From assembly GCF_007644105.1 (NCBI RefSeq), contig NZ_VFAC01000001.1:186001-250000 (forward strand): 64,000 bases of DNA, read 5' to 3'. The notes under the pieces were generated by a model. It was not told the DNA's origin, searched no databases, and saw only the letters and a list, made by a program, of their open reading frames with translations. A program made the position numbers and the translations under genes. Below, one piece after another: positions 1 through 64,000 of the stretch; the first letter of the stretch is position 1; the number at the start of each line of letters is the position of its first letter. Source of the stretch: Elioraea rosea (GTDB taxonomy: Bacteria > Pseudomonadota > Alphaproteobacteria > Acetobacterales > Acetobacteraceae).

Positions 1-527
1 GCGCGCATCCGCTCGGCCTCGGCCTCGGTCGCGGCCCGGGTGAGCTCGCCATCGCCCATCTCGCGCACGCGAAGCGTGGTGTGGCCGACGAAGGCGATGG
101 CGTTGACCACAGGCCGCTCCCGCTCCAGCGCGTCGGCGTAGGAGGCGAAGCTGTCGAAGCGCCACCAGCTCTCGTCGCCAAGCAGGTCGAGCGGCGGCGG
201 GGGGCGCATCTCGCGCGTCAGGGGCGAGAGCGAAACCCCGCAATTGCCCGCCACCACCGTCGTCACGCCCTGGGTCAGCTTGCAGTGCATGCACTCCGCG
301 CCGCAGAGAAGCGCGCGGTCGTCATGCGTGTGCGCATCGATGAAGCCCGGCGCGACGACCTTCCCCGTGCCGTCGATCTCGTTGTCCGCGCTCGTCGCCG
401 AGCAGTCGCCGACCGAGACGATCCTGTCGGCCGAGACCGCGACATCGCCTTGGAACCGTGGCGCGCCGGTGCCGTCGATGATCGTGGCGTTGCGGATGAT
501 CGTGTCGCAGCGGAACAGCGTGGCCAT
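1..527 (-). CDS. N-acyl-D-amino-acid deacylase-type amidohydrolase (3' part outside window)
   Basis: The N-terminal 175 residues of a metal-dependent amidohydrolase are visible; the gene runs off the left edge. The start ATG has a GGAGGG ribosome site about 8 bases upstream. After a short beta-strand region with NATIIDGTG (residues 13-21) comes the metal-binding signature FIDAHTHDD and then GNCGVSLSPL, the pattern of D-aminoacylases and dihydroorotase-like amidohydrolases. Family members hydrolyse N-acyl-D-amino acids in the cytoplasm with zinc bound by the HxH pair. It lies next to a hydantoinase/M20 operon, so a role in salvaging modified amino acids is likely. The exact substrate cannot be told. 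Confidence 0.85.
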   Translation of the reverse strand, partial: MATLFRCDTIIRNATIIDGTGAPRFQGDVAVSADRIVSVGDCSATSADNEIDGTGKVVAPGFIDAHTHDDRALLCGAECMHCKLTQGVTTVVAGNCGVSLSPLTREMRPPPPLDLLGDESWWRFDSFASYADALERERPVVNAIAFVGHTTLRVREMGDGELTRAATEAEAERMR

Positions 528-673
528 GCGCGGTACCCTCCCGGAAAACCGGCGCGATCATGCCGCCGCGGCAGGGTTTCGGCCAGGGAGAGGCCGGTTG
601 CGCAACGGCCCACTCGCGCTATGGTTGTGGAGCCAGGGCGGTCAACACCCGGCGATCCCCGAGGAGGACATCC

Positions 674-2026
674 ATGACAACCCCATTCCTGCCCAGGCGC
701 GCCGCCCTTGCCGGAGCCGGCCTAGCACTTCTGGCTGGCGGCAAGGCGAGTGCGCAGATCCAGCTCGCCCAAGCCCCGCAGGCCGCCGCGCCCACAGCAT
801 CACCGGCCGTCACGCCATCGGCCACCTCCGACGCGGTGCGCGGCTTCTCCAAGGCGCGGCTCGCGCGGATCCGCGGCGTGATGGAGGCAGAGGCCGCGCG
901 CAACTCCTTCCCCGGAGCGGTGACGCTGATCGCGCGCCAGGGCGAGGTCATCCATCTCGAGGCGCATGGCCATCTCGACGCGGCCAAGACGAAGCCCTTG
1001 ACGACGGATGCGATCTTCCTCCAGGCCTCGATGACCAAGCCCATCGTCTCGACGCTCGCAATGATGCTGGTCGAGCAGGGGCGGATGAAGCTCGACGACC
1101 CGGTGCACGCCTACCTGCCCGAGCTCGCGGAGCTGAAGGTGGAGATGCGCCGCGCCGGCGCCGAGCCGGAATACGTCCAGCCGACGCGGCCGCCGACCAT
1201 CCATGACCTGCTGCGCCACTCTGCCGGCTTCATCTACGCAAACCCCGCCTCGCCGTCGGCCGCCATCCGCGCGGCCTACGAGCGGCACGACATCGAGGCA
1301 CGCAACGGGCCGGTGCCGACGCGCACGATGCTGCAGCAGCTCGGCACCATCCCGCTCGCCTTCCAGCCTGGCACGACGTTCCACTACTCGATCGCGACCG
1401 ACGTGCTCGGCCTCACCCTCGAGCGCGCCGCCGGCATGCGGCTCGACCGGCTTCTCGCGCGCGACCTCACCGGCCCGCTCGGCATGGCCGACACGACCTG
1501 GTTCGTGCCCGAGGCAAAGCGCGCCCGCGTCGCCGAGGCGCCGACGACCGACCCGCAGACGTCGCGGATGTGGCGCAGCTACCGCATCACCGAGGATCCG
1601 GGCGATGCCTCCTACTTCAAGGGTGGCGCGGGGCTCGTCTCGACGGCGGCGGACTATCACCGCTACGCGCAGATGATCGCCAATGGCGGCGTGTTCGACG
1701 GCGTGCGCTACCTCTCGCCCGCCACCGTACGGTTCATGCTGTCGAACCACATCGTCGGCATGGCAGGCACACCGGCCGGCTCGACCGGCCCTGGCTACGG
1801 CTTCGGGCTCGGCTTCGGCGTGCGCCTCGATGACGGGATGGGCACGGCGGCGGGAAGCCCGGGCGATGCGATGTGGGCCGGCGCCTGGGGCACCAGCTTC
1901 ACGATCGACCGCGCCGAGGGCCTCGTCGCCATCCTCATGGCGCAGGGACCCTCGAACCGCTTCCGCACGCGGATGATCTTCAAGAACCTCGTCTACGGCG
2001 CGATGACGGAGAGCCTTCGCGCCTGA
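674..2026 (+). CDS. Secreted beta-lactamase-fold serine hydrolase (class C / esterase family VIII type)
   Basis: A 450-residue protein. The ATG at 674 follows GAGGAGGA and gives a twin-arginine-like leader (PRRAALAGAGLALLAGG, cut near residue 28), so export to the periplasm is expected. The beta-lactamase SxxK motif is S119-M-T-K122 (QASMTKP). The second motif is FHYSIATDVLG, with the Tyr of YxN kept and Asn replaced. The C-terminal KTG-like position reads GAWGTSF. These substitutions are typical of family VIII carboxylesterases and D-aminopeptidase-like enzymes, not true cephalosporinases. Ester or peptide hydrolysis is the best guess. It converges with the hydantoinase operon, ending 30 bases from it. 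Confidence 0.85.
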   Translation: MTTPFLPRRAALAGAGLALLAGGKASAQIQLAQAPQAAAPTASPAVTPSATSDAVRGFSKARLARIRGVMEAEAARNSFPGAVTLIARQGEVIHLEAHGHLDAAKTKPLTTDAIFLQASMTKPIVSTLAMMLVEQGRMKLDDPVHAYLPELAELKVEMRRAGAEPEYVQPTRPPTIHDLLRHSAGFIYANPASPSAAIRAAYERHDIEARNGPVPTRTMLQQLGTIPLAFQPGTTFHYSIATDVLGLTLERAAGMRLDRLLARDLTGPLGMADTTWFVPEAKRARVAEAPTTDPQTSRMWRSYRITEDPGDASYFKGGAGLVSTAADYHRYAQMIANGGVFDGVRYLSPATVRFMLSNHIVGMAGTPAGSTGPGYGFGLGFGVRLDDGMGTAAGSPGDAMWAGAWGTSFTIDRAEGLVAILMAQGPSNRFRTRMIFKNLVYGAMTESLRA

Positions 2027-2056
2027 GCCCGGACCGGGCCGGCTGGCGCGCCTGCG

Positions 2057-3736
2057 TCATCCGGTCCAGCCATACTCCGCCTTCGCCCGCTCGGACGTGA
2101 TCAGCCCGTCCGCCACGTCGCGGGCGATGAGGTCGCGGTCACGCTGCTTCGGGTCGCCCATGCCGCCGCCGCCGGGAAGCAGGAGCAGGAGCCGCTCGCC
2201 CTCCGGAACGGTCTGGAAGCCCTTCGTGCGCAGCGTCTTGCCGGATTTGAGCGCGACGACGCCGGCGGCACCATCGCCCCCGCCCTTGCGGCCGCGCGGG
2301 GCGTTCGCCACCCGGTCGAAGATCGCGTTGACCGCGAACTCCGCCTCGCCCTTGGTGCCGATCTCCATGATCTGGCCGAAGCCGCCGCGCGTGCGGCCCG
2401 CGCCGGCGCTGTCGGGGCGAAGCTCCTTCTTCCAGAACACGACCGGCGCGACATTCTCCGTCGCCTCCACGGGCATGGTCCGCACGCCGGAGGGAAAGGC
2501 GATGCCGGAGAGCCCGTCCTGCGTCGCGCGCGCGCCGGTGCCGCCGGAGTTGAAGGTGATGATCTCGAAATCCTCGACCTTCGCGGCCTGGCCCGACACC
2601 TGGGTGCCGCCACGCAAAGGCGGGTTCCAGAGGCAGGAGGAACCCTCCGCCGCGACGCGGTCAGGCACGGCCTGCACGAGGCAGCCCATCATCAGGTCGG
2701 GCAGCAGCTGGCCGGTGACGTGGCGCACCGCCACCGGATAGGGGCGCGGGGCGTTGAGGATGCAGCCCTCGGGGATCTTCATCCGGAAGGGCTGGAGCGA
2801 GGCCCAGTTGTTCGGGATCTCAGGTGCCACCACCACCTTGATGCCGAAGCAGGAATAGGCGCGGCAATAGGCCGGCGGCACGTTGATCGCGCGCGTCGAC
2901 AGGCCCGAGGTGCCTGCGAAATCCACCTCGATCGTCGCGTCGTTCACCGTCATCGCGGCGGCGAGCGTGACCGGCGCCTCGTAGCCGTCAGACTGGATCG
3001 TCGCGCTGTAGGTACCCTTCAGAAGCTTCGCGATCTCTGCCTCGGTGGCGCGGAGCGAGGCCTCGAAGATCGCCTCGGCAAGAGGGTCGAGCCCCTCCAT
3101 GCCGAACTCCTCCATCATCTCGATCAGCCGCTTCGCCCCCGCATCGTTGCAGGCGCAGAGCGAGTAGATGTCACCCTCGAGCTCGACCGGCGTGCGCGAG
3201 CCAGCACGGATGAAGTCGAAGAAGGTCTCGTTCGCGCGGCCTTCCTCGAAGCACTTCACGATGGGGATGTAGAGCCCCTCCTCGAACACCGACCGCCCCT
3301 CGGGCCCCATGCCGAGGCCGCCGATGTCGATGATGTGCGCGGTGTTGGCGAAGAGGCCGACGATGCGGCCGTCCTTGAAGGCGGGGGTGACGACGGTGAG
3401 GTCGTGCAGGTGGCCCGTGCCGAGCCAGGGATCGTTGGTGATGTAGTGGTCGCCGGGCTTCATCGTCTCGGCGGGGAACTTGGCGAGGAAATGCGCCACG
3501 CTCTCCATCATCGAGTTCACGTGGCCTGGCGTTCCCGTCACCGCCTGGGCGAGCATGCGGCCCTTGAGGTCGAAGATGCCTGCCGAGAGGTCTCCCGCCT
3601 CGCGCACCGTCGTCGAGAAGGCGGTGCGGATCATCGTTTGCGCCTGCTCCTCGACGACGGCGATCAGGCGGTTCCACATGATCTGCGTCTGGATCCTGGC
3701 GAGCGCAGAAAGCTCGTCATTGGCCATCTGGTGCAT
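2057..3736 (-). CDS. hyuB: Hydantoinase B / N-methylhydantoinase B-type subunit
   Basis: A 559-residue HyuB-family subunit. It acts with HyuA in ATP-dependent ring opening of hydantoins, 5-oxoproline or related cyclic amides in the cytoplasm. The family signature ITNDPWLGTGHLHD is at residues 99-112. Near the C-terminus are RTRGGFGQ and the Gly-rich GGGGMGDP stretch, then the usual closing helix. Length is normal. The start has GAGGAG eight bases upstream; the ATG nine bases later is a possible alternative. It lies 12 bases downstream of hyuA and is the last gene of the operon. Substrate is not deducible: hydantoinase, oxoprolinase and acetone-carboxylase relatives share this fold. Confidence 0.9.
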   Translation of the reverse strand: MHQMANDELSALARIQTQIMWNRLIAVVEEQAQTMIRTAFSTTVREAGDLSAGIFDLKGRMLAQAVTGTPGHVNSMMESVAHFLAKFPAETMKPGDHYITNDPWLGTGHLHDLTVVTPAFKDGRIVGLFANTAHIIDIGGLGMGPEGRSVFEEGLYIPIVKCFEEGRANETFFDFIRAGSRTPVELEGDIYSLCACNDAGAKRLIEMMEEFGMEGLDPLAEAIFEASLRATEAEIAKLLKGTYSATIQSDGYEAPVTLAAAMTVNDATIEVDFAGTSGLSTRAINVPPAYCRAYSCFGIKVVVAPEIPNNWASLQPFRMKIPEGCILNAPRPYPVAVRHVTGQLLPDLMMGCLVQAVPDRVAAEGSSCLWNPPLRGGTQVSGQAAKVEDFEIITFNSGGTGARATQDGLSGIAFPSGVRTMPVEATENVAPVVFWKKELRPDSAGAGRTRGGFGQIMEIGTKGEAEFAVNAIFDRVANAPRGRKGGGDGAAGVVALKSGKTLRTKGFQTVPEGERLLLLLPGGGGMGDPKQRDRDLIARDVADGLITSERAKAEYGWTG

Positions 3737-3748
3737 CGTCGCTGCTCC

Positions 3749-5824
3749 TCAGGCGTTGCCGCGCGTCAGGCGGATATAGCCCATGCCGTCGATCCTCGCG
3801 GTCCAGCCCGGGCCGACGAGGGTCGAAGTCTCGTCCTCTGCGATGATCGCGGGGCCCGAGAGCGTCGAGCCCGGCGACAGGCTTGCCCGATCATACACCG
3901 CCCAGTCCGCCACCGTCCCGGTCGCGGTGTCGCGCACGGCCTGGCTGCGTGCCGGTTCGGCTGGCGCCGCCGCGCCCGCCTCCGGCGCTGGGGAAACCGG
4001 TTCCGGAACGGTCGCGATCGTCACGGCGAAGGAGAGGATCTCAACATCGGAGCCCGGAACCGGCCGGTCGTAGAACGAGGTGTAGAGCCGGTCATACTCG
4101 GCGCGGATGGCGGCAACGTCGGCCTCCGTCAGCACCCGCGCAGGGATCGGCACGGCGATCTCGTGCCCCTGGCCGACATAGCGCATGTAGGCGAGGCGGT
4201 GCTCCTCCATCTCCCGCCCCTTCGCGCCGACGGCGACGACCTCCGAGGCCTCGCGGCTCATCGCGCCGAGCAGCGCGTTCACCGCTGCCACGTCGAAGCT
4301 CGAGAAGCGCTGGTAGAGGCTCTTGACCACCTCGTAGGCGACGGGCGCGCGCAGGAACCCGATGGCGGAGCCGACGCCTGCGCCCGAGGGCACGAGCACC
4401 GAGGTGACGCCGATCTTCTCCGCCACGCGGTAGCCGTGCACCGGCCCGCCGCCGCCGAAGGCGACGAGGGTTCGGCCCGCGAGGTTCTTGCCGCTCTCGA
4501 TCGCGTGCACGCGCGCGGCGTTCGCCATGTTCTCATCGACCATCTCGACGACGCCGAGCGCTGCCATCTCGGGCGCGAGCCCGAGTGCCGTACCGACGGC
4601 GCGGCCCAGCGCATCGCGCGCGGCATCGGGGTAGAGCTTCAGGTAGCCTCCGGCGAAATGTGCGGGGTCATAGCGGCCGAGGGCGAGGTTCGCATCCGTC
4701 ACCGCCGGCAGCGTGCCGCCACGGCCGTAGCAGGCCGGCCCTGGGTCTGCGCCCGCGCTCTCGGGGCCGACGGCGATGCGGCCCATGCTGTCGACATGCG
4801 CGAGGCTTCCGCCGCCCGCGCCGATCTCGACCATCTCGATCACGGGGATGCGCAAGGGCAGGCCTGAACCCTTCTTGAACCGCCCGACGCGCGCGACCTC
4901 GAAGGTGCGCGAGGCCTGCGGGCGGTAATGGTCGATCAGGCAAACCTTCGCGGTCGTTCCGCCCATGTCGTAGGAGAGCACGTCCTCGAGCCCGACCTCG
5001 CGCGCGATGTGGGCAGCGAAGATCGCACCGCCCGCCGGCCCGCTCTCGACCAGGCGGATCGGGTAGCGGCACGCGGTATCGACCGTGGTGAGACCGCCTC
5101 CCGACAGCATGAGGAACAGCGGCGCCGTCAGCCCCGCCTCGTGCAGTCCGCTCTCGAGCTTGCGCAGGTAGCGGCTCATCAGGGGCTGCACATAGGCGTT
5201 GGCGACCGTTGTCGAGAACCGCTCCCACTCGCGCATCTCGGGCGAGACCTCGGAGGAAAGGCTCACCGGCACGTCGGGCAGCTCGGCCTCGAGGATCTCG
5301 CGCACGCGGCGCTCATGCGCGCCGTTGACGAAGGCGTGCAGGAAGCCGACGGCGATGGCCTCGATGCGCTCCTGCTTCAGGAGGGGAACGAGCGCGCGCA
5401 CGGCCGCCTCGTCGAGCGGCTTCAGAACCGCGCCAGTGTTGTCGAGGCGCTCGGGCACGGGAAGGCGAAGCCGCCGGGGAACGAGCGGCTCGGGAAGGGT
5501 GATCTGCAGGTCGTACTGGTCGTAGCGCGCCTCGTTGCCCAGCGCGAGAACGTCGCGGAAGCCTTCGGTGGTGATCAGCGCGGTGCGCGCGCCCTTGCGC
5601 TCGATCAGCGCGTTGGTCGCAAGGGTGGTGCCGTGGATGACCAGGCCGATATCGGAAGGCGAGAGGTTCGCGTCCTTGAGAATGGTGGCCACGCCGTCCA
5701 GCACGCCCTTCTCGGGTGTCGCGGGCGTCGTCAGCACCTTCGCCGTCCAGCGCTTCTCGCCATCCTCGAGGGCGAGGTCGGTGAAGGTGCCGCCGATATC
5801 GACGGCAAGCCGCGCGGTCGCCAT
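3749..5824 (-). CDS. hyuA: Hydantoinase A / N-methylhydantoinase A-type ATPase subunit
   Basis: A 691-residue HyuA subunit with the ASKHA ATPase fold. The phosphate-binding motif VDIGGTFTD is at residues 8-16, HGTTLATNAL at 64-73, SGPAGG at 261-266 and a second phosphate loop DMGGTTAKV at 286-294. It couples ATP hydrolysis to ring opening of hydantoin or oxoproline substrates with HyuB. Its ATG overlaps the stop of the upstream M20 gene (TGATG), showing translational coupling. The two amidohydrolases directly upstream suggest that the ring-opened product (N-carbamoyl or N-acyl amino acid) is processed by the same operon. Confidence 0.92.
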   Translation of the reverse strand: MATARLAVDIGGTFTDLALEDGEKRWTAKVLTTPATPEKGVLDGVATILKDANLSPSDIGLVIHGTTLATNALIERKGARTALITTEGFRDVLALGNEARYDQYDLQITLPEPLVPRRLRLPVPERLDNTGAVLKPLDEAAVRALVPLLKQERIEAIAVGFLHAFVNGAHERRVREILEAELPDVPVSLSSEVSPEMREWERFSTTVANAYVQPLMSRYLRKLESGLHEAGLTAPLFLMLSGGGLTTVDTACRYPIRLVESGPAGGAIFAAHIAREVGLEDVLSYDMGGTTAKVCLIDHYRPQASRTFEVARVGRFKKGSGLPLRIPVIEMVEIGAGGGSLAHVDSMGRIAVGPESAGADPGPACYGRGGTLPAVTDANLALGRYDPAHFAGGYLKLYPDAARDALGRAVGTALGLAPEMAALGVVEMVDENMANAARVHAIESGKNLAGRTLVAFGGGGPVHGYRVAEKIGVTSVLVPSGAGVGSAIGFLRAPVAYEVVKSLYQRFSSFDVAAVNALLGAMSREASEVVAVGAKGREMEEHRLAYMRYVGQGHEIAVPIPARVLTEADVAAIRAEYDRLYTSFYDRPVPGSDVEILSFAVTIATVPEPVSPAPEAGAAAPAEPARSQAVRDTATGTVADWAVYDRASLSPGSTLSGPAIIAEDETSTLVGPGWTARIDGMGYIRLTRGNA

Positions 5825-7089
5825 CAGCCCGCCACCCCCGCAGCCCAGGTCGTCACGACCGCGCAGGCCCGCGCGAAATCTTCCATACGCATTTCCTCAT
5901 CGGGGTTGTGGCTGCCGTTCTGGTTGCGAACGAACACCATGCCGGCCGGCACGCCGGCGGCAGCGAAGGCGGCGGCATCGTGCCCGCCGCCCGAAGGCAT
6001 GACCTTGTGCGCGATGCCGAGCGCGGTCGCGGCGCGGACGAGCCCGTCCTGGATCGCCTTGTCCATCAGCGCCGGCGAGGAGCCCGTCTCGGCGCCGAGC
6101 TCGACCCTTACGCCGCGGCGCGCCTCGATCTCCGGGATCATCGCGTGCAGGGCGTCGAACAGCGCGTCGCAATAGGCGGGTACCACGCTGCGTACGTCGA
6201 GCTGGAACCGCGCCTCGCCGGGGATCTTGGTGAACCCCGCCTCCTCGGTGGTTGCGAGCACGCAGAAGGTACACACCATCTCGCGCCCCGCCGCGTCGAG
6301 CCGCGCCCATTCCTCGTCGAGCCTGTGCGCAAGCTCCGCAAGCGCGATCGCTGCGTCATGGCGGTAGCGGCGCGGGGTCGCGCCCGAATGGTCGTACCTG
6401 CCGACGACGCGCGCGGCACGAAGCCTGCGCGAGCCGGGCACGCCGGTGATGATGCCGACGGGGATGCCATCGCTGTCGAGAACCGGGCCCTGCTCGATGT
6501 GCAGCTCGAGGAAGGCCGCGACGTTGTGCGGCCCGAGAACCGCCTTGCCTGCGCGCGCGGCCTCGGGGTCGAATCCCTCCTGGCGCATGTGCTCGGCGAG
6601 GCTCCGCCCGCTGTCCTGCCGCCTGACGTCGAGCTCCTCGGGCTTGAGCCGCCCGAGCGCGCCGCGGCTTCCGGGATAGGAGGTCGGGAACCAGGCCCCT
6701 GCCTCCTCAGCGCGGATCGCCATGACGGTCACGTCGCGCGCGGGCGCGAAGCTCGCGCGCTTCATTCCTGCGACGGCCGCGAGCCCCGCGAGCACGCCGG
6801 CCGCGCCATCGAAGTTGCCGCCTCGCGGCACGCTGTCGAGATGGCTTCCCATCAGCACGGCGGGGGCCGACCGGTCCGCCCCCGGAAGGGTCAGGTAGAG
6901 GTTGCCGACATGGTCGGTGCGCGCCTCGAGGCCGAGGCGCTCGCCCTCCTCCCGCACGAGCGCATGGGCGATGCGCTCGCCCGGCCCGAAGGCCTCGCGG
7001 GTGATGCCGACGCCGTCATGCGTGCGTTCGCGCAAGGCGCCGAACAGCCGCTCGGCAAGCTCGACATCGGGGGTCAGGTTCGGTCGCAT
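5824..7089 (-). CDS. M20-family Zn-dependent amidohydrolase (N-carbamoyl-amino-acid hydrolase / allantoate amidohydrolase type)
   Basis: 421 residues, the normal size for beta-ureidopropionase/HyuC-like hydrolases. Metal-site motifs are GSHLDSV (His83), GGNFDGAAGV (Asp94), RAEEAG (Glu128/129), LELHIEQGPVL and GSHNPDEE. The family removes the carbamoyl group from N-carbamoyl amino acids or opens allantoate, releasing CO2 and ammonia. Five bases separate it from the upstream paralogue, and it overlaps hyuA by one base. Together with HyuAB it would complete conversion of a hydantoin to a free amino acid. Stereochemistry is unknown, though this family is usually L-specific. Confidence 0.9.
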   Translation of the reverse strand: MRPNLTPDVELAERLFGALRERTHDGVGITREAFGPGERIAHALVREEGERLGLEARTDHVGNLYLTLPGADRSAPAVLMGSHLDSVPRGGNFDGAAGVLAGLAAVAGMKRASFAPARDVTVMAIRAEEAGAWFPTSYPGSRGALGRLKPEELDVRRQDSGRSLAEHMRQEGFDPEAARAGKAVLGPHNVAAFLELHIEQGPVLDSDGIPVGIITGVPGSRRLRAARVVGRYDHSGATPRRYRHDAAIALAELAHRLDEEWARLDAAGREMVCTFCVLATTEEAGFTKIPGEARFQLDVRSVVPAYCDALFDALHAMIPEIEARRGVRVELGAETGSSPALMDKAIQDGLVRAATALGIAHKVMPSGGGHDAAAFAAAGVPAGMVFVRNQNGSHNPDEEMRMEDFARACAVVTTWAAGVAG

Positions 7090-7094
7090 CTCTC

Positions 7095-8366
7095 TCAGCC
7101 CTGGTGGGTCGCGGCGAGCGTGGCCAGGATCCGCGCGGCCTCGGCGAAGTCGGCCATCTCCATCGCCTCGTCGGGGTTGTGGCTGCCGTTCTGGTTGCGG
7201 ATGAACAGCATCGCCGCAGGCACGCCCGCCTCGTGGAAGGCAAGCGCGTCATGCCCGCCGCCGGAGGGCATCTCGTGGCACGCGATGAACCGTGCCGAGG
7301 CACAGTCGCGCAGCCGCTGCACGAGCGCCTCGTCGAGGAAGCCGGGCCGCGGCCCCGTGTCGGGGCCGAGCGTCACCGTCACGCCGTGCTTCGCCTCCGC
7401 CTCGGCGATCAGCTCGTCGAGGATGTGGCGCATGCGCGCGAGCGCGGGGAGATCGACGCCACGGATGTCGAGGGTGAAGCGCGCCTCGCCAGGCACGCGG
7501 CTCCATGTCGCCATCGCGGGGTCGACGCCGATGACGCCGAAGGTCGTCATGATGCGGTGGCCTTCCGCCTCGAACCGGTCCCAGCTCGCGTTGATGCCGG
7601 CGACGATGTGGGCGAGTGCTGCCACCGCATCGCGGCGCACGCGCTTCGGCGCGCCGCCGACATGGGCGTATTCGCCGGTGATGCGCGCCTGTCGGAACCG
7701 GTAGCCGCCGCTGATCGCGGGGACGATGGCGACCGCGCGATCGACCTCGATCAGCTCCGGCCCCTGCTCGATATGCGCCTCGACGAAGCCCGCGATGCGC
7801 TCCGGGTCGAGATGCCGCCGCCCGGCGGCGATCGCGTCCGGATCGAAGCCGAGGGCGCGCATGTGCTCGGCGAGAGTGCGACCGGTGTCGGAGCGCTTCA
7901 GCGCGAGCGCGTCGGCAGGAAGTCGCCCGAGTGCGGCCTTCGCACCTGGGAAGGAGACGGGGAACCACACCGTCTCCTCCGCCCGCGTCATCATCACCGC
8001 GACGTCCGCTTCCGGGCGATGGTTTGCCTTCACGAGGCCCGACAGCGCGGCAAGCCCCGCGAGCACACCCGCCGCACCGTCGTAGTTGCCGCCATGCGCG
8101 ACGCTGTCGAGATGGCTTCCGATCAAAAGCGTCCTGCCGCCCTCCGCCTTGCCAGGCAGCGTGGCGTAGCTGTTGCCGGCGAAGTCGCGGGTGACGGCGA
8201 GCCCCGCTTCCTTCGCCGCCTCGATGCACAGCGCATGCGCACGCTCCTCGCCCGGCCCATAGGCATCGCGCGTCACGCCAGGCGGGTCGAGGCTCGCCTC
8301 GCGCAGCGAAGCGAACAGCGCCTCGGCAAGCGCGAGGTCGGGTTCGAGGCGAGCCTCGTGCTTCAC
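7095..8366 (-). CDS. Second M20-family Zn-dependent amidohydrolase
   Basis: A 423-residue paralogue of the next gene with the same architecture: GSHLDSV (His85), GGNYDGAAGV (Asp96), TRAEETVWF (Glu130/131), EAHIEQGPEL and GSHNPDEAM. I place the start at GTG 8366. It has a GAGGG ribosome site and leaves a short gap after the upstream SDR, while a longer reading upstream would overlap the SDR and has no family resemblance. Having two such enzymes side by side suggests different substrates (for example N-carbamoyl versus N-formyl/allantoate-like) or opposite product chain preferences. Confidence 0.9.
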   Translation of the reverse strand: MKHEARLEPDLALAEALFASLREASLDPPGVTRDAYGPGEERAHALCIEAAKEAGLAVTRDFAGNSYATLPGKAEGGRTLLIGSHLDSVAHGGNYDGAAGVLAGLAALSGLVKANHRPEADVAVMMTRAEETVWFPVSFPGAKAALGRLPADALALKRSDTGRTLAEHMRALGFDPDAIAAGRRHLDPERIAGFVEAHIEQGPELIEVDRAVAIVPAISGGYRFRQARITGEYAHVGGAPKRVRRDAVAALAHIVAGINASWDRFEAEGHRIMTTFGVIGVDPAMATWSRVPGEARFTLDIRGVDLPALARMRHILDELIAEAEAKHGVTVTLGPDTGPRPGFLDEALVQRLRDCASARFIACHEMPSGGGHDALAFHEAGVPAAMLFIRNQNGSHNPDEAMEMADFAEAARILATLAATHQG

Positions 8367-8376
8367 CCTGTCGCCC

Positions 8377-9165
8377 TCAGAACGACCGCACGATGCCGCC
8401 GTCGCAGCGGATGATGCTGCCCGTGATGTAGGAGGCGCGTTCCGAGGCAAGGAAGGTGCCCACCGCGCCGTACTCCTCCGGCGTGCCGATGCGGCCGGCG
8501 GGGATGAGCGCCGCGCGCTTGGCGAGCGCAGCCTCGAAGGTGATCCCCTCCTTCTTCGCCATGAACCCGGCCGTGTCCTTCGTCCGGTCCGTCAGGATCG
8601 AGCCGGGGGCGAGGATGTTGCAGGTCACGCCATCGGCGGCGACCTCGTTGGCGAGGGTCTTGTTCCAGCCGACGATCGAGGCGCGAAGCGTGTTCGAGAG
8701 AACCATGTTCGGCAGGGGCTGCACCATGCCGGAGGAACCCACCGTGATGATGCGGCCCCATTTCCGCTCCCGCATCGCGGGCAGGAGGCGCATGGCAAGC
8801 CGGATGGGTGCGACCACCATCTTGCCGAACTGCTCCTTGAGCGCGGCGAGGTCGAGGTCGAGCGCGGGGCCGACAGGCGGGCCGCCATGGTTGAGGATGA
8901 GGATGTCGACGCCCCCCATCTTCGCGACGGCAGCGTCGGCGAGCGCATCCATGCCCGCCTCGTCCGACACGTCGGCCGCGATCGCATGGGCCGGGGCGCC
9001 GCTTTTCCCCGAGAGCTCCTTGGCCAGCGCCTCGAGGGCTGCGAGGTCGCGGCTCGCGAGCGTCAGCGTCGCGCCCTCCCCGGCCAGCCCCTCGGCGATC
9101 GCGCGCCCGAGCCCCTTCGAGGCGCCCATGACCAGCGCGCGCTTGCCCTTCAACCCGAGATCCAT
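8377..9165 (-). CDS. SDR-family protein with altered active site
   Basis: 262 residues with a Rossmann nucleotide-binding motif GASKGLG (residues 14-20) and an SDR NHGG motif (ILNHGG). The catalytic Ser is kept (VGSSGM), but the region where YxxxK should lie reads MVLSNTLRAS, so the catalytic Tyr and Lys are missing. A subgroup of FabG-like SDRs shares this 'LSNxLR' replacement; its chemistry is not established. It is the first gene of the hydantoinase operon, 10 bases before the M20 genes, and lies back-to-back with a D-2-hydroxyacid dehydrogenase. It may be an oxidoreductase or a binding protein. Confidence 0.85.
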   Translation of the reverse strand: MDLGLKGKRALVMGASKGLGRAIAEGLAGEGATLTLASRDLAALEALAKELSGKSGAPAHAIAADVSDEAGMDALADAAVAKMGGVDILILNHGGPPVGPALDLDLAALKEQFGKMVVAPIRLAMRLLPAMRERKWGRIITVGSSGMVQPLPNMVLSNTLRASIVGWNKTLANEVAADGVTCNILAPGSILTDRTKDTAGFMAKKEGITFEAALAKRAALIPAGRIGTPEEYGAVGTFLASERASYITGSIIRCDGGIVRSF

Positions 9166-9307
9166 CCGGCCCTCCCATGCGTAAGGCCGGGCATCCTAAG
9201 GGCCATCGCCGCCGGGGCAAGCCCGGGCCAGGCAAGGGCGGGGCTTGCGCCGCGGGTGCCGTTGCGCAAGAAGGCCCGGCTCGCACGCCACCGGGAGGCC
9301 CGAGACG

Positions 9308-10282
9308 ATGGACCCACGCCCCAAGCCGCGCCTTGCGCTGACGCGCCTCTTTCCGCCCGACGTCATGGCCCGGGCCAGGCGGAGCTATGCCGTGGTGGCC
9401 GAGAACCCGGACGACATCCCCGCCGATGCCGACCGGATCGTCGCAATGGCGGCCGAGGCCGACGCGATCTTCTGCGCCGCCGGCGACCCTCTGGGGGCCG
9501 ACACGATCGCCCGCCTACCAGGCTCGGTGAAGGCCATCGCGACCTTCTCCGTTGGCACCGACCATATCGGCCTCGATGCCGCCAAGGCGCGCGGCATCGC
9601 CGTGACGAACACGCCCGACGTGCTGACGGAGGCGACGGCCGAGACCACCATGCTCCTCCTGCTCGGCGCTGCGCGGCGCGCGGCGGAGGGCGAGCGGCTG
9701 GTGCGCGAGGGACGCTGGACGGGATGGACGCCGACGCAGCTGCTCGGCCGCCAGGTTTCGGGCAAGAAGCTCGGGATCCTCGGCATGGGCCGCATCGGCC
9801 GGGCGGTGGCGCGCATGGCGCGCGGCTTCTTGATGGAGGTGCACTACCACAACCGCTCGCGCCTTCCGGAGGAGCTGGAGGCCGGCGCGATCTACCACAG
9901 CGATGCCGCGGCGATGCTCGCGCAGATCGACATGCTTGCGCTGACGGCACCGGGCGGCGGGCCGCTCACCAACTGGCTGAACGCCGAGCGGATCGCGCTG
10001 ATGAAGCCTGGAACGGTGGTGGTGAACTCGGGCCGCGGCACGCTCGTCGAGGACAATGCGCTGATCGCCGCCCTGAAATCCGGCCACGTGGCCGCGGCGG
10101 GGCTCGATGTGTTCGCCAACGAGCCGCAGCTCGACCCGCGCTATCGCGAGCAGGCCAACACCTTCCTTCTGCCGCATCTCGGCAGCGCGACGGTCGAGGC
10201 GCGGAACGCCATGGGCTTCCGCGCGCTCGACAATCTCGACGCCTTCTTCTCGGGAGACCAGCCGCCTGACCGCATCGCCTGA
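9308..10282 (+). CDS. D-2-hydroxyacid dehydrogenase (glyoxylate/hydroxypyruvate reductase type)
   Basis: 324 residues. The start ATG at 9308 is preceded by GGGAGG. The NAD(P)-binding loop GMGRIG is at residues 159-164. The catalytic triad is Arg243 (SGRGTL), Glu272 (ANEP) and His290 (LLPHLGSA). The family reversibly reduces 2-oxoacids such as glyoxylate or hydroxypyruvate with NAD(P)H in the cytoplasm. It reads away from the hydantoinase operon with a 142-base shared promoter region, which fits a linked role in disposing of 2-oxoacids from amino-acid catabolism. Confidence 0.92.
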   Translation: MDPRPKPRLALTRLFPPDVMARARRSYAVVAENPDDIPADADRIVAMAAEADAIFCAAGDPLGADTIARLPGSVKAIATFSVGTDHIGLDAAKARGIAVTNTPDVLTEATAETTMLLLLGAARRAAEGERLVREGRWTGWTPTQLLGRQVSGKKLGILGMGRIGRAVARMARGFLMEVHYHNRSRLPEELEAGAIYHSDAAAMLAQIDMLALTAPGGGPLTNWLNAERIALMKPGTVVVNSGRGTLVEDNALIAALKSGHVAAAGLDVFANEPQLDPRYREQANTFLLPHLGSATVEARNAMGFRALDNLDAFFSGDQPPDRIA

Positions 10283-10322
10283 GGGCGGCTCGTTCCCTCA
10301 GGCGCCGGCCGCGCCGTCCCGC

Positions 10323-12644
10323 CTATCGCGTGCGGATGTCGGCGAGGAAGCGCTCGACCTCCTTGACCAGCGTGCCCGCCTCTCCAGCGAGCCCGTTCGC
10401 CGAGGAGAGAACCTGCGCGGCCTTGTCGCCCGTCTCCTCGATGGCGGACGAGACCGCGCCGATATTGCTCGTGACCTCGCTCGTGCCCGCGGCGGCCTGC
10501 TGAACCGCACGGGCGATCTCGTGCGTCGCGGCACCCTGCTCCTCCACCGCTGCGGCGATGCCGGTCGCGATCTCGTTCATCCGCCCGATCGTGCCGCCGA
10601 TGCCGCGGATCGCGCCGACCGCGTCGTTGGTCGCCTGCTGCATCGCGCTGATCTGCGCGGCGATCTCCTCGGTCGCCTTCGCGGTCTGCCCGGCGAGGTT
10701 CTTCACCTCCGAGGCGACCACCGCGAAGCCCTTGCCCGCCTCGCCGGCGCGCGCTGCCTCGATCGTCGCGTTGAGCGCGAGAAGGTTGGTCTGGCCCGCG
10801 ATATCGCCGATCAGCCGGACCACGTCGCCGATCCGGGCGGCGGCATCCGAAAGCCCCGCCACCGTCCCGTCCGTCGCATCAGCCTCGCGCGCGGCCTGCG
10901 CGGCGATCTGCGCGCTCTCGGCAACCTGGCGGCTGATCTCCCGCACCGAGGCCGCAAGCTCCTCGGCAGAGGCAGCGACGGTCTGGACATTGGCAGAGGC
11001 CTGCTCGGTGGCGGCGGAGACGGCAACGGCGCGCTTGCCCGTGTCCGACGCCGTGTCGCTCATCGATTCGGCAAGCGTCTTCACCCCCGCTGCACCCTCG
11101 CCCATGTTGCGCGCAACCCGCGCGACAGAGGCCTCGAAATTGTCCGCGAGCTTCACCTGGGCCGTGACGAGGTTCAGCACCAGCATCGCACCGACATACT
11201 CGCCCGCGGCGTCGAGCACGGCGTTGACGCGGAGGTCCATCGTCTCCGGCCCGATCTTGATGCGCGCGCGGTGCGGCAGGTTCTTCGGGTCGGAGAGAAG
11301 CGTGCGCTGGTGTGTGGCGTTGCGGTGGAACAGATCGACGCTCTTGCCGACGAGCTCGTCTGCCTTCACGGGCATCAGGTGCTCGACCGTGCCGAGAACG
11401 CGACGCGTCTCCTCGTTCACGTAGGTGATGCGGAACTCGTCGCGCGGGTCTGCGACGATGACGGCCATCGGCAACTGGCCGAGCATCTGGCCCTGCGCGA
11501 AGGCCTGCTCAACCGTGCCGCGTAGCCGCGCGACGGCGTTCTGCATCCGACCGAACTCGTCGCGCCGCGCGGTTTCCTCGAGGGTGAAGCGCGTGTCGCC
11601 GCCGGCGATGCGTTGCAGCAGCCCGGTGATGCGCGAGACCGGCCGGCCGACGATCAGCGCGGTCGAGACGGAGGTCGCGACCATCAGGAGAGCGATCGCG
11701 CCGGCGAGAACGAGAACCGTCGTGCCTGCGGCGGAGATGATCGCCTCGAGCCGCAGCCCGGCCGAGCGCGCCTCGCCGACATAGGCGGTGGCAACGGCCG
11801 CCGCCATCTGCTCGAGCGCCTGGGCGGCAGGTGCGGTGACGGTCCGGTCATGCTCCGCAAGCTCGCCCGACAGCGTGCCGAGCCGCATCGAGGCCTCGAC
11901 GAGCTGCTCGAGCGCCTGGGAGAGCTCGCCGAGCTCGTCCTTCATGCGCGCGTTCACCTCGACGCCCGAGGCGCCGCGCATATGCGTCCGCGCCGTCGCC
12001 GCCGCGCGACGGACGCGCTGCATCTGCCCCGCATCGCCCGTGGCGAGGTAGCGAAGCGCGGCGATCCGGAGGTCGGACGCGGCACCGTTGACGGCCAGCA
12101 GGCGACCGCGCAGCTCCTCGAGCATCGTCGCGTCGAGGCCCTCGAGCTCGATGCCCGCGAAGGAGCCCTCGAAGCGCATGTCGTAGCTCTGGCCGAGCGG
12201 GAAGAAGGCATCGTCGCGCGTGGCGATGAGGCTCGCGCGCAGATCCGCCGCCTTCAGCACGGCACCGTTCAGCACCGCAACCTGCTCGCCGAGCGCCTTC
12301 ACCGAGCCCTGATCGACCTCATGGGTCTCGTGGCGGGCGATCTCGGCGATCTCAGCGGTCGCGGCGGTGGTGATCCGGTCCGCCTCCTTGCGGATCGCGG
12401 CGAGCTCTGCGCCGGTCTGGGCGGCGAAGATCGCGCGGTTCTGCGTCGGCAGGGCGGAGACGGCGACGGCAACTTCCCGCACGCGGCGCTCGGTGTCGAC
12501 ATCCTCCTGCTCATGCACACGGCCCTGCCGGACATCGCCGAGCTGGCCCATCACGGCGAAGACGAGCCCGCCGAGCAGCACGATCGGCACGACCGCGAAG
12601 ATGCCGAGCTTGGTCCGAAGGGGGAGATTGCCGAGAAGGGTCAT
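10323..12644 (-). CDS. Methyl-accepting chemotaxis protein with internal PAS-like domain
   Basis: A 773-residue inner-membrane chemoreceptor. TM1 is near residues 13-32, a long helical periplasmic sensor follows (about 33-300), TM2 is near 303-331, and a HAMP segment ([18 protein letters not shown]) comes next. A PAS-like cytoplasmic module lies at about 390-500 (AVIVADP...[13 protein letters not shown]). The C-terminal signalling domain ends in the hairpin with [14 protein letters not shown]. The PAS insert points to additional sensing of redox, ligand or energy state. I chose ATG 12644; a TTG at 12671 with GGAGA upstream would add nine residues. No che genes are nearby. Confidence 0.92.
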
Positions 12645-12822
12645 GCGCCAGGCCTTGATCACGATCACCAATGGGGGTCTCCGTCTCTATCGGCGCGGCC
12701 TTAATCCAGGATGAATTTCCGGCAATGTCCGGGCAGCGTCCCGCGCGGCGGCGATTGCCCTTCCGCCGCATGGCCCCCAAGTCAGAACCGACGCCATCGC
12801 CCCAACGCCGCGGAGCCACCCG

Positions 12823-13461
12823 ATGCTGTTCGACTGCGCCTCGCTCTCACCCGAGAACACCTACAAGCTTCTCGTCTCCACGGTCGTGCCGCGGCCGATC
12901 GCCTGGGTGACGACGCTCGACGAGAACGGCACGCCGAATGCGGCGCCCTACAGCTTCTTCAACGCGATGAGCGGCTCGCCGCCGGTCGTGGCCATCGGCA
13001 TCGGGCCGAAGCGCGAGGGGCTCAAGGACACCGGCGAGAACATCCGCCGGGCGCGCGAGTTCGTCGTCAACCTCGTGACGGACAGGACGGCAGAGGCGAT
13101 GAACGTCACCGCGATCGACTTTCCCGCGGGCGTCAACGAGCTCGCCGAGGCAGGCCTGACGACGGCGAAGAGCAGCCATGTCGCCCCGCCGCGGATCGCC
13201 GAGAGCCCGGTCGCGGTGGAATGCAGGCTGCACACGCTGATCGAGCTCGGCCAGGGCCGGGCGGTCGTCCTCGGCGAGGTGCTCGCCTTCCACATCGACG
13301 ATGCCTGCGTGCTCGACCCGGCACGCTGCTACATCGATACGCCCAGGCTCGGGCTGATCGGCCGCATGCACGGGGCGGGCGGCTACCTGCGCACGACCGA
13401 CAGGCTGGAGATGCCGCGGATCTCGCTCGCCGCCTGGCAGCAGCGCGGCGCCGCGGAGTAG
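12823..13461 (+). CDS. Flavin reductase-like / FMN-binding split-barrel protein
   Basis: A 212-residue protein of the DIM6/NTAB flavin reductase family. Features are VVPRPIAWVTTLDENG near residue 20, then NAAPYSFFNAMSGSPP and the closing GGYLRT segment. Such proteins bind FMN and either reduce flavin with NAD(P)H for a partner monooxygenase or act as FMN-dependent oxidoreductases. No monooxygenase partner is adjacent. It is divergent from the chemoreceptor and lies 86 bases before the iron permease gene. The precise partner is unknown. Confidence 0.85.
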   Translation: MLFDCASLSPENTYKLLVSTVVPRPIAWVTTLDENGTPNAAPYSFFNAMSGSPPVVAIGIGPKREGLKDTGENIRRAREFVVNLVTDRTAEAMNVTAIDFPAGVNELAEAGLTTAKSSHVAPPRIAESPVAVECRLHTLIELGQGRAVVLGEVLAFHIDDACVLDPARCYIDTPRLGLIGRMHGAGGYLRTTDRLEMPRISLAAWQQRGAAE

Positions 13462-13510
13462 TTCCGCCCCCGCCCCCTCTGGCGCACCGGGCGGAACTGC
13501 CGCATGGTGG

Positions 13511-13531
13511 CGCAAATGCGAGGCATTCTCA
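13511..13531. promoter_or_regulatory. Fur-box-like palindrome before the iron permease
   Basis: A 21-base inverted repeat with arms CGCAAATG and CATTCTCA around a 5-base centre. It ends 16 bases before the permease start. It shares the 12-mer TGCGAGGCATTC with the site at 15841. Position and sequence suggest iron-dependent repression by Fur or a related regulator. This assignment is inference. Confidence 0.5.
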
Positions 13532-13547
13532 GACAAGAACGCGGGCG

Positions 13548-15215
13548 ATGACAGCCACCGCCACCGTGGCCGGAACGGCGCCCTCCTCCCGGCCGCGCCT
13601 GCCCTCGGGCTGGACGGTCGCCGCCCTCGTGGCCGCCGCCGCCGTGGCCTCCCCGCTCATCGCCGTGCTTGCCGGGGCCGTCGCGCCGGCGGGGGAGGTC
13701 TGGCGCCAGCTCGCCGAGACCGTTCTCGCGGAGTTCGTGCTGAACTCCATCCTGCTCTCCGCCGGCACCGCGGCGCTTGCCATCACAATCGGCGCCGGCA
13801 CCGCCTGGCTTGTCACGATGCATGACTTCCCCGGCAGGCGCGTCTTCGAGGTGGCACTTCTCCTGACGCTGGCGATGCCCGCCTACCTGATCGGCTACGT
13901 CTACACCGACATGCTCGACGTGACCGGGCCCGTGCAGTCCGCGCTTCGGGCGGGGCTCGGGGTTCGCTTCGGGGAGTACTGGTTCCCCGAGATCCGCTCG
14001 CTCGGCGGTGCGGTGCTGATGTTCGGTCTCGTGCTCTACCCCTATGTCTACCTGCTCTGCCGTGCGGCCTTCCTCGAGCAGTCGGTGTGCCTGACCGAGG
14101 TGGCACGCACGCTCGGCTGCTCGCGGATGGCGATGATCCGCCGCGTGGCGCTGCCGCTGGCGCGACCGGCGATCGCGGCCGGCGCGGCGCTTGCGGTGAT
14201 GGAGGCGCTGGCCGATTTCGGCACGGTTCAGCACTTCGCCGTGCGCACCTTCACGACCGGAATCTACCAGGCCTGGTTCCAGATGGGCGACCGGACGGCC
14301 GCGCAGCAGCTCGCCGCCTGCCTCATGGGCGTGGTCGCGACGCTTCTGCTCCTCGAGCGCCTCGCCCGCGGGCCGCGGCGCTTCTTCAACACGAGCTCGA
14401 AGCACCAGGCGATCACGCTCGTGCCGATGGCGGGCCTCCGCGCGGCCGGCGCGACGCTTGCCTGCGCGCTGCCTGTCCTGCTCGGCTTCGCGGTGCCGGC
14501 CCTGCGGCTCGCGCAGCTCGCGCTCGAGGACGGCGACAGCACCTTGCACGTCCTGCCCTTCGCGCGGCACAGCATCGTTCTCGCGGCCCTTGCCGCGGCA
14601 CTTGCCGTCGCCGTCGCGGTGGTGATGGCCTATGGCGCCCGGCTGCGGGCGACCGCGACGATGCGCGCGGCCGTCACCGTCGCCTCGCTCGGCTACGCGG
14701 TGCCCGGCTCGGTCATCGCCGTCGGCGTGCTCGTTCCGTTCGGGCTGTTCGACAATGCGCTCGACCGCTGGATGCGGGCACAGTTCGGCATCTCCACCGG
14801 CCTGCTGCTCTCGGGGACGATCGCTGCGCTGGTGTTCGCCTACGTCGCGCGCTTCCTCGCCGTCGCGCTCTCGACCGTCGAGGCCGGGCTCGCACGGATC
14901 CGCCCGAGCGTCGAGGATGCCGCCCGTGTTCTCGGCCGCGGACCGGCGGGAAGCCTCGCCGCGGTGCATGCGCCGCTGATCCGCGGAAGCCTGCTTTCCG
15001 CCGCCCTCCTCGTGTTCGTCGACACGATGAAGGAACTGCCGGCAACGCTGATCGTCCGCCCCTTCGATTTCGATACGCTTGCCGTGCGCGTCTACAACCT
15101 CGCTTCCGACGAACGCCTGGCGCAGGCCTCGACGGCTGCGCTGGTCATCGTTGCCGCCGGCCTCATCCCCGTTGCCATCCTCGCCCGGGCAATGAAGCGG
15201 GCCGGGCACGACTGA
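13548..15215 (+). CDS. Fe(III)-type ABC transporter permease, two fused permease domains (FbpB/SfuB type)
   Basis: 555 residues and about 12 membrane segments, the usual length for FbpB/SfuB permeases carrying two BPD-transport domains in one chain. Each half has an ATPase-docking EAA loop: EVARTLGCSRMAMIRRVALP (first half) and VEDAARVLGRGPAGSLAAVH (second half). It would pass iron delivered by the periplasmic binding protein encoded at 15911-17008. No ATPase gene is present in the window, so the energising subunit must be elsewhere. Start ATG 13548 overlaps the stop of an 11-codon open frame beginning at 13516. A Fur-like palindrome lies just upstream. Confidence 0.9.
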   Translation: MTATATVAGTAPSSRPRLPSGWTVAALVAAAAVASPLIAVLAGAVAPAGEVWRQLAETVLAEFVLNSILLSAGTAALAITIGAGTAWLVTMHDFPGRRVFEVALLLTLAMPAYLIGYVYTDMLDVTGPVQSALRAGLGVRFGEYWFPEIRSLGGAVLMFGLVLYPYVYLLCRAAFLEQSVCLTEVARTLGCSRMAMIRRVALPLARPAIAAGAALAVMEALADFGTVQHFAVRTFTTGIYQAWFQMGDRTAAQQLAACLMGVVATLLLLERLARGPRRFFNTSSKHQAITLVPMAGLRAAGATLACALPVLLGFAVPALRLAQLALEDGDSTLHVLPFARHSIVLAALAAALAVAVAVVMAYGARLRATATMRAAVTVASLGYAVPGSVIAVGVLVPFGLFDNALDRWMRAQFGISTGLLLSGTIAALVFAYVARFLAVALSTVEAGLARIRPSVEDAARVLGRGPAGSLAAVHAPLIRGSLLSAALLVFVDTMKELPATLIVRPFDFDTLAVRVYNLASDERLAQASTAALVIVAAGLIPVAILARAMKRAGHD

Positions 15216-15217
15216 CC

Positions 15218-15246
15218 AAAAAAAACGCCCCGCACGAGGCGGGGCG
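15218..15246 (-). terminator. Intrinsic terminator (hairpin plus T run on minus strand)
   Basis: An 8-bp stem, CGCCCCGC / GCGGGGCG with loop ACGAG (15226-15246). On the minus strand it is followed by eight T residues. It would end transcription of the unknown gene at 15356-15820. The hairpin also sits directly behind the permease gene on the plus strand, where it lacks a T run. Confidence 0.75.
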
Positions 15247-15355
15247 AGTGTGGAACGGAGCGATTGGAGCGCAAGTGAGGGGACGGCGCCCGGCGTCCCG
15301 GAAAGCCCCGCGCGGGGAGAGTGAGGTACGCAGGGGTCCCGAGCTCGCCACCCAG

Positions 15356-15820
15356 TCAATGCACGACCGGGCGGTCAGGTTTCGTTGTGATCGGCAACGC
15401 GGCGTCGGCGAGGCTTCGCGCGATGCTCGCCATCAGACCGACGGCGCGTGGCGCCGCAGCGGGCGGAACCCACCCGGCAATGATGCGCTGGGCACGCCAG
15501 GGCTCTCCTGCCTGCAGCGCGCCGATCGCCTCGACCAGCTGTTCCTCGCCCTCGGACAGCCAGGCATCGTGGATCGAGCCGAAGCCAGGGCCGGAGGGGC
15601 AAGCAGAGAGGAGGGCCAGAAGGCTGGCGAAGGCCGCGAAGGCATCCGGAGCAAGCCCGGCGCAGCGGAACAGGGCGCAGGGGCTCGCGACGCCCGAGAC
15701 CTCGCCCGCCGTCCAGGTCCGCGCCGCGCACAGCATGAGCTGGCCACCGAGGCCGAGTTCGGCCACGCGGGGGAGGCTGGCGACGGCGGTCATCCGCGGT
15801 TCGATCAGGCGTCGGGTCAT
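15356..15820 (-). CDS. Unknown protein, iron-locus associated
   Basis: I do not recognise this protein (154 residues from the ATG at 15820). It is Ala-rich and helical, with two Cys within ten residues (SPCALFRCAGL), a hydrophobic stretch AFAASLLALLSACPSG and no clear signal peptide. An in-frame start at 15862 would run across the Fur-like palindrome at 15841-15861, so the downstream ATG is preferred; it has only a weak GGA ribosome site. It lies between the iron permease and the ferric-binding protein, has its own operator-like site and is closed by a strong terminator. It is therefore probably an iron-regulated gene whose role is linked to this importer. Confidence 0.6.
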   Translation of the reverse strand: MTRRLIEPRMTAVASLPRVAELGLGGQLMLCAARTWTAGEVSGVASPCALFRCAGLAPDAFAAFASLLALLSACPSGPGFGSIHDAWLSEGEEQLVEAIGALQAGEPWRAQRIIAGWVPPAAAPRAVGLMASIARSLADAALPITTKPDRPVVH

Positions 15821-15840
15821 GCGGTTGGATCCATCAATCA

Positions 15841-15861
15841 TGCGAGTGCGAGGCATTCGCA
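15841..15861. promoter_or_regulatory. Fur-box-like palindrome before the unknown iron-locus gene
   Basis: A 21-base inverted repeat TGCGAGTG-N5-CATTCGCA, with arms matching in 7 of 8 positions. It lies 20 bases upstream of the start at 15820. The core TGCGAGGCATTC is identical to that at 13511-13531, so one regulator probably controls both genes. Confidence 0.55.
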
Positions 15862-15910
15862 AATTAAAGGCCGAAAGAAGGGCGCGGCAGGACGCCGCGC
15901 CCCGTTCCTC

Positions 15911-17008
15911 TCAGCGCCAGCCGGCGCGCTGCATCAGCGTCAGCGCCTCGGCACCGTTCTTCGCATAGGCAACGGCGTTCAGCTGGTCTTCCGTGAAGCG
16001 GCCCCACGAGGCGACCACGGGGTGGACGTTCACCTCGTCCACGACCGGGTACTCGAAGTTGCCGTTCGCGAACATCTCCTGCGCCTTCACCGAGGTCAGG
16101 TATTCGAGGAAGGCAACGGCCGCATCCCGGTTCGGCGCGTTCCGCACCACGGCGGCACCCGAGACGTTCACATGGGTTCCACGGTCACCCTGGTTGGGGA
16201 ACACGACACGAAGCCCGTCGGCCATCGCCTTCTCCTCGGGCTTCTCCGAGGCGGCGAGCCGGCCAAAATAGTAGGTGTTGGAGACGGCGATGCGGCACTG
16301 CCCGGCTGCCACCGCCTGGATCTGCGGCGTGTCGCCGCCCTGCGGCGGCCGGCCCATGTTGGCGACCACCCCCTTGGCCCACGCCTCCGTCGCCTCGGCG
16401 CCGTTGGCAGCGAGCATCGAGCCGGCAAGCGAGATGTTGTAGACCTGATTGGACGACCGGACGCAGACCGTGCCCTTCAGCGCCGGGTTGGCGAGATCCT
16501 CGTAGCGCGCGAGCGGGATCGGCGGCGTCCAGTCCTTCGGCACGATCAGCACACGCGCGCGCTTCGACAGCCCGAACCAGTTGCCATCGGGGTCACGGAG
16601 ATGGGCGGGGATGCGACCCTCTAGAACCTGGCTTCGCACAGGCTGGAGGATGTTGGCCGCCCTCGCCCGCTCGAGCCGCGCGGCATCGACGGTGATCAGC
16701 ACGTCGGCCGGGCTGTTCGCTCCCTCGTTGCGGATGCGCTCGATCAGCTGGTCCGCGTCGCCCTCGATCAGCCGGACGCGGATGCCCGTTGCCTGCGTGA
16801 ACCCGTCATAGAGGGCACGGTCGGTGTCGTAGTGGCGCGAGGAATAGACGTTCACCACCCGCTCCTGCCCGAAGGCCATGGCAGGGGCGAGCACGGCGGC
16901 GGCGCCGAGGCCGGCGATGATCGCGCGGCGGGCCAGGCGCGGCTTCCGGCGTTCGCCGGTGGCGAGCTCGGCGAGGATGCCGGCGACGAGGGGAGTGGAA
17001 CGCTTCAT
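15911..17008 (-). CDS. Fe(III) ABC transporter substrate-binding protein (FbpA/FutA type)
   Basis: 365 residues. An unusually long N-terminal extension precedes a twin-arginine-like leader (RLARRAIIAGLGAAAVLAPA), with cleavage expected near AFGQ (residue 48). The mature protein starts VVNVYSSRHYDTD, the hallmark of ferric-binding proteins. The paired tyrosines Y246-Y247 (SNTYYFGR) match the iron ligands of FbpA/FutA1. It captures Fe(III) in the periplasm and hands it to the permease encoded at 13548. A Fur-like site with tandem AATGAG repeats lies about 60 bases upstream, consistent with iron repression. Confidence 0.92.
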   Translation of the reverse strand: MKRSTPLVAGILAELATGERRKPRLARRAIIAGLGAAAVLAPAMAFGQERVVNVYSSRHYDTDRALYDGFTQATGIRVRLIEGDADQLIERIRNEGANSPADVLITVDAARLERARAANILQPVRSQVLEGRIPAHLRDPDGNWFGLSKRARVLIVPKDWTPPIPLARYEDLANPALKGTVCVRSSNQVYNISLAGSMLAANGAEATEAWAKGVVANMGRPPQGGDTPQIQAVAAGQCRIAVSNTYYFGRLAASEKPEEKAMADGLRVVFPNQGDRGTHVNVSGAAVVRNAPNRDAAVAFLEYLTSVKAQEMFANGNFEYPVVDEVNVHPVVASWGRFTEDQLNAVAYAKNGAEALTLMQRAGWR

Positions 17009-17066
17009 CGAGCATAATCCTCACGATCGGTGGCGATGCGCCGCCGGCCATCAGGCCGCGCGGCCG

Positions 17067-17089
17067 TTGCAACTCATTCTCATTTGCGA
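17067..17089. promoter_or_regulatory. Fur-box-like site upstream of the ferric-binding protein gene
   Basis: Read on the minus strand, the site contains tandem AATGAGAATGAG flanked by GCA and TTGC, the repeated hexamer pattern of classical Fur boxes. It lies 59 bases upstream of the start at 17008, where a promoter is expected. Regulator identity is inferred from sequence and gene function. Confidence 0.6.
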
Positions 17090-17100
17090 CGCTAGCCGGA

Positions 17101-17117
17101 TTGCGAACGCTTCGCAA
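17101..17117. promoter_or_regulatory. Perfect 17-base palindrome
   Basis: TTGCGAACGCTTCGCAA has perfect 7-base arms around CGC. It lies in the 189-base intergenic space between the ferric-binding protein gene and the hydrolase gene at 17198. The TTGCGAA arm resembles the other Fur-like arms of this window (TGCGAAT, TGCGAGT), so it may be a second operator shared by the divergent genes. Confidence 0.5.
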
Positions 17118-17129
17118 GTGCGATCGCAC
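17118..17129. promoter_or_regulatory. Perfect 12-base palindrome adjoining the previous one
   Basis: GTGCGATCGCAC is fully self-complementary and directly abuts the 17-base palindrome. It contains GCGATCGC. Its function is unknown; it could extend the operator or be a chance palindrome in GC-rich DNA. Confidence 0.35.
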
Positions 17130-17197
17130 CCCTGACGGATCACGACCCGCCCGCCTACACTCCCCCGCAAATCGAAGACCGAGGAGGCGACGCCGAG

Positions 17198-18046
17198 ATG
17201 CCCGAGCAAACGACCCGCCCGACGCTTGTCCTGCCCCGCGGCGCCATCGAGTGCCACAGCCATGTCTACGACCCCGACCGGTTCCCCTACGCTCTGCCCG
17301 AGCTCGGCGAGAAGACCTATGACTGGCAGGCCTTCGGCGCGATGCTCGCGAGGCTCGGCTTCGACCGCACGGCCATCGTGCAGGCCGGCGCCTACGGCAC
17401 GGACAACCGCTGCACCCTCGAAGCCGTCGCGCGGCTGGGGCATGACCGGGCACGCGCCGTCGTCGTCACCCGGCCCGACGAGACGGAGGAGGGGTTCCGC
17501 GAGCTGCACGCGCAAGGCGCGCGGGGATTGCGCTTCTTCTTCGGCTCACCCTTCCTGAAGCTGTCCGACGTGAAGCCGATGGCGGCACGCATCGCGCCGC
17601 TCGGCTGGCACATCATCATGCAGGACCCGAACGGGATCGACTTCGAGGCCTGGAACGCGGTGATCGACGGTCTTCCCTGCCCCGTCGTCATCGACCATCT
17701 CGGCCGCATCCCGCCGGGGCCGGGAGCGATGTCCTCGGCGACGCACCCCGGGTTCCAGGGGGTGCTGCGCCTGCTCGAGAAGGGGCATGTCTACGTGAAG
17801 CTCTCCGGCTTCTACTACGCCTCCGCCACGGGCTACCCGTACCAGGACGTGGAGCAGCGCGTGCGCGCGCTCGTCGAGCTCCGGCCCGACAGGCTGCTCT
17901 ACGGCGCGAACTGGCCGCACCCGAAGATGGAACCGAAGCCGGACGATGCGAAGGAGCTCGACCTCCTGCTCGACTGGGTGCCGGACGCGAAGGTCCGCGA
18001 CATGATCCTGAGGGACAATCCCGCGCGGCTCTACTTCAACGAGTGA
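17198..18046 (+). CDS. Amidohydrolase-superfamily hydrolase, 2-pyrone-4,6-dicarboxylate lactonase-like
   Basis: A 282-residue TIM-barrel hydrolase of the COG3618/LigI group. The N-terminal pair His20/His22 (ECHSHVYDP), the central VVIDHLGRIP, and the C-terminal GANWPHPK with the downstream acidic PDD segment match lactonases acting on 2-pyrone-4,6-dicarboxylate and related sugar or aromatic lactones. It would act in the cytoplasm. It converges with the HpcH/HpaI aldolase gene, and a shared bidirectional terminator separates them. An aldolase next door suggests both serve breakdown of an aromatic or sugar acid, but no other pathway genes are nearby. Confidence 0.85.
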   Translation: MPEQTTRPTLVLPRGAIECHSHVYDPDRFPYALPELGEKTYDWQAFGAMLARLGFDRTAIVQAGAYGTDNRCTLEAVARLGHDRARAVVVTRPDETEEGFRELHAQGARGLRFFFGSPFLKLSDVKPMAARIAPLGWHIIMQDPNGIDFEAWNAVIDGLPCPVVIDHLGRIPPGPGAMSSATHPGFQGVLRLLEKGHVYVKLSGFYYASATGYPYQDVEQRVRALVELRPDRLLYGANWPHPKMEPKPDDAKELDLLLDWVPDAKVRDMILRDNPARLYFNE

Positions 18047-18057
18047 GCCGAAAAGAA

Positions 18058-18086
18058 AACGGCGCCGGAACGCTCCGGCGCCGTTT
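18058..18086. terminator. Bidirectional intrinsic terminator
   Basis: A 12-bp perfect stem AACGGCGCCGGA / TCCGGCGCCGTT with loop ACGC. It is preceded by an A-rich run and followed by T residues, so it can stop transcription from both sides. It sits between two convergent genes. Confidence 0.85.
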
Positions 18087-18107
18087 CGTGGGCCGGCGCG
18101 CGTCGGC

Positions 18108-18896
18108 TCAGGCCTTGTTGAGCCCGCGCAGGAAGCCGGTGCGGGACTTCATCGCCGGCATCAGCAGCCCATGGTCGCTTCCGGAGAGGATGAACTGCAT
18201 GCCCATGCCGATATAGGTGCCGGCGTTCTCCTCGTCGTACACCCCGCCCATGCCGGGGAACTTGCCGTGCTTCCTGCACGCAGCGATCACTGATTCATAC
18301 GCTGCCTTCACCTTCGCGTTCCCGAGCTGGCCGGGAATGCCCATCTCGGCGGTGAGGTCGGAGGTGCCGATCAGAAGCACGTCGATGCCAGGCACGGCCG
18401 CGATGGCCTCGGCGTTCTCGACGGCACGCGGCGTCTCGATCATCACGATCGTCAGCAGCTGCTCGTTCAGCTTCGCCATCAGCTCGCCCGCCGGCATCAC
18501 GGCGAACCGCGCCTGCGCCGGCGGCCCGCCGAGGCTGCGATGGCCGACAGGCGGATACTTGCAGGCGGCAACGACCTCGTTCGCTTCCTCCGCCGTGTCG
18601 ACATGCGGGATCACGACGCCCATCGCGCCGTTGTCGAGGACACGCGGCGCCTGGTCGAGCGCACCCTTGCAGACGCGGACGATCGGCGTGCAGCCCGTCG
18701 GCAGCGCGGCGAGCGCGATCTGCGTCGCCTGGTCCTCGCTGAACGCGCCGTGCTCGGCGTCGATGAACAGCCAGTCGAACCCGGCCGCCTCGCCAAGCAT
18801 GCCCGACGCCGTGGTGCGGAGATGATGCAGGCCGAGGCCCAGCGCGAGCCCGCCTGCCTTCATGCGGTCCTTGGCGTGATTGGGGACGATGGCCAT
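18108..18896 (-). CDS. HpcH/HpaI-family aldolase (class II, 2-keto-3-deoxy sugar/hydroxy acid aldolase)
   Basis: 262 residues, the usual length. Motifs of the metal-dependent pyruvate aldolases are present: DWLFIDAEHG (Glu48-His49), Arg74, the metal-binding Glu154 in MIETPRAVENA and Asp180 in IGTSDLTAEMG. It would cleave a 2-keto-3-deoxy or 4-hydroxy-2-oxo acid to pyruvate plus an aldehyde in the cytoplasm. The start at ATG 18896 is chosen because the family begins close to NHAKDRMKAG; the longer frame upstream runs into the intergenic hairpin. Its neighbour across the terminator is a lactonase-type hydrolase. Confidence 0.88.
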   Translation of the reverse strand: MAIVPNHAKDRMKAGGLALGLGLHHLRTTASGMLGEAAGFDWLFIDAEHGAFSEDQATQIALAALPTGCTPIVRVCKGALDQAPRVLDNGAMGVVIPHVDTAEEANEVVAACKYPPVGHRSLGGPPAQARFAVMPAGELMAKLNEQLLTIVMIETPRAVENAEAIAAVPGIDVLLIGTSDLTAEMGIPGQLGNAKVKAAYESVIAACRKHGKFPGMGGVYDEENAGTYIGMGMQFILSGSDHGLLMPAMKSRTGFLRGLNKA

Positions 18897-18957
18897 CAGC
18901 GCGTATCCTTCCTCGGTTCGTGGTGCGCGCGAACCAAGCCACGCAGGCCGCGCCGCG

Positions 18958-19740
18958 TCAACGCACCGGCAGGCGGTATCGCAACCCGAGGCTGATGACG
19001 TTCGAGCCGTCCTCGACGCCATTGATCGCGCCGAACACGCCGCTCCGATGATGGTAGCGCAGTACGAGCTCGTATTGCCTGTACTGCGGCAGGGCGAAGG
19101 TGATTTCGGGGGCGAAGTAGTGCAGGACGTTGGACGTATTTGGCTCCGGCTGGGACGGCGGTCCCGCCTCGGCCTCGGGCAGGTGCGAGATCCAGTTCAG
19201 GCCGGTGCTGACCGCCACGGTCGTGTAGAGGTGCTCACGCCAGGGGAAGCCGTCGAAGCGGAGATAGAGCGCGCCCCAGAGCTCGACGCTGTCGGTGGAA
19301 CCGAACCGCCCGGCAATTCCGAGCTCCGGCTCCAGCGTGAACCAGCGCCAGAACCGCGCCACCTCGTAGGACCCGGCGAGGCCGACAAGCGTGTCGCTTC
19401 CCCAGGTGCCGTTCCACGGTTGCAGCACGGTTTCGCTGAACGGTACGTCGTCGATGGAAACGCCGAGGAAGAAGGTGAGCGCGAACGGCCGACTGAAGGG
19501 ACCAGAACGCGCCTCCGGCATTCCGGCGCGTGGCACCGCCGGCTGTGCCCCGACCATTGCCGACTGCGCCAGGGGCGAGCGGCCGCCCGTAACGCGCGGA
19601 ATGGAATCGATCACCGTACCGTCGACGATCACCGACGGGTCCCGTCGCCCGTCGGCTGGAAAACCGCACAAGGCGACCAATGCCACCGTGGCGAGCGCCG
19701 TCATGCCCGGTCGGGTCAGGAGACGCTTGCGCACTGACAA
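18958..19740 (-). CDS. Outer-membrane beta-barrel, PagL-like (lipid A deacylase/acyloxyacyl hydrolase type)
   Basis: 260 residues with an N-terminal signal sequence (TALATVALVALCGFPADG). The second half alternates hydrophobic and polar residues and ends in an aromatic-rich strand pattern (NVISLGLRYRLPVR), typical of an outer-membrane barrel. The segment LRYHHRSGVFG near residue 230 matches the HxS active-site region of PagL-type lipid A 3-O-deacylases. The family would trim acyl chains from lipid A in the outer membrane. Residues 25-85 are a Pro/Ser-rich linker. The assignment to PagL rests on one motif and the barrel pattern, so catalytic function is provisional. Confidence 0.65.
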   Translation of the reverse strand: MSVRKRLLTRPGMTALATVALVALCGFPADGRRDPSVIVDGTVIDSIPRVTGGRSPLAQSAMVGAQPAVPRAGMPEARSGPFSRPFALTFFLGVSIDDVPFSETVLQPWNGTWGSDTLVGLAGSYEVARFWRWFTLEPELGIAGRFGSTDSVELWGALYLRFDGFPWREHLYTTVAVSTGLNWISHLPEAEAGPPSQPEPNTSNVLHYFAPEITFALPQYRQYELVLRYHHRSGVFGAINGVEDGSNVISLGLRYRLPVR

Positions 19741-19878
19741 AGATCCCCGTTGCCGTCGACGTGATGCACAGGCCTCGGCGCCTGACCGCGATCACGCCTG
19801 CACGAGCGGCTCGGCGCATTGATCTCGGTCAAGTCGGGACACGGCGCCGTCGTCGCAGAGGCGGGAACGCCCGGTGAT

Positions 19879-21462
19879 TTACCGTCCAGCAGGATCGAGC
19901 AGCGCCAGAACTGCCTCGATCCTGTCCGCCTCCGCGGCCGGCTTGTCGGTGCGGATGCGGCTGATGCGGGGGAAGCGCAGCGCCACGCCCGAACGGTGGC
20001 GCGAGGAGCGCTGCGCGGCATCGAACGCGACCTCGAGAACCAGCGCCTTCTCCACCTCCCGCACAGGCCCGAAGCGCCCGATCGTGTTGTTGCGGATCCA
20101 GCGATCGAGCCAGGCCAGCTCCTTGTCGGTGAAGCCGGAATAGGCCTTGCCGACGGGCACGAGCTCCTCGCCGCGCCAGACGCCGAAGGTGTAGTCGCTG
20201 TAGAACGACGAGCGCTTGCCGTGGCCGCGCTGGGCGTACATCAGAACGGCATCGAGCGTCAGCGGGTCGCGCTTCCACTTGAACCAGGGCCCCTTCGGCC
20301 GGCCCGCGACATAGGGGCTGTCGGCGCGCTTCAGCATCAGCCCCTCGATGCCCGCCTCGCGCGCGCCGGCCCTGATCGCTGCAAGCTCCTCCCAGCTCGA
20401 GAAGGGAACGAGTGGCGAGAGGTCCATCCGCGCGGGCGCCTCGCGCGCGAGCCAAGTCTCGAGCCTCTCCCGCCGCGCATCGAAGCCGAGGCCCCTGATG
20501 TCCCCCGTCCCTTCGAACAGCATGTCGTAGAGGCGAACATGCGCGGGGTGCTCGCGCATCAGCTTCGCCCCGGGTGCCTTCCGGTTGAGCCTCTGCTGAA
20601 GGTCCGAGAACGGCGCGACGACGCCTTCGCGCAGAACGAGAAGCTCGCCGTCGAGCACCGCCTCGAGACCCTCCATCGCCTCGACGATCTCGGGGAAGGC
20701 GTGGCCGATCTCCTCCCCCCCGCGCGACCAGAGCTTCGCGCCCGTCCGGGTGGCGACGCATTGCACGCGGATGCCGTCCCACTTCCACTCCGCGCGGAAC
20801 TCGCGCGGATCGAACTCGGCGAGCTCTGCCTCGTCGAGCGGGTTGGCGAGCATCGGCGGGCGGAACACCGGCGCGTCCACGCCCCTCGGCTGCGGGCCAC
20901 GCCCCTCGAGCCAGTCGAACAGGGCCGTGTAGGGCGGGGCGACCGCCGGCCAGGCCTCCTCGATCTCCGCGACGTCGATGCCGTATCGTTCCGCGAGCGC
21001 GACCTTGACCAGCCGCGCCGAGACGCCGACGCGCATCCCCCCCGTGATGAGCTTGAGCAGCGCGAAGCGCGAGGAGGCGTCGAGCGTGTCGAGCCAGGCG
21101 GCGACGATGCCGGGAAGCTCTCCCCTGCTCGTGGTGGCGAGCGTGCGCGCGACTGCTGCAAGCGAGGGCGCTGCCTCGTTCACGCCCTCGCGCGCGGGCC
21201 ACATCAGCGAGACGGTCTCCGCGAGATCGCCCACGAAGTCGTAGGAGAGCGCGAACAGCACGGGGTCGGTCCGCTCGGCTGCGAGGGTGCGGATCAGGCC
21301 GGCCTTCGCCGCGTCGAAGGAGAGCTCGCCCGTCAGCGCGGCAAGCCCGATGCCGCGATCGGGGTCAGGCTCCGTCGCGATCCAGTCCTTCAGATGCGCG
21401 AGCTTGGTGTTGCGCGCGGGCGTCAGCACGAGCCGCTCGAGCAGGTCGGCGAAGCGCTTCAT
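19879..21462 (-). CDS. ATP-dependent DNA ligase, ligase-associated repair system
   Basis: A 527-residue ligase of the cisplatin-associated/ligase-associated group. An N-terminal DNA-binding helical domain (about 1-190) precedes the nucleotidyltransferase domain with the adenylated lysine K227 in EWKWDGIRV, then DGELL, IEGLMLKR and WFKWKRDP motifs and the C-terminal OB domain. It seals nicks using ATP. The start ATG overlaps the stop of the exonuclease gene (ATGA). With that exonuclease, the DEXH helicase (25853) and PdeM (28444) it makes the conserved four-protein 'ligase-associated DNA damage response' set, which is split here into two divergent pairs. Confidence 0.93.
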   Translation of the reverse strand: MKRFADLLERLVLTPARNTKLAHLKDWIATEPDPDRGIGLAALTGELSFDAAKAGLIRTLAAERTDPVLFALSYDFVGDLAETVSLMWPAREGVNEAAPSLAAVARTLATTSRGELPGIVAAWLDTLDASSRFALLKLITGGMRVGVSARLVKVALAERYGIDVAEIEEAWPAVAPPYTALFDWLEGRGPQPRGVDAPVFRPPMLANPLDEAELAEFDPREFRAEWKWDGIRVQCVATRTGAKLWSRGGEEIGHAFPEIVEAMEGLEAVLDGELLVLREGVVAPFSDLQQRLNRKAPGAKLMREHPAHVRLYDMLFEGTGDIRGLGFDARRERLETWLAREAPARMDLSPLVPFSSWEELAAIRAGAREAGIEGLMLKRADSPYVAGRPKGPWFKWKRDPLTLDAVLMYAQRGHGKRSSFYSDYTFGVWRGEELVPVGKAYSGFTDKELAWLDRWIRNNTIGRFGPVREVEKALVLEVAFDAAQRSSRHRSGVALRFPRISRIRTDKPAAEADRIEAVLALLDPAGR

Positions 21463-22544
21463 GGGGGTTCTTCGGTCGCCTCGCGCGCGCCGTCCGGCGC
21501 GCTGCCGGCGACGGAAGGCGCTTCCGCCACCGCCTCGTCCTCGTCGCCACGCCCGACGAGATGCAGCGCGCGGCCGCGGATGCCGCGGAGCCCCGCGGCA
21601 TGGATCAGCGCGTCCTCCGCGCCATGCGTCACCCACACCTCGGGTGCAGCGACGGCATCGAGCGTGGCGTTCAGCTCGTCCCAGTCGGCATGATCGGAGA
21701 TCACGAGCGGCAGCTCGACGCCGCGACTCTTCGCGCGCTGCCGCACCCGCATCCAGCCCGAGGCCAATGCGACGACGGGATCGGAGAGCCGCCGCGCCCA
21801 CCGGTCCTGGATCGCGCCTGGCGGACCGATCACGACCGCGCCGGCCAGCGCCTCGCGGTTGGCGACCGTCGCCGGGCGCAGATCCCCAAGCGTGATGCCG
21901 AAGGAGGCATACACCTCGTTCATCGGCGTGAGCGCGCCGTGGACGTAGATCGGCGCGTCGTAGCCGGCCTCACGCAGGAGCGCGAGCACGCGCTGCGTCT
22001 TGCCGAGCGCATAGGCGCCGACGACATGCGTGCGCTCGGGGAAGACGCGAAGCGAGGCGAGAAGCCGCGCGATCTCCTCCTCCGCAGGCGGGTGGCGGAA
22101 CACGGGCAGGCCGAACGTCGCCTCGGTGACGAACACGTCGCATGGCACCGGCTCGAAGGTCGCGCAGGTCGGGTCGCGCCGCGTCTTGTAGTCGCCGCTG
22201 ACGACGGCACGCGCGCCCTGCCACTCGAGAACCACCTGCGCCGAGCCGAGCACGTGCCCCGCCGGGCGGAGCGTGACGCGCACCCCGCCGATATCGAGCG
22301 CCTCGGCGTAGCCGAGCGCCTGCTGGCTCTCCCCCGCCCTGCCTTCGCCGAGCCGGCGCGTCATGATCGCGAGCGTCTCGGCCGTGGCGAGCACGGCCCG
22401 GTGGCCCGGCCGCGCATGGTCGCTGTGGCCATGCGTGATGACGGCGCGATCGACGGGCCGGAGCGGGTCGATGAAGAAGCCGCCGGGCTCGCAGTAGAGG
22501 CCGGCCTCGGTCACCTTCAGCCAGGTTTCGGGATGCGGCGGCAC
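21459..22544 (-). CDS. Ligase-associated DNA exonuclease, metallo-beta-lactamase fold
   Basis: A 361-residue MBL-fold/beta-CASP-like nuclease. The zinc-binding motif HGHSDHAR is at residues 38-45, with further metal motifs in RPAGHVLGSAQ and SGDYK and late in ISDHADW. Family members are DNA exonucleases always found with an ATP-dependent ligase. It is the first gene of a two-gene operon; its stop overlaps the ligase start by four bases. The last 25 residues are an acidic, probably disordered tail. Confidence 0.92.
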   Translation of the reverse strand: MPPHPETWLKVTEAGLYCEPGGFFIDPLRPVDRAVITHGHSDHARPGHRAVLATAETLAIMTRRLGEGRAGESQQALGYAEALDIGGVRVTLRPAGHVLGSAQVVLEWQGARAVVSGDYKTRRDPTCATFEPVPCDVFVTEATFGLPVFRHPPAEEEIARLLASLRVFPERTHVVGAYALGKTQRVLALLREAGYDAPIYVHGALTPMNEVYASFGITLGDLRPATVANREALAGAVVIGPPGAIQDRWARRLSDPVVALASGWMRVRQRAKSRGVELPLVISDHADWDELNATLDAVAAPEVWVTHGAEDALIHAAGLRGIRGRALHLVGRGDEDEAVAEAPSVAGSAPDGAREATEEPP

Positions 22545-22566
22545 GGCCTGTGCCGCCCCCCACGGG

Positions 22567-23328
22567 TCAGAGCTGCACGCCCTTCGTCAGCGCACCGTCG
22601 ATCACGAGGTTCGTGCCTGTGGTGAACGAGGAGGCGGGGCTGGCGAGGAACACGACGCCGCGCGCGATTTCCTCCGGCTTGGCCATGCGCCCGGTCGGGT
22701 TCAGCGCGAGCGCCTCCTTGAAGAGCGCGGGGTTGTTGGTCTCGATCCACTGCCAGATACCGCCGTCGAAATAGGTGTTGCCCGGCGAGACGGCGTTGGC
22801 GCGGATGCCCTTGCCCGCGAGGCGGAAGGCGAGCCCCTGGGCGTAGTGGACGAGGGCTGCCTTGAACGCGCCATAGGCAGGACCGGTGAAGTCGATCTCG
22901 CGGCCCGACACGGAGGAGATGACCGTGATCGAGGCCGCCTTGGATGCCTCGAGATGCGGCATCGCGGCGCTCACCACGCGCACCGTGTGCATCATGTCGG
23001 TGTCGAAACCCTTGCGCCAAGCCTCCTCGTCATCGGCCACCGCGAGCGCGGAGACGTTGGCGACGACGATGTCGATCCCGCCGAGCGCCTTGGCCGAGGC
23101 GGCGACCCAGTCCTCGAGCGCCGCCTTGTCCGAGACGTCCACCGCCTGGCCGAAGGCGGTCACGCCCTTCGCACGCAGGGCCGCGACCGTGTCCTCGATC
23201 TCGCCTGCGTTGCGGGCACAGACCGAGACATGCGCGCCCTCCTCGGCGAAGAGGTCAGCGCAGCGGCGGCCGATGCCCTTCGTTCCGCCGGTGACGATTG
23301 CGCGCAGTCCCTTGAGCCCGAGATCCAT
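22567..23328 (-). CDS. SDR-family oxidoreductase
   Basis: A 253-residue classical SDR. The nucleotide motif GGTKGIG is at residues 14-20, NVSA replaces NNAG near 91-94, the catalytic Ser138/139 lies in ISSVSG, and Tyr152 and Lys156 form AYGAFK. All catalytic residues are present, so it should be an active NAD(P)-dependent alcohol/ketone oxidoreductase in the cytoplasm. It follows the formamidase-type gene by 23 bases on the same strand, so the two probably share a transcript. The 253-residue start (MDLGLKG) is nearly identical to that of the SDR at 8377, suggesting shared ancestry. Confidence 0.9.
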   Translation of the reverse strand: MDLGLKGLRAIVTGGTKGIGRRCADLFAEEGAHVSVCARNAGEIEDTVAALRAKGVTAFGQAVDVSDKAALEDWVAASAKALGGIDIVVANVSALAVADDEEAWRKGFDTDMMHTVRVVSAAMPHLEASKAASITVISSVSGREIDFTGPAYGAFKAALVHYAQGLAFRLAGKGIRANAVSPGNTYFDGGIWQWIETNNPALFKEALALNPTGRMAKPEEIARGVVFLASPASSFTTGTNLVIDGALTKGVQL

Positions 23329-23351
23329 CGCTTCTGTTCCTTCCTGTCCGG

Positions 23352-24338
23352 TCAGGCGAGATAGGCTTTGAGCATCGAGGCGCCGAGCGTGTATTTCGGG
23401 TCGACCATGTTGCCCACCCGCATCGATCCCGCCTGGGTGCAGAGGAAATAGGCCTCGCTCTCCTCGAAGCCGTACTCGTCGACCATCCAGCGGATCAGGT
23501 CGCGATAGGCCATGCGCGCGGCATCCTCCATCGGCCGCGCGCTGCCCACCGACATGATGAATCGCTCGTTCTCGAGCCGCACGCCGGGGATCGTCCACCC
23601 CTTGATGAGATCGACCTGGATCGTGACATGCGCAGGCATCTCGACGGCGACGCCGCAGAGCTCGCCATCGCCCTGTCGCGCGTGGCAATCGCCGAGATAG
23701 AGAAGCGCGCCCTTATGGTGCACGGGGAAGTATACGACCGCGCCCGGGGCCACGTCCGGCAGGTCCATGTTGCCGCCCCAGTAGTCCGGTTGAAGCGAGG
23801 TGACCGCCTCGATCTCGGGGCTGACGCCGAGCGTGCCGATGAAGGGCTCGTAGGGAAGCGTGATGCGCTCGCTGAAGCGCACGCCCTCGGTCGTCACCTC
23901 CATCTTCTTCACCCGCTCGGGGATCGGCTTGTTCAGCATCGCCGTCGCCGCCGTCGCGACCAGGCCGCCGAACTCCGGGATCAGCGCCGTGGTGCCCACG
24001 GGCTGGGCCCCGCGCGGCAGGATGGAGAGGATCGACACCGCGAGCGCATCCCCCTTCTCCGCGCCCTCGACGACGATCGGCCCGTTCTGCGGGTTGAGGA
24101 ACGGCATGCGCAGGATCTCCGACGGTCTGTCGCTCTCGGAGCGTATCTTGCCCTCGAACGCGTCGTGGGTCTCGACCTCGATCACGTCTCCCGGCTTCAC
24201 CGTCAGCACGGGCTCGGCATAGGGGCCGTACACGTAGCGGTAGGTGCCCTGCTTCGCCTCGGTGAGCGCATGGCTCGCGCCTCGGCGGCCGCGCGCGACG
24301 CCCTTGCGGCCCATGTAGGATGTCTCGAGCCAGCTCAT
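23352..24338 (-). CDS. Acetamidase/formamidase-family amidohydrolase
   Basis: 328 residues, the usual length. Start ATG 24338 has GGGAG upstream; a much longer reading into the MFS gene is a shadow. Family features are YGPYAEPVLTVKPGDVIEVET near residue 40, NPQNGPIVVEGAEKGD, and the metal-site segment LGDCHARQGDGE, with Asp-Cys-His, around residue 230. The family hydrolyses short amides such as formamide or acetamide to ammonia and the acid, or acts on substituted formamides. It is cotranscribed with an SDR and back-to-back with an MFS carrier. Confidence 0.88.
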   Translation of the reverse strand: MSWLETSYMGRKGVARGRRGASHALTEAKQGTYRYVYGPYAEPVLTVKPGDVIEVETHDAFEGKIRSESDRPSEILRMPFLNPQNGPIVVEGAEKGDALAVSILSILPRGAQPVGTTALIPEFGGLVATAATAMLNKPIPERVKKMEVTTEGVRFSERITLPYEPFIGTLGVSPEIEAVTSLQPDYWGGNMDLPDVAPGAVVYFPVHHKGALLYLGDCHARQGDGELCGVAVEMPAHVTIQVDLIKGWTIPGVRLENERFIMSVGSARPMEDAARMAYRDLIRWMVDEYGFEESEAYFLCTQAGSMRVGNMVDPKYTLGASMLKAYLA

Positions 24339-24512
24339 GCCGCGCGCGCTCCCTGCCTTGTCCGTTGAAGCCTGGGAGATTAGCGCGCCACGGACTTCCG
24401 GCAAGGCGGGCCCCGCCTTCGCGCCGGGGCGAATCCCGCCCATACTCGCCCCGGTCGGCGCGCCACGACGCCGCACGGAGGAGATGCCCGCGTTGACTGT
24501 GCCCCAAGCGGC

Positions 24513-25763
24513 ATGAGCGATCGCCAGCCCGCAGGCCTGCTCGCCCCGTTCAGCCAGCGCAGCTTTCGCTTCCAATGGCCGGCCGATCTCGCGACCTCCA
24601 CGGCCCATGAGATGGAGACGTTGATCCTCGGCTGGTACGTGCTCACCGCAACGGGCTCGGTTGTCTGGCTCTCGGTGTTCGGTGCCTCGCAGTTCCTCGG
24701 CACGCTGATCTCGCCGATGTTCGGCGTGATGGGCGACCGGGTCGGCCAGAGGCGGGTGCTCTGTGCCATGCGGGCGGCCTATGCGGCGCTTGCCGCCTGC
24801 CTTGCCCTGCTCGACCTCGCAGGCCTGCTGCACCCCGCACCAGTCTTCGTCATCGCCGCGCTCTCGGGGCTCGTGCGCCCGTCCGATATCGGCATGCGCA
24901 ACGCGCTGATCGGTGCGACCATGCCGCAGGGCCTTCTGATGGGGGCGATGGGCATCGCGCGCATGAGCGCCGACAGCGCCCGCGTCCTCGGCGCGCTCTC
25001 CGGCCCCGCGCTGGCCGACTGGCTCGGCTTCGGCCGCGCCTACGCTGTCCTGACCCTGCTCTATCTCGTCAGCATTCCCCTCGTCCTGCAGGTCGAGGAA
25101 CGCCACGCGCGGCGGACCGAGGGCGCGATCACCTCGCCGTGGCGCGACCTCACCGATGGCGTGACCTATGTGCGGCGCATGCCGGTGCTTCTCGCCGCGC
25201 TGTTCCTCGCCTTCCTGATGAACTTCGCCGCCTACCCGATCAGCGGCGGGCTGCTGCCGCATGTCGCGCATGACGTGTACGGGCTCGACCGGACGGGGCT
25301 CGGCTACCTCTCCGCGAGCTTCGCCGCAGGCGCGCTGCTCGGCTCGCTGAGCCTTTCCGCCACCGTGCGACGCCTGCCTCCGGCGCGGACGATGCTTCTC
25401 GCCGCGCTGCTCTGGCTCCCGCTTCTGATCGGCTTCGCGCAGCTTCGCGTTCCCCTCGTCGGCATGGCCCTGCTCGCGCTCGTCGGCTACGTGCAGAGCT
25501 TCTGCATGATCCCGATGTCGGTGCTGCTGCTGCGCATGCCGAACCCTGCCTATCGCGGGCGCGTGATGGGCCTGCGGATCCTCGCCGTCTACGGGCTTCC
25601 GCTCGGGCTCCTGCTGGCGGGGCCGCTGATCGCCTGGCTCGGCTTCACACGGGCGGTGGTCCTGCTCACGGGGTTCGGGATCGCCGCGACGCTCGCCATC
25701 GCCTGGACCTGGCGGCGCGAGCTCCTTCCCGCGGACGCACCGGCGAACGAGCGGAGCGCCTGA
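24513..25763 (+). CDS. MFS transporter
   Basis: A 416-residue, twelve-segment major facilitator. An MFS loop motif appears after TM2 (GVMGDRVGQRRVL), and a cytoplasmic loop follows TM6. It resembles enterobactin-exporter/macrolide-efflux-like MFS_3 proteins, but the substrate is unknown. The ATG at 24513 has a poor ribosome site of its own. It overlaps the stop of a 10-codon open frame starting at ATG 24484 behind GGAGGAG, so initiation may be coupled. It sits between the formamidase gene and the repair helicase. Confidence 0.87.
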   Translation: MSDRQPAGLLAPFSQRSFRFQWPADLATSTAHEMETLILGWYVLTATGSVVWLSVFGASQFLGTLISPMFGVMGDRVGQRRVLCAMRAAYAALAACLALLDLAGLLHPAPVFVIAALSGLVRPSDIGMRNALIGATMPQGLLMGAMGIARMSADSARVLGALSGPALADWLGFGRAYAVLTLLYLVSIPLVLQVEERHARRTEGAITSPWRDLTDGVTYVRRMPVLLAALFLAFLMNFAAYPISGGLLPHVAHDVYGLDRTGLGYLSASFAAGALLGSLSLSATVRRLPPARTMLLAALLWLPLLIGFAQLRVPLVGMALLALVGYVQSFCMIPMSVLLLRMPNPAYRGRVMGLRILAVYGLPLGLLLAGPLIAWLGFTRAVVLLTGFGIAATLAIAWTWRRELLPADAPANERSA

Positions 25764-25852
25764 GGAGCCCCTCTCCGCCACCCCCGCCCGGCATGGTAGA
25801 ACCGCCGGGACACATGACGATGTTCCCCGAACACGAGCCGAAGCGCGGCACG

Positions 25853-28447
25853 ATGGGCGACGCGACGGCCCTGCCGCCGGCGCTCGCCGCCTGGTTCGCC
25901 GCGCGCGGCTGGTCACCGCACCCGCACCAAGTCGCGATGCTCGAGGCCGCGCGCGCAGGCCGCTCAGCGCTTCTGATCGCACCAACCGGCGCGGGCAAGA
26001 CGCTCGCTGGCTTCCTCGGCTCGCTCGCCGCGCTGTCCGAGGATGCGTCGCCGAGGCTGCACACGCTCTACGTCTCGCCGCTGAAGGCGCTCGCGTCCGA
26101 CATCGCGCGCAACCTGACCGCGCCGATCGCCGGCATGGGGCTTGCCGTGACCGTCGAGACGCGCACGGGCGACACGGGAGCGGAGGCACGGCGTCGCCAG
26201 CGCGCCAAGCCGCCGCATATTCTGCTCACCACGCCAGAGAGCCTCTCGGTGCTTCTCTCGCTACCCGACAGCTTCGCCATGTTCGCGGGCCTCGAGGCCA
26301 TCGTGGTCGACGAGATCCATGCGCTTGCCGGCACCAAGCGGGGTGACCAGCTTGCCCTCTGCCTCTCGCGGCTCGCCTCCCTCGCCCCGCGGGCGCGCCG
26401 CGTCGGCCTCTCCGCCACCGTGCCGCATCGCGCGCCGCTCATCGCCTATCTCTCCGCAATGGGCCGGGCGGATGCGGGCGACGTGTCCGTCATCGAGGCG
26501 CCGGAGGGGGCCGAGCCGTCACTCGGCGTGATGCTTCCCGAAGGCCCGCTCCCCTGGTCGGGCCACATGGGGCTGCTCGCGACGCCCGACATCTACCGGC
26601 TGATCCGCGAGGCCGGCACCTCGATTGTCTTCGTCAACACCCGCGCGCAGGCAGAGCTCGTGTTCCAGGCGCTGTGGCGGCTGAACGACGACGGGCTCGC
26701 CATCGCGCTGCATCACGGCTCTCTCGCGCGCGAGCAGCGCGAACGCGTCGAGCAGGCGATGGCCGAGGGGCGGCTGAAGGCGGTCGTCGCCACCTCTTCG
26801 CTCGACCTCGGCATCGATTGGGGCGATGTCGATCTCGTCATCCAGGTCGGCGCACCGAAGGGCGTGTCGCGGCTGATGCAGCGCATCGGGCGGGCGAACC
26901 ATCGCTGGAACGAGGCCTCGCGCGCGGTGCTCGTACCCGCGAACCGCTTCGAGGTGCTCGAATGCCGCGCGGCGCTCGACGGTGTTGCCGCGCACGACCT
27001 CGACGGCGACCCGCCCCCGCCTGGCGGGCTCGACGTGCTTGCCCAGCACGTCCTCGGCATGGCCTGCGCCGCGCCGTTCCTGGTAGACGAGCTCTACGCC
27101 GAGGTGACGCGCGCGGCACCCTACGCGGCGCTGTCGCGGCAGGATTTCGACGACGTGGTCCGCTACGTCGCCGATGGCGGCTACGCGCTGTCGGCCTATG
27201 AGCGACACCGGCGGCTGTTCCGCGATTCCGAGGGGCGCCATCATGCCGCCTCCGAGGCGGTGATGCGCCGGCATCGGATGAACATCGGCACCATCGTCGA
27301 GGCGCCGCTTCTCAAGGTGCGGCTCGGCCGCGGCTTCGGCGGGCTCCAGCTGGGCGAGATCGAGGAGTACTTCGTCTCGATGCTGAACCCGGGCGACACG
27401 TTCCTGTTCGCCGGCCGCGTCCTGCGGTTCGACCGGCTTCGCGAGACGATCGTCGAATGTAGCCCGGCCCAGGGGCAGGACCCGAAGGTGCCTGCCTATG
27501 CCGGCGGCCGCCTGCCACTCACCACCTATCTCGCCGACCGCGTGCGCGCGATGCTCGAGACGCCGGAGCGCTGGAGCGACCTTCCCGACAGCGTCGCCGA
27601 ATGGCTTCGCCTGCAGAGATCGCGCTCGCGCCTTCCCGGTCGCAACAACCTTCTCGTCGAGACCTTCCCGCGCGGCGGCAAGTGGTTCCTCGTCGCCTAC
27701 TGCTTCGAGGGGCGCAACGCACACCAGACGCTGGGGATGCTCCTGACCCGGCGGATGGAGCGCGCGGGCTTCGGCCCTCTCGGCTTCGTCGCGACCGACT
27801 ATGTCGTCGCCGTCTGGTCGGCGCATCAGCCGCTGCGCGTGGCCGAGCTGTTCGGCGAGGAGATGCTCGGCGATGATCTCGAGGAGTGGATGGCGGAGAG
27901 CTCGATGCTCCGCCGCACCTTCCGCACCGTCGCGGTGATCGCTGGGCTGATCGACCGTCACGTTCCCGGAGCGGAGAAGAACCGGAGGCAGATCACCATC
28001 AACACCGATCTCGTCTACGACGTGCTGCGCAAGCACGAGCCCGACCATGTGCTCCTGCGCGCCACGCGGGCCGATGCGGCGCGCGGGCTTGTCGATGTCG
28101 GCCGCGTCGCGGGCCTGCTCGCGCGCGCGAAGGGGCGCGTCGTCCACATGGCGCTGTCGCGTGTCTCGCCTCTCGCGGTTCCGGTCCTGCTCGAGGTGGG
28201 GCGCGAGAGCGTCCGCTCGGGAGAGGGCGAGGAGGCGCTGCTCGCCGAGGCGGAGGAGGCAGCGCTGATCGCAGAGGCACTGGGTGAGGCAGAGCCCGCG
28301 CCGCCACCGCCCCGCGTCCACCCCGTCCACCGCGCCAATGCGCGGCGCGATGCGCGCCCTGCCGCGCATTCGCCCGGAACCCAGGGCCGCGTGACGCTTC
28401 GCTCCCTGCGCGGCCGCCGGCAGGCCGAGCTGCCGCTCGACGAATGA
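25853..28447 (+). CDS. Ligase-associated DEXH-box helicase (Lhr-like)
   Basis: An 864-residue helicase of the Lhr family. Walker A APTGAGKT is at residues 43-50, the DEIH box at 153-156, SAT (LSATVPH) follows, and the C-terminal RecA domain carries VFVNTRAQAEL and QRIGRANHR. The winged-helix and Lhr-core domains follow. It is a 3'-5' single-stranded DNA translocase in characterised relatives. Start choice is uncertain: upstream in-frame ATGs at 25793 and 25814 would add up to 20 residues, but family similarity begins at LPPALAAWFAARGW. Its stop overlaps the PdeM start by four bases. Confidence 0.93.
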   Translation: MGDATALPPALAAWFAARGWSPHPHQVAMLEAARAGRSALLIAPTGAGKTLAGFLGSLAALSEDASPRLHTLYVSPLKALASDIARNLTAPIAGMGLAVTVETRTGDTGAEARRRQRAKPPHILLTTPESLSVLLSLPDSFAMFAGLEAIVVDEIHALAGTKRGDQLALCLSRLASLAPRARRVGLSATVPHRAPLIAYLSAMGRADAGDVSVIEAPEGAEPSLGVMLPEGPLPWSGHMGLLATPDIYRLIREAGTSIVFVNTRAQAELVFQALWRLNDDGLAIALHHGSLAREQRERVEQAMAEGRLKAVVATSSLDLGIDWGDVDLVIQVGAPKGVSRLMQRIGRANHRWNEASRAVLVPANRFEVLECRAALDGVAAHDLDGDPPPPGGLDVLAQHVLGMACAAPFLVDELYAEVTRAAPYAALSRQDFDDVVRYVADGGYALSAYERHRRLFRDSEGRHHAASEAVMRRHRMNIGTIVEAPLLKVRLGRGFGGLQLGEIEEYFVSMLNPGDTFLFAGRVLRFDRLRETIVECSPAQGQDPKVPAYAGGRLPLTTYLADRVRAMLETPERWSDLPDSVAEWLRLQRSRSRLPGRNNLLVETFPRGGKWFLVAYCFEGRNAHQTLGMLLTRRMERAGFGPLGFVATDYVVAVWSAHQPLRVAELFGEEMLGDDLEEWMAESSMLRRTFRTVAVIAGLIDRHVPGAEKNRRQITINTDLVYDVLRKHEPDHVLLRATRADAARGLVDVGRVAGLLARAKGRVVHMALSRVSPLAVPVLLEVGRESVRSGEGEEALLAEAEEAALIAEALGEAEPAPPPPRVHPVHRANARRDARPAAHSPGTQGRVTLRSLRGRRQAELPLDE

Positions 28448-29133
28448 CGGCAGCACCGATCCACATCGCGGGCGAGCGCCTGATGCTCGACCCGGAAGGC
28501 GCACTCTGGTGGCCGGCACGAAGCCTCATGGCGGTGGCCGACCTGCATCTCGAGAAGGGCTCCTCACTCGCCGCCCGCGGCGCGCTCCTGCCGCCCTATG
28601 ACAGCCGCGCGACGCTCGACAGGCTCACGCCGCTGATCCGGCGCTACCGGCCCGCACGGCTCGTCGCGCTCGGCGATTCGTTCCATGACCGGCATGGCGC
28701 GGCGCGGCTCGGCGCGGCCGAGGCAGAGCGTCTCCGTGCGATCGCGGCCGTCACCGAGCTCGTCTGGGTCCTCGGCAACCACGACCCTGCGCCGCCCGCG
28801 GGTTTTCCAGGGATGGCCGTCGCGGAATGGCGCGAGGGGGCGATCGCGTTCCGCCACGAGGGCGGCGGCGGCACGCCGGAGATCTGCGGCCATCACCACC
28901 CGAAGGCGCTCGTGCCGACGCGGGGCAAGGCCGTGTCCCGCCCCTGCTTCGTCGCCGATTCGCGGCGGCTAATGCTGCCTGCCTTCGGCGCCTACACGGG
29001 CGGGCTCGACGTGCGCGACCAGGCGATCGCTGGGCTGTTCCCGCGCGGCTGCCGCGTTTTCCTGCAGGGCCGGGGCAGGCTCTACAGCTTCACCCTCGCT
29101 CAGCTCCGCGCGGCCTCTCCGGCGGAAGCCTGA
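28444..29133 (+). CDS. pdeM: Ligase-associated metallophosphoesterase/endonuclease PdeM
   Basis: A 229-residue calcineurin-fold phosphoesterase. Motifs in order are DLHLEK (residues 33-38), GDSFHD, GNHD, and GHHHPK, the metal ligands of the family. PdeM proteins are the fourth member of the ligase-associated DNA repair set and act as nucleases or phosphodiesterases on DNA ends. The gene overlaps the helicase by ATGA and ends 34 bases inside the convergent GNAT gene. Confidence 0.92.
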   Translation: MTAAPIHIAGERLMLDPEGALWWPARSLMAVADLHLEKGSSLAARGALLPPYDSRATLDRLTPLIRRYRPARLVALGDSFHDRHGAARLGAAEAERLRAIAAVTELVWVLGNHDPAPPAGFPGMAVAEWREGAIAFRHEGGGGTPEICGHHHPKALVPTRGKAVSRPCFVADSRRLMLPAFGAYTGGLDVRDQAIAGLFPRGCRVFLQGRGRLYSFTLAQLRAASPAEA

Positions 29134-29666
29134 TCGCCCTGGCGGCGTCGCTCGAGCAGGACGAGCTGGCTCCCCTGGCCGTCGGCGCGAGCGAACTCCA
29201 CGAAGCCGAGCTTCGCTGCGATGGCGAGCGACACCGCATGGCTCGGCTCGATGATGCAGGTCATGCGGGGAACCGGCCACGCTGCATCGGCCCAGGCCAG
29301 GGCCGCGCGCATGGCTTCGATTGCGTAGCCCTGGCCCTGCGCGACCGGGGCGATCACCCAGCCGGCCTCCATCGTTCCCTCGATCGAGGGCGTGATGGCG
29401 CGGCGAAGGTCCTGGAATCCGACCTGGCCGACGAAGGCACCCGTCGCCTTCTCTTCCACGGCGAAGTAGCCGAAACCGAGGAAATGCCAGAGCCCGGCGT
29501 GGCGCAGGAACCGCGTCCACGCAGCCTCCCGCGTGACCGGAGCGCCGCCAATGTAGCGGACGACGTTGGGGTCTGCCCACATGGCGGCGTAGGGCTCGAA
29601 GTCGTCCGGTCGATGACCGCGGAGGTGCAGCCGGGGCGTGTCCAACTCGGGAACGGAGAGCGCCAT
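29100..29666 (-). CDS. GNAT-family N-acetyltransferase (RimJ/RimL-like)
   Basis: 188 residues. It begins LDTPRLHLRGHRPDDFEPY as in RimJ/L-type acetyltransferases, with the acetyl-CoA loop APVAQGQGYAIEA in the middle and the SLAIAAKLGF helix near the end. It transfers an acetyl group from acetyl-CoA to a protein N-terminus or small amine; the acceptor is unknown. Its last 11 codons overlap the 3' end of pdeM on the other strand. Confidence 0.88.
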   Translation of the reverse strand: MALSVPELDTPRLHLRGHRPDDFEPYAAMWADPNVVRYIGGAPVTREAAWTRFLRHAGLWHFLGFGYFAVEEKATGAFVGQVGFQDLRRAITPSIEGTMEAGWVIAPVAQGQGYAIEAMRAALAWADAAWPVPRMTCIIEPSHAVSLAIAAKLGFVEFARADGQGSQLVLLERRRQGDQASAGEAARS

Positions 29667-29702
29667 CGGAAATCGCCTGGCGTGCGCTTCGGCTGGGTGG
29701 GC

Positions 29703-30314
29703 CTAGCGCCGCATCAGCGCAGCCAGCGCCTGCGCGTCGGCTTTGGGGGTCGCGGCCATGCCGTCGTGCACGCCCTGCCTGTCGGCCTCCGGACGGTTCT
29801 GCGAGAGCTTCGCCGTTCCCTCGAGCGCGGTGACGCGCAGCCGGAATCCGACGATGCCCTTCATCATGCCGAGGATGAACGCCTCCGGCGCATCCTCGAT
29901 CGCCCAGGGCATCTCGCGCCCCGCCTCCTGCACATCCGTCAGCCGGGCGACGACGTCGCGGAGTGCTGCCGGATCAGTTACGGGGTCCAGTCGTCCCCTT
30001 GCCTGCACCGCAAGGTAGTTCCAGGTCGGCACAACCTTTCCGTGTTCACGCTTGGAGGCGTACCACGACGGCGTGACATAGGCGGACGGCCCGACGAACA
30101 CCGCAAGCGCCGGCACACCCGGCCCGATCAGCCCCGCGAGCGGGTTGGCCCGCGCGAGATGGCCGACGAGATCCTCGCCGTCGAACACGAGCGGCAGGTG
30201 TGCCGCAACCGGCCCGTCCTCGCCGTTGACCACGAGCGTCGCGAATCGGACGGCCTCGGCCATCGCGCGCAAGGCAGCAGGGTCGTTCACCCGGAAGGAG
30301 GAAGGCGCGTACAT
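29703..30314 (-). CDS. FMN-binding PaiB-family protein (putative transcriptional regulator)
   Basis: 203 residues, beginning MYAPSSFRVNDPAALRAM as in PaiB. The split-barrel FMN-binding segments AYVTPSWYASK and VPTWNYLAVQARG are conserved, as is the C-terminal KLSQNRPEADRQGV. PaiB was named in Bacillus as a negative regulator of sporulation and protease genes; in proteobacteria the family is better described as FMN/heme-binding split-barrel proteins of unknown role. It is divergent from the photolyase operon, with a 178-base intergenic space. Confidence 0.88.
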   Translation of the reverse strand: MYAPSSFRVNDPAALRAMAEAVRFATLVVNGEDGPVAAHLPLVFDGEDLVGHLARANPLAGLIGPGVPALAVFVGPSAYVTPSWYASKREHGKVVPTWNYLAVQARGRLDPVTDPAALRDVVARLTDVQEAGREMPWAIEDAPEAFILGMMKGIVGFRLRVTALEGTAKLSQNRPEADRQGVHDGMAATPKADAQALAALMRR

Positions 30315-30492
30315 GCGCGGAGAATCATGCCTCACGGCGATGTTTGTCCAGCGCAGCGCACGCGGGGCTGCATGTCGGGACTGGCAAAATCCCCGCCCGT
30401 CCCATATCGAGGCATCGGAAGAGGCGGAATGGCCGTAGAGAGGCCGCACGCGCCGGGCAACGGACTGGGAAGACGAACGAGGTTTCCGGCGC

Positions 30493-31950
30493 ATGCAAAC
30501 GCCCACCGGGACACCGGTGATATGGTGGGTGCGGCAGGATCTGCGTGTTTCCGACAACGATGCGCTCCTTGGAGCGGTCGCGGCCGGTCGCGCTGTGCTG
30601 CCCGTCTTCGTACTCGATGAGGAGACCCCAGGACGCTGGGCGCCCGGCGGCGCCTCGCGCTGGTGGCTGCACGGGAGCCTTGCCGCGCTCGACGCCTCGA
30701 TCGCCGAACGCGGCGGTGTGCTCATCCTCCGCCGCGGCAAGGCCGATACCGTGCTCGCCGAGCTCGCCGCCGAGACGGGGGCGGAGCAGGTGTTCGCCGG
30801 CCGCCTCTACGAACCCTGGGCGCGGGAGCGCGACAAGCGCGTCGCCGCGGCGCTGAAGGCGAAGGGCGTCGAGATCATCGGCGCGAAGACCGCGCTTCTG
30901 TTCGAGCCCTGGGAGATCGAGACCAAGGCCGGCGGCCCCTACGGCGTCTACTCCCCGTTTAGCCGGGCCTGCTTCGACCGCCTGCCCCCGCCCGAGCCTG
31001 CGCCGGCGCCGGAGCGCATCCCCGCCCCCGACCGCCTGCCCCGCTCGGAGAGGCTGGATGACTGGGGGCTCCTGCCGACGAAGCCGGATTGGGCCGAAGG
31101 CCTGCGCGAGAGCTGGACGCCTGGCGAGGCCGGGGCTGCGGTGAGGCTCGAGCGTTTCGTCTCCCGCGGCCTCGCCTCCTATGACGAGACGCGCAATCGC
31201 CCCGATCTCGACGCCACCTCGGGCCTCTCGCCGCACCTGCGCTGGGGCGAGATCTCGCCGGCCACGGTCTGGCACGCCGCCCTCCGCGCAGGGTCGCCCC
31301 GCAGCGCGGCGACGCGTACCTTCCTGCAGGAGCTGCTCTGGCGGGAGTTCAGCTACCACCTTCTCTGGCACCGGCCGGAGATGCCGGAGGAGGCCCTGAA
31401 GCCCGCCTTCGCCGACTTCCCCTGGCGGCGCGACGCGGCCGGCCTCGCCGCCTGGCAGAAGGGGATCACGGGCTATCCCATCGTCGATGCCGGCATGCGC
31501 CAGCTCTGGCAGACGGGCTGGATGCACAACCGCGTGCGGATGATCGTCGCCTCATTCCTCATCAAGCACCTTCTGCTTCCCTGGCAGGACGGCGAGGCCT
31601 GGTTCTGGGACACGCTCGTCGATGCTGACCTCGCCTCCAACAGCGCATCCTGGCAGTGGGTCGCCGGCTCCGGCGCCGATGCCGCGCCCTATTTCCGCAT
31701 CTTCAACCCCGTACTCCAGGGCGAGAAGTTCGACCCAGACGGGGCCTATGTCCGGCGCTACGTGCCGGAGCTCGCGCGGCTTCCCGCGAAACTGATCCAC
31801 CGCCCCTGGGAGGCGGACGCGGCCGTTCTGCGCGGCGCGGGCATCACGCTCGGCCGCGACTATCCGAAACCGATCGTGGAGCACGGCGCGGCGCGCGCCC
31901 GCGCGCTCTCCGCGCTCGAGACGATTTCCGGGAACAAGGGGGCAGCCTGA
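30493..31950 (+). CDS. phrB: Deoxyribodipyrimidine photolyase (class I CPD photolyase)
   Basis: 485 residues. The N-terminal antenna domain begins VIWWVRQDLRVSDN. The FAD domain has LLWREFSYHLLW, ITGYPIVDAGMRQLWQTGWMHNR (in segments) and SWQWVAGSGADAAPYFRIFNP, all typical of class I CPD photolyases. It repairs UV-made cyclobutane pyrimidine dimers using light and reduced FAD. It is the first of eight tightly packed genes (0 to 13-base gaps or overlaps), which places DNA photorepair in the same transcript as lipid-modifying functions. Confidence 0.94.
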   Translation: MQTPTGTPVIWWVRQDLRVSDNDALLGAVAAGRAVLPVFVLDEETPGRWAPGGASRWWLHGSLAALDASIAERGGVLILRRGKADTVLAELAAETGAEQVFAGRLYEPWARERDKRVAAALKAKGVEIIGAKTALLFEPWEIETKAGGPYGVYSPFSRACFDRLPPPEPAPAPERIPAPDRLPRSERLDDWGLLPTKPDWAEGLRESWTPGEAGAAVRLERFVSRGLASYDETRNRPDLDATSGLSPHLRWGEISPATVWHAALRAGSPRSAATRTFLQELLWREFSYHLLWHRPEMPEEALKPAFADFPWRRDAAGLAAWQKGITGYPIVDAGMRQLWQTGWMHNRVRMIVASFLIKHLLLPWQDGEAWFWDTLVDADLASNSASWQWVAGSGADAAPYFRIFNPVLQGEKFDPDGAYVRRYVPELARLPAKLIHRPWEADAAVLRGAGITLGRDYPKPIVEHGAARARALSALETISGNKGAA

Positions 31951-33261
31951 ATGGACGGTGTGTGGAGGATGGAGCCGCGCCGCTCCGTCGCGGTGATCGG
32001 CGCGGGCATCTCTGGCCTGTCAGCGGCCTGGCTCCTGCGCGATGCCGCCACCGTCACCCTCTACGAGGCCGAGCCGCGGCTCGGCGGCCATGCCGACACG
32101 CAGCATGTCAAGGTTGCCGGGCGCGAGGTTGCCGTCGATACCGGCTTCATCGTCTACAACACGCTGAACTACCACCACCTCACCGCGCTCTTCGCCCATC
32201 TCGGCGTCGCGACCGAGGCCTCCGACATGAGCTTCGGCGTCTCGATCGGCGAGGGCGCGCTCGAGTACGGCGGCGGGTCGATCCCGCAGCTCTTCGCGCA
32301 GAAGCGCAACATCGCCCGGCCCCGCTTCCTCGCGATGCTGCGCGACATCATCCGCTTCTACCGCGAGGCGCCGCGGCTTCTCGAGGGCGAGGACAGCCTG
32401 AGCCTCGGCGAGTATCTCGACCGGAACGGCTACGGCCCCGGCTTCGTCGAGGACCACATCCTGCCGATGGGCGCGGCCATCTGGTCCGCCTCGGTCCAGG
32501 CGATGCACGATTTCCCCGCGCGCAGCTTCGTGCGGTTCTTCGTGAACCACGGGCTTCTCCGCCTCTCAGACAGGCCGCGGTGGCGCACCGTCACCGGCGG
32601 GTCGCGCCGCTACGTCGCGCGCATCGAGGAGGCGCTCGGCGCGGGCGTGCGCAAGGCAGCGCGCGTTGCCGCGGTGCTGCGCGACGAGACGGGCGTGACC
32701 ATCCGCCTCGAGGACGGCGCCTCGGTGCGCCACGACAGCGTGATTCTCGCCACCCATGGCGACGAGGCGATGAGGCTTCTCGCCGAACCGACGGCGGAGG
32801 AGAGGCGCATCCTCGGGGCCGTGCGCACCCAGGCGAACCGAATGATCCTTCACACCGACGCGGCGCTGATGCCGCGCCGGCGCGGCGTGTGGTCGTCATG
32901 GAACTACCTCGCGCGCGACAGCGAGGATCTTCGCCGCGAGGTCTCGCTAACCTACTGGATGAACCGGCTGCAGAACCTTCCGACGCCGGTGCCGCTCCTG
33001 GTCACGCTGAACCCGCTGCAGGAGCCCGACCCAGCGCGCGTGCTCCTGGAGAAGACCTATCGCCACCCGTGCTACGATGCCGCGATGATCGAGGCGCAGC
33101 GCCTTCTGCCGTCGCTCCAGGGCGCCAACCGAACCTGGTTCTGCGGTGCGTGGACAGGCTACGGCTTCCACGAGGACGGCATCGCCTCCGCCGTCGCGGT
33201 GGCGCGCGACTTCGGTGTCTCGCCGCCCTGGGAAGCGCAGGAACTGGAACGCGCCGCATGA
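31951..33261 (+). CDS. FAD/NAD(P)-binding oxidoreductase (COG2907 type)
   Basis: 436 residues. The dinucleotide-binding motif VAVIGAGISG is at residues 13-22, then the amine-oxidase-like glutamate EAEPRLGGHAD, a family-specific SDMSFGVSI, and the C-terminal FAD segment WFCGAWTGYGFHEDGI. COG2907 proteins are almost always next to DUF1365 and a cyclopropane-synthase-like methyltransferase and belong to the singlet-oxygen-induced regulon in Rhodobacter. A role in unsaturated or furan fatty acid formation is proposed for such clusters. It directly abuts the photolyase gene and overlaps the next by ATGA. Confidence 0.9.
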   Translation: MDGVWRMEPRRSVAVIGAGISGLSAAWLLRDAATVTLYEAEPRLGGHADTQHVKVAGREVAVDTGFIVYNTLNYHHLTALFAHLGVATEASDMSFGVSIGEGALEYGGGSIPQLFAQKRNIARPRFLAMLRDIIRFYREAPRLLEGEDSLSLGEYLDRNGYGPGFVEDHILPMGAAIWSASVQAMHDFPARSFVRFFVNHGLLRLSDRPRWRTVTGGSRRYVARIEEALGAGVRKAARVAAVLRDETGVTIRLEDGASVRHDSVILATHGDEAMRLLAEPTAEERRILGAVRTQANRMILHTDAALMPRRRGVWSSWNYLARDSEDLRREVSLTYWMNRLQNLPTPVPLLVTLNPLQEPDPARVLLEKTYRHPCYDAAMIEAQRLLPSLQGANRTWFCGAWTGYGFHEDGIASAVAVARDFGVSPPWEAQELERAA

Positions 33262-34037
33262 GCGGCCTCGACGGCGAGCCGGCGCTGCTATACCGCATGC
33301 GCGTGATGCACGCGCGCCACCAACCCTTCGCGCACCGGTTCGAATACAGGATCTGGACCCTGCTGCTCGACATCGACCGGATCGGCGAGCTCGACGCCCG
33401 TTCGCGCCTGTTCGCGGCGGATCGGCGCGGCATCGTGTCGTTCCGGTCGCGCGATCATGGCGCGCGTGACGGCTCCCCGCTTCGCCCGTGGGTGGAGGGC
33501 GCCCTCGCCCGGGCTGGCCTCGCGGAGTGTGCGGCGCGGATCAGGCTACTCGCCATGCCGCGCATCCTGGGCTACGTGTTCAACCCGATATCGATCTATT
33601 TCTGCGACCGGGAGGACGGGACGCCGGGTGCGGTGCTCTACGAGGTCAAGAACACGTTCGGCGACCAGCACGCCTACATCGCCCCCCTCGCAGGCGCCGC
33701 GCCGTGGCGGCATGCGGCGGAGAAGGTGATGCACGTCTCGCCCTTCATCGACATGCAGTGCCGCTACGGCTTCACGCTGTCGCGGCCAGCGGACCGTTTC
33801 GCCATGGCGATCGACCAGTGCGACGGCGAGGGAGCGGCGCTGCTCACTGCGACGATGGCCGGCCGCGGCGTGCCGATGACGGACCGCGCGCTCGCCGCCG
33901 CCCTTGCCGCTCTGCCCTTCGTCACCGCCAAGACGATCGCGGCGATCCACTGGGAGGCGCTGCGGCTCTGGCGCAAGGGGGCGAGGTTCCACTCCCGCCC
34001 CGCCCCACCCGAACCGCCGGTGACGGTGGCGGCCTGA
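33258..34037 (+). CDS. DUF1365-family protein
   Basis: A 259-residue DUF1365 protein. Family segments are VMHARHQPFAHRFEYRIWTL near residue 16, GYVFNPISIYFCDRE (about 107-121), YEVKNTFGDQHAY, EKVMHVSPFIDM and the C-terminal KTIAAIHWEALRLWRKGA. Biochemical activity is unknown. The gene is a constant companion of COG2907 oxidoreductases and CFA-like methyltransferases, and deletion studies in Rhodobacter place this group in the response to singlet oxygen. Start ATG 33258 overlaps the previous stop (ATGA). Confidence 0.92.
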   Translation: MSGLDGEPALLYRMRVMHARHQPFAHRFEYRIWTLLLDIDRIGELDARSRLFAADRRGIVSFRSRDHGARDGSPLRPWVEGALARAGLAECAARIRLLAMPRILGYVFNPISIYFCDREDGTPGAVLYEVKNTFGDQHAYIAPLAGAAPWRHAAEKVMHVSPFIDMQCRYGFTLSRPADRFAMAIDQCDGEGAALLTATMAGRGVPMTDRALAAALAALPFVTAKTIAAIHWEALRLWRKGARFHSRPAPPEPPVTVAA

Positions 34038-34050
34038 CGGACCCTCGACG

Positions 34051-35268
34051 ATGCACGGAACCGATACCACGCTGCCCTCGCCGCGCGCCAAGAAGCAGGA
34101 CCGGCGCTTTCGACTTGCTCTCAGGCTCGCGGGGCTGATCCGCACCGGGCATCTCATGCTCACCCTGCCGGACGGGTCGATGCACCGCTTCGGGGGGCAC
34201 CGCCCCGGGCCCGAGGCGCATGTCACGCTCTCGCATCCGCGCGCGATCCGCCGCCTCGCCTTCGGCGGCAGCCTCGGCTGGGCCGAGGCCTATCTCGACG
34301 GCGACTGGTCGAGCCCCGACATCCGCGCGGTGATGGCGCTCGCCGCGGCGAACGAAGCGGAATGGGACGAGGTGCTGCGCGGCAGCGTCCTGGTCCGCAC
34401 GCTGTCGCGGCTCTACCACGCCTTCCGGCCGAACACGCGGCGTGGCGCGCGGCGCAACATCGCCGCCCATTACGACCTCGGCAACGAGTTCTACGCCGCC
34501 TGGCTCGACCCGACGATGACCTACTCCTCGGCTGAGTTCGCCGAAGCGGGTGAGACGCTCGAGGCCGCGCAGGCGCGCAAGGTGCGAAATCTCCTCGCCG
34601 CGATCGACCTTCGTCCGGGACAGACACTCCTCGAGATCGGCTGCGGCTGGGGTTACCTCGCGGAAACAGCGGCGCGCGACTTCGGCGCGCGCGTCGTCGC
34701 GCTGACGCTCTCGCGCGAGCAGCACGCCTTCGCCTCCGCCCGGATCGCGACGGCGGGATTGTCCGACCGTGTCGAGATCCGGCTGCAGGACTATCGCGAC
34801 GTCCCCGAGCGGTTCGACCGCATCGCGTCGGTCGAGATGTTCGAGGCGGTTGGCGAGGCCTACTGGCCGGCATTCTTCGCCGCCGTGCACGGAAGGCTGG
34901 TGCCCGGTGGGCTTGCGGGGCTGCAGATCATCACGATCGCTGACCGATTCTTTCCCGCCTATCGGACCAGCGCCGACTTCATCCAGCGCTACGTCTTTCC
35001 CGGCGGGATGCTTCCCTCGCCTTCACGGCTGCGCGAGGAGGTGGCCCGCGCCGGGCTCGCCTGGGCAAGGGAGGAATGGTTCGGAAATTCCTATGCCGAA
35101 ACGCTGCGGATCTGGAACGACCACTTCCAGCGTGCCTGGCCCGGGATCACGCCGCTCGGCTACGATGACCGCTTCAAGCGCCTGTGGGAGTACTACCTCG
35201 CCTATTGCGAGACCGGGTTCCGCGCGGGCTGGACCGATGTCGGGCGCATCGTGCTCGCCCGGCCCTGA
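34051..35268 (+). CDS. Cyclopropane-fatty-acid-synthase-family methyltransferase (CfaA/UfaM-like)
   Basis: 405 residues. An N-terminal lipid-binding domain is followed by HYDLGNEFY (140-148), MTYSSA, and the SAM-binding LEIGCGWG (194-201). The family methylates the double bond of phospholipid-bound unsaturated fatty acids, giving cyclopropane or methylated acyl chains at the membrane. In Rhodobacter the relative in this gene context performs the methylation step of furan fatty acid synthesis. Given the neighbours (COG2907, DUF1365, DUF3833), that role is more likely here than housekeeping cyclopropanation. Confidence 0.9.
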   Translation: MHGTDTTLPSPRAKKQDRRFRLALRLAGLIRTGHLMLTLPDGSMHRFGGHRPGPEAHVTLSHPRAIRRLAFGGSLGWAEAYLDGDWSSPDIRAVMALAAANEAEWDEVLRGSVLVRTLSRLYHAFRPNTRRGARRNIAAHYDLGNEFYAAWLDPTMTYSSAEFAEAGETLEAAQARKVRNLLAAIDLRPGQTLLEIGCGWGYLAETAARDFGARVVALTLSREQHAFASARIATAGLSDRVEIRLQDYRDVPERFDRIASVEMFEAVGEAYWPAFFAAVHGRLVPGGLAGLQIITIADRFFPAYRTSADFIQRYVFPGGMLPSPSRLREEVARAGLAWAREEWFGNSYAETLRIWNDHFQRAWPGITPLGYDDRFKRLWEYYLAYCETGFRAGWTDVGRIVLARP

Positions 35269-35270
35269 CG

Positions 35271-36593
35271 GTGCCGAGCGCGCGCCGAGGCGCCCTGCCG
35301 GCGGGGCTGCTAGCCTGCTACGCCGCGCCCGCCTTTCCGCTCGCCATCCTTGGCCTGCCACTGAACGTCTACCTCCCGACCTTCTGGGGTGAGACGCTCG
35401 GGCTCGGGCTGACCACGGTCGGCCTCGTGCTCCTCGCGACACGGCTTCTCGACGTGGTGACGGACCCGCTCATCGGCCTGCTGTCGGATCGCTCGCGCGG
35501 CCGGCTCGGACGCCGCCGCCCCTGGGTCGCGGCAGCGCTTCCGGTCGCCGCGCCTGCCGTGTGGCTTCTGTTCGTTCCGCCCGAAGGCGCAGGTGCGGGG
35601 CACCTCTTCGTGACAGCGAGCCTCGTCTATCTCGGCTGGACGATGCTCAACATCGCCCACACGGCCTGGGGCGCGGAGCTGTCGGGCGAGTATCACCAGC
35701 GCACGCGCGTCACCGCCTGGCGCGAGGCGGCGACGCTCGGCGGCATCATCGCCTCCGCGCTCGTGCCTGCACTGATGCCCGGCGGGATCGCTGCCGACCT
35801 GCGCGCGCTCGCGTTCGCCACGCTCGCGCTTGCGATCCCGGCCTTCGCGATGCTGTTCCTCGCGGTGCCCGACACAGCGGCCGCGCCGGCGCCACTGCAA
35901 AGGCAGAGCCTCGGCGCCCTGTTCGCGCCGCTTCTCGCTAACCGCGCGTTCCGGCGGCTGATCTCCGCCTGGGTGGTGAACGGCATCGCCAACGGTCTGC
36001 CGGCGGCGCTGTTCCTTCTGGTGGTGACGCATCTCCTCGTGGCGGAGGACAAGGCGGGACTGCTGCTGCTTGCCTATTTCCTTGCCGCCATCCTCGCCGT
36101 TCCCGGCTGGACGGCGGTCGCCGCGCGTATGGGCAAGCACCGCACCTGGTGCACGGCGATGCTGTGGGCGTCGGTCGTGTTCGGCTTCGTGCCGCTTCTC
36201 GGGGCGGGAGACTGGCTTGCCTTCCTCGTCATCTCCATCCTTTCCGGCGCAGCACTCGGGGCCGATCTCGCGCTGCCGCCGGCGATCCAGGCCGATGTGG
36301 TCGATCTCGATCGGCTCGAGACGGGCGAGGGTCGGGCGGGCCTGCTGTTCGCGCTCGCCTCGATGGCGCAGAAGCTTGGAAACGCCCTCGCGGTCGGGCT
36401 CGGCCTGCCGCTTCTCGAGCTTTTGGGCTTCCGCACCGACGGCGGCGTGCAGGGGCTCGGCGCGCTGGTCGCCCTCTACTGCGGCGCGCCGATCCTGCTG
36501 AAGCTCATTGCCGTCGCCATCATGTGGCACTTCCCGATCGACCGGGCGGAACAGGAGAGACTGCGCGCGCGCATCGAGGCGGCGGCGCAATGA
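35271..36593 (+). CDS. MFS_2-family carrier (glycoside/cation symporter or lipid-carrier type)
   Basis: 440 residues and twelve membrane segments. It carries the MFS_2 signature DPLIGLLSDRSRGRLGRRRPW after TM2 (shown in part) and the family's long central loop. The start is GTG 35271, two bases after the previous stop. The fold is shared by sugar-cation symporters and by MFSD2A-type lysolipid carriers. Inside an operon of acyl-chain-modifying enzymes, a lysolipid or fatty-acid substrate is plausible, but this is inference. It overlaps the next gene (ATGA). Confidence 0.88.
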   Translation: MPSARRGALPAGLLACYAAPAFPLAILGLPLNVYLPTFWGETLGLGLTTVGLVLLATRLLDVVTDPLIGLLSDRSRGRLGRRRPWVAAALPVAAPAVWLLFVPPEGAGAGHLFVTASLVYLGWTMLNIAHTAWGAELSGEYHQRTRVTAWREAATLGGIIASALVPALMPGGIAADLRALAFATLALAIPAFAMLFLAVPDTAAAPAPLQRQSLGALFAPLLANRAFRRLISAWVVNGIANGLPAALFLLVVTHLLVAEDKAGLLLLAYFLAAILAVPGWTAVAARMGKHRTWCTAMLWASVVFGFVPLLGAGDWLAFLVISILSGAALGADLALPPAIQADVVDLDRLETGEGRAGLLFALASMAQKLGNALAVGLGLPLLELLGFRTDGGVQGLGALVALYCGAPILLKLIAVAIMWHFPIDRAEQERLRARIEAAAQ

Positions 36594-37324
36594 GGCTTTC
36601 GCTTCCCGGGGGATACCGCGGCGTTCGCGTGATCGGCGACGTCCACGGCGAGGCCGTGCCGTTCCGCGCCGCGCTCGTTGGCGCGGCGGCGGAGCGGCTC
36701 TTCGTCGTCCAGCTCGGCGACCTGACCGACCATGGGCCAGACAGCCCCGGCGCGCTCGCTGCCATGTTCGACACGCTCGATCGCGGCGCCGGGCTGTTCC
36801 TTCTCGGCAACCATGACCACAAGCTCCGCCGCGCGCTGCTCGGCAATGCCGTGTCGGCCGAACCCGACGGGCTCGGCGCGACGCTCGCGCAGCTTGCCGC
36901 GCACCCGGACGGGCAAGCCCTCTCTTCCCGCGCCATCGCCGAGATCGCCGCAGCCCCCGCCTGGGTCGCGTGGGGGCGCACGCGGCTCTTCGTCCATGGC
37001 GGGTTCCACCCCGCGATGCTCGCCGCACCGCCACCGGCCGAGGCCGGCGCGCGCAAGCCGGACCCGGTGCTCGCGCGCGCGCTCTACGGCCAGGCTGTGC
37101 GCGGCGCGGTCACCGCGACCGGCTACCCCGTGCGCGTGCTGGAGTGGGTCGATGCGATCCCGCGCGGGCTCACGGTCTATTGCGGGCACGACATCCGCAC
37201 GACCGACGGCCGCCCCCATGTGAGGGCGGGGCGCGGCGGCGGCAGCGCCGTGTTCATGGATACGGGCGCCGGCAAAGGTGGGCACCTCTCGTGGTGCGAC
37301 CTCGAGCCGGAGAAGGAGGGATGA
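36590..37324 (+). CDS. Calcineurin-like metallophosphoesterase
   Basis: 244 residues. Metal motifs are GDVHG (16-20), GDLTDHGPDS (43-52), GNHDHK (73-78), VHGGFHPAM and the final CGHDI. The pattern is that of PP1/ApaH-like phosphoesterases, with either protein phosphatase or dinucleoside polyphosphatase activity possible. It overlaps both neighbours by four bases, so it is an obligate part of the photolyase operon transcript. I have not seen it as a standard member of this cluster. Confidence 0.85.
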   Translation: MRLSLPGGYRGVRVIGDVHGEAVPFRAALVGAAAERLFVVQLGDLTDHGPDSPGALAAMFDTLDRGAGLFLLGNHDHKLRRALLGNAVSAEPDGLGATLAQLAAHPDGQALSSRAIAEIAAAPAWVAWGRTRLFVHGGFHPAMLAAPPPAEAGARKPDPVLARALYGQAVRGAVTATGYPVRVLEWVDAIPRGLTVYCGHDIRTTDGRPHVRAGRGGGSAVFMDTGAGKGGHLSWCDLEPEKEG

Positions 37325-37881
37325 CCGGACAGATGATGCGCAAGGCCTGGAGCCGCATGGCCGTCGCCATGCTTGCTGTGCTCGTTCTCGCTGGATGCGG
37401 AGGGGGAATGAAGATCGAGGATTTCGCCGGGCGCACGCCCGAGCTCCGTCTCGAGGAGTACTTCGCCGGGCGCACCCGCGCCGCCGGCCTGTTCGAGGAC
37501 CGGTTCGGCACGGTGCGCCGCACCTTCGTCGTCGACATCGACGGCACCTGGGACGGCACGACGCTGACGCTCGACGAGGACTTCACCTACAACGACGGCG
37601 AGAAGCAGCGCCGCATCTGGCGGCTGACGCGCACCGGCGACCGCATGTGGGAAGGCCGGGCGGACGACGTGATCGGCGTTGCGCAGGGGCGCGAGGCGGG
37701 CAACGCCTTCCAGTTCGGCTACCGGATCAACCTGAAGGTCGGCGACAGCACCTGGGAGGTGCGCTTCGACGACTGGATGTTCCGCATCGACGAGGAGACG
37801 GTGTTGAATACGGCGAAGGTCTACCGCTGGGGCATCTGGATCGGGACGGTTCAGCTCGCCTTCCGCAGGACGCCAGCCTGA
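37321..37881 (+). CDS. DUF3833-family lipoprotein
   Basis: 186 residues. A lipoprotein signal ends in LVLAGC, with lipidated Cys26, so the mature protein is anchored to the inner or outer membrane facing the periplasm. The body has the DUF3833 features: GRTPELRLEEYFAGRT, FVVDIDGTWDG, EDFTYNDGEKQRRIW, YRINLKVGD and NTAKVYRWGI. Function is unknown. DUF3833 genes recur beside DUF1365/COG2907/CFA genes, so a role in trafficking or protecting modified lipid is a reasonable guess. The start overlaps the phosphoesterase stop. Confidence 0.88.
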   Translation: MTGQMMRKAWSRMAVAMLAVLVLAGCGGGMKIEDFAGRTPELRLEEYFAGRTRAAGLFEDRFGTVRRTFVVDIDGTWDGTTLTLDEDFTYNDGEKQRRIWRLTRTGDRMWEGRADDVIGVAQGREAGNAFQFGYRINLKVGDSTWEVRFDDWMFRIDEETVLNTAKVYRWGIWIGTVQLAFRRTPA

Positions 37882-38345
37882 TGGCACTCGCACTCGCGAC
37901 GATCGCCGAGCGGCCGGAGCTCGCGCCGGTCGTCGCGCCCTGGCTCTGGGAGGAATGGGGCCGCGGCAAGGGCCGCACGCTCGATCAGGTTCTCGCGCGC
38001 ATCGCGTCGCGCACTGCGCGGGTTGGGCTCGAGCAGACCGTCGTGGCGCTCGAGGACGGCGTTGCGGTGGCCACCGCGAGCCTCACCGCCGCCGATGCCG
38101 ACAGCCGCCCCGAACTCACGCCTTGGCTCGCCTCCGTGTTCGTCGCACCCGAGGCACGCGGGCGGGGCTATGCGCGCGTCGTCGTCACCGCGGTCGAGAG
38201 CGCGGCGCGGCGCGGCGGGTTCGAGACGCTCTGGCTCTTCACCAACTCCGCGCCAGCGCTCTACGCCGGGCTCGGCTGGCAGGACGCGGGCACGATCACC
38301 GAGGGCGGGAAGCCCTATGCACTGATGCGGCGCCGGCTGGGTTGA
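37881..38345 (+). CDS. GNAT-family N-acetyltransferase
   Basis: A 154-residue acetyltransferase. The acetyl-CoA binding loop is VAPEARGRGYARVVV, with LWLFTNSAPALYAGLGWQ near the C-terminus. It is the last gene of the photolyase operon (TGATG overlap with the lipoprotein gene). Its 3' end overlaps the convergent nsrR gene by 50 bases. Acceptor substrate is unknown. Confidence 0.85.
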   Translation: MALALATIAERPELAPVVAPWLWEEWGRGKGRTLDQVLARIASRTARVGLEQTVVALEDGVAVATASLTAADADSRPELTPWLASVFVAPEARGRGYARVVVTAVESAARRGGFETLWLFTNSAPALYAGLGWQDAGTITEGGKPYALMRRRLG

Positions 38346-38754
38346 GTACGGCGGCGTCGCCGAGGCAGTCGGCGAGCGTCACCGCATCGAGGGTCGTGAG
38401 GAAGGCATCGCGGGCGCGCGCCAGCGCATTGCGAAGCCGGCAGCCGGGCATGAGGCGGCACGCGCCGCCGTCCTCGCGAAAGCACTCGACGAGCGCCTGG
38501 CCGGCCTCAAGCTGCCGCACCACGCCACCGATGCTGATCCTCTCCGCCGGACGGCCGAGCTGAACCCCGCCGCGCGCCCCACGCACCGTGCGAACGAGAC
38601 CAAGCGCTGCGAGCGCCTGGACGAGCTTGTGCACATGGTTGCGCGGCACGCCGATCTCGGTCGCGAGCGCCTCGGTGCTGCGGATCTCCCCCGGCTCGGC
38701 GCCGAGGCAGAGCAGCACGCGGAGAGCGAAATCGGTGGACGCGAGAAGTCGCAG
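38296..38754 (-). CDS. nsrR: Rrf2-family repressor, NsrR-like nitric-oxide sensor (probable CTG start)
   Basis: Rrf2 winged-helix protein. Residues RLLASTDFALRVLLCL open the fold, the recognition helix is IGVPRNHVHKLVQAL, the wing is VRGARGG, and the cluster-binding cysteines are C91, C99 and C105 (numbered from the proposed start) in LVECFREDGGACRLMPGC. That arrangement matches NsrR, whose Fe-S cluster senses NO. The first ATG/GTG/TTG in frame is GTG 38718, which would remove the first 12 residues of helix 1. A CTG at 38754 has GGGAGG six bases upstream and restores the full family N-terminus (152 residues), so I take CTG as the start. It is divergent from the hemerythrin and NnrS genes. Confidence 0.88.
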   Translation of the reverse strand: MRLLASTDFALRVLLCLGAEPGEIRSTEALATEIGVPRNHVHKLVQALAALGLVRTVRGARGGVQLGRPAERISIGGVVRQLEAGQALVECFREDGGACRLMPGCRLRNALARARDAFLTTLDAVTLADCLGDAAVLNPAGAASVHRASRPR

Positions 38755-38760
38755 GACCTG

Positions 38761-38766
38761 CCTCCC
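38761..38766 (-). promoter_or_regulatory. Ribosome-binding site supporting the nsrR CTG start
   Basis: GGGAGG on the minus strand, six bases before the CTG codon at 38754. No comparable sequence precedes the alternative GTG at 38718. Confidence 0.6.
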
Positions 38767-38781
38767 GGCTGTTGCTGGAAA

Positions 38782-38800
38782 CTGGTATTGACAATACCAG
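38782..38800. promoter_or_regulatory. Perfect 19-base palindrome, probable NsrR operator 1
   Basis: CTGGTATTGACAATACCAG has perfect 9-base arms around one central base. It lies 28 bases upstream of the nsrR start in the divergent nsrR/hemerythrin promoter region. NsrR sites in other proteobacteria are AT-rich palindromes of this size, often with GGTATT/AATACC-like arms. Confidence 0.65.
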
Positions 38801-38818
38801 ATTTCGGCGCAAGAGTAA

Positions 38819-38837
38819 TTGGTATCACAAATACCAG
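38819..38837. promoter_or_regulatory. Second palindrome, probable NsrR operator 2
   Basis: TTGGTATCACAAATACCAG resembles operator 1 (arms TGGTAT / ATACCA). Its centre is 37 bases from that of operator 1, and it ends 25 bases before the hemerythrin gene start. One operator probably serves each divergent promoter. Confidence 0.6.
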
Positions 38838-38862
38838 TTCGTGACCGGCCAGGAACCCAGCC

Positions 38863-39408
38863 ATGTCAGACGCCTCCCTCCACCACCACTCCCCCGGCTG
38901 CGGCTGCAACACCCGCACGGCGGCGACCGCCGATGACGGCGAGATCAGTCCGTTGCCTGAGGAGACCGGCGCGCTCATCGAGCATGTGCTGGCCCGCTAC
39001 CACGCCGCGCACCGGCGCGAGCTGCCCGAACTCATTGCGCTGGCGAGGCGCGTCGAGCGTGTGCACGCCGATGTCGATGACGCCCCGCTCGGCCTCGCGA
39101 CGCTGCTCGAAGCAATTGCCCAGGACCTGACCGACCACATGGCCAAGGAGGAGGCGGTCCTCTTCCCGATGATGCGAAGAGGAGGGCACGCGATTATCGA
39201 CGGGCCGATCGCGGTGATGCGCCACGAGCACGCAGGGCATGGCGAGGCGCTGCGCGCACTTGCCCAGCTGACCAACGGGCATGTTCCGCCCGACGGGGCC
39301 TGCGGCTCCTGGCGGGCGCTCTATGCCGGAACGCGCAAGCTCGCGGAGGATCTCGAGACACACATGCACATCGAGAACGACATCCTCTTCCCCCGTTTCA
39401 GGACATGA
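38863..39408 (+). CDS. Hemerythrin-domain protein, RIC/DnrN-like Fe-S cluster repair type
   Basis: A 181-residue di-iron protein. It starts with a His/Cys-rich tail (HHHSPGCGC), followed by a four-helix bundle with ligand-type residues in ARYHAAHRRELPEL, HMAKEEAVLFPMM, RHEHAGHGE and HMHIENDILFPRF. The last motif is the signature of YtfE/RIC/DnrN proteins, which repair NO-damaged iron-sulphur clusters. The usual N-terminal ScdA domain is absent. Its position behind NsrR-type operators and before nnrS supports a nitrosative-stress role. Ribosome site AGGA lies eight bases upstream. Confidence 0.88.
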   Translation: MSDASLHHHSPGCGCNTRTAATADDGEISPLPEETGALIEHVLARYHAAHRRELPELIALARRVERVHADVDDAPLGLATLLEAIAQDLTDHMAKEEAVLFPMMRRGGHAIIDGPIAVMRHEHAGHGEALRALAQLTNGHVPPDGACGSWRALYAGTRKLAEDLETHMHIENDILFPRFRT

Positions 39409-39421
39409 GGGAGGCCACTCG

Positions 39422-40633
39422 ATGAATGCGATCACGGGGGTGGGCGCGGCTGGGGAGCGCAGGGGCTTCGCCCTGTTCGCGCATGGGTTCCGGCCGTTCT
39501 TCCTGATGGCCGGGCTCGTCGCGCCCGCCTCCGTGGCGGCCTGGCTTCTGGTGGTCGCCGGTGTGGCGGTGCCGGAGGGCCCGCTGCCGATGCTGCGCTG
39601 GCATGCGCACGAGCTGCTTGGGGGTTTCGTGGCTGCGGCGATGATCGGCTTCGTGATGACGGCCGTGCCGAACTGGACGGGGCGGCGCGGCTATTCCGGC
39701 CCGCCGCTCATCCTGATCGCCACGCTGTTCCTCGCGGCACGGCTGGCCCTCCTGCCCGGATCGCCCGTGCCGATCGGCCTTGCCGCGCCGCTCGCGCTGC
39801 TGCCCATTCCGGCGACCGTGCTTCTGGTCCTGCCGGCGCTCGTCCAGTCGAAGGCGCCGAAGCTGTTCCTGCCCCCCGCCATCATCCTCGCGTTCTGGTC
39901 CGGCCAGGTGCTGATGCTCGGCGAGGCGGCGTCATGGTGGGAAGCCGACACCTGGGCCACCGGCCAGATGCTGATGGCGAATGTCGCGCTGCTTCTCGTC
40001 GGGCTGATCGGCGGACGGATCGTTCCGGCCTTCACGCTCAACGCACTCCGCCGCGAGGGGATGCCGCGCGAGGCGCGCCCGATCCGCGGCCTCGACCAGG
40101 CGGCGATGCTGTCTCTCGCCGCCGTTGTGGCGTCCGACCTCGCCGCCCCCGGCTCGACGACCGCCGGCGCGGTCGCCGCGGTCGCTGCCGCGCTCGTGCT
40201 GCTTCGCCTCTCGCTCTGGCATGGCCTCGCGACCTGGCGCTGGCCGATCCTCTGGGTGCTGCACCTCGCCTATGCCTTCGTCCCGGCCGCGCTCGCGCTC
40301 AAGGCCGCAGCACTTCTGCTCGATGCCGGATGGGCGTCTGCCTGGCTGCACCTGCAGACGATCGGCGCGCTCGGGCTGATGATCCTCGCGGTGATGACGC
40401 GCGCCACGCTCGGCCATACCGGGCGCGATCTCGTCGCCGCGCCGGCGACCGTCGGGGCCTATCTCTGCATCGCCTCGGCAGCGCTTCTGCGGTGCTTCGG
40501 CGGCCTCGTCGCGGATGACAGGATGGTGGCGACTGCCGCGGCCGGCGCGCTCTGGATCCTAGGTTTCGCGCTGTTCCTCGCCGTGCATGCGCCGATGCTC
40601 ATCGGGTCGCGGGCGGACGGAAAACCCGGCTGA
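39422..40633 (+). CDS. nnrS: NnrS-family heme/copper membrane protein
   Basis: 403 residues and about twelve membrane segments. Family features are LFAHGFRPFFLMAGL at residues 18-32, LRWHAHELLGGFVAAAMIGF with conserved His, TAVPNWTGR, and MTRATLGHTGRDL near the C-terminus. NnrS relieves NO-induced metabolic stress in denitrifying and non-denitrifying bacteria and is a typical NsrR target. It follows the hemerythrin gene by 13 bases, so one transcript is likely. Confidence 0.92.
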   Translation: MNAITGVGAAGERRGFALFAHGFRPFFLMAGLVAPASVAAWLLVVAGVAVPEGPLPMLRWHAHELLGGFVAAAMIGFVMTAVPNWTGRRGYSGPPLILIATLFLAARLALLPGSPVPIGLAAPLALLPIPATVLLVLPALVQSKAPKLFLPPAIILAFWSGQVLMLGEAASWWEADTWATGQMLMANVALLLVGLIGGRIVPAFTLNALRREGMPREARPIRGLDQAAMLSLAAVVASDLAAPGSTTAGAVAAVAAALVLLRLSLWHGLATWRWPILWVLHLAYAFVPAALALKAAALLLDAGWASAWLHLQTIGALGLMILAVMTRATLGHTGRDLVAAPATVGAYLCIASAALLRCFGGLVADDRMVATAAAGALWILGFALFLAVHAPMLIGSRADGKPG

Positions 40634-40940
40634 AGCGCTCAGCCGCCGCCGACGCGGCGCGCGAGAAGCCGCATCACAGGTGGGCGGTGACGGGATGCGT
40701 CGTCAGTGCCGGGAAGCGCCTGCGCGTGCCGGCGTCAAACGACACGGTCGCGCAGGCGCATTCGGGCGGGCGGCGGGCTGGCGCGCATGGTCGGTGAGCT
40801 GCCCGGGCGAGCGCGCATGGCGACAGGCATCGCTGGTTGCGCTGCCGGTCGGCAGATGTGTTCGCGCTCCGTTGCGCCCCCCCCTCCCCCGTGCAACGGT
40901 GCTGGAGCAACGCCGAGGGCGGCGTGACGAAGGGGACCAC
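40634..40940. other. Intergenic region before the PEP-CTERM gene
   Basis: 307 bases without a supported gene. It contains the left copy of a 39-base direct repeat (40638-40676), a C-rich run near 40886-40900 and the leader of the PEP-CTERM gene. I see no clear promoter consensus. The left repeat encodes, on the minus strand, the last 11 codons and stop of the NTF2-like gene, so it is a gene remnant. Confidence 0.7.
40638..40676. repeat. 39-base direct repeat, left copy
   Basis: Identical in 38 of 39 positions to 41875-41913. On the minus strand it reads MRLLARRVGGG and a stop, the tail of the NTF2-like gene located at the right copy. It marks the left edge of a 1.2-kb segment containing the PEP-CTERM gene. 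Confidence 0.85.
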
Positions 40941-41564
40941 ATGCGCGAGAGACGTACGACTTATCTTCTGCGTGCAACCGCCATCGCCGCCGGCTTGGCG
41001 CTGGCTGCGCCCGCCGAGGCAGCGGTGATCACCTATGTCGAGGGGACGGATATCGCCAACAGCCTCCCCGGAACGCTGCTCGGCGCGCTGGATGTCGGCC
41101 TGAACACCGTCACCGGCAGCATTGCATGCAGCGGCGCCTTCTGTTCTCGCGACGATGACCTCGACGTCTTCAACGTGACCCTGGCGTCCACGCTCCGCAT
41201 CACCGGCATCACGATCGCGGTCAGCAACTACGTCACGGACGGGAATGGGGTCGGCGGTGGCTTTCTCGGAGCGCTTGACGGAACGCTGCGCGGGCAGGTC
41301 AATTTCGCCCGGTCGTTCGTGGGCGATCTGCCAACGACCAGCGTGTTCAGCGGGGCAACTGTCGGGGCGGGCGACCTGACGCTCACCATGCAGTCATTCT
41401 TCCTGGACGGCGTAGGCTCCCGGAGCTGGGACTACGTCGTCGCGATCACGGTCGAGGCGATTCCGACAGCGCCTGTGCCGGTGCCGGAGCCGGCAAGCCT
41501 CGCGCTGCTCGGCGCCGGCCTGCTGGGCCTGCGCGTGGCGCGCCGCAGCCCCCGCGCGGGCTGA
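40941..41564 (+). CDS. PEP-CTERM sorting-domain protein
   Basis: 207 residues. An N-terminal signal peptide (ATAIAAGLALAAPAEAA) is followed by a beta-rich Ser/Thr/Gly body. The C-terminal sorting tail is VPEPASLALLGAGLLGL plus a positive end RVARRSPRAG. PEP-CTERM proteins are processed by an exosortase (EpsH) and attached at the cell surface, usually in exopolysaccharide-making species. No exosortase gene is in this window. Flanking direct repeats suggest that the gene was inserted into the end of the NTF2-like operon. Cargo function is unknown. Confidence 0.88.
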   Translation: MRERRTTYLLRATAIAAGLALAAPAEAAVITYVEGTDIANSLPGTLLGALDVGLNTVTGSIACSGAFCSRDDDLDVFNVTLASTLRITGITIAVSNYVTDGNGVGGGFLGALDGTLRGQVNFARSFVGDLPTTSVFSGATVGAGDLTLTMQSFFLDGVGSRSWDYVVAITVEAIPTAPVPVPEPASLALLGAGLLGLRVARRSPRAG

Positions 41565-41874
41565 GATCCGATCCGGAAAGAGGTCGGGTTGGCGCAAATC
41601 GTATGCGAGTCACTGCCCCTGCCGACGATTCCCACGCAGCGGGCGATCGTATCGTCTTACGAACATCTCGACTGGCGAACATCGGCGTGCGGCGAACCGA
41701 TGCGGTCGATGCGCGCGAGATGGTGAACCGGTGATCCACGCGCTGTCCACCGGCTGCCGCAGGCATGCGCTGCAGCGGGTCCTGCGGCCTTCGTCCGAAT
41801 TGCCATGATCCGCACACTCATTCGAAGCCTCGCGGCAAAGCCGTCAAGCTGGGTCGGATCCTTCCGGATCGGCT
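41565..41874. other. Intergenic region after the PEP-CTERM gene
   Basis: About 310 bases with no supported gene. An 11-base inverted pair, CCGATCCGGAA (near 41570) and TTCCGGATCGG (near 41862), brackets most of it, which could be the remains of a small mobile element or a hairpin. Nothing else is recognisable. Confidence 0.5.
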
Positions 41875-41913
41875 CTCAGCCGCCGCCGACGCGGCGGGCG
41901 AGAAGCCGCATCA
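41875..41913. repeat. 39-base direct repeat, right copy
   Basis: Right copy of the repeat at 40638-40676. It forms the 3' end of the intact NTF2-like gene, so this copy is ancestral and the left copy is the duplicate. Confidence 0.85.
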
Positions 41914-42322
41914 TCCCGCCGAGCACGGGAAGCCGGGCGTAGAGCTGGCTAGCGCTGTCCCAATGGTCGAGATGGGCGGTGACCAGCCCGTCCGCGCCGA
42001 GATGGACCTCGCTCAACCCCTCGATGCGCCCGCCCTTCTCTCCCTCGCCCCAGGCGAAGCTCCAGCGGATGTAGCCGGCCTCGATGCCGAAGGCGCGGTC
42101 GGTCACGGCGAAGCGGGGGTTCGGCACACGCTCGAGCATGCGCGAGAGGATACGCCGGAGTGCTTCGCGGCCGCGCACGTCATGGAACGGGTCACGAAAA
42201 TGGATGTCGGCCGCGGCGAGCGACAGCAGACGCTCGATCGTTCCGGGTCGAAGCTCCTCCCACGCCGCCCCCCAGGCAGCGAGCGCTGCAGCGCGGGGGT
42301 TGAGCGTGGTGGTCGCCGCCAT
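41876..42322 (-). CDS. NTF2/SnoaL-like small protein
   Basis: A 148-residue SnoaL/NTF2 fold. It has a helical start, DIHFRDPFHDVRGREALRRIL near residue 40 and the strands IRWSFAWGEG and GLVTAHLDHWDSASQLYARLP. The family includes isomerases and hydrolases and many proteins of unknown role. A relative of this type travels with the SDR and photolyase genes of singlet-oxygen-regulated clusters. It is the last gene of the minus-strand five-gene operon, four bases after the SDR. Confidence 0.85.
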   Translation of the reverse strand: MAATTTLNPRAAALAAWGAAWEELRPGTIERLLSLAAADIHFRDPFHDVRGREALRRILSRMLERVPNPRFAVTDRAFGIEAGYIRWSFAWGEGEKGGRIEGLSEVHLGADGLVTAHLDHWDSASQLYARLPVLGGMMRLLARRVGGG

Positions 42323-42326
42323 CGCT

Positions 42327-43106
42327 TCAGCGCGCGCCGGTCGAACGGCCCACGAGGGGGAAGTAGAGGGCGTAGGGAAGGATGCGCATGACCTTGAGGA
42401 TATACGCGAAGCGGCGCGGGAAGCACACCTCGAACCGCCCGCGTGACAGTCCCGTGACGATGCGGCGGGATGCCTCCTCGACGCTCATCAGGAACGGCAT
42501 GGGGAACTCGTTCCGGTCGGTCAGCGGCGTCTTCACGAAGCCGGGATTCACGAGGTTGACCATCACGCCGGCGCGGTCGAGGTCGAACTTCAGGCTCTCC
42601 GCCATCGCGATCAGCCCGGCCTTGGTCGTCGAATAGGCGATGGCCCGGGGCAGTCCGCGATAGCCGGCGACGGACGAGACAATCGCGATCTGGCCGGAGC
42701 GGCGCGCGATCATCGCCGGCATCACGGCATTCACCGCATTGGCGGTGCCGATCACGTTGACGTTCACCTGGTTGGTGAAGGCGGCGAGGTCGAAGCGCTG
42801 CGCGCTGTCGGTGACATAGGTGCCGGCGGACAGGATGGCGAGCGCAATCGGCCGCCCAGCGGTCACCTCGGCCGCCTTCGCCGCCTTCGCCACCGCGTCT
42901 GCGTCCGTCACGTCCGCCGCGGCGACGAGGATCGTGTTCGGGGGGGCCTCCGCCGCGAGCTTCGCGAGCTCCTCCTCGCGGCGGGCGGTGACGGCGACGG
43001 TCCAGCCCGCGCGGGCGAGGTCGAGCGCGACCTGCCTGCCGATGCCGCTCGAGGCGCCGGTGACCCAGGCAAGCCCGTCCTGCGGCGTGGCGGGGCGCGG
43101 GCTCAT
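42327..43106 (-). CDS. SDR-family oxidoreductase (photo-oxidative cluster)
   Basis: A 259-residue classical SDR: GASSGIG at residues 17-23, SAGTY in place of NNAG, catalytic serines in VSSVAG and the YSTTK active site intact. The C-terminal segment YILKVMRILPYALYFPL is hydrophobic, suggesting membrane association, as in lipid-acting SDRs. It overlaps the photolyase gene by four bases. The substrate may be a lipid ketone or alcohol, which is inference from context. Confidence 0.88.
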   Translation of the reverse strand: MSPRPATPQDGLAWVTGASSGIGRQVALDLARAGWTVAVTARREEELAKLAAEAPPNTILVAAADVTDADAVAKAAKAAEVTAGRPIALAILSAGTYVTDSAQRFDLAAFTNQVNVNVIGTANAVNAVMPAMIARRSGQIAIVSSVAGYRGLPRAIAYSTTKAGLIAMAESLKFDLDRAGVMVNLVNPGFVKTPLTDRNEFPMPFLMSVEEASRRIVTGLSRGRFEVCFPRRFAYILKVMRILPYALYFPLVGRSTGAR

Positions 43107-44656
43107 GCGGCCCTCCCGGCCCGGCGCGGCGCGACGCGGTCGAGGAAGGCCTCGGCCTGCCTCCGCATCGCCGCGACCTTGCCTGCATCCATCCGGTCCA
43201 TCGTCCGGTACATCTGCGCCATGCGTGGATTACCCTCGAAACGGTCGCGGTGCCGCGCCAGGAAGTTCCAGTAGAGTGCGTTGAACGGGCAGGCTTGCGG
43301 GCCGGTTGCCTGGCGCACATCGTGGCGGCAGGAGCGGCAGTGGTCGCTCATCCGGTCGATGTACTTACCCGAGGCCGCGTAGGGCTTCGAGGCCATGATG
43401 CCGCCATCGGCGTGGATGGCCATGCCGTGCGTGTTCGGCAGTTCGACCCATTCGAACGCATCGGCGTAGACGGCGAGATACCAGGCGTTGATCTCGTCCG
43501 GGTCGATGCCCGCGAGCAGGGCGAAATTGCCCGTCACCATCAGGCGCTGGATGTGATGGGCGTAGGCATGGTCACGTGTCTGGGAGACGACCGCGTCGAT
43601 GCACGCCATGCCGCTGTCCGCCGTCCAGTAGAACCCGGGAAGCGCACGATCCGCCCCGAGGGCGTTGAGCGTGGCGTAGCGCGGCATCAGGTGCCAGTAG
43701 AGGCCGCGCACGTATTCGCGCCAGCCGATGATCTGGCGGATGAAGCCCTCGACGGCGTTGAGCGGCGCCCGCCCCTCGCGCCACGCCGCTTCGGCCGCGC
43801 GGCAGACCTCAAGCGGATCGAGCAGGCCGAGATTGAGGCTCGTCGAGAGAAGCGAGTGGAAGAGGAACGCCTCTCCTTCGGCCATCGCGTCCTGGTAGTC
43901 ACCGAATGAGGGAAGGCGGTCGCGGATGAACGCGTCGCGTGCCGCCTGCGCCTCTCCGATGGACACGGGAAAGTTGAACGCCTCCAGCGCGCCGAAGTTG
44001 CCGCCGAAGCGTTCGGAAACGAGCGCGATCACATTGCGCGTGATCGCGTCGGGTTCGAATCGCGGCGGGGCGGGAACGCGCAGCCCTTTCGGCAGGGGCT
44101 TGCGGTTCTCCGCATCGAAGTTCCAGGCGCCGCCCGCCGGCTCGCCATCGACCATCAGGAGCCCGGTGCGGCGCCGCATCTCGCGGTAGAAGAATTCCAT
44201 CCTGAGGCTCTTCCGCCCCTTGGCCCAGGAGGCGAAGTCCTCCCGGGAGGCGATGAAGCGCCGGTCGGGGCGGATCTCGACGGCGGTCCCCGTCTCACAT
44301 TCCCAGCCGCGCATTGCCTCGAGCACGCGCCACTCGCCGGGCTCTGTCGCGACGATCCGATCCGGACGGTGCCCGCGCACGGCACGCGCGACCTCGCCGG
44401 AGAGCGAGCCGGAATTTGCGGGATCGTCGAGCCGAACGTAGTCGACCCGCACGCCCTCCGCCTCGAGAGCGGCGGCATGATGGCGCATCGCCGAGAGGAC
44501 GAGCGCGATCTTGGCCTTGTGGTGCGGCACGTAGGTGCACTCGCCCATCACCTCGGCCATCAGTACCGTGTCGGAAGCCGGGTCGAGGCCGTCGAGCGCG
44601 GAGAGGCCGCGCGTGAGCTGGTCGCCGAGGACGACGCGGAGGGTGCCCCCGGCCAT
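43103..44656 (-). CDS. Fe-S bacterial cryptochrome/photolyase (PhrB, (6-4) type)
   Basis: 517 residues, COG3046. The N-terminal domain begins LRVVLGDQLTRGL. The FAD domain has YVRGLYWHLMP and TRDHAYAHHIQRLMVTGNFAL (in part). Four cysteines in the expected positions bind a 4Fe-4S cluster: SGMACID, the CRSC pair, and QACPFNALYW. Characterised members (Agrobacterium PhrB, Rhodobacter CryB) repair (6-4) photoproducts or act as photoreceptors. This is the second, distinct photolyase of the window. Five bases separate it from the DUF6134 gene. Confidence 0.93.
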   Translation of the reverse strand: MAGGTLRVVLGDQLTRGLSALDGLDPASDTVLMAEVMGECTYVPHHKAKIALVLSAMRHHAAALEAEGVRVDYVRLDDPANSGSLSGEVARAVRGHRPDRIVATEPGEWRVLEAMRGWECETGTAVEIRPDRRFIASREDFASWAKGRKSLRMEFFYREMRRRTGLLMVDGEPAGGAWNFDAENRKPLPKGLRVPAPPRFEPDAITRNVIALVSERFGGNFGALEAFNFPVSIGEAQAARDAFIRDRLPSFGDYQDAMAEGEAFLFHSLLSTSLNLGLLDPLEVCRAAEAAWREGRAPLNAVEGFIRQIIGWREYVRGLYWHLMPRYATLNALGADRALPGFYWTADSGMACIDAVVSQTRDHAYAHHIQRLMVTGNFALLAGIDPDEINAWYLAVYADAFEWVELPNTHGMAIHADGGIMASKPYAASGKYIDRMSDHCRSCRHDVRQATGPQACPFNALYWNFLARHRDRFEGNPRMAQMYRTMDRMDAGKVAAMRRQAEAFLDRVAPRRAGRAA

Positions 44657-44661
44657 GCGCC

Positions 44662-45306
44662 TCAGGCGGTGCGCGTGTAGGAGATGACCGAGCCGTCGCT
44701 GCGCGTGAAGCGGAGCGCGCACCAGCTTCCCGCGCGGTCGTACCAGATGTCGAGGGAGAGATCCCCGCTGATGCGCCAGCGCGTCGTCTGCGTCGGCCGG
44801 CCGGCGACCGGCACCTCCTCCTCGCCGAGGCGCTCGATCGTCGTCGCGAGAAGCTTGCCGCCCTGGGTGTCGATCTTCTGCTCGCGCAGGAAGGCGGCAT
44901 GCCAGTAGCTCGTCGAAATCGCCTCGCGCGGCGCGACATAGGCACCCGACTGCGTTCCCTCGACGGCGATGCCGCGCCCGTCGGCCACCGCCTTCACCGC
45001 CAAGGGGGTGCCGTTGTTGTCGGTCGTGCTCTCGATCGACATCAGCCTGTCGCCGCGCCACAGCTCGGCGTTGCGGTGCACGTAGCGGAACGCGGTGATG
45101 CCGAGGAACCGCACGGCGAAGTCGATCGCGATCGAGACGCGCACATCGCCGCCGTCGCGCGCGAAGTTCAGCACATGCGTGCCGATCGGGCTGTCGTTGC
45201 GAAACACGTCGAACGCGATGCGGTTGCCGGACGGGACCGCCGCGAGAAGCGCGCGCGGTGCGAGAAGGGCGGGCGCGGCAAGCAGAAGCGACCGACGGGC
45301 GGGCAT
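44662..45306 (-). CDS. DUF6134-family exported protein
   Basis: 214 residues with a signal peptide (RRSLLLAAPALLAPRALLAAV, in part). The body is beta-rich: FDVFRNDSPIGTHVLNFARDG, an aromatic-rich RFLGITAFRYVH and ESTTDNNGT. It matches DUF6134, a periplasmic or outer-surface family of unknown function with a lipocalin- or LolA-like pattern. In this operon, with SDRs and a photolyase, a lipid-binding role is conceivable. Fourteen bases separate it from the first operon gene. Confidence 0.75.
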   Translation of the reverse strand: MPARRSLLLAAPALLAPRALLAAVPSGNRIAFDVFRNDSPIGTHVLNFARDGGDVRVSIAIDFAVRFLGITAFRYVHRNAELWRGDRLMSIESTTDNNGTPLAVKAVADGRGIAVEGTQSGAYVAPREAISTSYWHAAFLREQKIDTQGGKLLATTIERLGEEEVPVAGRPTQTTRWRISGDLSLDIWYDRAGSWCALRFTRSDGSVISYTRTA

Positions 45307-45320
45307 CGTTCCTCCTTATC

Positions 45321-46055
45321 CTATCCCTTGGTGCGCAGGCTCGACCGCCCGCCATCGACGGCGAAGACCTGGCCGGTGATCCACCCCGCCTCGGGGCCGA
45401 GCAGGAACCGCGCGAGCGCTGCGGCATCCTCCGCCTCGCCGAGCCGCGGAATGGGGTGCTGCGCGGCGATCGCCTTGGCCATCGCCTCGTTGCCTGTCAG
45501 CGGCGTGGCGATCCCTGTGCGGGTCAGGCTCGGCGCGATGCAGTTGACGCGAATGGCCGGCGCAAGCTCGGCCGCGAGCGCGACGGCGAGGCCCTCGACC
45601 GCCGCCTTGGCAGGGCCGATCACCGAGTGGTTGGCAAAGCCCGATCGCGCGGCGACGGAGGAGAACAGCACCACCGAGCCCTGCCCCGCCTTCAGCGCGC
45701 CTTCCGCAGCGGCGATCGCCTCGGCGGCGGCCACGACATTCAGGCGGTAGGCGGAGAGATGGTCCTCCGCCGTCGCGCGCTTGAGCGGCTTGAGGACGAT
45801 CGAGCCGACCGCGAAAACGAGCCCGCTCAGGGCGCCGCCATGCGGGATCGCGGCTTCGGCCACCGTGCGTGCGATGGCACCCGGCTCGAGAACGTCGCAG
45901 ACGCTCGCGGGCGCGCCGAGCCGGCGGCTCAGCTCGCCAAGGCGATCCTGGTCGCGCCCGGCGAGGTGCACCGCGCGGCCGGACGCAGCAAGGCCCGAGG
46001 CGATGGCCCCGCCGATCCCACCCGTCGCACCGAAAACCAGAACCGCGCCCTGCAT
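45321..46055 (-). CDS. SDR-family protein, first gene of the photolyase-2 operon
   Basis: 244 residues. The nucleotide motif is GATGGIG (residues 9-15) and the catalytic serines in LFSSVAAR are present. The YxxxK position reads HSVIGPAK, so Lys is kept but Tyr is replaced by Ile, and His two residues earlier may substitute. Such SDRs occur in light/singlet-oxygen clusters. Activity with a normal SDR mechanism is doubtful. It starts the minus-strand operon and faces the SixA gene across a 161-base region with an inverted repeat. Confidence 0.83.
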   Translation of the reverse strand: MQGAVLVFGATGGIGGAIASGLAASGRAVHLAGRDQDRLGELSRRLGAPASVCDVLEPGAIARTVAEAAIPHGGALSGLVFAVGSIVLKPLKRATAEDHLSAYRLNVVAAAEAIAAAEGALKAGQGSVVLFSSVAARSGFANHSVIGPAKAAVEGLAVALAAELAPAIRVNCIAPSLTRTGIATPLTGNEAMAKAIAAQHPIPRLGEAEDAAALARFLLGPEAGWITGQVFAVDGGRSSLRTKG

Positions 46056-46103
46056 CACCGCTCCCTGTCGCAATCCGCAACAGATGGTGGGGTCGAGCGA
46101 GGC

Positions 46104-46122
46104 CACATCAACCGTTGACGTG
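46104..46122. promoter_or_regulatory. 19-base inverted repeat in divergent promoter region
   Basis: CACATCAACCGTTGACGTG has arms matching in 7 of 8 positions around CCG. It lies 49 bases upstream of the SDR start at 46055 and 95 bases before the SixA-like gene. It could be the operator of the photolyase-2 operon. The regulator is unknown. Confidence 0.4.
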
Positions 46123-46216
46123 AGCGTGAAACCCAGCCCCGCCGGGGATGGGCGCGGGGCGGCGTCCGTGGCATGGTCGCGCGCAAGCCAACCGACGGAG
46201 CCCCGTGCCCGCCGCC

Positions 46217-46750
46217 ATGCGACAGCTTCTGTTGCTGCGCCACGCAAAATCCGCCTGGGACGATGCCAGGCTGCCGGACCATGACCGACCGCTCGATGCG
46301 CGCGGCCAGCGCGACGCGGCGGCGATGGGCGAGGCGATGCGGAAACTCGGCCTCTCGCCCGACATCGTGCTCGTCTCCTCCGCGCGAAGGACGCGCGAAA
46401 CGCTCGCTGCCATCGAGCCGTTCGACGCCTCGCCGCTGGTCGACGAGGACGAGGGCCTCTACCTCGCCCCGGCCGAGCGTATGCTCGAGATGCTGCACGC
46501 GGTGCCGGAAACCGCGCGCTCGGTGCTCCTGATCGGCCACAACCCCGGCATGCACAACCTGGCGCTGACCCTGGCGGGGCCGGGCGGGCTCGCCCGCGGC
46601 GGGCGGGAGGCCGAGAAGCTGGGCGAGCGCTATCCGACGGGCGGGCTCGCCGAGTTCGCCGTCGCGAGCCCCTGGTGGGGTCTCGAGGCTGGCGGCGGGC
46701 GGCTCGTACGCTTCCTCTGCCCGCGCGATCTCCTGCCGAAGGATGGTTGA
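46217..46750 (+). CDS. Histidine phosphatase (SixA-like phosphohistidine phosphatase)
   Basis: A 177-residue RHG-superfamily phosphatase. The catalytic motif LRHAKSAWDD has Arg8-His9, a second Arg lies in SSARRTRET, and the late His is in IGHNPGMHNL. SixA removes phosphate from histidine phosphotransfer proteins (ArcB, PTS-Ntr) in E. coli. The start at 46217 is the first ATG; a GTG four codons upstream is possible. It overlaps the CHAD gene by 8 bases, a pairing that suggests joint action on phosphate or polyphosphate metabolism. Confidence 0.88.
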   Translation: MRQLLLLRHAKSAWDDARLPDHDRPLDARGQRDAAAMGEAMRKLGLSPDIVLVSSARRTRETLAAIEPFDASPLVDEDEGLYLAPAERMLEMLHAVPETARSVLLIGHNPGMHNLALTLAGPGGLARGGREAEKLGERYPTGGLAEFAVASPWWGLEAGGGRLVRFLCPRDLLPKDG

Positions 46751-48203
46751 GCACGCGGCGCCGTTCGCGCTGGAGCTCACGCTTGAGCCCGGCGCGGCCG
46801 CCAAGGCATTCCGGCGCCCGGCGATCGCGTCGCGGGTACGGGGCAGCGGCGTCTCCCTCGTCTGGTACTGCGCCGCCGACGGTTCGCTCGGCGAGGAAGG
46901 GCTCGCGCTTGTGGTCGAGGCACGCCGGCGCGGTGCGGTCCAACGTCTGGTGCGCTGCCGACCCGAGGCGGGCGAGACCTGGCTCCCGGGCCGGCCCATG
47001 CCGGTACTCGCCGAAGCCCCGCTTCCCGATCGCCAGCCACGCCCGGGGCTGATCGCTGCGCTGGCGGAGCACCTCGTGCCGCAGAGCCTCGCCGCCTTCG
47101 AGGGCCGTCGGTCGGTCGCTCAGGCGGCTGGGGTTACGGTCACCCTTCTCGCCGGAACGCTTCGCGCCGTCACGGCGGAGCGGCCGGTCGCCCGCCTCAC
47201 CCTCGAGGGCGAGCGCGAGGCGGTGTTCGCCCTCGCCGCTTCGCTGGCGGCCGATCTTCCCCTAGCCATCCCGGCGACGACCATCGCCGAGGAGGCGCGC
47301 GCGCTCGCGCGCGGGGCGCCCCCGCGCCCGCTCCGGCTCGGCGCCCCCGCCATCGCGCGCGGGGCGACCACGGAACAGGCCTTCTCGGCGATCGTCGCGC
47401 ATCTTTGCCTCGCGATCCTCGCCAACGCCCCGGCCGCGGACGCGGGAGAGACGCCAGAGGGCGTGCATCAGACCAGGGTGGCGCTTCGCCGGCTCCGCTC
47501 GGCGCTGTCACTGTTCCGCGATGTCGGCGGCGCCGAGGGCGAACGCGCCTCGGCCGGGCTGAAGGGGCTCGCCGCGACGCTCGGCCCCGCGCGGGACTGG
47601 GACGTGTTCATCACCGGCAGGCTCGCCGCCGTGCGCGCGGCCTTTCCCGAGGAGGAGCGCATCGCCGCGCTCGCGAGGCGGGCCGAGGCGGTGCGCGAGG
47701 CGGCCTATGCCGCGCTGCGCGCATCGCTTGACAGCCCGGGCTTCCGGCTGCTCGGCCTCGCACTCGCCGAGCTCGCGGCAGCGCCAGGCGCCGCGCCCGA
47801 GCCCGTCGAAGGCTTCGCCGCACGCGCACTCAACAAGCGGCTCAAGCGCGTGCTGCGCCATGGCGAGGACCTCTCCGGCCTGCCGATCGCCGAGCTTCAC
47901 CGCCTCCGCCTCGACTGCAAGCGCCTGCGCTATGCGGGCGAGATGTTCGCGCCGCTGTTCGGGCAGAAGAAGGCGCGCCGGTTCCTGAAGTCGCTCGCCG
48001 CGGTGCAGGAGGAGCTTGGCCACCTGAACGACGCGGAGGTGGGCGCGGTGCTTCTCGAGGAGGTGGGCGAGCCGGGAGAGGCGTCGGCCTTCGCCTCGGG
48101 CGTGGTCGAGGGCTGGATCGCCGCCAAGGCGGATGGTGCGCGCGAGGCAGCCTTCGAGGCCTGGGAGGAGTTCCTCGGCCGCGACGTCTTCTGGGACGGG
48201 TGA
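46743..48203 (+). CDS. CHAD-domain protein with CYTH-like N-terminus
   Basis: 486 residues. The C-terminal CHAD domain (about 215-480) has VHQTRVALRRLRSALSLFR, DWDVFITGRL and LHRLRLDCKRLRYAGEMF, with the rows of conserved His, Arg and Lys that bind polyphosphate. The N-terminal 200 residues show a diverged CYTH/triphosphate-tunnel pattern (paired Arg and Glu residues on strands). CHAD proteins bind inorganic polyphosphate granules. Cotranscribed with the SixA-like phosphatase. Confidence 0.87.
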   Translation: MVEHAAPFALELTLEPGAAAKAFRRPAIASRVRGSGVSLVWYCAADGSLGEEGLALVVEARRRGAVQRLVRCRPEAGETWLPGRPMPVLAEAPLPDRQPRPGLIAALAEHLVPQSLAAFEGRRSVAQAAGVTVTLLAGTLRAVTAERPVARLTLEGEREAVFALAASLAADLPLAIPATTIAEEARALARGAPPRPLRLGAPAIARGATTEQAFSAIVAHLCLAILANAPAADAGETPEGVHQTRVALRRLRSALSLFRDVGGAEGERASAGLKGLAATLGPARDWDVFITGRLAAVRAAFPEEERIAALARRAEAVREAAYAALRASLDSPGFRLLGLALAELAAAPGAAPEPVEGFAARALNKRLKRVLRHGEDLSGLPIAELHRLRLDCKRLRYAGEMFAPLFGQKKARRFLKSLAAVQEELGHLNDAEVGAVLLEEVGEPGEASAFASGVVEGWIAAKADGAREAAFEAWEEFLGRDVFWDG

Positions 48204-48210
48204 GCCGGGC

Positions 48211-49023
48211 TCAGCCGGCGAGGCCGTCGTAGAGGAGCTTGAGGCCGGTCGCGAACAGGAGCGCGAAGACGATCCTGTAGAACAGCGCGTCCGGCACGCG
48301 GCGCGAGAGCCATAAGCCGAGCAGCACGCCAGCCGGCGCGGTCGGAAGCAGCACCGCCGAGGTCGAGAGGTTGGTGACGTTGAGCTGCCCCAGCATCGCG
48401 TAGGGCACGAGCTTCACGTAGTTCACGAAGGCGAAGAACATCACCGTCGTCGCGTTGAGCAGCGCGCGCGGATAGCGTCGTGGCAGCAGGTACACGGCAA
48501 GCGGCGGCCCGCCCGCATGCGCGAGCGTGGAGGTGAAGCCGGAGGCGAGGCTCGCGGCGAAGGCCGCGGGGCGGTTCTCGCCCGGCGGCTCGCTTCGCTG
48601 ACCGCGCGCGAGCCACGCCTTGCCCCAGGCATGCAGGGTGAACAGGACCGCGACCGCGCCGATCAGCGTCTTCACCGCCCTGTCGGAGAGCTCGCCGAAC
48701 GCGAGCGCGCCGAGCACGATTCCCGCGATCGCCCCGGGCAGCAGGATCAGCATCAGGCGCCTGTCCCACGACCGCCGGTAGGCCCAGATGCCGACGATGT
48801 CCATCACGCAGAGGATGGGCAGCACGATGCCGGCTGCCTGCGCTGCGGGGATGGTCAGCGCCATCGCCGGCACGGCGAGGTTGCCGCCGCCCGAGGCGAA
48901 GCCGCCCTTGCTGATGCCCGTGACCAGGAGCGTCGGAATCGCGACCGCGTAGAACCAGGGCTCGGAGATCGGCGCGGCGAGTAGCGCAGGCAGGGCTTCG
49001 GTCAAGCGCGCGAGGGACGGCAT
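48211..49023 (-). CDS. TSUP-family permease (TauE/SafE)
   Basis: 270 residues and about eight membrane segments. TSUP signatures are VTGISKGGFASGGGNLAVP near residue 35 and FTSTLAHAGGPPLAVYLLP in the second half. The family moves sulfite, sulfoacetate, taurine-derived or other organic anions across the inner membrane. Start ATG 49023 fits the family. It is divergent from another TSUP gene 131 bases away. The substrate is not deducible. Confidence 0.9.
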   Translation of the reverse strand: MPSLARLTEALPALLAAPISEPWFYAVAIPTLLVTGISKGGFASGGGNLAVPAMALTIPAAQAAGIVLPILCVMDIVGIWAYRRSWDRRLMLILLPGAIAGIVLGALAFGELSDRAVKTLIGAVAVLFTLHAWGKAWLARGQRSEPPGENRPAAFAASLASGFTSTLAHAGGPPLAVYLLPRRYPRALLNATTVMFFAFVNYVKLVPYAMLGQLNVTNLSTSAVLLPTAPAGVLLGLWLSRRVPDALFYRIVFALLFATGLKLLYDGLAG

Positions 49024-49154
49024 CTGCCTTGCTCGGAGGGTGACGGACGGGGCGCTGACGGGCCGGCCCCGGCGCTGTATGCCACGACACGTCCCACGCG
49101 TCGTGCCCCTGCCCGCACCGCCTGCCATGAGCCCGTTGCGATGAGTTTGCGCCA

Positions 49155-49985
49155 ATGAACGTCGTTCTGCCCGATCCGTCCTGGCTCCTCGTGCTCATCC
49201 CCGCCATGGCGCTGACGGGGATCGCGGCCGGCTTCCTCGCGGGCCTGTTCGGTGTCGGCGGCGGCATCGTCATCGTGCCGGTTCTCTCCTACGTGCTGCC
49301 GCTTCTGGGCGTCGAGGAGGTGGTGCGGCAGAAGCTCGCCGTCGCGACCTCCCTCGCGACGATGATCCCGACCTCCTGGATCAGCGCGCGACGGCACTAC
49401 GCCAAGGGCGCCCTCGACCTCGCGCTGGTGAAGTCGCTCGCGCCGGGGATGATCCTCGGCACGCTCGTCGGTGCGGCGCTGGTCGTGGCGCTGCGCGGCG
49501 AGGCGCTCAGCCTCGTCTTCGCCGCCGTGGCCCTTCTCGTCGCCATCAATCTCGGCTTCACCGGGGTGGACTGGCGGTTGCGCGACACGTTCCCCGCCGG
49601 CGCAGCCAGACAGGCGATCGGCGCAGGGCTCGGCCTCGTCTCGGCGCTGATGGGCATCGGCGGCGGCACGGTCGGCGTGCCGGTGCTGACGATGCTCGGG
49701 ATGCCAATGATCCGCGCCGTCGCCACCGCCTCCGCCTTCGGGCTGCTGATCGCGATCCCTGCGACCATCCTCGTGCTGTTCGCGCCAGGGCACCCGGCGA
49801 TGCCGCCCTTCTCGGTCGGCTATATCAGCCTGATCGGCGTGGCGCTGATCGCGCCGTTCTCGATGCTGGCCACCCCTTATGGCGTTAAGGTCGCGCACGG
49901 CATCCCGCAGATCGTGCTCAAGCGGGCCTTCGCGATCTTCCTCGCCATCACCGCTGCGCGGATGTTCCACACCTCCCTGACGTGA
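49155..49985 (+). CDS. TSUP-family permease (TauE/SafE), second copy
   Basis: 276 residues and eight membrane segments. The paired signatures are GFLAGLFGVGGGIVIVP (N-terminal half) and GLVSALMGIGGGTVGVP (C-terminal half). This is the classical double-GxGGG TSUP type, unlike the neighbouring gene, so the two are not a recent duplication. It ends 7 bases from the convergent ABC permease gene. The substrate is probably a sulfur-containing or small organic anion. Confidence 0.9.
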   Translation: MNVVLPDPSWLLVLIPAMALTGIAAGFLAGLFGVGGGIVIVPVLSYVLPLLGVEEVVRQKLAVATSLATMIPTSWISARRHYAKGALDLALVKSLAPGMILGTLVGAALVVALRGEALSLVFAAVALLVAINLGFTGVDWRLRDTFPAGAARQAIGAGLGLVSALMGIGGGTVGVPVLTMLGMPMIRAVATASAFGLLIAIPATILVLFAPGHPAMPPFSVGYISLIGVALIAPFSMLATPYGVKVAHGIPQIVLKRAFAIFLAITAARMFHTSLT

Positions 49986-49992
49986 CCAACGC

Positions 49993-51669
49993 TCACGCGC
50001 TCCAGGGAAGCGTTCCGGGCGGCAGGCGGCGGGCAAGCTGGCCGGCCGCTACCATGAGCGCGAGCACGAGCAGAAGCCCCACGAGCGAAACGGCTGCCGC
50101 CTGGCCCGTCGCCCCGGCATCGTGCAGCCCGAACACGACGACGCCGAGCGTCTGGCTCCCCGCCGCGTAGAGCAGGATCGACAGCGTGATCTCGTTCAGC
50201 GCCATCAGGGCGACGAGTATCCCTCCCGCGGCGGCCGACGGCGCGAGAAGCGGCAGGGCGATGCCGGCAAGCCGCTTCAGCGGCCCGGCACCCGCCATGC
50301 GCGCTGCTTCCTCGAGCGCGGGGTCGAGCCGCGCCGCGGCACCCGCGACGGGGCGGAGCGCAAGCGCCTGGAACCGCGCGAGATAGGCGATGAGGATCAG
50401 CCCGAGCCCGCCATAGAGCGAGACGCCGAGAAGCGGCAGCGGGCGGAGATGGACGAGGATCACCGCAACCGCGACGCAGACGCCCGGCAGCGCATAGGGA
50501 AGCTCGATCGCAAGCCGGAACGCTGGCGGAAGCCGCACGCGCACGATGAGAAGCGCGAGGCAGACGAGGATCGCCGCCGCAGCGACGGAGAGGAAGAGGC
50601 TGTTGCGGAAGGCGAGCGCGGTGTTCTGCTGCACGAACAGCACCGCCTCGAGATGCCGAAGCGTCGCCGTCTCCGCCGTGAGCGGCACGCCGATCGCCGG
50701 CGTCAGCGCCGTCGCGACAAGCGAGGCGAGCGGCAGGGCGAGGACGACGACCAGATAGGCAACAAGTGCCGCAAGCACGGTATGGCGCCACGGCCCGAGC
50801 GCCATCGGCGGCGCCTGGCGCGTCGCTCCGCCCGCGATGAAGCGCCGCCCGCGCCGCGACGCCAGCGCCTCGATGCCGAGCGCGAGCGCGGCGAGCGCGC
50901 CGAGCAGCAGCGACATCAGCGCCGCCTCGGACAGGCCCGCGGGGCCGAGGCCGACGAGGCGCTGCCAGATCAGCACCGTCAGGACCGTGTAGTTCGCCGG
51001 GATGCCCAGCAGCGCCGGGATCCCGAAATTGCCGATCGCCGCGACGAACGCGAGCGCGACGGCGCCGGCGAAGGGCGGGGTGAGCATCGGCAGCACGACG
51101 CCCCGAAGCACCTCCGCCCGCCCAGCCCCGGCAAGCCGCGCCGCCTCGACCAGCCCCGCCGGAAAGCGCCGAAGGGCGGCCATCAGCGGCAGGAACACGA
51201 GCGGCGCGTTCTGCACCCCGAGGACCAGCGCGATCCCCGTGCCCGAGTAGAGCGGGTGCGCCGTGCCGAGCGGCGGGGCGAGCCCGAGCGCCGCGAGAAA
51301 CGCAGAGGACGGCCCGAGCGCGCCGATCCACGCGAGGGCCGCGATCTGCGGCGGGATCAGCATCGGAAGGACGAACAGGAAGGCGAGCACCCGCCTGGCC
51401 GGCAGGGCGCAGAGACCGATCGCGAAGGCCGCCGCCGTGCCGATCGCGGCCGAAAGCACAGTCGCCGCAAGGGAGACGGAGATGGTGCGCGCGAGCGCGC
51501 GCCAAACGCGCGCATCGGCCAGAACCTGGGCTGCGAGGTCCTGCGGCGCGCCGGGAAGCGATGGTGCCACCCCTTCGAGCGCGAGCCTCAACATCGGCAG
51601 CGCCGACACCCCAGCCACCCAGAGACAGAGGAGTGGCAGGAGAAGCCGCTCGAACGAGGCCCTGCGCAT
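49993..51669 (-). CDS. ABC transporter permease with two fused permease domains
   Basis: 558 residues and about 12 membrane segments. The two docking loops are VEAARLAGAGRAEVLRGVVLP and LEEAARMAGAGPLKRLAGIALP (in part). The domain layout matches iron/phosphonate/thiamine-type permeases. It lies 12 bases after the binding-protein gene on the same strand. As with the iron permease at 13548, no ATPase gene accompanies it. Substrate is unknown: ferric ion, 2-aminoethylphosphonate or glycerophosphoryl compounds are all possible. Confidence 0.9.
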   Translation of the reverse strand: MRRASFERLLLPLLCLWVAGVSALPMLRLALEGVAPSLPGAPQDLAAQVLADARVWRALARTISVSLAATVLSAAIGTAAAFAIGLCALPARRVLAFLFVLPMLIPPQIAALAWIGALGPSSAFLAALGLAPPLGTAHPLYSGTGIALVLGVQNAPLVFLPLMAALRRFPAGLVEAARLAGAGRAEVLRGVVLPMLTPPFAGAVALAFVAAIGNFGIPALLGIPANYTVLTVLIWQRLVGLGPAGLSEAALMSLLLGALAALALGIEALASRRGRRFIAGGATRQAPPMALGPWRHTVLAALVAYLVVVLALPLASLVATALTPAIGVPLTAETATLRHLEAVLFVQQNTALAFRNSLFLSVAAAAILVCLALLIVRVRLPPAFRLAIELPYALPGVCVAVAVILVHLRPLPLLGVSLYGGLGLILIAYLARFQALALRPVAGAAARLDPALEEAARMAGAGPLKRLAGIALPLLAPSAAAGGILVALMALNEITLSILLYAAGSQTLGVVVFGLHDAGATGQAAAVSLVGLLLVLALMVAAGQLARRLPPGTLPWSA

Positions 51670-51681
51670 GAGGCGCGTGTG

Positions 51682-52677
51682 CTACTGCCCGAGCAGGCCG
51701 ATGAAGCGCCGCTGCACGGCCTCTGCCTCGGCGAGCGCGCGCTTCGGGTCGAGCGGCATCACCCGGATCGCGCCGGGCTCGGGAAAGCCTGGCGGCGGCG
51801 CGACCCCCGGGTCTGCCGGCAGGAAGCCCTGGCGGGAGGCGAGTTCCTGCCCCTCGCGAGAGAGAAGGAAGGCGACGAAGGCCTTCGCAGCCACCTCGTT
51901 CTGCGTGCCGGCGAGAATCGCCACCGGCTCGGTGATCGCCGAGACGCCTTCCGTGGGGAACACGAACTCCACCGGCGCGCCCTTCGCGGCCTCGCGGATC
52001 GGCAGGTAGTCGATGATCATGCCGAAGGCCCGCTCGCCGCCGGCGACGGCCTGCATCACCTGGCCGTTGCCGCCGCGCACCGAAAGCCCGTTGCGCGCGA
52101 GGCGCTCGAGATAGGGCCAGCCGAGCGCGGGGTTCTGCACGATGGCGTAGAGATGGACGAGCGCCGCGCCCGAGACGGCGGGCGAAGGCATGGTGGCGAG
52201 GTTGCGCGCCCGCGCATCGGCGAGGTCGTTCCACGAGGCGACCGGCATCGGCGCCCGCCGGTTCCTGACGATGCCGGTGGTGATGAGCTTGGTGCCCCAG
52301 TAATGGCCTTCCGGGTCGACATGGGCGGCCGGCACGCCGCCGCGCGGCGCGTCGGGCCAGCGCAGGAGGCGCCCTTCCGCCTTCATCGTCTCCATCGTCA
52401 GGCTGTCGGCGATCAGGAGCAGGTCGGCCCGCGGCGCTCCGGCGGCGAACTCGGCGCGCAGGCGGGGGATCAGCGTGTTCGTCCCGCCCCTCACCCACTC
52501 GACGTCGGTGCCGGGATGGCGGACCTTGAAGGCATCGACGGTCGCCTGCGCATCGGCGTCGAGCTGGCTCGTGTAGAGGACGAGGCGCCCCGAGGCGGGC
52601 TGCGCCCCGGCCGCGGGGGCAAGACCAAGAAGGGAGGCGGCAAGGGCGGCGGCAAGTGGGCGGCGCGGGTGGAGCAT
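51682..52677 (-). CDS. ABC transporter substrate-binding protein (type II, FbpA/PhnS-like)
   Basis: 331 residues with a signal peptide (PLAAALAASLLGLAPAAGAQ). The mature part has GRLVLYTSQLDADAQATVDAF, DLLLIADSLTMETMKAEGRL, YWGTKLITTGIVRNRR and GFLPADPGVAPPPG. It resembles binding proteins for iron or aminoethylphosphonate, but the paired Tyr of ferric-binding proteins is not evident in the VSGAALVHLYAIVQN to MIIDYLPIREA region. It delivers its ligand to the permease next door. A glycerophosphodiesterase gene is divergent, 87 bases away, hinting at a phosphorus-containing ligand. Confidence 0.88.
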   Translation of the reverse strand: MLHPRRPLAAALAASLLGLAPAAGAQPASGRLVLYTSQLDADAQATVDAFKVRHPGTDVEWVRGGTNTLIPRLRAEFAAGAPRADLLLIADSLTMETMKAEGRLLRWPDAPRGGVPAAHVDPEGHYWGTKLITTGIVRNRRAPMPVASWNDLADARARNLATMPSPAVSGAALVHLYAIVQNPALGWPYLERLARNGLSVRGGNGQVMQAVAGGERAFGMIIDYLPIREAAKGAPVEFVFPTEGVSAITEPVAILAGTQNEVAAKAFVAFLLSREGQELASRQGFLPADPGVAPPPGFPEPGAIRVMPLDPKRALAEAEAVQRRFIGLLGQ

Positions 52678-52764
52678 GGGGGGCGTTTCTCCGGAACGGG
52701 TGGGCGCTTCGCGGCGCCTCTGTAGCCGTGCGAGGGATAGCCGGGCAGGACGGAAGCGTGAAGA

Positions 52765-53778
52765 ATGGATGACAGGAGACGGCTTCGCCTTCGTGCGGCT
52801 GCGGCCGTGGCGGCGATGACGATGGTGGCGATGACGGGGGGAACCTCCATGGCGTTCGACGTCCAGGGCCATCGCGGCGCGCGGGGGCTCGCGCCGGAGA
52901 ACACGCTCGAGGGCTTCTCACGCGCCCTGTCCCTCGGCGTCACCACGCTCGAGATGGACACGGGCATGACGGCTGACGGCGTGGTCGTCGTCATGCACGA
53001 CCCGGCGCTGAACCCCGACATCACCCGCGGCCCCGATGGCGGCTGGATCGCGCCACCCGGCCCCGCGGTCCGCTCCCTCGACCTTGCCGGGCTGCAGCGC
53101 TTCGATGTCGGCCGCATCCGCCCCGGAACACGCTACGCCGCGCTCTACCCCGACCAGGTGCCGCATGACGGCGCGCGGGTGCCGACGCTCGAGGCCGTGC
53201 TCCGCCTCGCGGCAGCAGCGAGCCCGACGGTGCGCTTCAACATCGAGACCAAGGTCTTCCCGGACCGCCCTCACCTCACCGTCGCGCCGGAAGTGCTTGC
53301 CGCCGGTGTGGCCGACGCGCTCGCCCGCGCGGGGCTGACCGATCGCGCGGTGATCCAGAGCTTCGACTGGCGGAGCCTCGCCTGGCTGAAGGCGAACCGT
53401 CCCGAGGTGGCGCGCAGCTACCTGACCTCGCAGTCGGGCGGCCACGACACCGTCTCCTCGCGCGAGGGACGCCCCTCGCCCTGGCTCGCCGGGCTCGACG
53501 CCACGGCGCACGGCAATTCCGCGCCACGCCTGGTCGCCGCGGCTGGCGGGTCGATCTGGTCGCCGAACCATCGCGACCTGACGGAGGAGAGCCTGGCGGA
53601 GGCGCGGCGCCTCGGGCTGACGGTGCTTCCTTGGACGGTGAACGACGCGCCGACCATGGCGCGGCTGATCGGCTGGGGGGTGGACGGCATCATCACCGAC
53701 CGTCCCGACATCCTCCGGGGGGTGCTCGCCTCGCGGGGGCTGCCGCTGCCCGAGCCTGCGGCGGTCCCCGCGAAGTGA
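52765..53778 (+). CDS. Exported glycerophosphodiester phosphodiesterase (GlpQ type)
   Basis: 337 residues. The signal peptide ends near TGGTSMA (residue 30). The GDPD active site is His36-Arg37 (QGHRGARGLAPENT), Glu63 and Asp65 (TLEMDTGMT) and His78 (VVMHDPAL), with the usual glutamate in FNIETKVFP. It hydrolyses glycerophosphodiesters in the periplasm to glycerol-3-phosphate and alcohol. It is divergent from a binding protein/permease pair that might take up a related product. Confidence 0.92.
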   Translation: MDDRRRLRLRAAAAVAAMTMVAMTGGTSMAFDVQGHRGARGLAPENTLEGFSRALSLGVTTLEMDTGMTADGVVVVMHDPALNPDITRGPDGGWIAPPGPAVRSLDLAGLQRFDVGRIRPGTRYAALYPDQVPHDGARVPTLEAVLRLAAAASPTVRFNIETKVFPDRPHLTVAPEVLAAGVADALARAGLTDRAVIQSFDWRSLAWLKANRPEVARSYLTSQSGGHDTVSSREGRPSPWLAGLDATAHGNSAPRLVAAAGGSIWSPNHRDLTEESLAEARRLGLTVLPWTVNDAPTMARLIGWGVDGIITDRPDILRGVLASRGLPLPEPAAVPAK

Positions 53779-53794
53779 TCACGCCCTCGGGGCG

Positions 53795-54430
53795 TCAGGT
53801 TGGGCCGTCGAAGAAGTTGTTCGCCGAGGTCAGGCGCGACATCAACGCCCGCATCCGCGGCGCGTCGTAGCCCTTCTCCGCCGTCAGCGCCGCGATCGGG
53901 CAGAAGAACTCGTGCGCGTGCGGGATCTGGCCCGAGGCGAAATGGTCGTAGTGCCGGTCGCGAAGCCCGTAGAGAACCCGCATGTCGCGCACCGGAAGCG
54001 TGAGCGGGGCCGTCGGTTCAACGGAGAGGATGCCGGTCAGGCGCCAGCGTGAGGTCGTGTCCTCCGGCGAGACGGGGCCGGTGAGCCACGGCAGAGGGCA
54101 GATCGCGAGAAGCGAGTGCGTCGAGGGGGCGAAGCGGGAGCGCTTGTCGAGCAGGTTCTGGAAGGAGCTGCACGCCTCGATCGCGACCACGTCGCACCAT
54201 GGCTCCTGCTCGGTCCCGCCGAACTGGAGCCACATCCCGTCTGGCAGCGTGCGCAGCCTGTCGGTTCCGGGGATCTTCAGGAACGGCGAAGCGGGGGATT
54301 GCTGCTCGGAGGGGCGGGCGCGCAAGGTCGGCGCCGGGCCGCTGCTTCGTCCGCCGAGACCCGGCAGGGCCTGCGGCCACTTGCGGAGTTGCTGACGCAC
54401 CAACGCATCGAGCGAAGCGTGTCGCTCCAT
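53795..54430 (-). CDS. Unknown protein with a PD-(D/E)xK-nuclease-like pattern
   Basis: I do not recognise this 211-residue protein. The stretch WCDVVAIEACSSFQNLLDK, with Asp80, Glu85, Gln91 and Lys96, then RSRFAPSTHSLLAICPLPW, has the spacing of acidic and basic residues and the strand pattern seen in PD-(D/E)xK nuclease folds. The C-terminus has DRHYDHFASGQIPHAHEFF. The N-terminal 45 residues look disordered. No signal peptide or membrane segment is seen. Codon use and the upstream DNA look less GC-rich than neighbouring genes, suggesting acquisition. Nuclease function is speculative. Confidence 0.65.
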   Translation of the reverse strand: MERHASLDALVRQQLRKWPQALPGLGGRSSGPAPTLRARPSEQQSPASPFLKIPGTDRLRTLPDGMWLQFGGTEQEPWCDVVAIEACSSFQNLLDKRSRFAPSTHSLLAICPLPWLTGPVSPEDTTSRWRLTGILSVEPTAPLTLPVRDMRVLYGLRDRHYDHFASGQIPHAHEFFCPIAALTAEKGYDAPRMRALMSRLTSANNFFDGPT

Positions 54431-54801
54431 GAGTCAAGGCTCCTTCGCTGCGACGCATGCCATGATGTGACTCCTGGGGACAACCGTGTGGAAAAGCCAA
54501 CCGGAAACTCAACCTGGAATAGACTTGATGGCCTGCGCTTCGTTTGGTGAGTCACGTCGGAAGTGATGGGACATTCACGCGGGCGCAGGCGCCTGGGCTG
54601 GCATTTGTTGAGCACCCGCCTCGACGGAGTTTACTTTTTGATTCATCCAGAGGCTGTTAGCGGTCGATCCTGATTCACGCCGAGAGCACTACCATAGGCT
54701 GCATCTCGCCTTTGGTTCAGGCGCAGCACTCTGCCCTGTGACAACCAGTGCGATCATCGGGAAACGCGCAGATGACGCACCCACCCCACTTGGTCTGTGG
54801 A
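54431..54801. other. Less GC-rich intergenic region
   Basis: 371 bases with no supported gene. Base composition is nearer 50-55% GC by eye, against about 70% around it. It holds the promoter side of the unknown gene at 53795-54430 and ends at the citrate synthase terminator. I see no IS ends, tRNA or attachment-site repeat. Confidence 0.6.
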
Positions 54802-54842
54802 CAAAACGAAACGCCGGCGCCGCCTGTCGGGCAGCGCCGGCG
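54802..54842 (-). terminator. Intrinsic terminator of the citrate synthase gene
   Basis: On the minus strand a 13-bp stem, CGCCGGCGCTGCC / GGCGGCGCCGGCG (one mismatch) with loop CGACA, is followed by TTTCGTTTTG. It lies 27 bases after the gltA stop. Confidence 0.85.
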
Positions 54843-54869
54843 CCTGGCCGGACGTCGGGGAGAGAGGGG

Positions 54870-56213
<1,344 letters not shown>

Positions 56214-56398
56214 GGCCTTTCTCCCCTGCCCCGCGGGCATTGCCGATGCCGCCGGCGCACCATCCGGCGCGGCATGACGGCGGCGATCGCGAAACCGGGC
56301 GCACCATACGCCCGGCCCGGCTTGGGGCGCAACGTGCGGCAGTGCAGCATAGACCTGCCCTGGGCTGAACCCAACGGGGCGCCAGGGAGCCGCGGGCC

Positions 56399-56998
56399 TC
56401 AGTTCTCTCGACGCCAGCTGTTCGGCGTCTCGAACCGGCCCGCCCAGAGACCGTGCCTTTGCGACCGGGCCTGCGCCTCGGCCACGCCATAGCGCGCCTG
56501 GCCGCGCCGTCCGTCATCGAGCGCGATCGCCCAGCCCGATGACACCATCGCCTCGGCGAGATCGATGCCCTCCGCGTGGCAGATGCCGAGCGCGCGGCCG
56601 TACCGGTCACGCCCCGCGACGTCGCAGCGGACACCGCGACGCTGCACGAGCGAGGCCATCTGCCGCGCTGCCGCCTCGCCGCAATCGAAGGTTGTGCCGT
56701 CCGCCCTCTGGCAGGGCTGGCCGCGCTCGGGCGCGTCGAGGCCGAGCATCCGCACCGTCACGTCGCCGAGGCGAAGCGTGTCGCCGTCGACCACGCGCAC
56801 CTCCGCCGCAGGGGCTGCGATGACGGGCGGCATCGGCGCGCCCTGGGGCGCAGGCGGCGCGGGGCGGTCCGGAACGAGGCCGAGCCACGCGGCGAGCGCG
56901 CCCGCGCCGAACGTCACGAGCGCGAGCAGGAGCCCCCGCGGCGTGCGCGCAGTTGATCGGCGCGTTGTGCGCCGCCCTGAGAACAATCGCCTTGCCAC
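56399..56998 (-). CDS. Thermonuclease-family (SNase-fold) protein with N-terminal membrane anchor
   Basis: About 199 residues. A basic N-terminus precedes one hydrophobic segment ([21 protein letters not shown]), then a Pro-rich linker and an OB-fold nuclease domain: [28 protein letters not shown], and [10 protein letters not shown]. Arg, Asp and Glu of the staphylococcal nuclease active site are conserved. It probably cuts nucleic acid outside the inner membrane. No ATG is available at the 5' end: GTG 56998 and TTG 57070 are candidates, so the start is uncertain. Confidence 0.8.
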
Positions 56999-57119
56999 CT
57001 GTCGACCGTCCGACCGTGTCCCGGTTTCTTCCCTCGTCGCACCCCCGTGCCGGCTTGGCCGCCGGCTCAACCGGTGCTAGCCCGCTCCGCACGGCAGGGC
57101 AAGACGAAGGACCGGTGGC

Positions 57120-58079
57120 ATGGAGCAACCGCGAGGCGAGGCGGCCGCACCGGGCATCACGGTGGCGGTGATCGGAACCGGCCTGATCGGGGTGGGCTGG
57201 GCCGCGCTGATGCTTGCAAGGGGGCTGTCGGTGAGCGCGTGGGACCCTTCGCCCGGCTTCGCCGAAAGGCTCGCTTCCCAGGTGGAGGCGCGGCGCGCGG
57301 CCCTCGCCCCGCTCGGCCTGGTGCCGAACCTCTCGCGCCTCACCGCTGCCGCCACGCTCGAGGAGGCCGTCTACGGCGCAGGCTTCGTTCAGGAGAACGC
57401 GCCCGACACCGATGCCGCCAAGCGCCCGCTGCTTGCCACGCTCGATGCGGCGACCGCCCAGGGCGTGCCGATCGCCTCCTCCACCTCCGCGCTGCTTCTC
57501 TCCCCGCTCGTCGCCGACCTGCCCGGAGCGGAGCGCTTCCTGCTCGGCCACCCGATCAACCCGGCCGACCTGATGCCACTCGTCGAGATCTCCGGCGGGG
57601 AGAGGACCTCGCGCGCGACGATCGACCGGGCGGTCGCCTTCTACCGAAGCCTCGGCAAGCGCCCCGTCGTCCTGAACCGCGAGGTGGCGGGCCACATCGC
57701 CGGCCGTCTCGCCGCGGCGCTCTACCGCGAAGCCGTCGCGCTGGTCGAGGACGGCATCGCCGATGCCGCGACCGTCGACGAGGCGCTGTCCGCCTCGATG
57801 GGGCTGCGCTGGGCGGCGACGGGCGTTCACCTCTCCTATCATCTCGGCGGGGGCCCGGGCGGGCTCGCCCACTACCTCGACCATCTCGGCCCGGCGCAGG
57901 AGCGTCGCTGGGCCTCGATGCGCACGCCGGCGCTCACGCCGGACCTGAAGGCAAGGCTCGTCTCCGAAGTCGAGGCGATCGCCGCTGGCCGCTCCGTCGC
58001 CGAGCTCGAGGCTGAGCGGGACGCGCGGCTTGCCGCCCTTCTCCGCGCCCTTGGTGCTGCGGAGGCGCGGCATGGCTGA
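57120..58079 (+). CDS. 3-hydroxyacyl-CoA dehydrogenase-family protein (L-carnitine/gulonate dehydrogenase type)
   Basis: 319 residues. The NAD-binding motif VAVIGTGLIGVGWA has GTGLIG at 19-24. The family catalytic region is FLLGHPINPADLMPLVEI, with His, and the C-terminal helical domain has NREVAGHIAGRLAAALYREA. The absence of an enoyl-CoA hydratase domain and the 'GHPxNPxxLMPLVE' motif fit carnitine, L-gulonate or hydroxybutyrate dehydrogenases, not beta-oxidation. It overlaps the racemase gene by 8 bases. Confidence 0.88.
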   Translation: MEQPRGEAAAPGITVAVIGTGLIGVGWAALMLARGLSVSAWDPSPGFAERLASQVEARRAALAPLGLVPNLSRLTAAATLEEAVYGAGFVQENAPDTDAAKRPLLATLDAATAQGVPIASSTSALLLSPLVADLPGAERFLLGHPINPADLMPLVEISGGERTSRATIDRAVAFYRSLGKRPVVLNREVAGHIAGRLAAALYREAVALVEDGIADAATVDEALSASMGLRWAATGVHLSYHLGGGPGGLAHYLDHLGPAQERRWASMRTPALTPDLKARLVSEVEAIAAGRSVAELEAERDARLAALLRALGAAEARHG

Positions 58080-58803
58080 GCCGATTATTGGCGTGCTCGG
58101 CGGCATGGGGCCGCTCGCGGGTGCCGATTTCGTCGCCCGCCTGACGCTCGACACCCCTGCCGCGCGCGACCAGGAGCATCTCCGCTGCGTGCTCTGGTCC
58201 GACCCCACCGTGCCTGACCGGACCGAAGCGGCGCTCGCCGGCGGGCCCTCGCCGCTTCCCGCGATCCTCGCGGGCGTCCGCGTGCTCGAGGCGGCGGGGG
58301 CGTCCTGCCTCGCCATCCCCTGCAACACGGCGCATCTCTGGGCGGACGAGATCGCCGCGGCCACGCGCCTGCCGCTCCTGCACATCGTCGATGCCGCCGC
58401 CGCGGCGCTCGCCGCCGCCGGGGTTTCAGGCGGTACGATCGGGCTGATGGGAACGGCGGCGACGCTTCGCCTCGGCCTCTACCAGAAGCGGCTGGCCGAG
58501 CGCGGCTTTGCGTGCCTCGTTCCGGAGGAGGCGGAGATGCGCGAGGTCGTCACGCCCGCCATCGCGCGCATCAAGGCGAACGACCTCGACGGCGCGACCG
58601 AGCCTCTGCTCGGCATGGCGCGGCGTCTCGCCGATCGCGGCGCGGCGGCCGTCGTGCTCGGCTGCACCGAGATCCCCCTCGCCCTTCGTGGTCCGGAGGC
58701 GCGGCGCTCCGGCCTCGTGCTGATCGACACGATCGACGCGCTCGCCCGCGCCGCGATCGCCTTCGCGCGGCCTCGCCAGACCCGGAGTTGCGTGCGCGGA
58801 TGA
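58072..58803 (+). CDS. Aspartate/glutamate racemase-family protein
   Basis: 243 residues. The two-cysteine active site is present: Cys84 (AIPCNTAH) and Cys198 (VLGCTEIP), with GVLGGMGPLAG at the N-terminus as in aspartate racemase (RacD/YgeA type). It interconverts enantiomers of Asp, Glu or a broader set of amino acids without cofactor. Cotranscribed with a hydroxyacid-type dehydrogenase, it may feed D-amino acid metabolism together with the amidohydrolases elsewhere in the window. Confidence 0.9.
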   Translation: MAEPIIGVLGGMGPLAGADFVARLTLDTPAARDQEHLRCVLWSDPTVPDRTEAALAGGPSPLPAILAGVRVLEAAGASCLAIPCNTAHLWADEIAAATRLPLLHIVDAAAAALAAAGVSGGTIGLMGTAATLRLGLYQKRLAERGFACLVPEEAEMREVVTPAIARIKANDLDGATEPLLGMARRLADRGAAAVVLGCTEIPLALRGPEARRSGLVLIDTIDALARAAIAFARPRQTRSCVRG

Positions 58804-58821
58804 TGGGCGCCCCGTAGGCGA

Positions 58822-59337
58822 TCAGACGGTGGCCTCGGGCTGAGCATGCCGATAGACGAGATCACCCGGGTCCTGCGGGCGCGCATGCGCGTCGAGCGTC
58901 GCGCCGAGCCGCTCGGCAAGGCGGATCGAGCGCACATTCTCCGGGCCGATGTAGCTCACCAGCGTCTCCAGCCCGCGCACACGACAGGCCCAGTCGCGCA
59001 TCGCGACGGCGGCCTCGAATGCATAGCCCCTGCCTTCGGCAGCGCTGTCGAGCTGCCAGCCGAGCTCAGGCTCCGGGAAGCGAGGGCCTTGGTTGATTTC
59101 GACCTGCCCGATGCATCGCCCTGACTCCCGCAGCACGATCGAAAGATTGCCGACGCCGAAGAGCCTCCACAGCGCGATCCCGTGGCAGAAGACGCCCCAC
59201 GCGTTCGCGATCGAGTAGGGCCCGCCCATGTGCGCGGCGCGATCCGATGTCATGAGCTGTGCAAATCCCGGCCAGTCGGCGAGAACGGGCTCCCGCAGCA
59301 GAAGGCGATCGGTCTCGATCATCGGGGCGATCGTCAT
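58822..59337 (-). CDS. GNAT-family N-acetyltransferase (RimJ/RimL-like)
   Basis: 171 residues from ATG 59337 (a GTG seven codons upstream is possible). It starts IETDRLLLREPVLADWPGF and has the AEGRGYAFEAAVAMRDWAC acetyl-CoA loop and ENVRSIRLAERLGA. It resembles ribosomal-protein acetyltransferases. Its acceptor is unknown. It converges with the racemase gene. Confidence 0.88.
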   Translation of the reverse strand: MTIAPMIETDRLLLREPVLADWPGFAQLMTSDRAAHMGGPYSIANAWGVFCHGIALWRLFGVGNLSIVLRESGRCIGQVEINQGPRFPEPELGWQLDSAAEGRGYAFEAAVAMRDWACRVRGLETLVSYIGPENVRSIRLAERLGATLDAHARPQDPGDLVYRHAQPEATV

Positions 59338-59377
59338 GCGCCGGCCGACTGCGGACACGTGCGCCTGTTCAAGGCCG

Positions 59378-59626
59378 CTAGACCAGCAGCAGGATCAGCA
59401 GCGCCGCGGCGAGCGAGACGAAGGCGAGCACGTTCAGCACGCCGACGGCACGATCAGAGAGCGACGCCGAGAGACGGTCGAGCAGGGCGCGGGAGCGGCT
59501 TGCCCGGAGCACGACGCGGCGCGACGGCGCGGCCCGGCCGGCGCCAGGCGGACGCGGCGAATCGCGGCCGACGCCCTGCGCATGACGGCGCTCGCGGCCG
59601 GCGCCGCTGGCTGCTGGGTTCTGCAT
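59378..59626 (-). CDS. Small C-terminally anchored membrane protein, unknown
   Basis: 82 residues. A hydrophilic Arg-rich N-terminal part is followed by one membrane segment at the extreme C-terminus (AVGVLNVLAFVSLAAALLILLLV, in part), giving a tail-anchored topology. The start ATG 59626 has GAGGGG seven bases upstream. It follows the 79-residue gene at 59746 in the same direction after 119 bases, so it may share the Fur-like control upstream of that gene. Function unknown. Confidence 0.6.
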   Translation of the reverse strand: MQNPAASGAGRERRHAQGVGRDSPRPPGAGRAAPSRRVVLRASRSRALLDRLSASLSDRAVGVLNVLAFVSLAAALLILLLV

Positions 59627-59745
59627 CCTCGGTCCCCTCGTTCTCGGCCGCGGCGGTCGTGCCTGGCCGTTGGCGGGAGCATCGCCTGCAGGGACGTCGG
59701 ATTCGGACGCGGGTCGTGTCTGGGAAGGCCGGTCGCCGGGAGGCG

Positions 59746-59985
59746 TCAGTCGCACGCGCAGCCCGGTGTCGGGGCGGAGTCGCGCCGGACGATGTGATGG
59801 TCGATCCATTCGGCGACGAGGCGACGCGCCTCGTTTACCGACGCCTCGGGATGGTGGATCCGGTAGAGCGTGGTGCAGGCTCCGAAGGCGGCGAAATCGT
59901 CGCTGCCATGGGCGCGCAGGTCACGATAGGCGGTGACGACCGCCCGTTCGCAGCGTCGCGTGATCGTGCTGAACTCACGTCCCAT
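59746..59985 (-). CDS. Small conserved-looking protein, probably iron-regulated
   Basis: 79 residues without signal or membrane segment: an Arg-rich N-terminus, AYRDLRAHG, FAAFGACTTLYRIHHPEA and EARRLVAEWIDHH, ending in a CxC (GCACD). I do not know a function. Similar small proteins with the YRxxHP and AEWI segments are, as far as I recall, found near iron-uptake genes in alphaproteobacteria. A perfect palindrome with a Fur-box core lies 65 bases upstream. The start overlaps the stop of an 8-codon open frame (TGATG). Confidence 0.6.
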   Translation of the reverse strand: MGREFSTITRRCERAVVTAYRDLRAHGSDDFAAFGACTTLYRIHHPEASVNEARRLVAEWIDHHIVRRDSAPTPGCACD

Positions 59986-60049
59986 CAGGCAACCCCGCTC
60001 GGCGTCATGCGCCCATTTCGCCCCGGCCGCCGCGCCCGTAGACGCGACT

Positions 60050-60072
60050 CAGTTGCGAATCACTCGCAACTG
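60050..60072. promoter_or_regulatory. Perfect 23-base palindrome, Fur-box-like
   Basis: Arms CAGTTGCGA and TCGCAACTG are perfectly complementary around ATCAC. The inner 15 bases TGCGAATCACTCGCA fit a 7-1-7 Fur-type box. It is the best-matched palindrome in the window and lies 65 bases upstream of the 79-residue gene, where it would cover a promoter. Confidence 0.65.
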
Positions 60073-60159
60073 TGAGGTTCAGTTATAGGCACGATCCAAC
60101 GCCTGTTCAATCGTCAATGCCGCGCGAGGGCGTGCGGCAGGGCCTCCCGCCCCGCCTGA

Positions 60160-61230
60160 TCAGCCCTGGGAGACAACCTCGGCGATGGCGCGGCCGACAT
60201 CCTCCGTGCCGGCCTGGCCACCCATGTCGCGGGTCCGCGGGCCGCGCTCGAGAACGGTCTCGATGGCCGCGACGATGGCATCCGCCGCCGCCTTCTCCCC
60301 GAGGTGCTCGAGCATCATCGCTCCTGACCAGATCTGGCCGATCGGGTTGGCGATCATCTTGCCCGCGATGTCGGGCGCCGAGCCGTGCACCGGCTCGAAC
60401 ATCGAGGGGTGCGCCTTCTCCGGGTTGATGTTGGCCGAGGGCGCGATGCCGATCGAGCCCGCCACGGCCGGCCCGAGGTCGGACAGGATGTCGCCGAAGA
60501 GGTTGGAGCCGACGACGACGTCGAACCAGTCCGGGTGCTGCACGAAATGGGCGCACAGGATGTCGATGTGGAACTGGTCGGTCTTCACGCCGGGGTAGCG
60601 GAGCGAGATCTCGGCGAAGCGCTCGTCCCAGAACGGCATGGTGAAGGTGATGCCGTTCGACTTGGTCGCCGACGTCACATGCCGGCGCGGCCGAGTCTCC
60701 GCGAGGCGGAACGCGTAGTCGATGATCCTGTCGACGCCGATGCGGGTGAACACGCTCTGCTGGCTCACGAACTCCCGCTCGGTGCCCGTGAACATGCGCC
60801 CGCCCGAGGAGGAGTATTCGCCCTCGGTGTTCTCGCGCACGACGATGAAGTCGATATCGGCAGGACCGCGATTGGCGAGCGGGGTGCGTGCGCCAGGCAT
60901 CAGCCGGCAGGGGCGCACGTTCGCGTACTGGTCGAAGCCGCGGCGGATGGGGATGAGCAGCCCCCAGAGAGAGACATGGTCGGGCACGCCGGGCCAGCCG
61001 ACGGCACCGAGGAAGATGCTGTCGCTCGCCGCGAGACGGTCGAGCCCGTCCTCCGGCATCATCGCGCCCGTCTTCTGGTAGCGGTCGCACGACCAGTCAT
61101 ACTCGGTGCAGGCGAGAGAGAAGCCGAAGCGCCGACCGGCCGCCTCGAGCACGCGCAGGCCCTCCGGCACAACCTCGCGGCCGATGCCATCACCCGGGAT
61201 CACCGCGATCTTGTGCGTGCGTTCGGCCAT
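60160..61230 (-). CDS. Tartrate dehydrogenase / isopropylmalate dehydrogenase-family oxidoreductase
   Basis: 356 residues. It begins HKIAVIPGDGIGREVVPEGL. The substrate-binding region is DYWSCDRY-like (EYDWSCDRYQKTG), with VVRENTEGEYSS and the metal/NAD region VGSNLFGDILSDLGPAVAGSIGIAPSANI (shown here only as landmarks at about residues 235-263). The sequence fits TtuC/YeaU-type tartrate or D-malate dehydrogenases rather than LeuB. It oxidises and may decarboxylate D-malate, tartrate or related acids with NAD. Start ATG 61230 was chosen over one 12 codons upstream. Confidence 0.88.
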   Translation of the reverse strand: MAERTHKIAVIPGDGIGREVVPEGLRVLEAAGRRFGFSLACTEYDWSCDRYQKTGAMMPEDGLDRLAASDSIFLGAVGWPGVPDHVSLWGLLIPIRRGFDQYANVRPCRLMPGARTPLANRGPADIDFIVVRENTEGEYSSSGGRMFTGTEREFVSQQSVFTRIGVDRIIDYAFRLAETRPRRHVTSATKSNGITFTMPFWDERFAEISLRYPGVKTDQFHIDILCAHFVQHPDWFDVVVGSNLFGDILSDLGPAVAGSIGIAPSANINPEKAHPSMFEPVHGSAPDIAGKMIANPIGQIWSGAMMLEHLGEKAAADAIVAAIETVLERGPRTRDMGGQAGTEDVGRAIAEVVSQG

Positions 61231-61297
61231 CGAAGCGTCCTCCCCCTGTTGACGGGGGCGGACCATAGGCAGCGCGGGCGCCGCGTCAATCCGCGCT

Positions 61298-61321
61298 GGT
61301 CAGCCCCAGGGGGGACTGACC
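61298..61321 (-). terminator. Possible terminator hairpin after the phasin gene
   Basis: GGTCAG and CTGACC arms with an inner CCCC/GGGG pairing form a compact hairpin 30 bases downstream of the phasin stop. No T run follows, so termination is uncertain. Confidence 0.35.
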
Positions 61322-61351
61322 GTCACGACGGGCGATGCGAGCGACGCGAGA

Positions 61352-61759
61352 TCAGCGGCGGCCGGACTTCCGCTTGGCCGAGGCCGACTGACGCGTTGTC
61401 CGCTTGGCCGCCACCGGCTTGGCCCGCGGCGTCACCTTGAGCGTGGGGAGTTCCACACTGGCGGGCATCGCGCGGCCCGCCAGCTGCGCGGCCGCGCCCG
61501 CGGTTTCCATGGCGGCGGCGGCGCGCTCCGGCATCCGCGCGGCCTCGGTGGGGAACATCGTCCAGGCGCTGCTCCAGAACCGCATCGTCTCGCGACTCAT
61601 CGCGGCGATCGCGGCGCTCTGCTGGCGGGAGAACTCCGCCGCCCAGAAGCCTCGTGCGGTCCCCGCCATCGTGTTGGCGATGCTGAGCCACTGGCTCATG
61701 AAGGGGTTCTTCATGAAGAGGCTCTGCGTGAACTTCGGGTCGATTGCTGTGTATGTCAT
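61352..61759 (-). CDS. Phasin-family protein
   Basis: 135 residues. An amphipathic helical core (NPFMSQWLSIANTMAGTARGF, in part, then RQQSAAIAAMSRETMRFWSSAW) is followed by an Ala-rich linker and a Lys/Arg/Ala/Pro-rich C-terminal tail (KRTTRQSASAKRKSGRR) like those of PhaF-type phasins that also bind DNA. Phasins coat polyhydroxyalkanoate granules. No PHA synthase is nearby. A possible PhaR-type element lies upstream. Confidence 0.75.
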   Translation of the reverse strand: MTYTAIDPKFTQSLFMKNPFMSQWLSIANTMAGTARGFWAAEFSRQQSAAIAAMSRETMRFWSSAWTMFPTEAARMPERAAAAMETAGAAAQLAGRAMPASVELPTLKVTPRAKPVAAKRTTRQSASAKRKSGRR

Positions 61760-61772
61760 GCAGTGGATATGG

Positions 61773-61783
61773 TGCGGTGCAGC
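61773..61783. promoter_or_regulatory. Possible PhaR-type operator
   Basis: On the minus strand CTGCACCGCAC contains CTGC and GCA spaced by three bases, a partial match to the TGC/GCA inverted half-sites bound by PhaR at phasin promoters. It lies 14 bases upstream of the phasin start. The match is weak and is given as a hint only. Confidence 0.3.
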
Positions 61784-61840
61784 ATAAATTGCGAGCGGTC
61801 ATGATGCCTGCTGCTCGAGGCGTGATGGGCGGGGCGTCGC

Positions 61841-63271
61841 TCAGCCGTTCGCCTCGACCGGAGGCACCTCTGCCGCCATCCACCGCGCGATCGCGGCGAT
61901 CGCGGCATCGTCGTGCTGCTGGCCCATGACCTGGACCCCGACGGGCAGGCCGCCGACCGCCATCAGCGGCACGGTGACGACCGGCGCGCCGAGGATCGAG
62001 CTCATCGCGTTGTAAGAGGGGTCCCCGGTCGTGTGCACGATGGTGCCGCGCGTTCCGGCCTCGGTGCCGAGCTTCGGCGCCGGGCCAATCGCCGCGGGAG
62101 CGACGAAGCCGTCGACGAGCGGGGCGAGAGCGGCAAGCCGGGTCCGCGCCTCGGTGCGCCGGCGAAGCAGGTCGCGATAGTCGTCGGTGCTCATCGCGCG
62201 GCCGAGCTCGAGCCGGGCCCGAAGCGAGGCGCTAATCCCGTCCTTGTGCTGCGCGATCATGTTCTCGACCGACCAGCGCATCTCGAAGGCGCACATCTCG
62301 GTCGAGAGCGACATCGCATCGGCGACCGAGGCCTCGAGCGCGTCGAGAAGCTTGTTCTCGCCGGGCAGCAGAAGCGCCACGCCACGGCCGCCGAGCGCTG
62401 CCAGCACACGCTCGAAGGCCGCCCTCGTGGCAGGCTCGGTGAGCGGCCAGCCCTCGCCATGCAGCACGGCGAGGCGCGCGGGCTTGCGCGGATCGGGCGG
62501 TGCTGCGGGTCCGAACAGGCCGGGATAGCCGGGGTCGCCGCCCGCCCGCTTGGCGATCTCGGCAGCGACCAGCCACATGTCCTCCGCCATCCCGGCATGG
62601 ACGCCGACCGTGGAGTGCGACAGCCCCTGGCGTTCGCCGCGGTTCAGCGCGCCCTGCGTCGGCTTCAGCGCCCAGTTTCCGCAGAAGCTCGCCGGGCGGA
62701 TCACCGAGCCGACCACCTGCGTGCCGATCGCCGCCGGAACCATCCGCGCACCCACCACGGCCGCCGAGCCGGAGGAGGAACCGCCAGGCGTGCGCGAGGC
62801 ATCGAACGGGTTGGTCGTCGGCCCCGGGTGGCTCATGCCGAGCTCGGTCGTCACCGTCTTGCCGAGCACCACCGCACCCGCCTGCCGCAGTGCCTGGACG
62901 AGCGCGCTGTCGCGCTTGGGGTGATTGTCCTTGAAGAGAGGCGAGCCCATGCGCGTCGGCATGTCGCGCGTCTCGAGAAGGTCCTTGATGCCGATGGGCA
63001 TGCCGTCGATCGGCGAGAGCGGCGTGCCGGATTTCCAGCGGGCCGAGGAGGCATCCGCCGCCTCGCGCGCGCCCGCCTCGTTCATGCACACCCAGCCCTG
63101 CACCACGGGCTCGCGCGACGCGATCGTCGCGAGGCACCGCTCGAGATAGTCGCGGGGCGTGTCGGTGCCCTTGGAGAAACCCTCCGTCGCGTCGTGGAAC
63201 GTCAGCGGGCAAAAGCCGCCCGGAGAATACGTTTCCTGAGTGGAGGTCTCGCGGCTCGGTGCATCGGTCAT
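61841..63271 (-). CDS. Amidase-signature-family amidohydrolase
   Basis: 476 residues. The Ser-Ser-Lys triad is visible: Lys96 (MPIGIKDLLE), the Gly/Ser loop TPGGSSSGSA (161-170) and the nucleophile Ser189 (GTQVVGSVIRPASFCG). It belongs to the AS family with GatA-like enzymes, but the substrate loop is that of stand-alone amidases. It hydrolyses an unknown amide in the cytoplasm. The start at 63271 has GGGGAGGA five bases upstream. Confidence 0.92.
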   Translation of the reverse strand: MTDAPSRETSTQETYSPGGFCPLTFHDATEGFSKGTDTPRDYLERCLATIASREPVVQGWVCMNEAGAREAADASSARWKSGTPLSPIDGMPIGIKDLLETRDMPTRMGSPLFKDNHPKRDSALVQALRQAGAVVLGKTVTTELGMSHPGPTTNPFDASRTPGGSSSGSAAVVGARMVPAAIGTQVVGSVIRPASFCGNWALKPTQGALNRGERQGLSHSTVGVHAGMAEDMWLVAAEIAKRAGGDPGYPGLFGPAAPPDPRKPARLAVLHGEGWPLTEPATRAAFERVLAALGGRGVALLLPGENKLLDALEASVADAMSLSTEMCAFEMRWSVENMIAQHKDGISASLRARLELGRAMSTDDYRDLLRRRTEARTRLAALAPLVDGFVAPAAIGPAPKLGTEAGTRGTIVHTTGDPSYNAMSSILGAPVVTVPLMAVGGLPVGVQVMGQQHDDAAIAAIARWMAAEVPPVEANG

Positions 63272-63321
63272 TCCATTCCTCCCCGGATCGTGCGGCGGGG
63301 AGTGTGCACCGGCGCGAGCCG

Positions 63322-64000
63322 TCAGATAAGCCCGCGCGCCCGGATCGCCTCCGCGACACGCCGTGCCTCGTCGAGCGGGGCCCGCTCCTCGCCCTCCAGC
63401 GTCGCGCCGAGCGGTGCGGCGAGCCCGGCGGCGACCAGGCTCGCGTGGAACCGCGCATGGCGCGGTCCGGCGAGCCCCGGGAGAGACCAGAAGAACACCG
63501 GCGCGCGGGTCGCGCACGCCTCGGACAGCATCGAGACGCTGTCTCCCGTCACCACGATGACGTCGGCGAGGCCGAGGAAGCCGCGATAGGGGTTCTCCCC
63601 TCCGACCGCCCAGCGATGCAGGAGATGCGGCACCGCGTCGAGCCCTTCCGCGAGCGCCCCCTCCGCGGGACGCCCTGTGCGCCGGCTCGTCGTCGCCAGC
63701 ACCGACCCGCCGGCCTCGACCGCGAGCGCTGCGACGCGCGTGGCGAGGTCGCGCGCGAGCGCGGGCTCGAGCCCCTCTGCGCGCACCGGGCCGCCGACGA
63801 GAAGCGCGACGCGGGGACGCGGCAGATGCGCCACGCGCTGTGCCCAGGAGGCGGCCGCCTCCTCAAGCCCCACCCGCGTGATCCTGTGCGGCGCCCCGAC
63901 CACCTCGATCACGTTCGGCGCCGCCTGAGGCCGGTCATGCACCGGAAGCACGAGCAGGTCGAACCGCGACGGCGCCACGCCCGGCCGCATGACCTGCACG
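63322..64000 (-). CDS. Mitochondrial-fission-ELM1-family protein (5' end outside window)
   Basis: The C-terminal 226 residues of an ELM1/COG3660 family protein; the gene begins beyond the right edge. Recognisable segments are VGGPVRAEGLEP, TTSRRTGRPAE, NPYRGFLGLADVIVVTGDSVSMLSEACA and FHASLVAAGL. The GDSVSM motif and Rossmann-like pattern resemble glycosyltransferases of the GT-B fold. The bacterial proteins are of unknown function, often near lipopolysaccharide or cell-envelope genes. Confidence 0.83.
   Translation of the reverse strand, partial: VQVMRPGVAPSRFDLLVLPVHDRPQAAPNVIEVVGAPHRITRVGLEEAAASWAQRVAHLPRPRVALLVGGPVRAEGLEPALARDLATRVAALAVEAGGSVLATTSRRTGRPAEGALAEGLDAVPHLLHRWAVGGENPYRGFLGLADVIVVTGDSVSMLSEACATRAPVFFWSLPGLAGPRHARFHASLVAAGLAAPLGATLEGEERAPLDEARRVAEAIRARGLI

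Follow-up and report, generated by a model that had tools for sequence, protein, structure and literature searches.

A 39-bp direct repeat flanking a PEP-CTERM gene in Elioraea rosea most likely reflects a recent, ordinary rearrangement

How did the last 39 bp of one gene in Elioraea rosea come to stand a second time about 1.2 kb away, next to nnrS and on the far side of a lone PEP-CTERM gene, and is this arrangement the scar of an insertion? In the window (the whole stretch of 64,000 nucleotides of contig NZ_VFAC01000001.1 that was analysed), the left copy at 40638-40676 and the right copy at 41875-41913 lie on the same strand and are identical at 38/39 positions, as the initial annotation had reported; when the pair is widened by three bases on the left, 40/42 are identical. 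Read on the minus strand, either copy encodes MRLLARRVGGG followed by a stop codon, with a lone, synonymous difference between them (GCG/GCC). Translation and Pfam agree that both are the tail of an NTF2/SnoaL-like gene, of which the right copy is the native tail and the only one to end an intact gene (41876..42322, minus strand, 148 aa, SnoaL_2-like, PF12680 E 2.9e-11). The left copy is an orphan tail, separated from the nnrS stop codon by four bases.

Among direct repeats within 3 kb of each other in the 64-kb window, this pair ranks third, with a score of 36. The two that score higher lie at about 5.9-8.1 kb, where repeats of 73 and 106 bases spaced about 1.27 kb apart (window 5895-8125) are accompanied by shorter ones at equal spacing; by eye, this is a tandem pair of paralogous genes. 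With these and the 39-bp pair set aside, the top score is 18. A search of the assembly (4,487,661 bases, a draft of 95 contigs, with the repeat inside a contig of 370 kb) shows exactly two occurrences of the 39-bp motif, and no third copy was found in the 4.49 Mb when up to 3 mismatches were allowed. The 39-bp repeat is not a product of chance.

The repeat lies at the right-hand end of a longer series of genes. A GNAT acetyltransferase gene (37881..38345, plus strand, PF00583 E 5.8e-12, start inferred from the ORF) is the conserved left neighbour of a variable interval, as seen from synteny with three relatives (G001, G220, and G312). It is followed by a gene for an Rrf2-family, NsrR-like regulator (38296..38718, minus strand, PF02082 E 6.2e-29, with the listed GTG taken as the putative start), which exceeds the NCBIfam cut-off for the Rrf2 superfamily and for which NsrR is the best NCBIfam match, below its cut-off. 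The last ~16 codons of this gene run antisense over the final 50 bases of the GNAT gene (38296-38345), and its homologues align only down to about 38349. Because of this overlap with the GNAT 3′ end, the left joint of the interval is probably near 38346-38349; we do not claim that the NsrR-like gene was truncated there, as its homologues differ in length. Next come a gene for a hemerythrin-domain protein of the RIC/YtfE/DnrN type (38863..39408, plus strand, PF01814 E 7.3e-25, NCBIfam YtfE/RIC matches below cut-offs) and nnrS itself (39422..40633, plus strand, PF05940 E 4.5e-87). Between the NsrR-like and RIC-like genes, a palindrome, TGGTATTGACAATACCA, at 38783-38799 and a similar site at 38820-38836 resemble, by eye, candidate operators for the NsrR-like regulator.

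Between the two repeat copies (40677-41874), the sole gene recognised is that for a PEP-CTERM protein of 207 aa (40941..41564, plus strand, PF07589 E 4.9e-06), which starts 264 bases after the left copy; none of the ten other ORFs of at least 60 aa in the segment matched a Pfam family, in agreement with the initial description of a lone PEP-CTERM gene. The motif is at the C-terminus, at residues 180-202, and is over the cut-offs of both PF07589 and TIGR02595. An exosortase is encoded elsewhere in the same genome (PF09721 E 7.6e-60); of the five genomes searched for one, this genome (G000), G001, G220, and G122 have it, and it was not found in G002. The long region upstream of the PEP-CTERM gene is ordinary, because most such genes form single-gene units preceded by a long region, according to Haft et al. 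(2006, PMC1569441). No sigma-54-like site was found upstream of the gene, no sigma-70-like site within 40500-42000, and no Rfam match within 38000-43000.

The genomes available for comparison include three of the genus, and relatives of the NTF2-like gene at E 1e-20 or better occur in 6/397 family genomes (drawn from a larger group): the window's own, G001, G002, G122, G220, and G312. Window positions 30487-38341 and 41876-48977 align with the congener G001 at about 77-78%; the stretch between them, 38342-41875, has no counterpart in G001, where other DNA of 1.2 kb carries an ORF of 280 aa. The product of this ORF looks exported by eye; it has no match among Pfam and NCBIfam models and no relation to the PEP-CTERM protein of the window. 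In G220, of a sister genus, and in G312, there is a short ORF between the acetyltransferase and NTF2-like genes (that of G220 has no Pfam match), and the interval again holds no counterpart of the window's. The acetyltransferase reading frame of G312 is broken, and the gene (L052 7907-8500) seems by eye to carry an extra stretch with hairpin-like inverted repeats. In G002, other neighbours flank the NTF2 gene. By these alignments, the part that is lineage-specific among the genomes compared extends beyond the 1.2 kb separating the repeats to the whole 3.5-kb interval containing the NsrR-like, RIC-like, nnrS, and PEP-CTERM genes.

The initial annotation had pointed to relatives in which nnrS would directly adjoin the NTF2-like gene, and none of the five relatives has this arrangement. 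nnrS is present in 3/6 genomes searched, and the window's is the only one of them to have it at this locus; in G122 and G220, it is on another contig than the NTF2-like gene, and it was not found in G001, G002, or G312, with the incompleteness of G312 (75% complete) and the fragmentation of G122 bearing on its absence and linkage. Some part of the NsrR-RIC-nnrS stretch is matched in 65/397 family genomes, the window's included. Where DNA 3′ of nnrS in other genomes was aligned, the alignments listed, G137 excepted, come to an end about six bases or less from the nnrS stop codon; the alignment in G137 extends 30 bases past nnrS into the left copy, through a gapped, GC-rich end beside which no NTF2 gene lies, and CTCAGCCGCCGCC behind nnrS in G005 was judged to be a chance GC-rich gene end. 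When the NTF2 3′ flank and 40634-41940 were compared with three relatives, no homology exceeded z 2.5, and two weak matches of the 38346-38420 stretch in relatives (z 2.65 and 3.45) were dismissed. In broader scans, genome contigs yielded five distant relatives only, which were left out of the comparison; 2/72,556 plasmid records matched, at the PEP-CTERM tail only; and no relative was found among viral contigs. No paper describing this locus appeared among the titles and abstract openings covered by a literature search.

The two copies also date the event. Over the same tail, the left and right copies match at 35/36 bases, whereas the NTF2 tails of two congeners match the right copy at 28/36 bases each and the left copy at 27/36 and 29/36; judged from these sequences, the duplication is therefore younger than the species split. 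At a divergence of 19-22%, the binomial chance of one difference or fewer in 39 is 0.0007-0.003.

Similarity to NTF2 seems to resume directly after the left copy. At 40677-40691 (minus strand) is a probable second remnant tract, encoding VTAHL and matching NTF2 at 13/15 positions, which keeps NTF2 order and frame with a skip of 55 nt between it and the left copy; both mismatches are at wobble sites. Window 15-mers that match NTF2 as well number 385/62,104 on the minus strand and 408/62,104 on the plus strand, of which 22 and 48, respectively, have wobble-only differences. Over the 54 nt of the left copy and second tract together, third codon positions hold 3/3 differences, which is expected if the left copy diverged while it was still a gene. 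The 11-mer inside the tract is unremarkable over the full segment, where its score is reached by 66/200 control segments, and 67/400 shuffles of 40677-40940 do as well; within the first 30 nt, it is rare (3/400 shuffles; 10/396 window 30-mers). The tract is just 15 nt long and was spotted after the fact, and three wobble differences are few, but it is suggestive of the remnant of a second NTF2 gene that would have diverged while functional. When NTF2 was aligned with wide gaps to the region upstream of the PEP-CTERM gene, the result was judged to be noise.

At the right copy, two structures bear on which DNA is native. A strong hairpin covers the NTF2 3′ flank and tail (41865..41912, minus strand), with 5/1,065 window 48-mers folding as well; 41845-41920 folds as DNA with a z of -3.26, and the minus strand of 41850-41915 folds as RNA with a z of -2.81. 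The base of this hairpin and the point where the duplicated tract ends are at most a base apart. The hairpin is not conserved: the folds of five relatives did not surpass those of shuffled sequences (z -1.08 to 1.28). At the PEP-CTERM stop codon (41559..41581, plus strand), the NTF2 stop codon and 3′ flank recur as an inverted echo, whose matching arm, the NTF2 stop codon and 3′ flank themselves, is at 41859..41881 (minus strand). With a score of 17, this pair ranks above all other inverted repeats spaced within 1.5 kb in the window, the next three of which score 16. Against the 150-bp NTF2 tip, 0/200 overlapping control segments reach 15 (observed, 17), and against the 473-bp tip, 4/200 reach 17. 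Elsewhere in the genome, the echo is unmatched with up to 3 mismatches, and a reversed control pattern is matched once. Because the hairpin and the echo both cross the boundary at 41875, the flank would be NTF2's own rather than carried by an insert; structure alone is thus suggestive of a 3′ flank native to NTF2.

Is the 1.2-kb segment a mobile element? No transposase or integrase was recognised in it, it has no terminal inverted repeats at its ends (the 41559/41881 inverted pair does not bound it), and no other copy occurs in the genome with an E below 0.03, the shared PEP-CTERM tail region aside. PF00589 has six matches in the genome (five over the cut-off), all of them outside the window; on the same contig, the closest tyrosine recombinase is about 101 kb off, and the other five matches are on other contigs. 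The direct repeat does restore the 3′ end of the target gene, as that of an integrative element would. Joining the flanks at the repeat in silico takes out 1,237 bp without altering the NTF2 protein; the suggestion that the repeat could permit precise loss holds to this extent, and crossing over between the copies would, as an in silico prediction, delete that length.

Other PEP-CTERM loci were scanned for a similar layout, and 22/48 have a direct repeat with a score of 17 or more, the 48 including the window's own and a few weak matches outside the PEP-CTERM tail. By eye, these are mostly tandem paralogues, local tandem repeats, and short matches, and no general cassette pattern was apparent. 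A broader idea is that lone PEP-CTERM genes travel as small cassettes: they would enter where gene ends converge and use the stop codon and 3′ hairpin of the neighbouring gene at either end, which would make the NTF2-like 3′ end a hot spot for exchange of secreted-protein genes. This idea strikes us as very unlikely. Near another PEP-CTERM locus of the window's genome, there is an exact 18-base repeat, TGTCAAGAATTCCGACAG (L086 1425-1442 and 2280-2297), which is possibly regulatory. A PEP-CTERM locus of G122 (L058) has a 99-base exact direct repeat at 1414-1512 and 2502-2600 that reaches the contig end and is perhaps a tandem paralogue or a collapsed repeat.

The explanation we favour, and hold about as readily as we doubt it, is that a second, slightly diverged copy of NTF2 was reduced to its tail, which survives as the left copy at the joint formed on arrival of the nnrS module. 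The 3′ end of a second NTF2-like copy, with an internal deletion of ~55 nt, would have given rise to the left copy, and the joint would have been made as the NsrR-RIC-nnrS module came between the acetyltransferase gene and the PEP-CTERM/NTF2 end. We infer that the donor was a close relative with nnrS convergent to NTF2, whose DNA most likely recombined in through the shared acetyltransferase side; the other side would have been closed by illegitimate joining upstream of the PEP-CTERM gene, with the donor's NTF2 stub staying behind. Both the donor and this order of events are conjectural. The second tract, the wobble-only differences, the hairpin, and the inverted echo are all suggestive of such a remnant. 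Ku is encoded in the window's genome and in G001 (it was not found in G002, G220, or G122), and its presence probably counts in favour of illegitimate joining. Against the remnant explanation, the 6/397 family genomes having the NTF2 gene yielded none with nnrS convergent to it, the hairpin is not conserved, and nothing homologous to the NTF2 3′ flank was detected in relatives.

The insertion scar proposed in the initial annotation fares differently in its two parts. That the interval is new in this lineage and that the left copy duplicates the NTF2 tail are both borne out; that the 1.2-kb segment alone was inserted, with a clean 39-bp target duplication, sits less well with a lineage-specific part of 3.5 kb that includes nnrS, with the apparent resumption of NTF2 sequence after the left copy, with a hairpin and echo that cross the right boundary, and with the failure to recognise a transposase or integrase. 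In the form weighed here, nnrS would first have adjoined NTF2, a staggered break in the NTF2 tail would later have taken up the PEP-CTERM segment, and fill-in would have duplicated 39 bp and preserved the gene; this is possible but doubtful. It accounts neatly for a left copy four bases past nnrS and a right copy that completes its gene, with removal restoring both; Ku is present, a lone PEP-CTERM gene is plausible as cargo, and the left copy and nnrS end together form one terminator-like site (40645-40627, minus strand), although 0.5 such sites are expected by chance. It would require an nnrS-NTF2 adjacency that is seen in no relative, and the NTF2 similarity past the left copy and the structures over the right boundary would be coincidences. 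We also know of no transposon target duplication as long as 39 bp.

Repair of a break at the joint might instead have involved a polymerase that switched to the NTF2 3′ end, copied ~40 nt directly and ~20 nt inverted, and returned. Direct and inverted echoes of one NTF2 end flanking the PEP-CTERM gene are what such a templated patch would leave, and the hairpin, whose base falls no more than one base from where the duplicated tract ends, is a likely site for stalling or breakage; templating does not predict wobble-only differences, however, and the inverted echo outscores its nearest rivals among the window's inverted repeats by just one point, such that we consider this route unlikely. Far less probable is a small integrative element with the 39-bp NTF2 3′ end as its att core, restored on integration: the anatomy of the repeat is the classic one, but the segment has no recognised recombinase, with the nearest on the contig about 101 kb away, and the genome has neither a second copy of the segment nor another 39-bp site. 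Misassembly at the repeat is the least credible of all, in spite of the number of contigs in the draft (95), as an ordinary sequencing read exceeds the repeat in length and the site is within its 370-kb contig, with both sides aligning with a relative.

The scar is thus most likely a recent, ordinary rearrangement and not a new kind of mobile element. It gives a base-resolution view of a stress-response module and a surface-protein gene settling at a variable site flanked by two conserved genes, and the locus is a concrete place to ask whether 39-bp repeats let such genes be lost. Beyond the detail of the joint and this question of loss, it is routine genome turnover.

A direct repeat that rebuilds the 3′ end of a gene is the classic anatomy of integrative elements, such as islands in tRNA genes. 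The locus resembles these in that the direct repeat equals the gene's 3′ end and the gene is intact, but here no integrase was recognised, the segment is only ~1.2 kb long, and there are no further copies or sites. Islands at the 3′ end of trmE are mentioned in PMC8409611. In comparison with the PEP-CTERM/exosortase cargo genes described by Haft et al. (PMC1569441), the window's gene is likewise a single-gene unit with a long upstream region in a genome with an exosortase, but no sigma-54-like site was detected upstream. The gene content of the left part of the interval is that of NsrR-RIC-nnrS nitric-oxide stress modules, whereas, of the genomes compared, that of the window alone has such a module at this locus. 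Homology-facilitated illegitimate recombination leaves gene-fragment remnants and direct repeats at joints. With such remnants at the joints of horizontally acquired DNA, the locus shares one conserved flank, one non-homologous joint, and new genes that stand next to a truncated second copy of the end of a resident gene; it differs in having an internal skip at the joint and, perhaps, an inverted echo.
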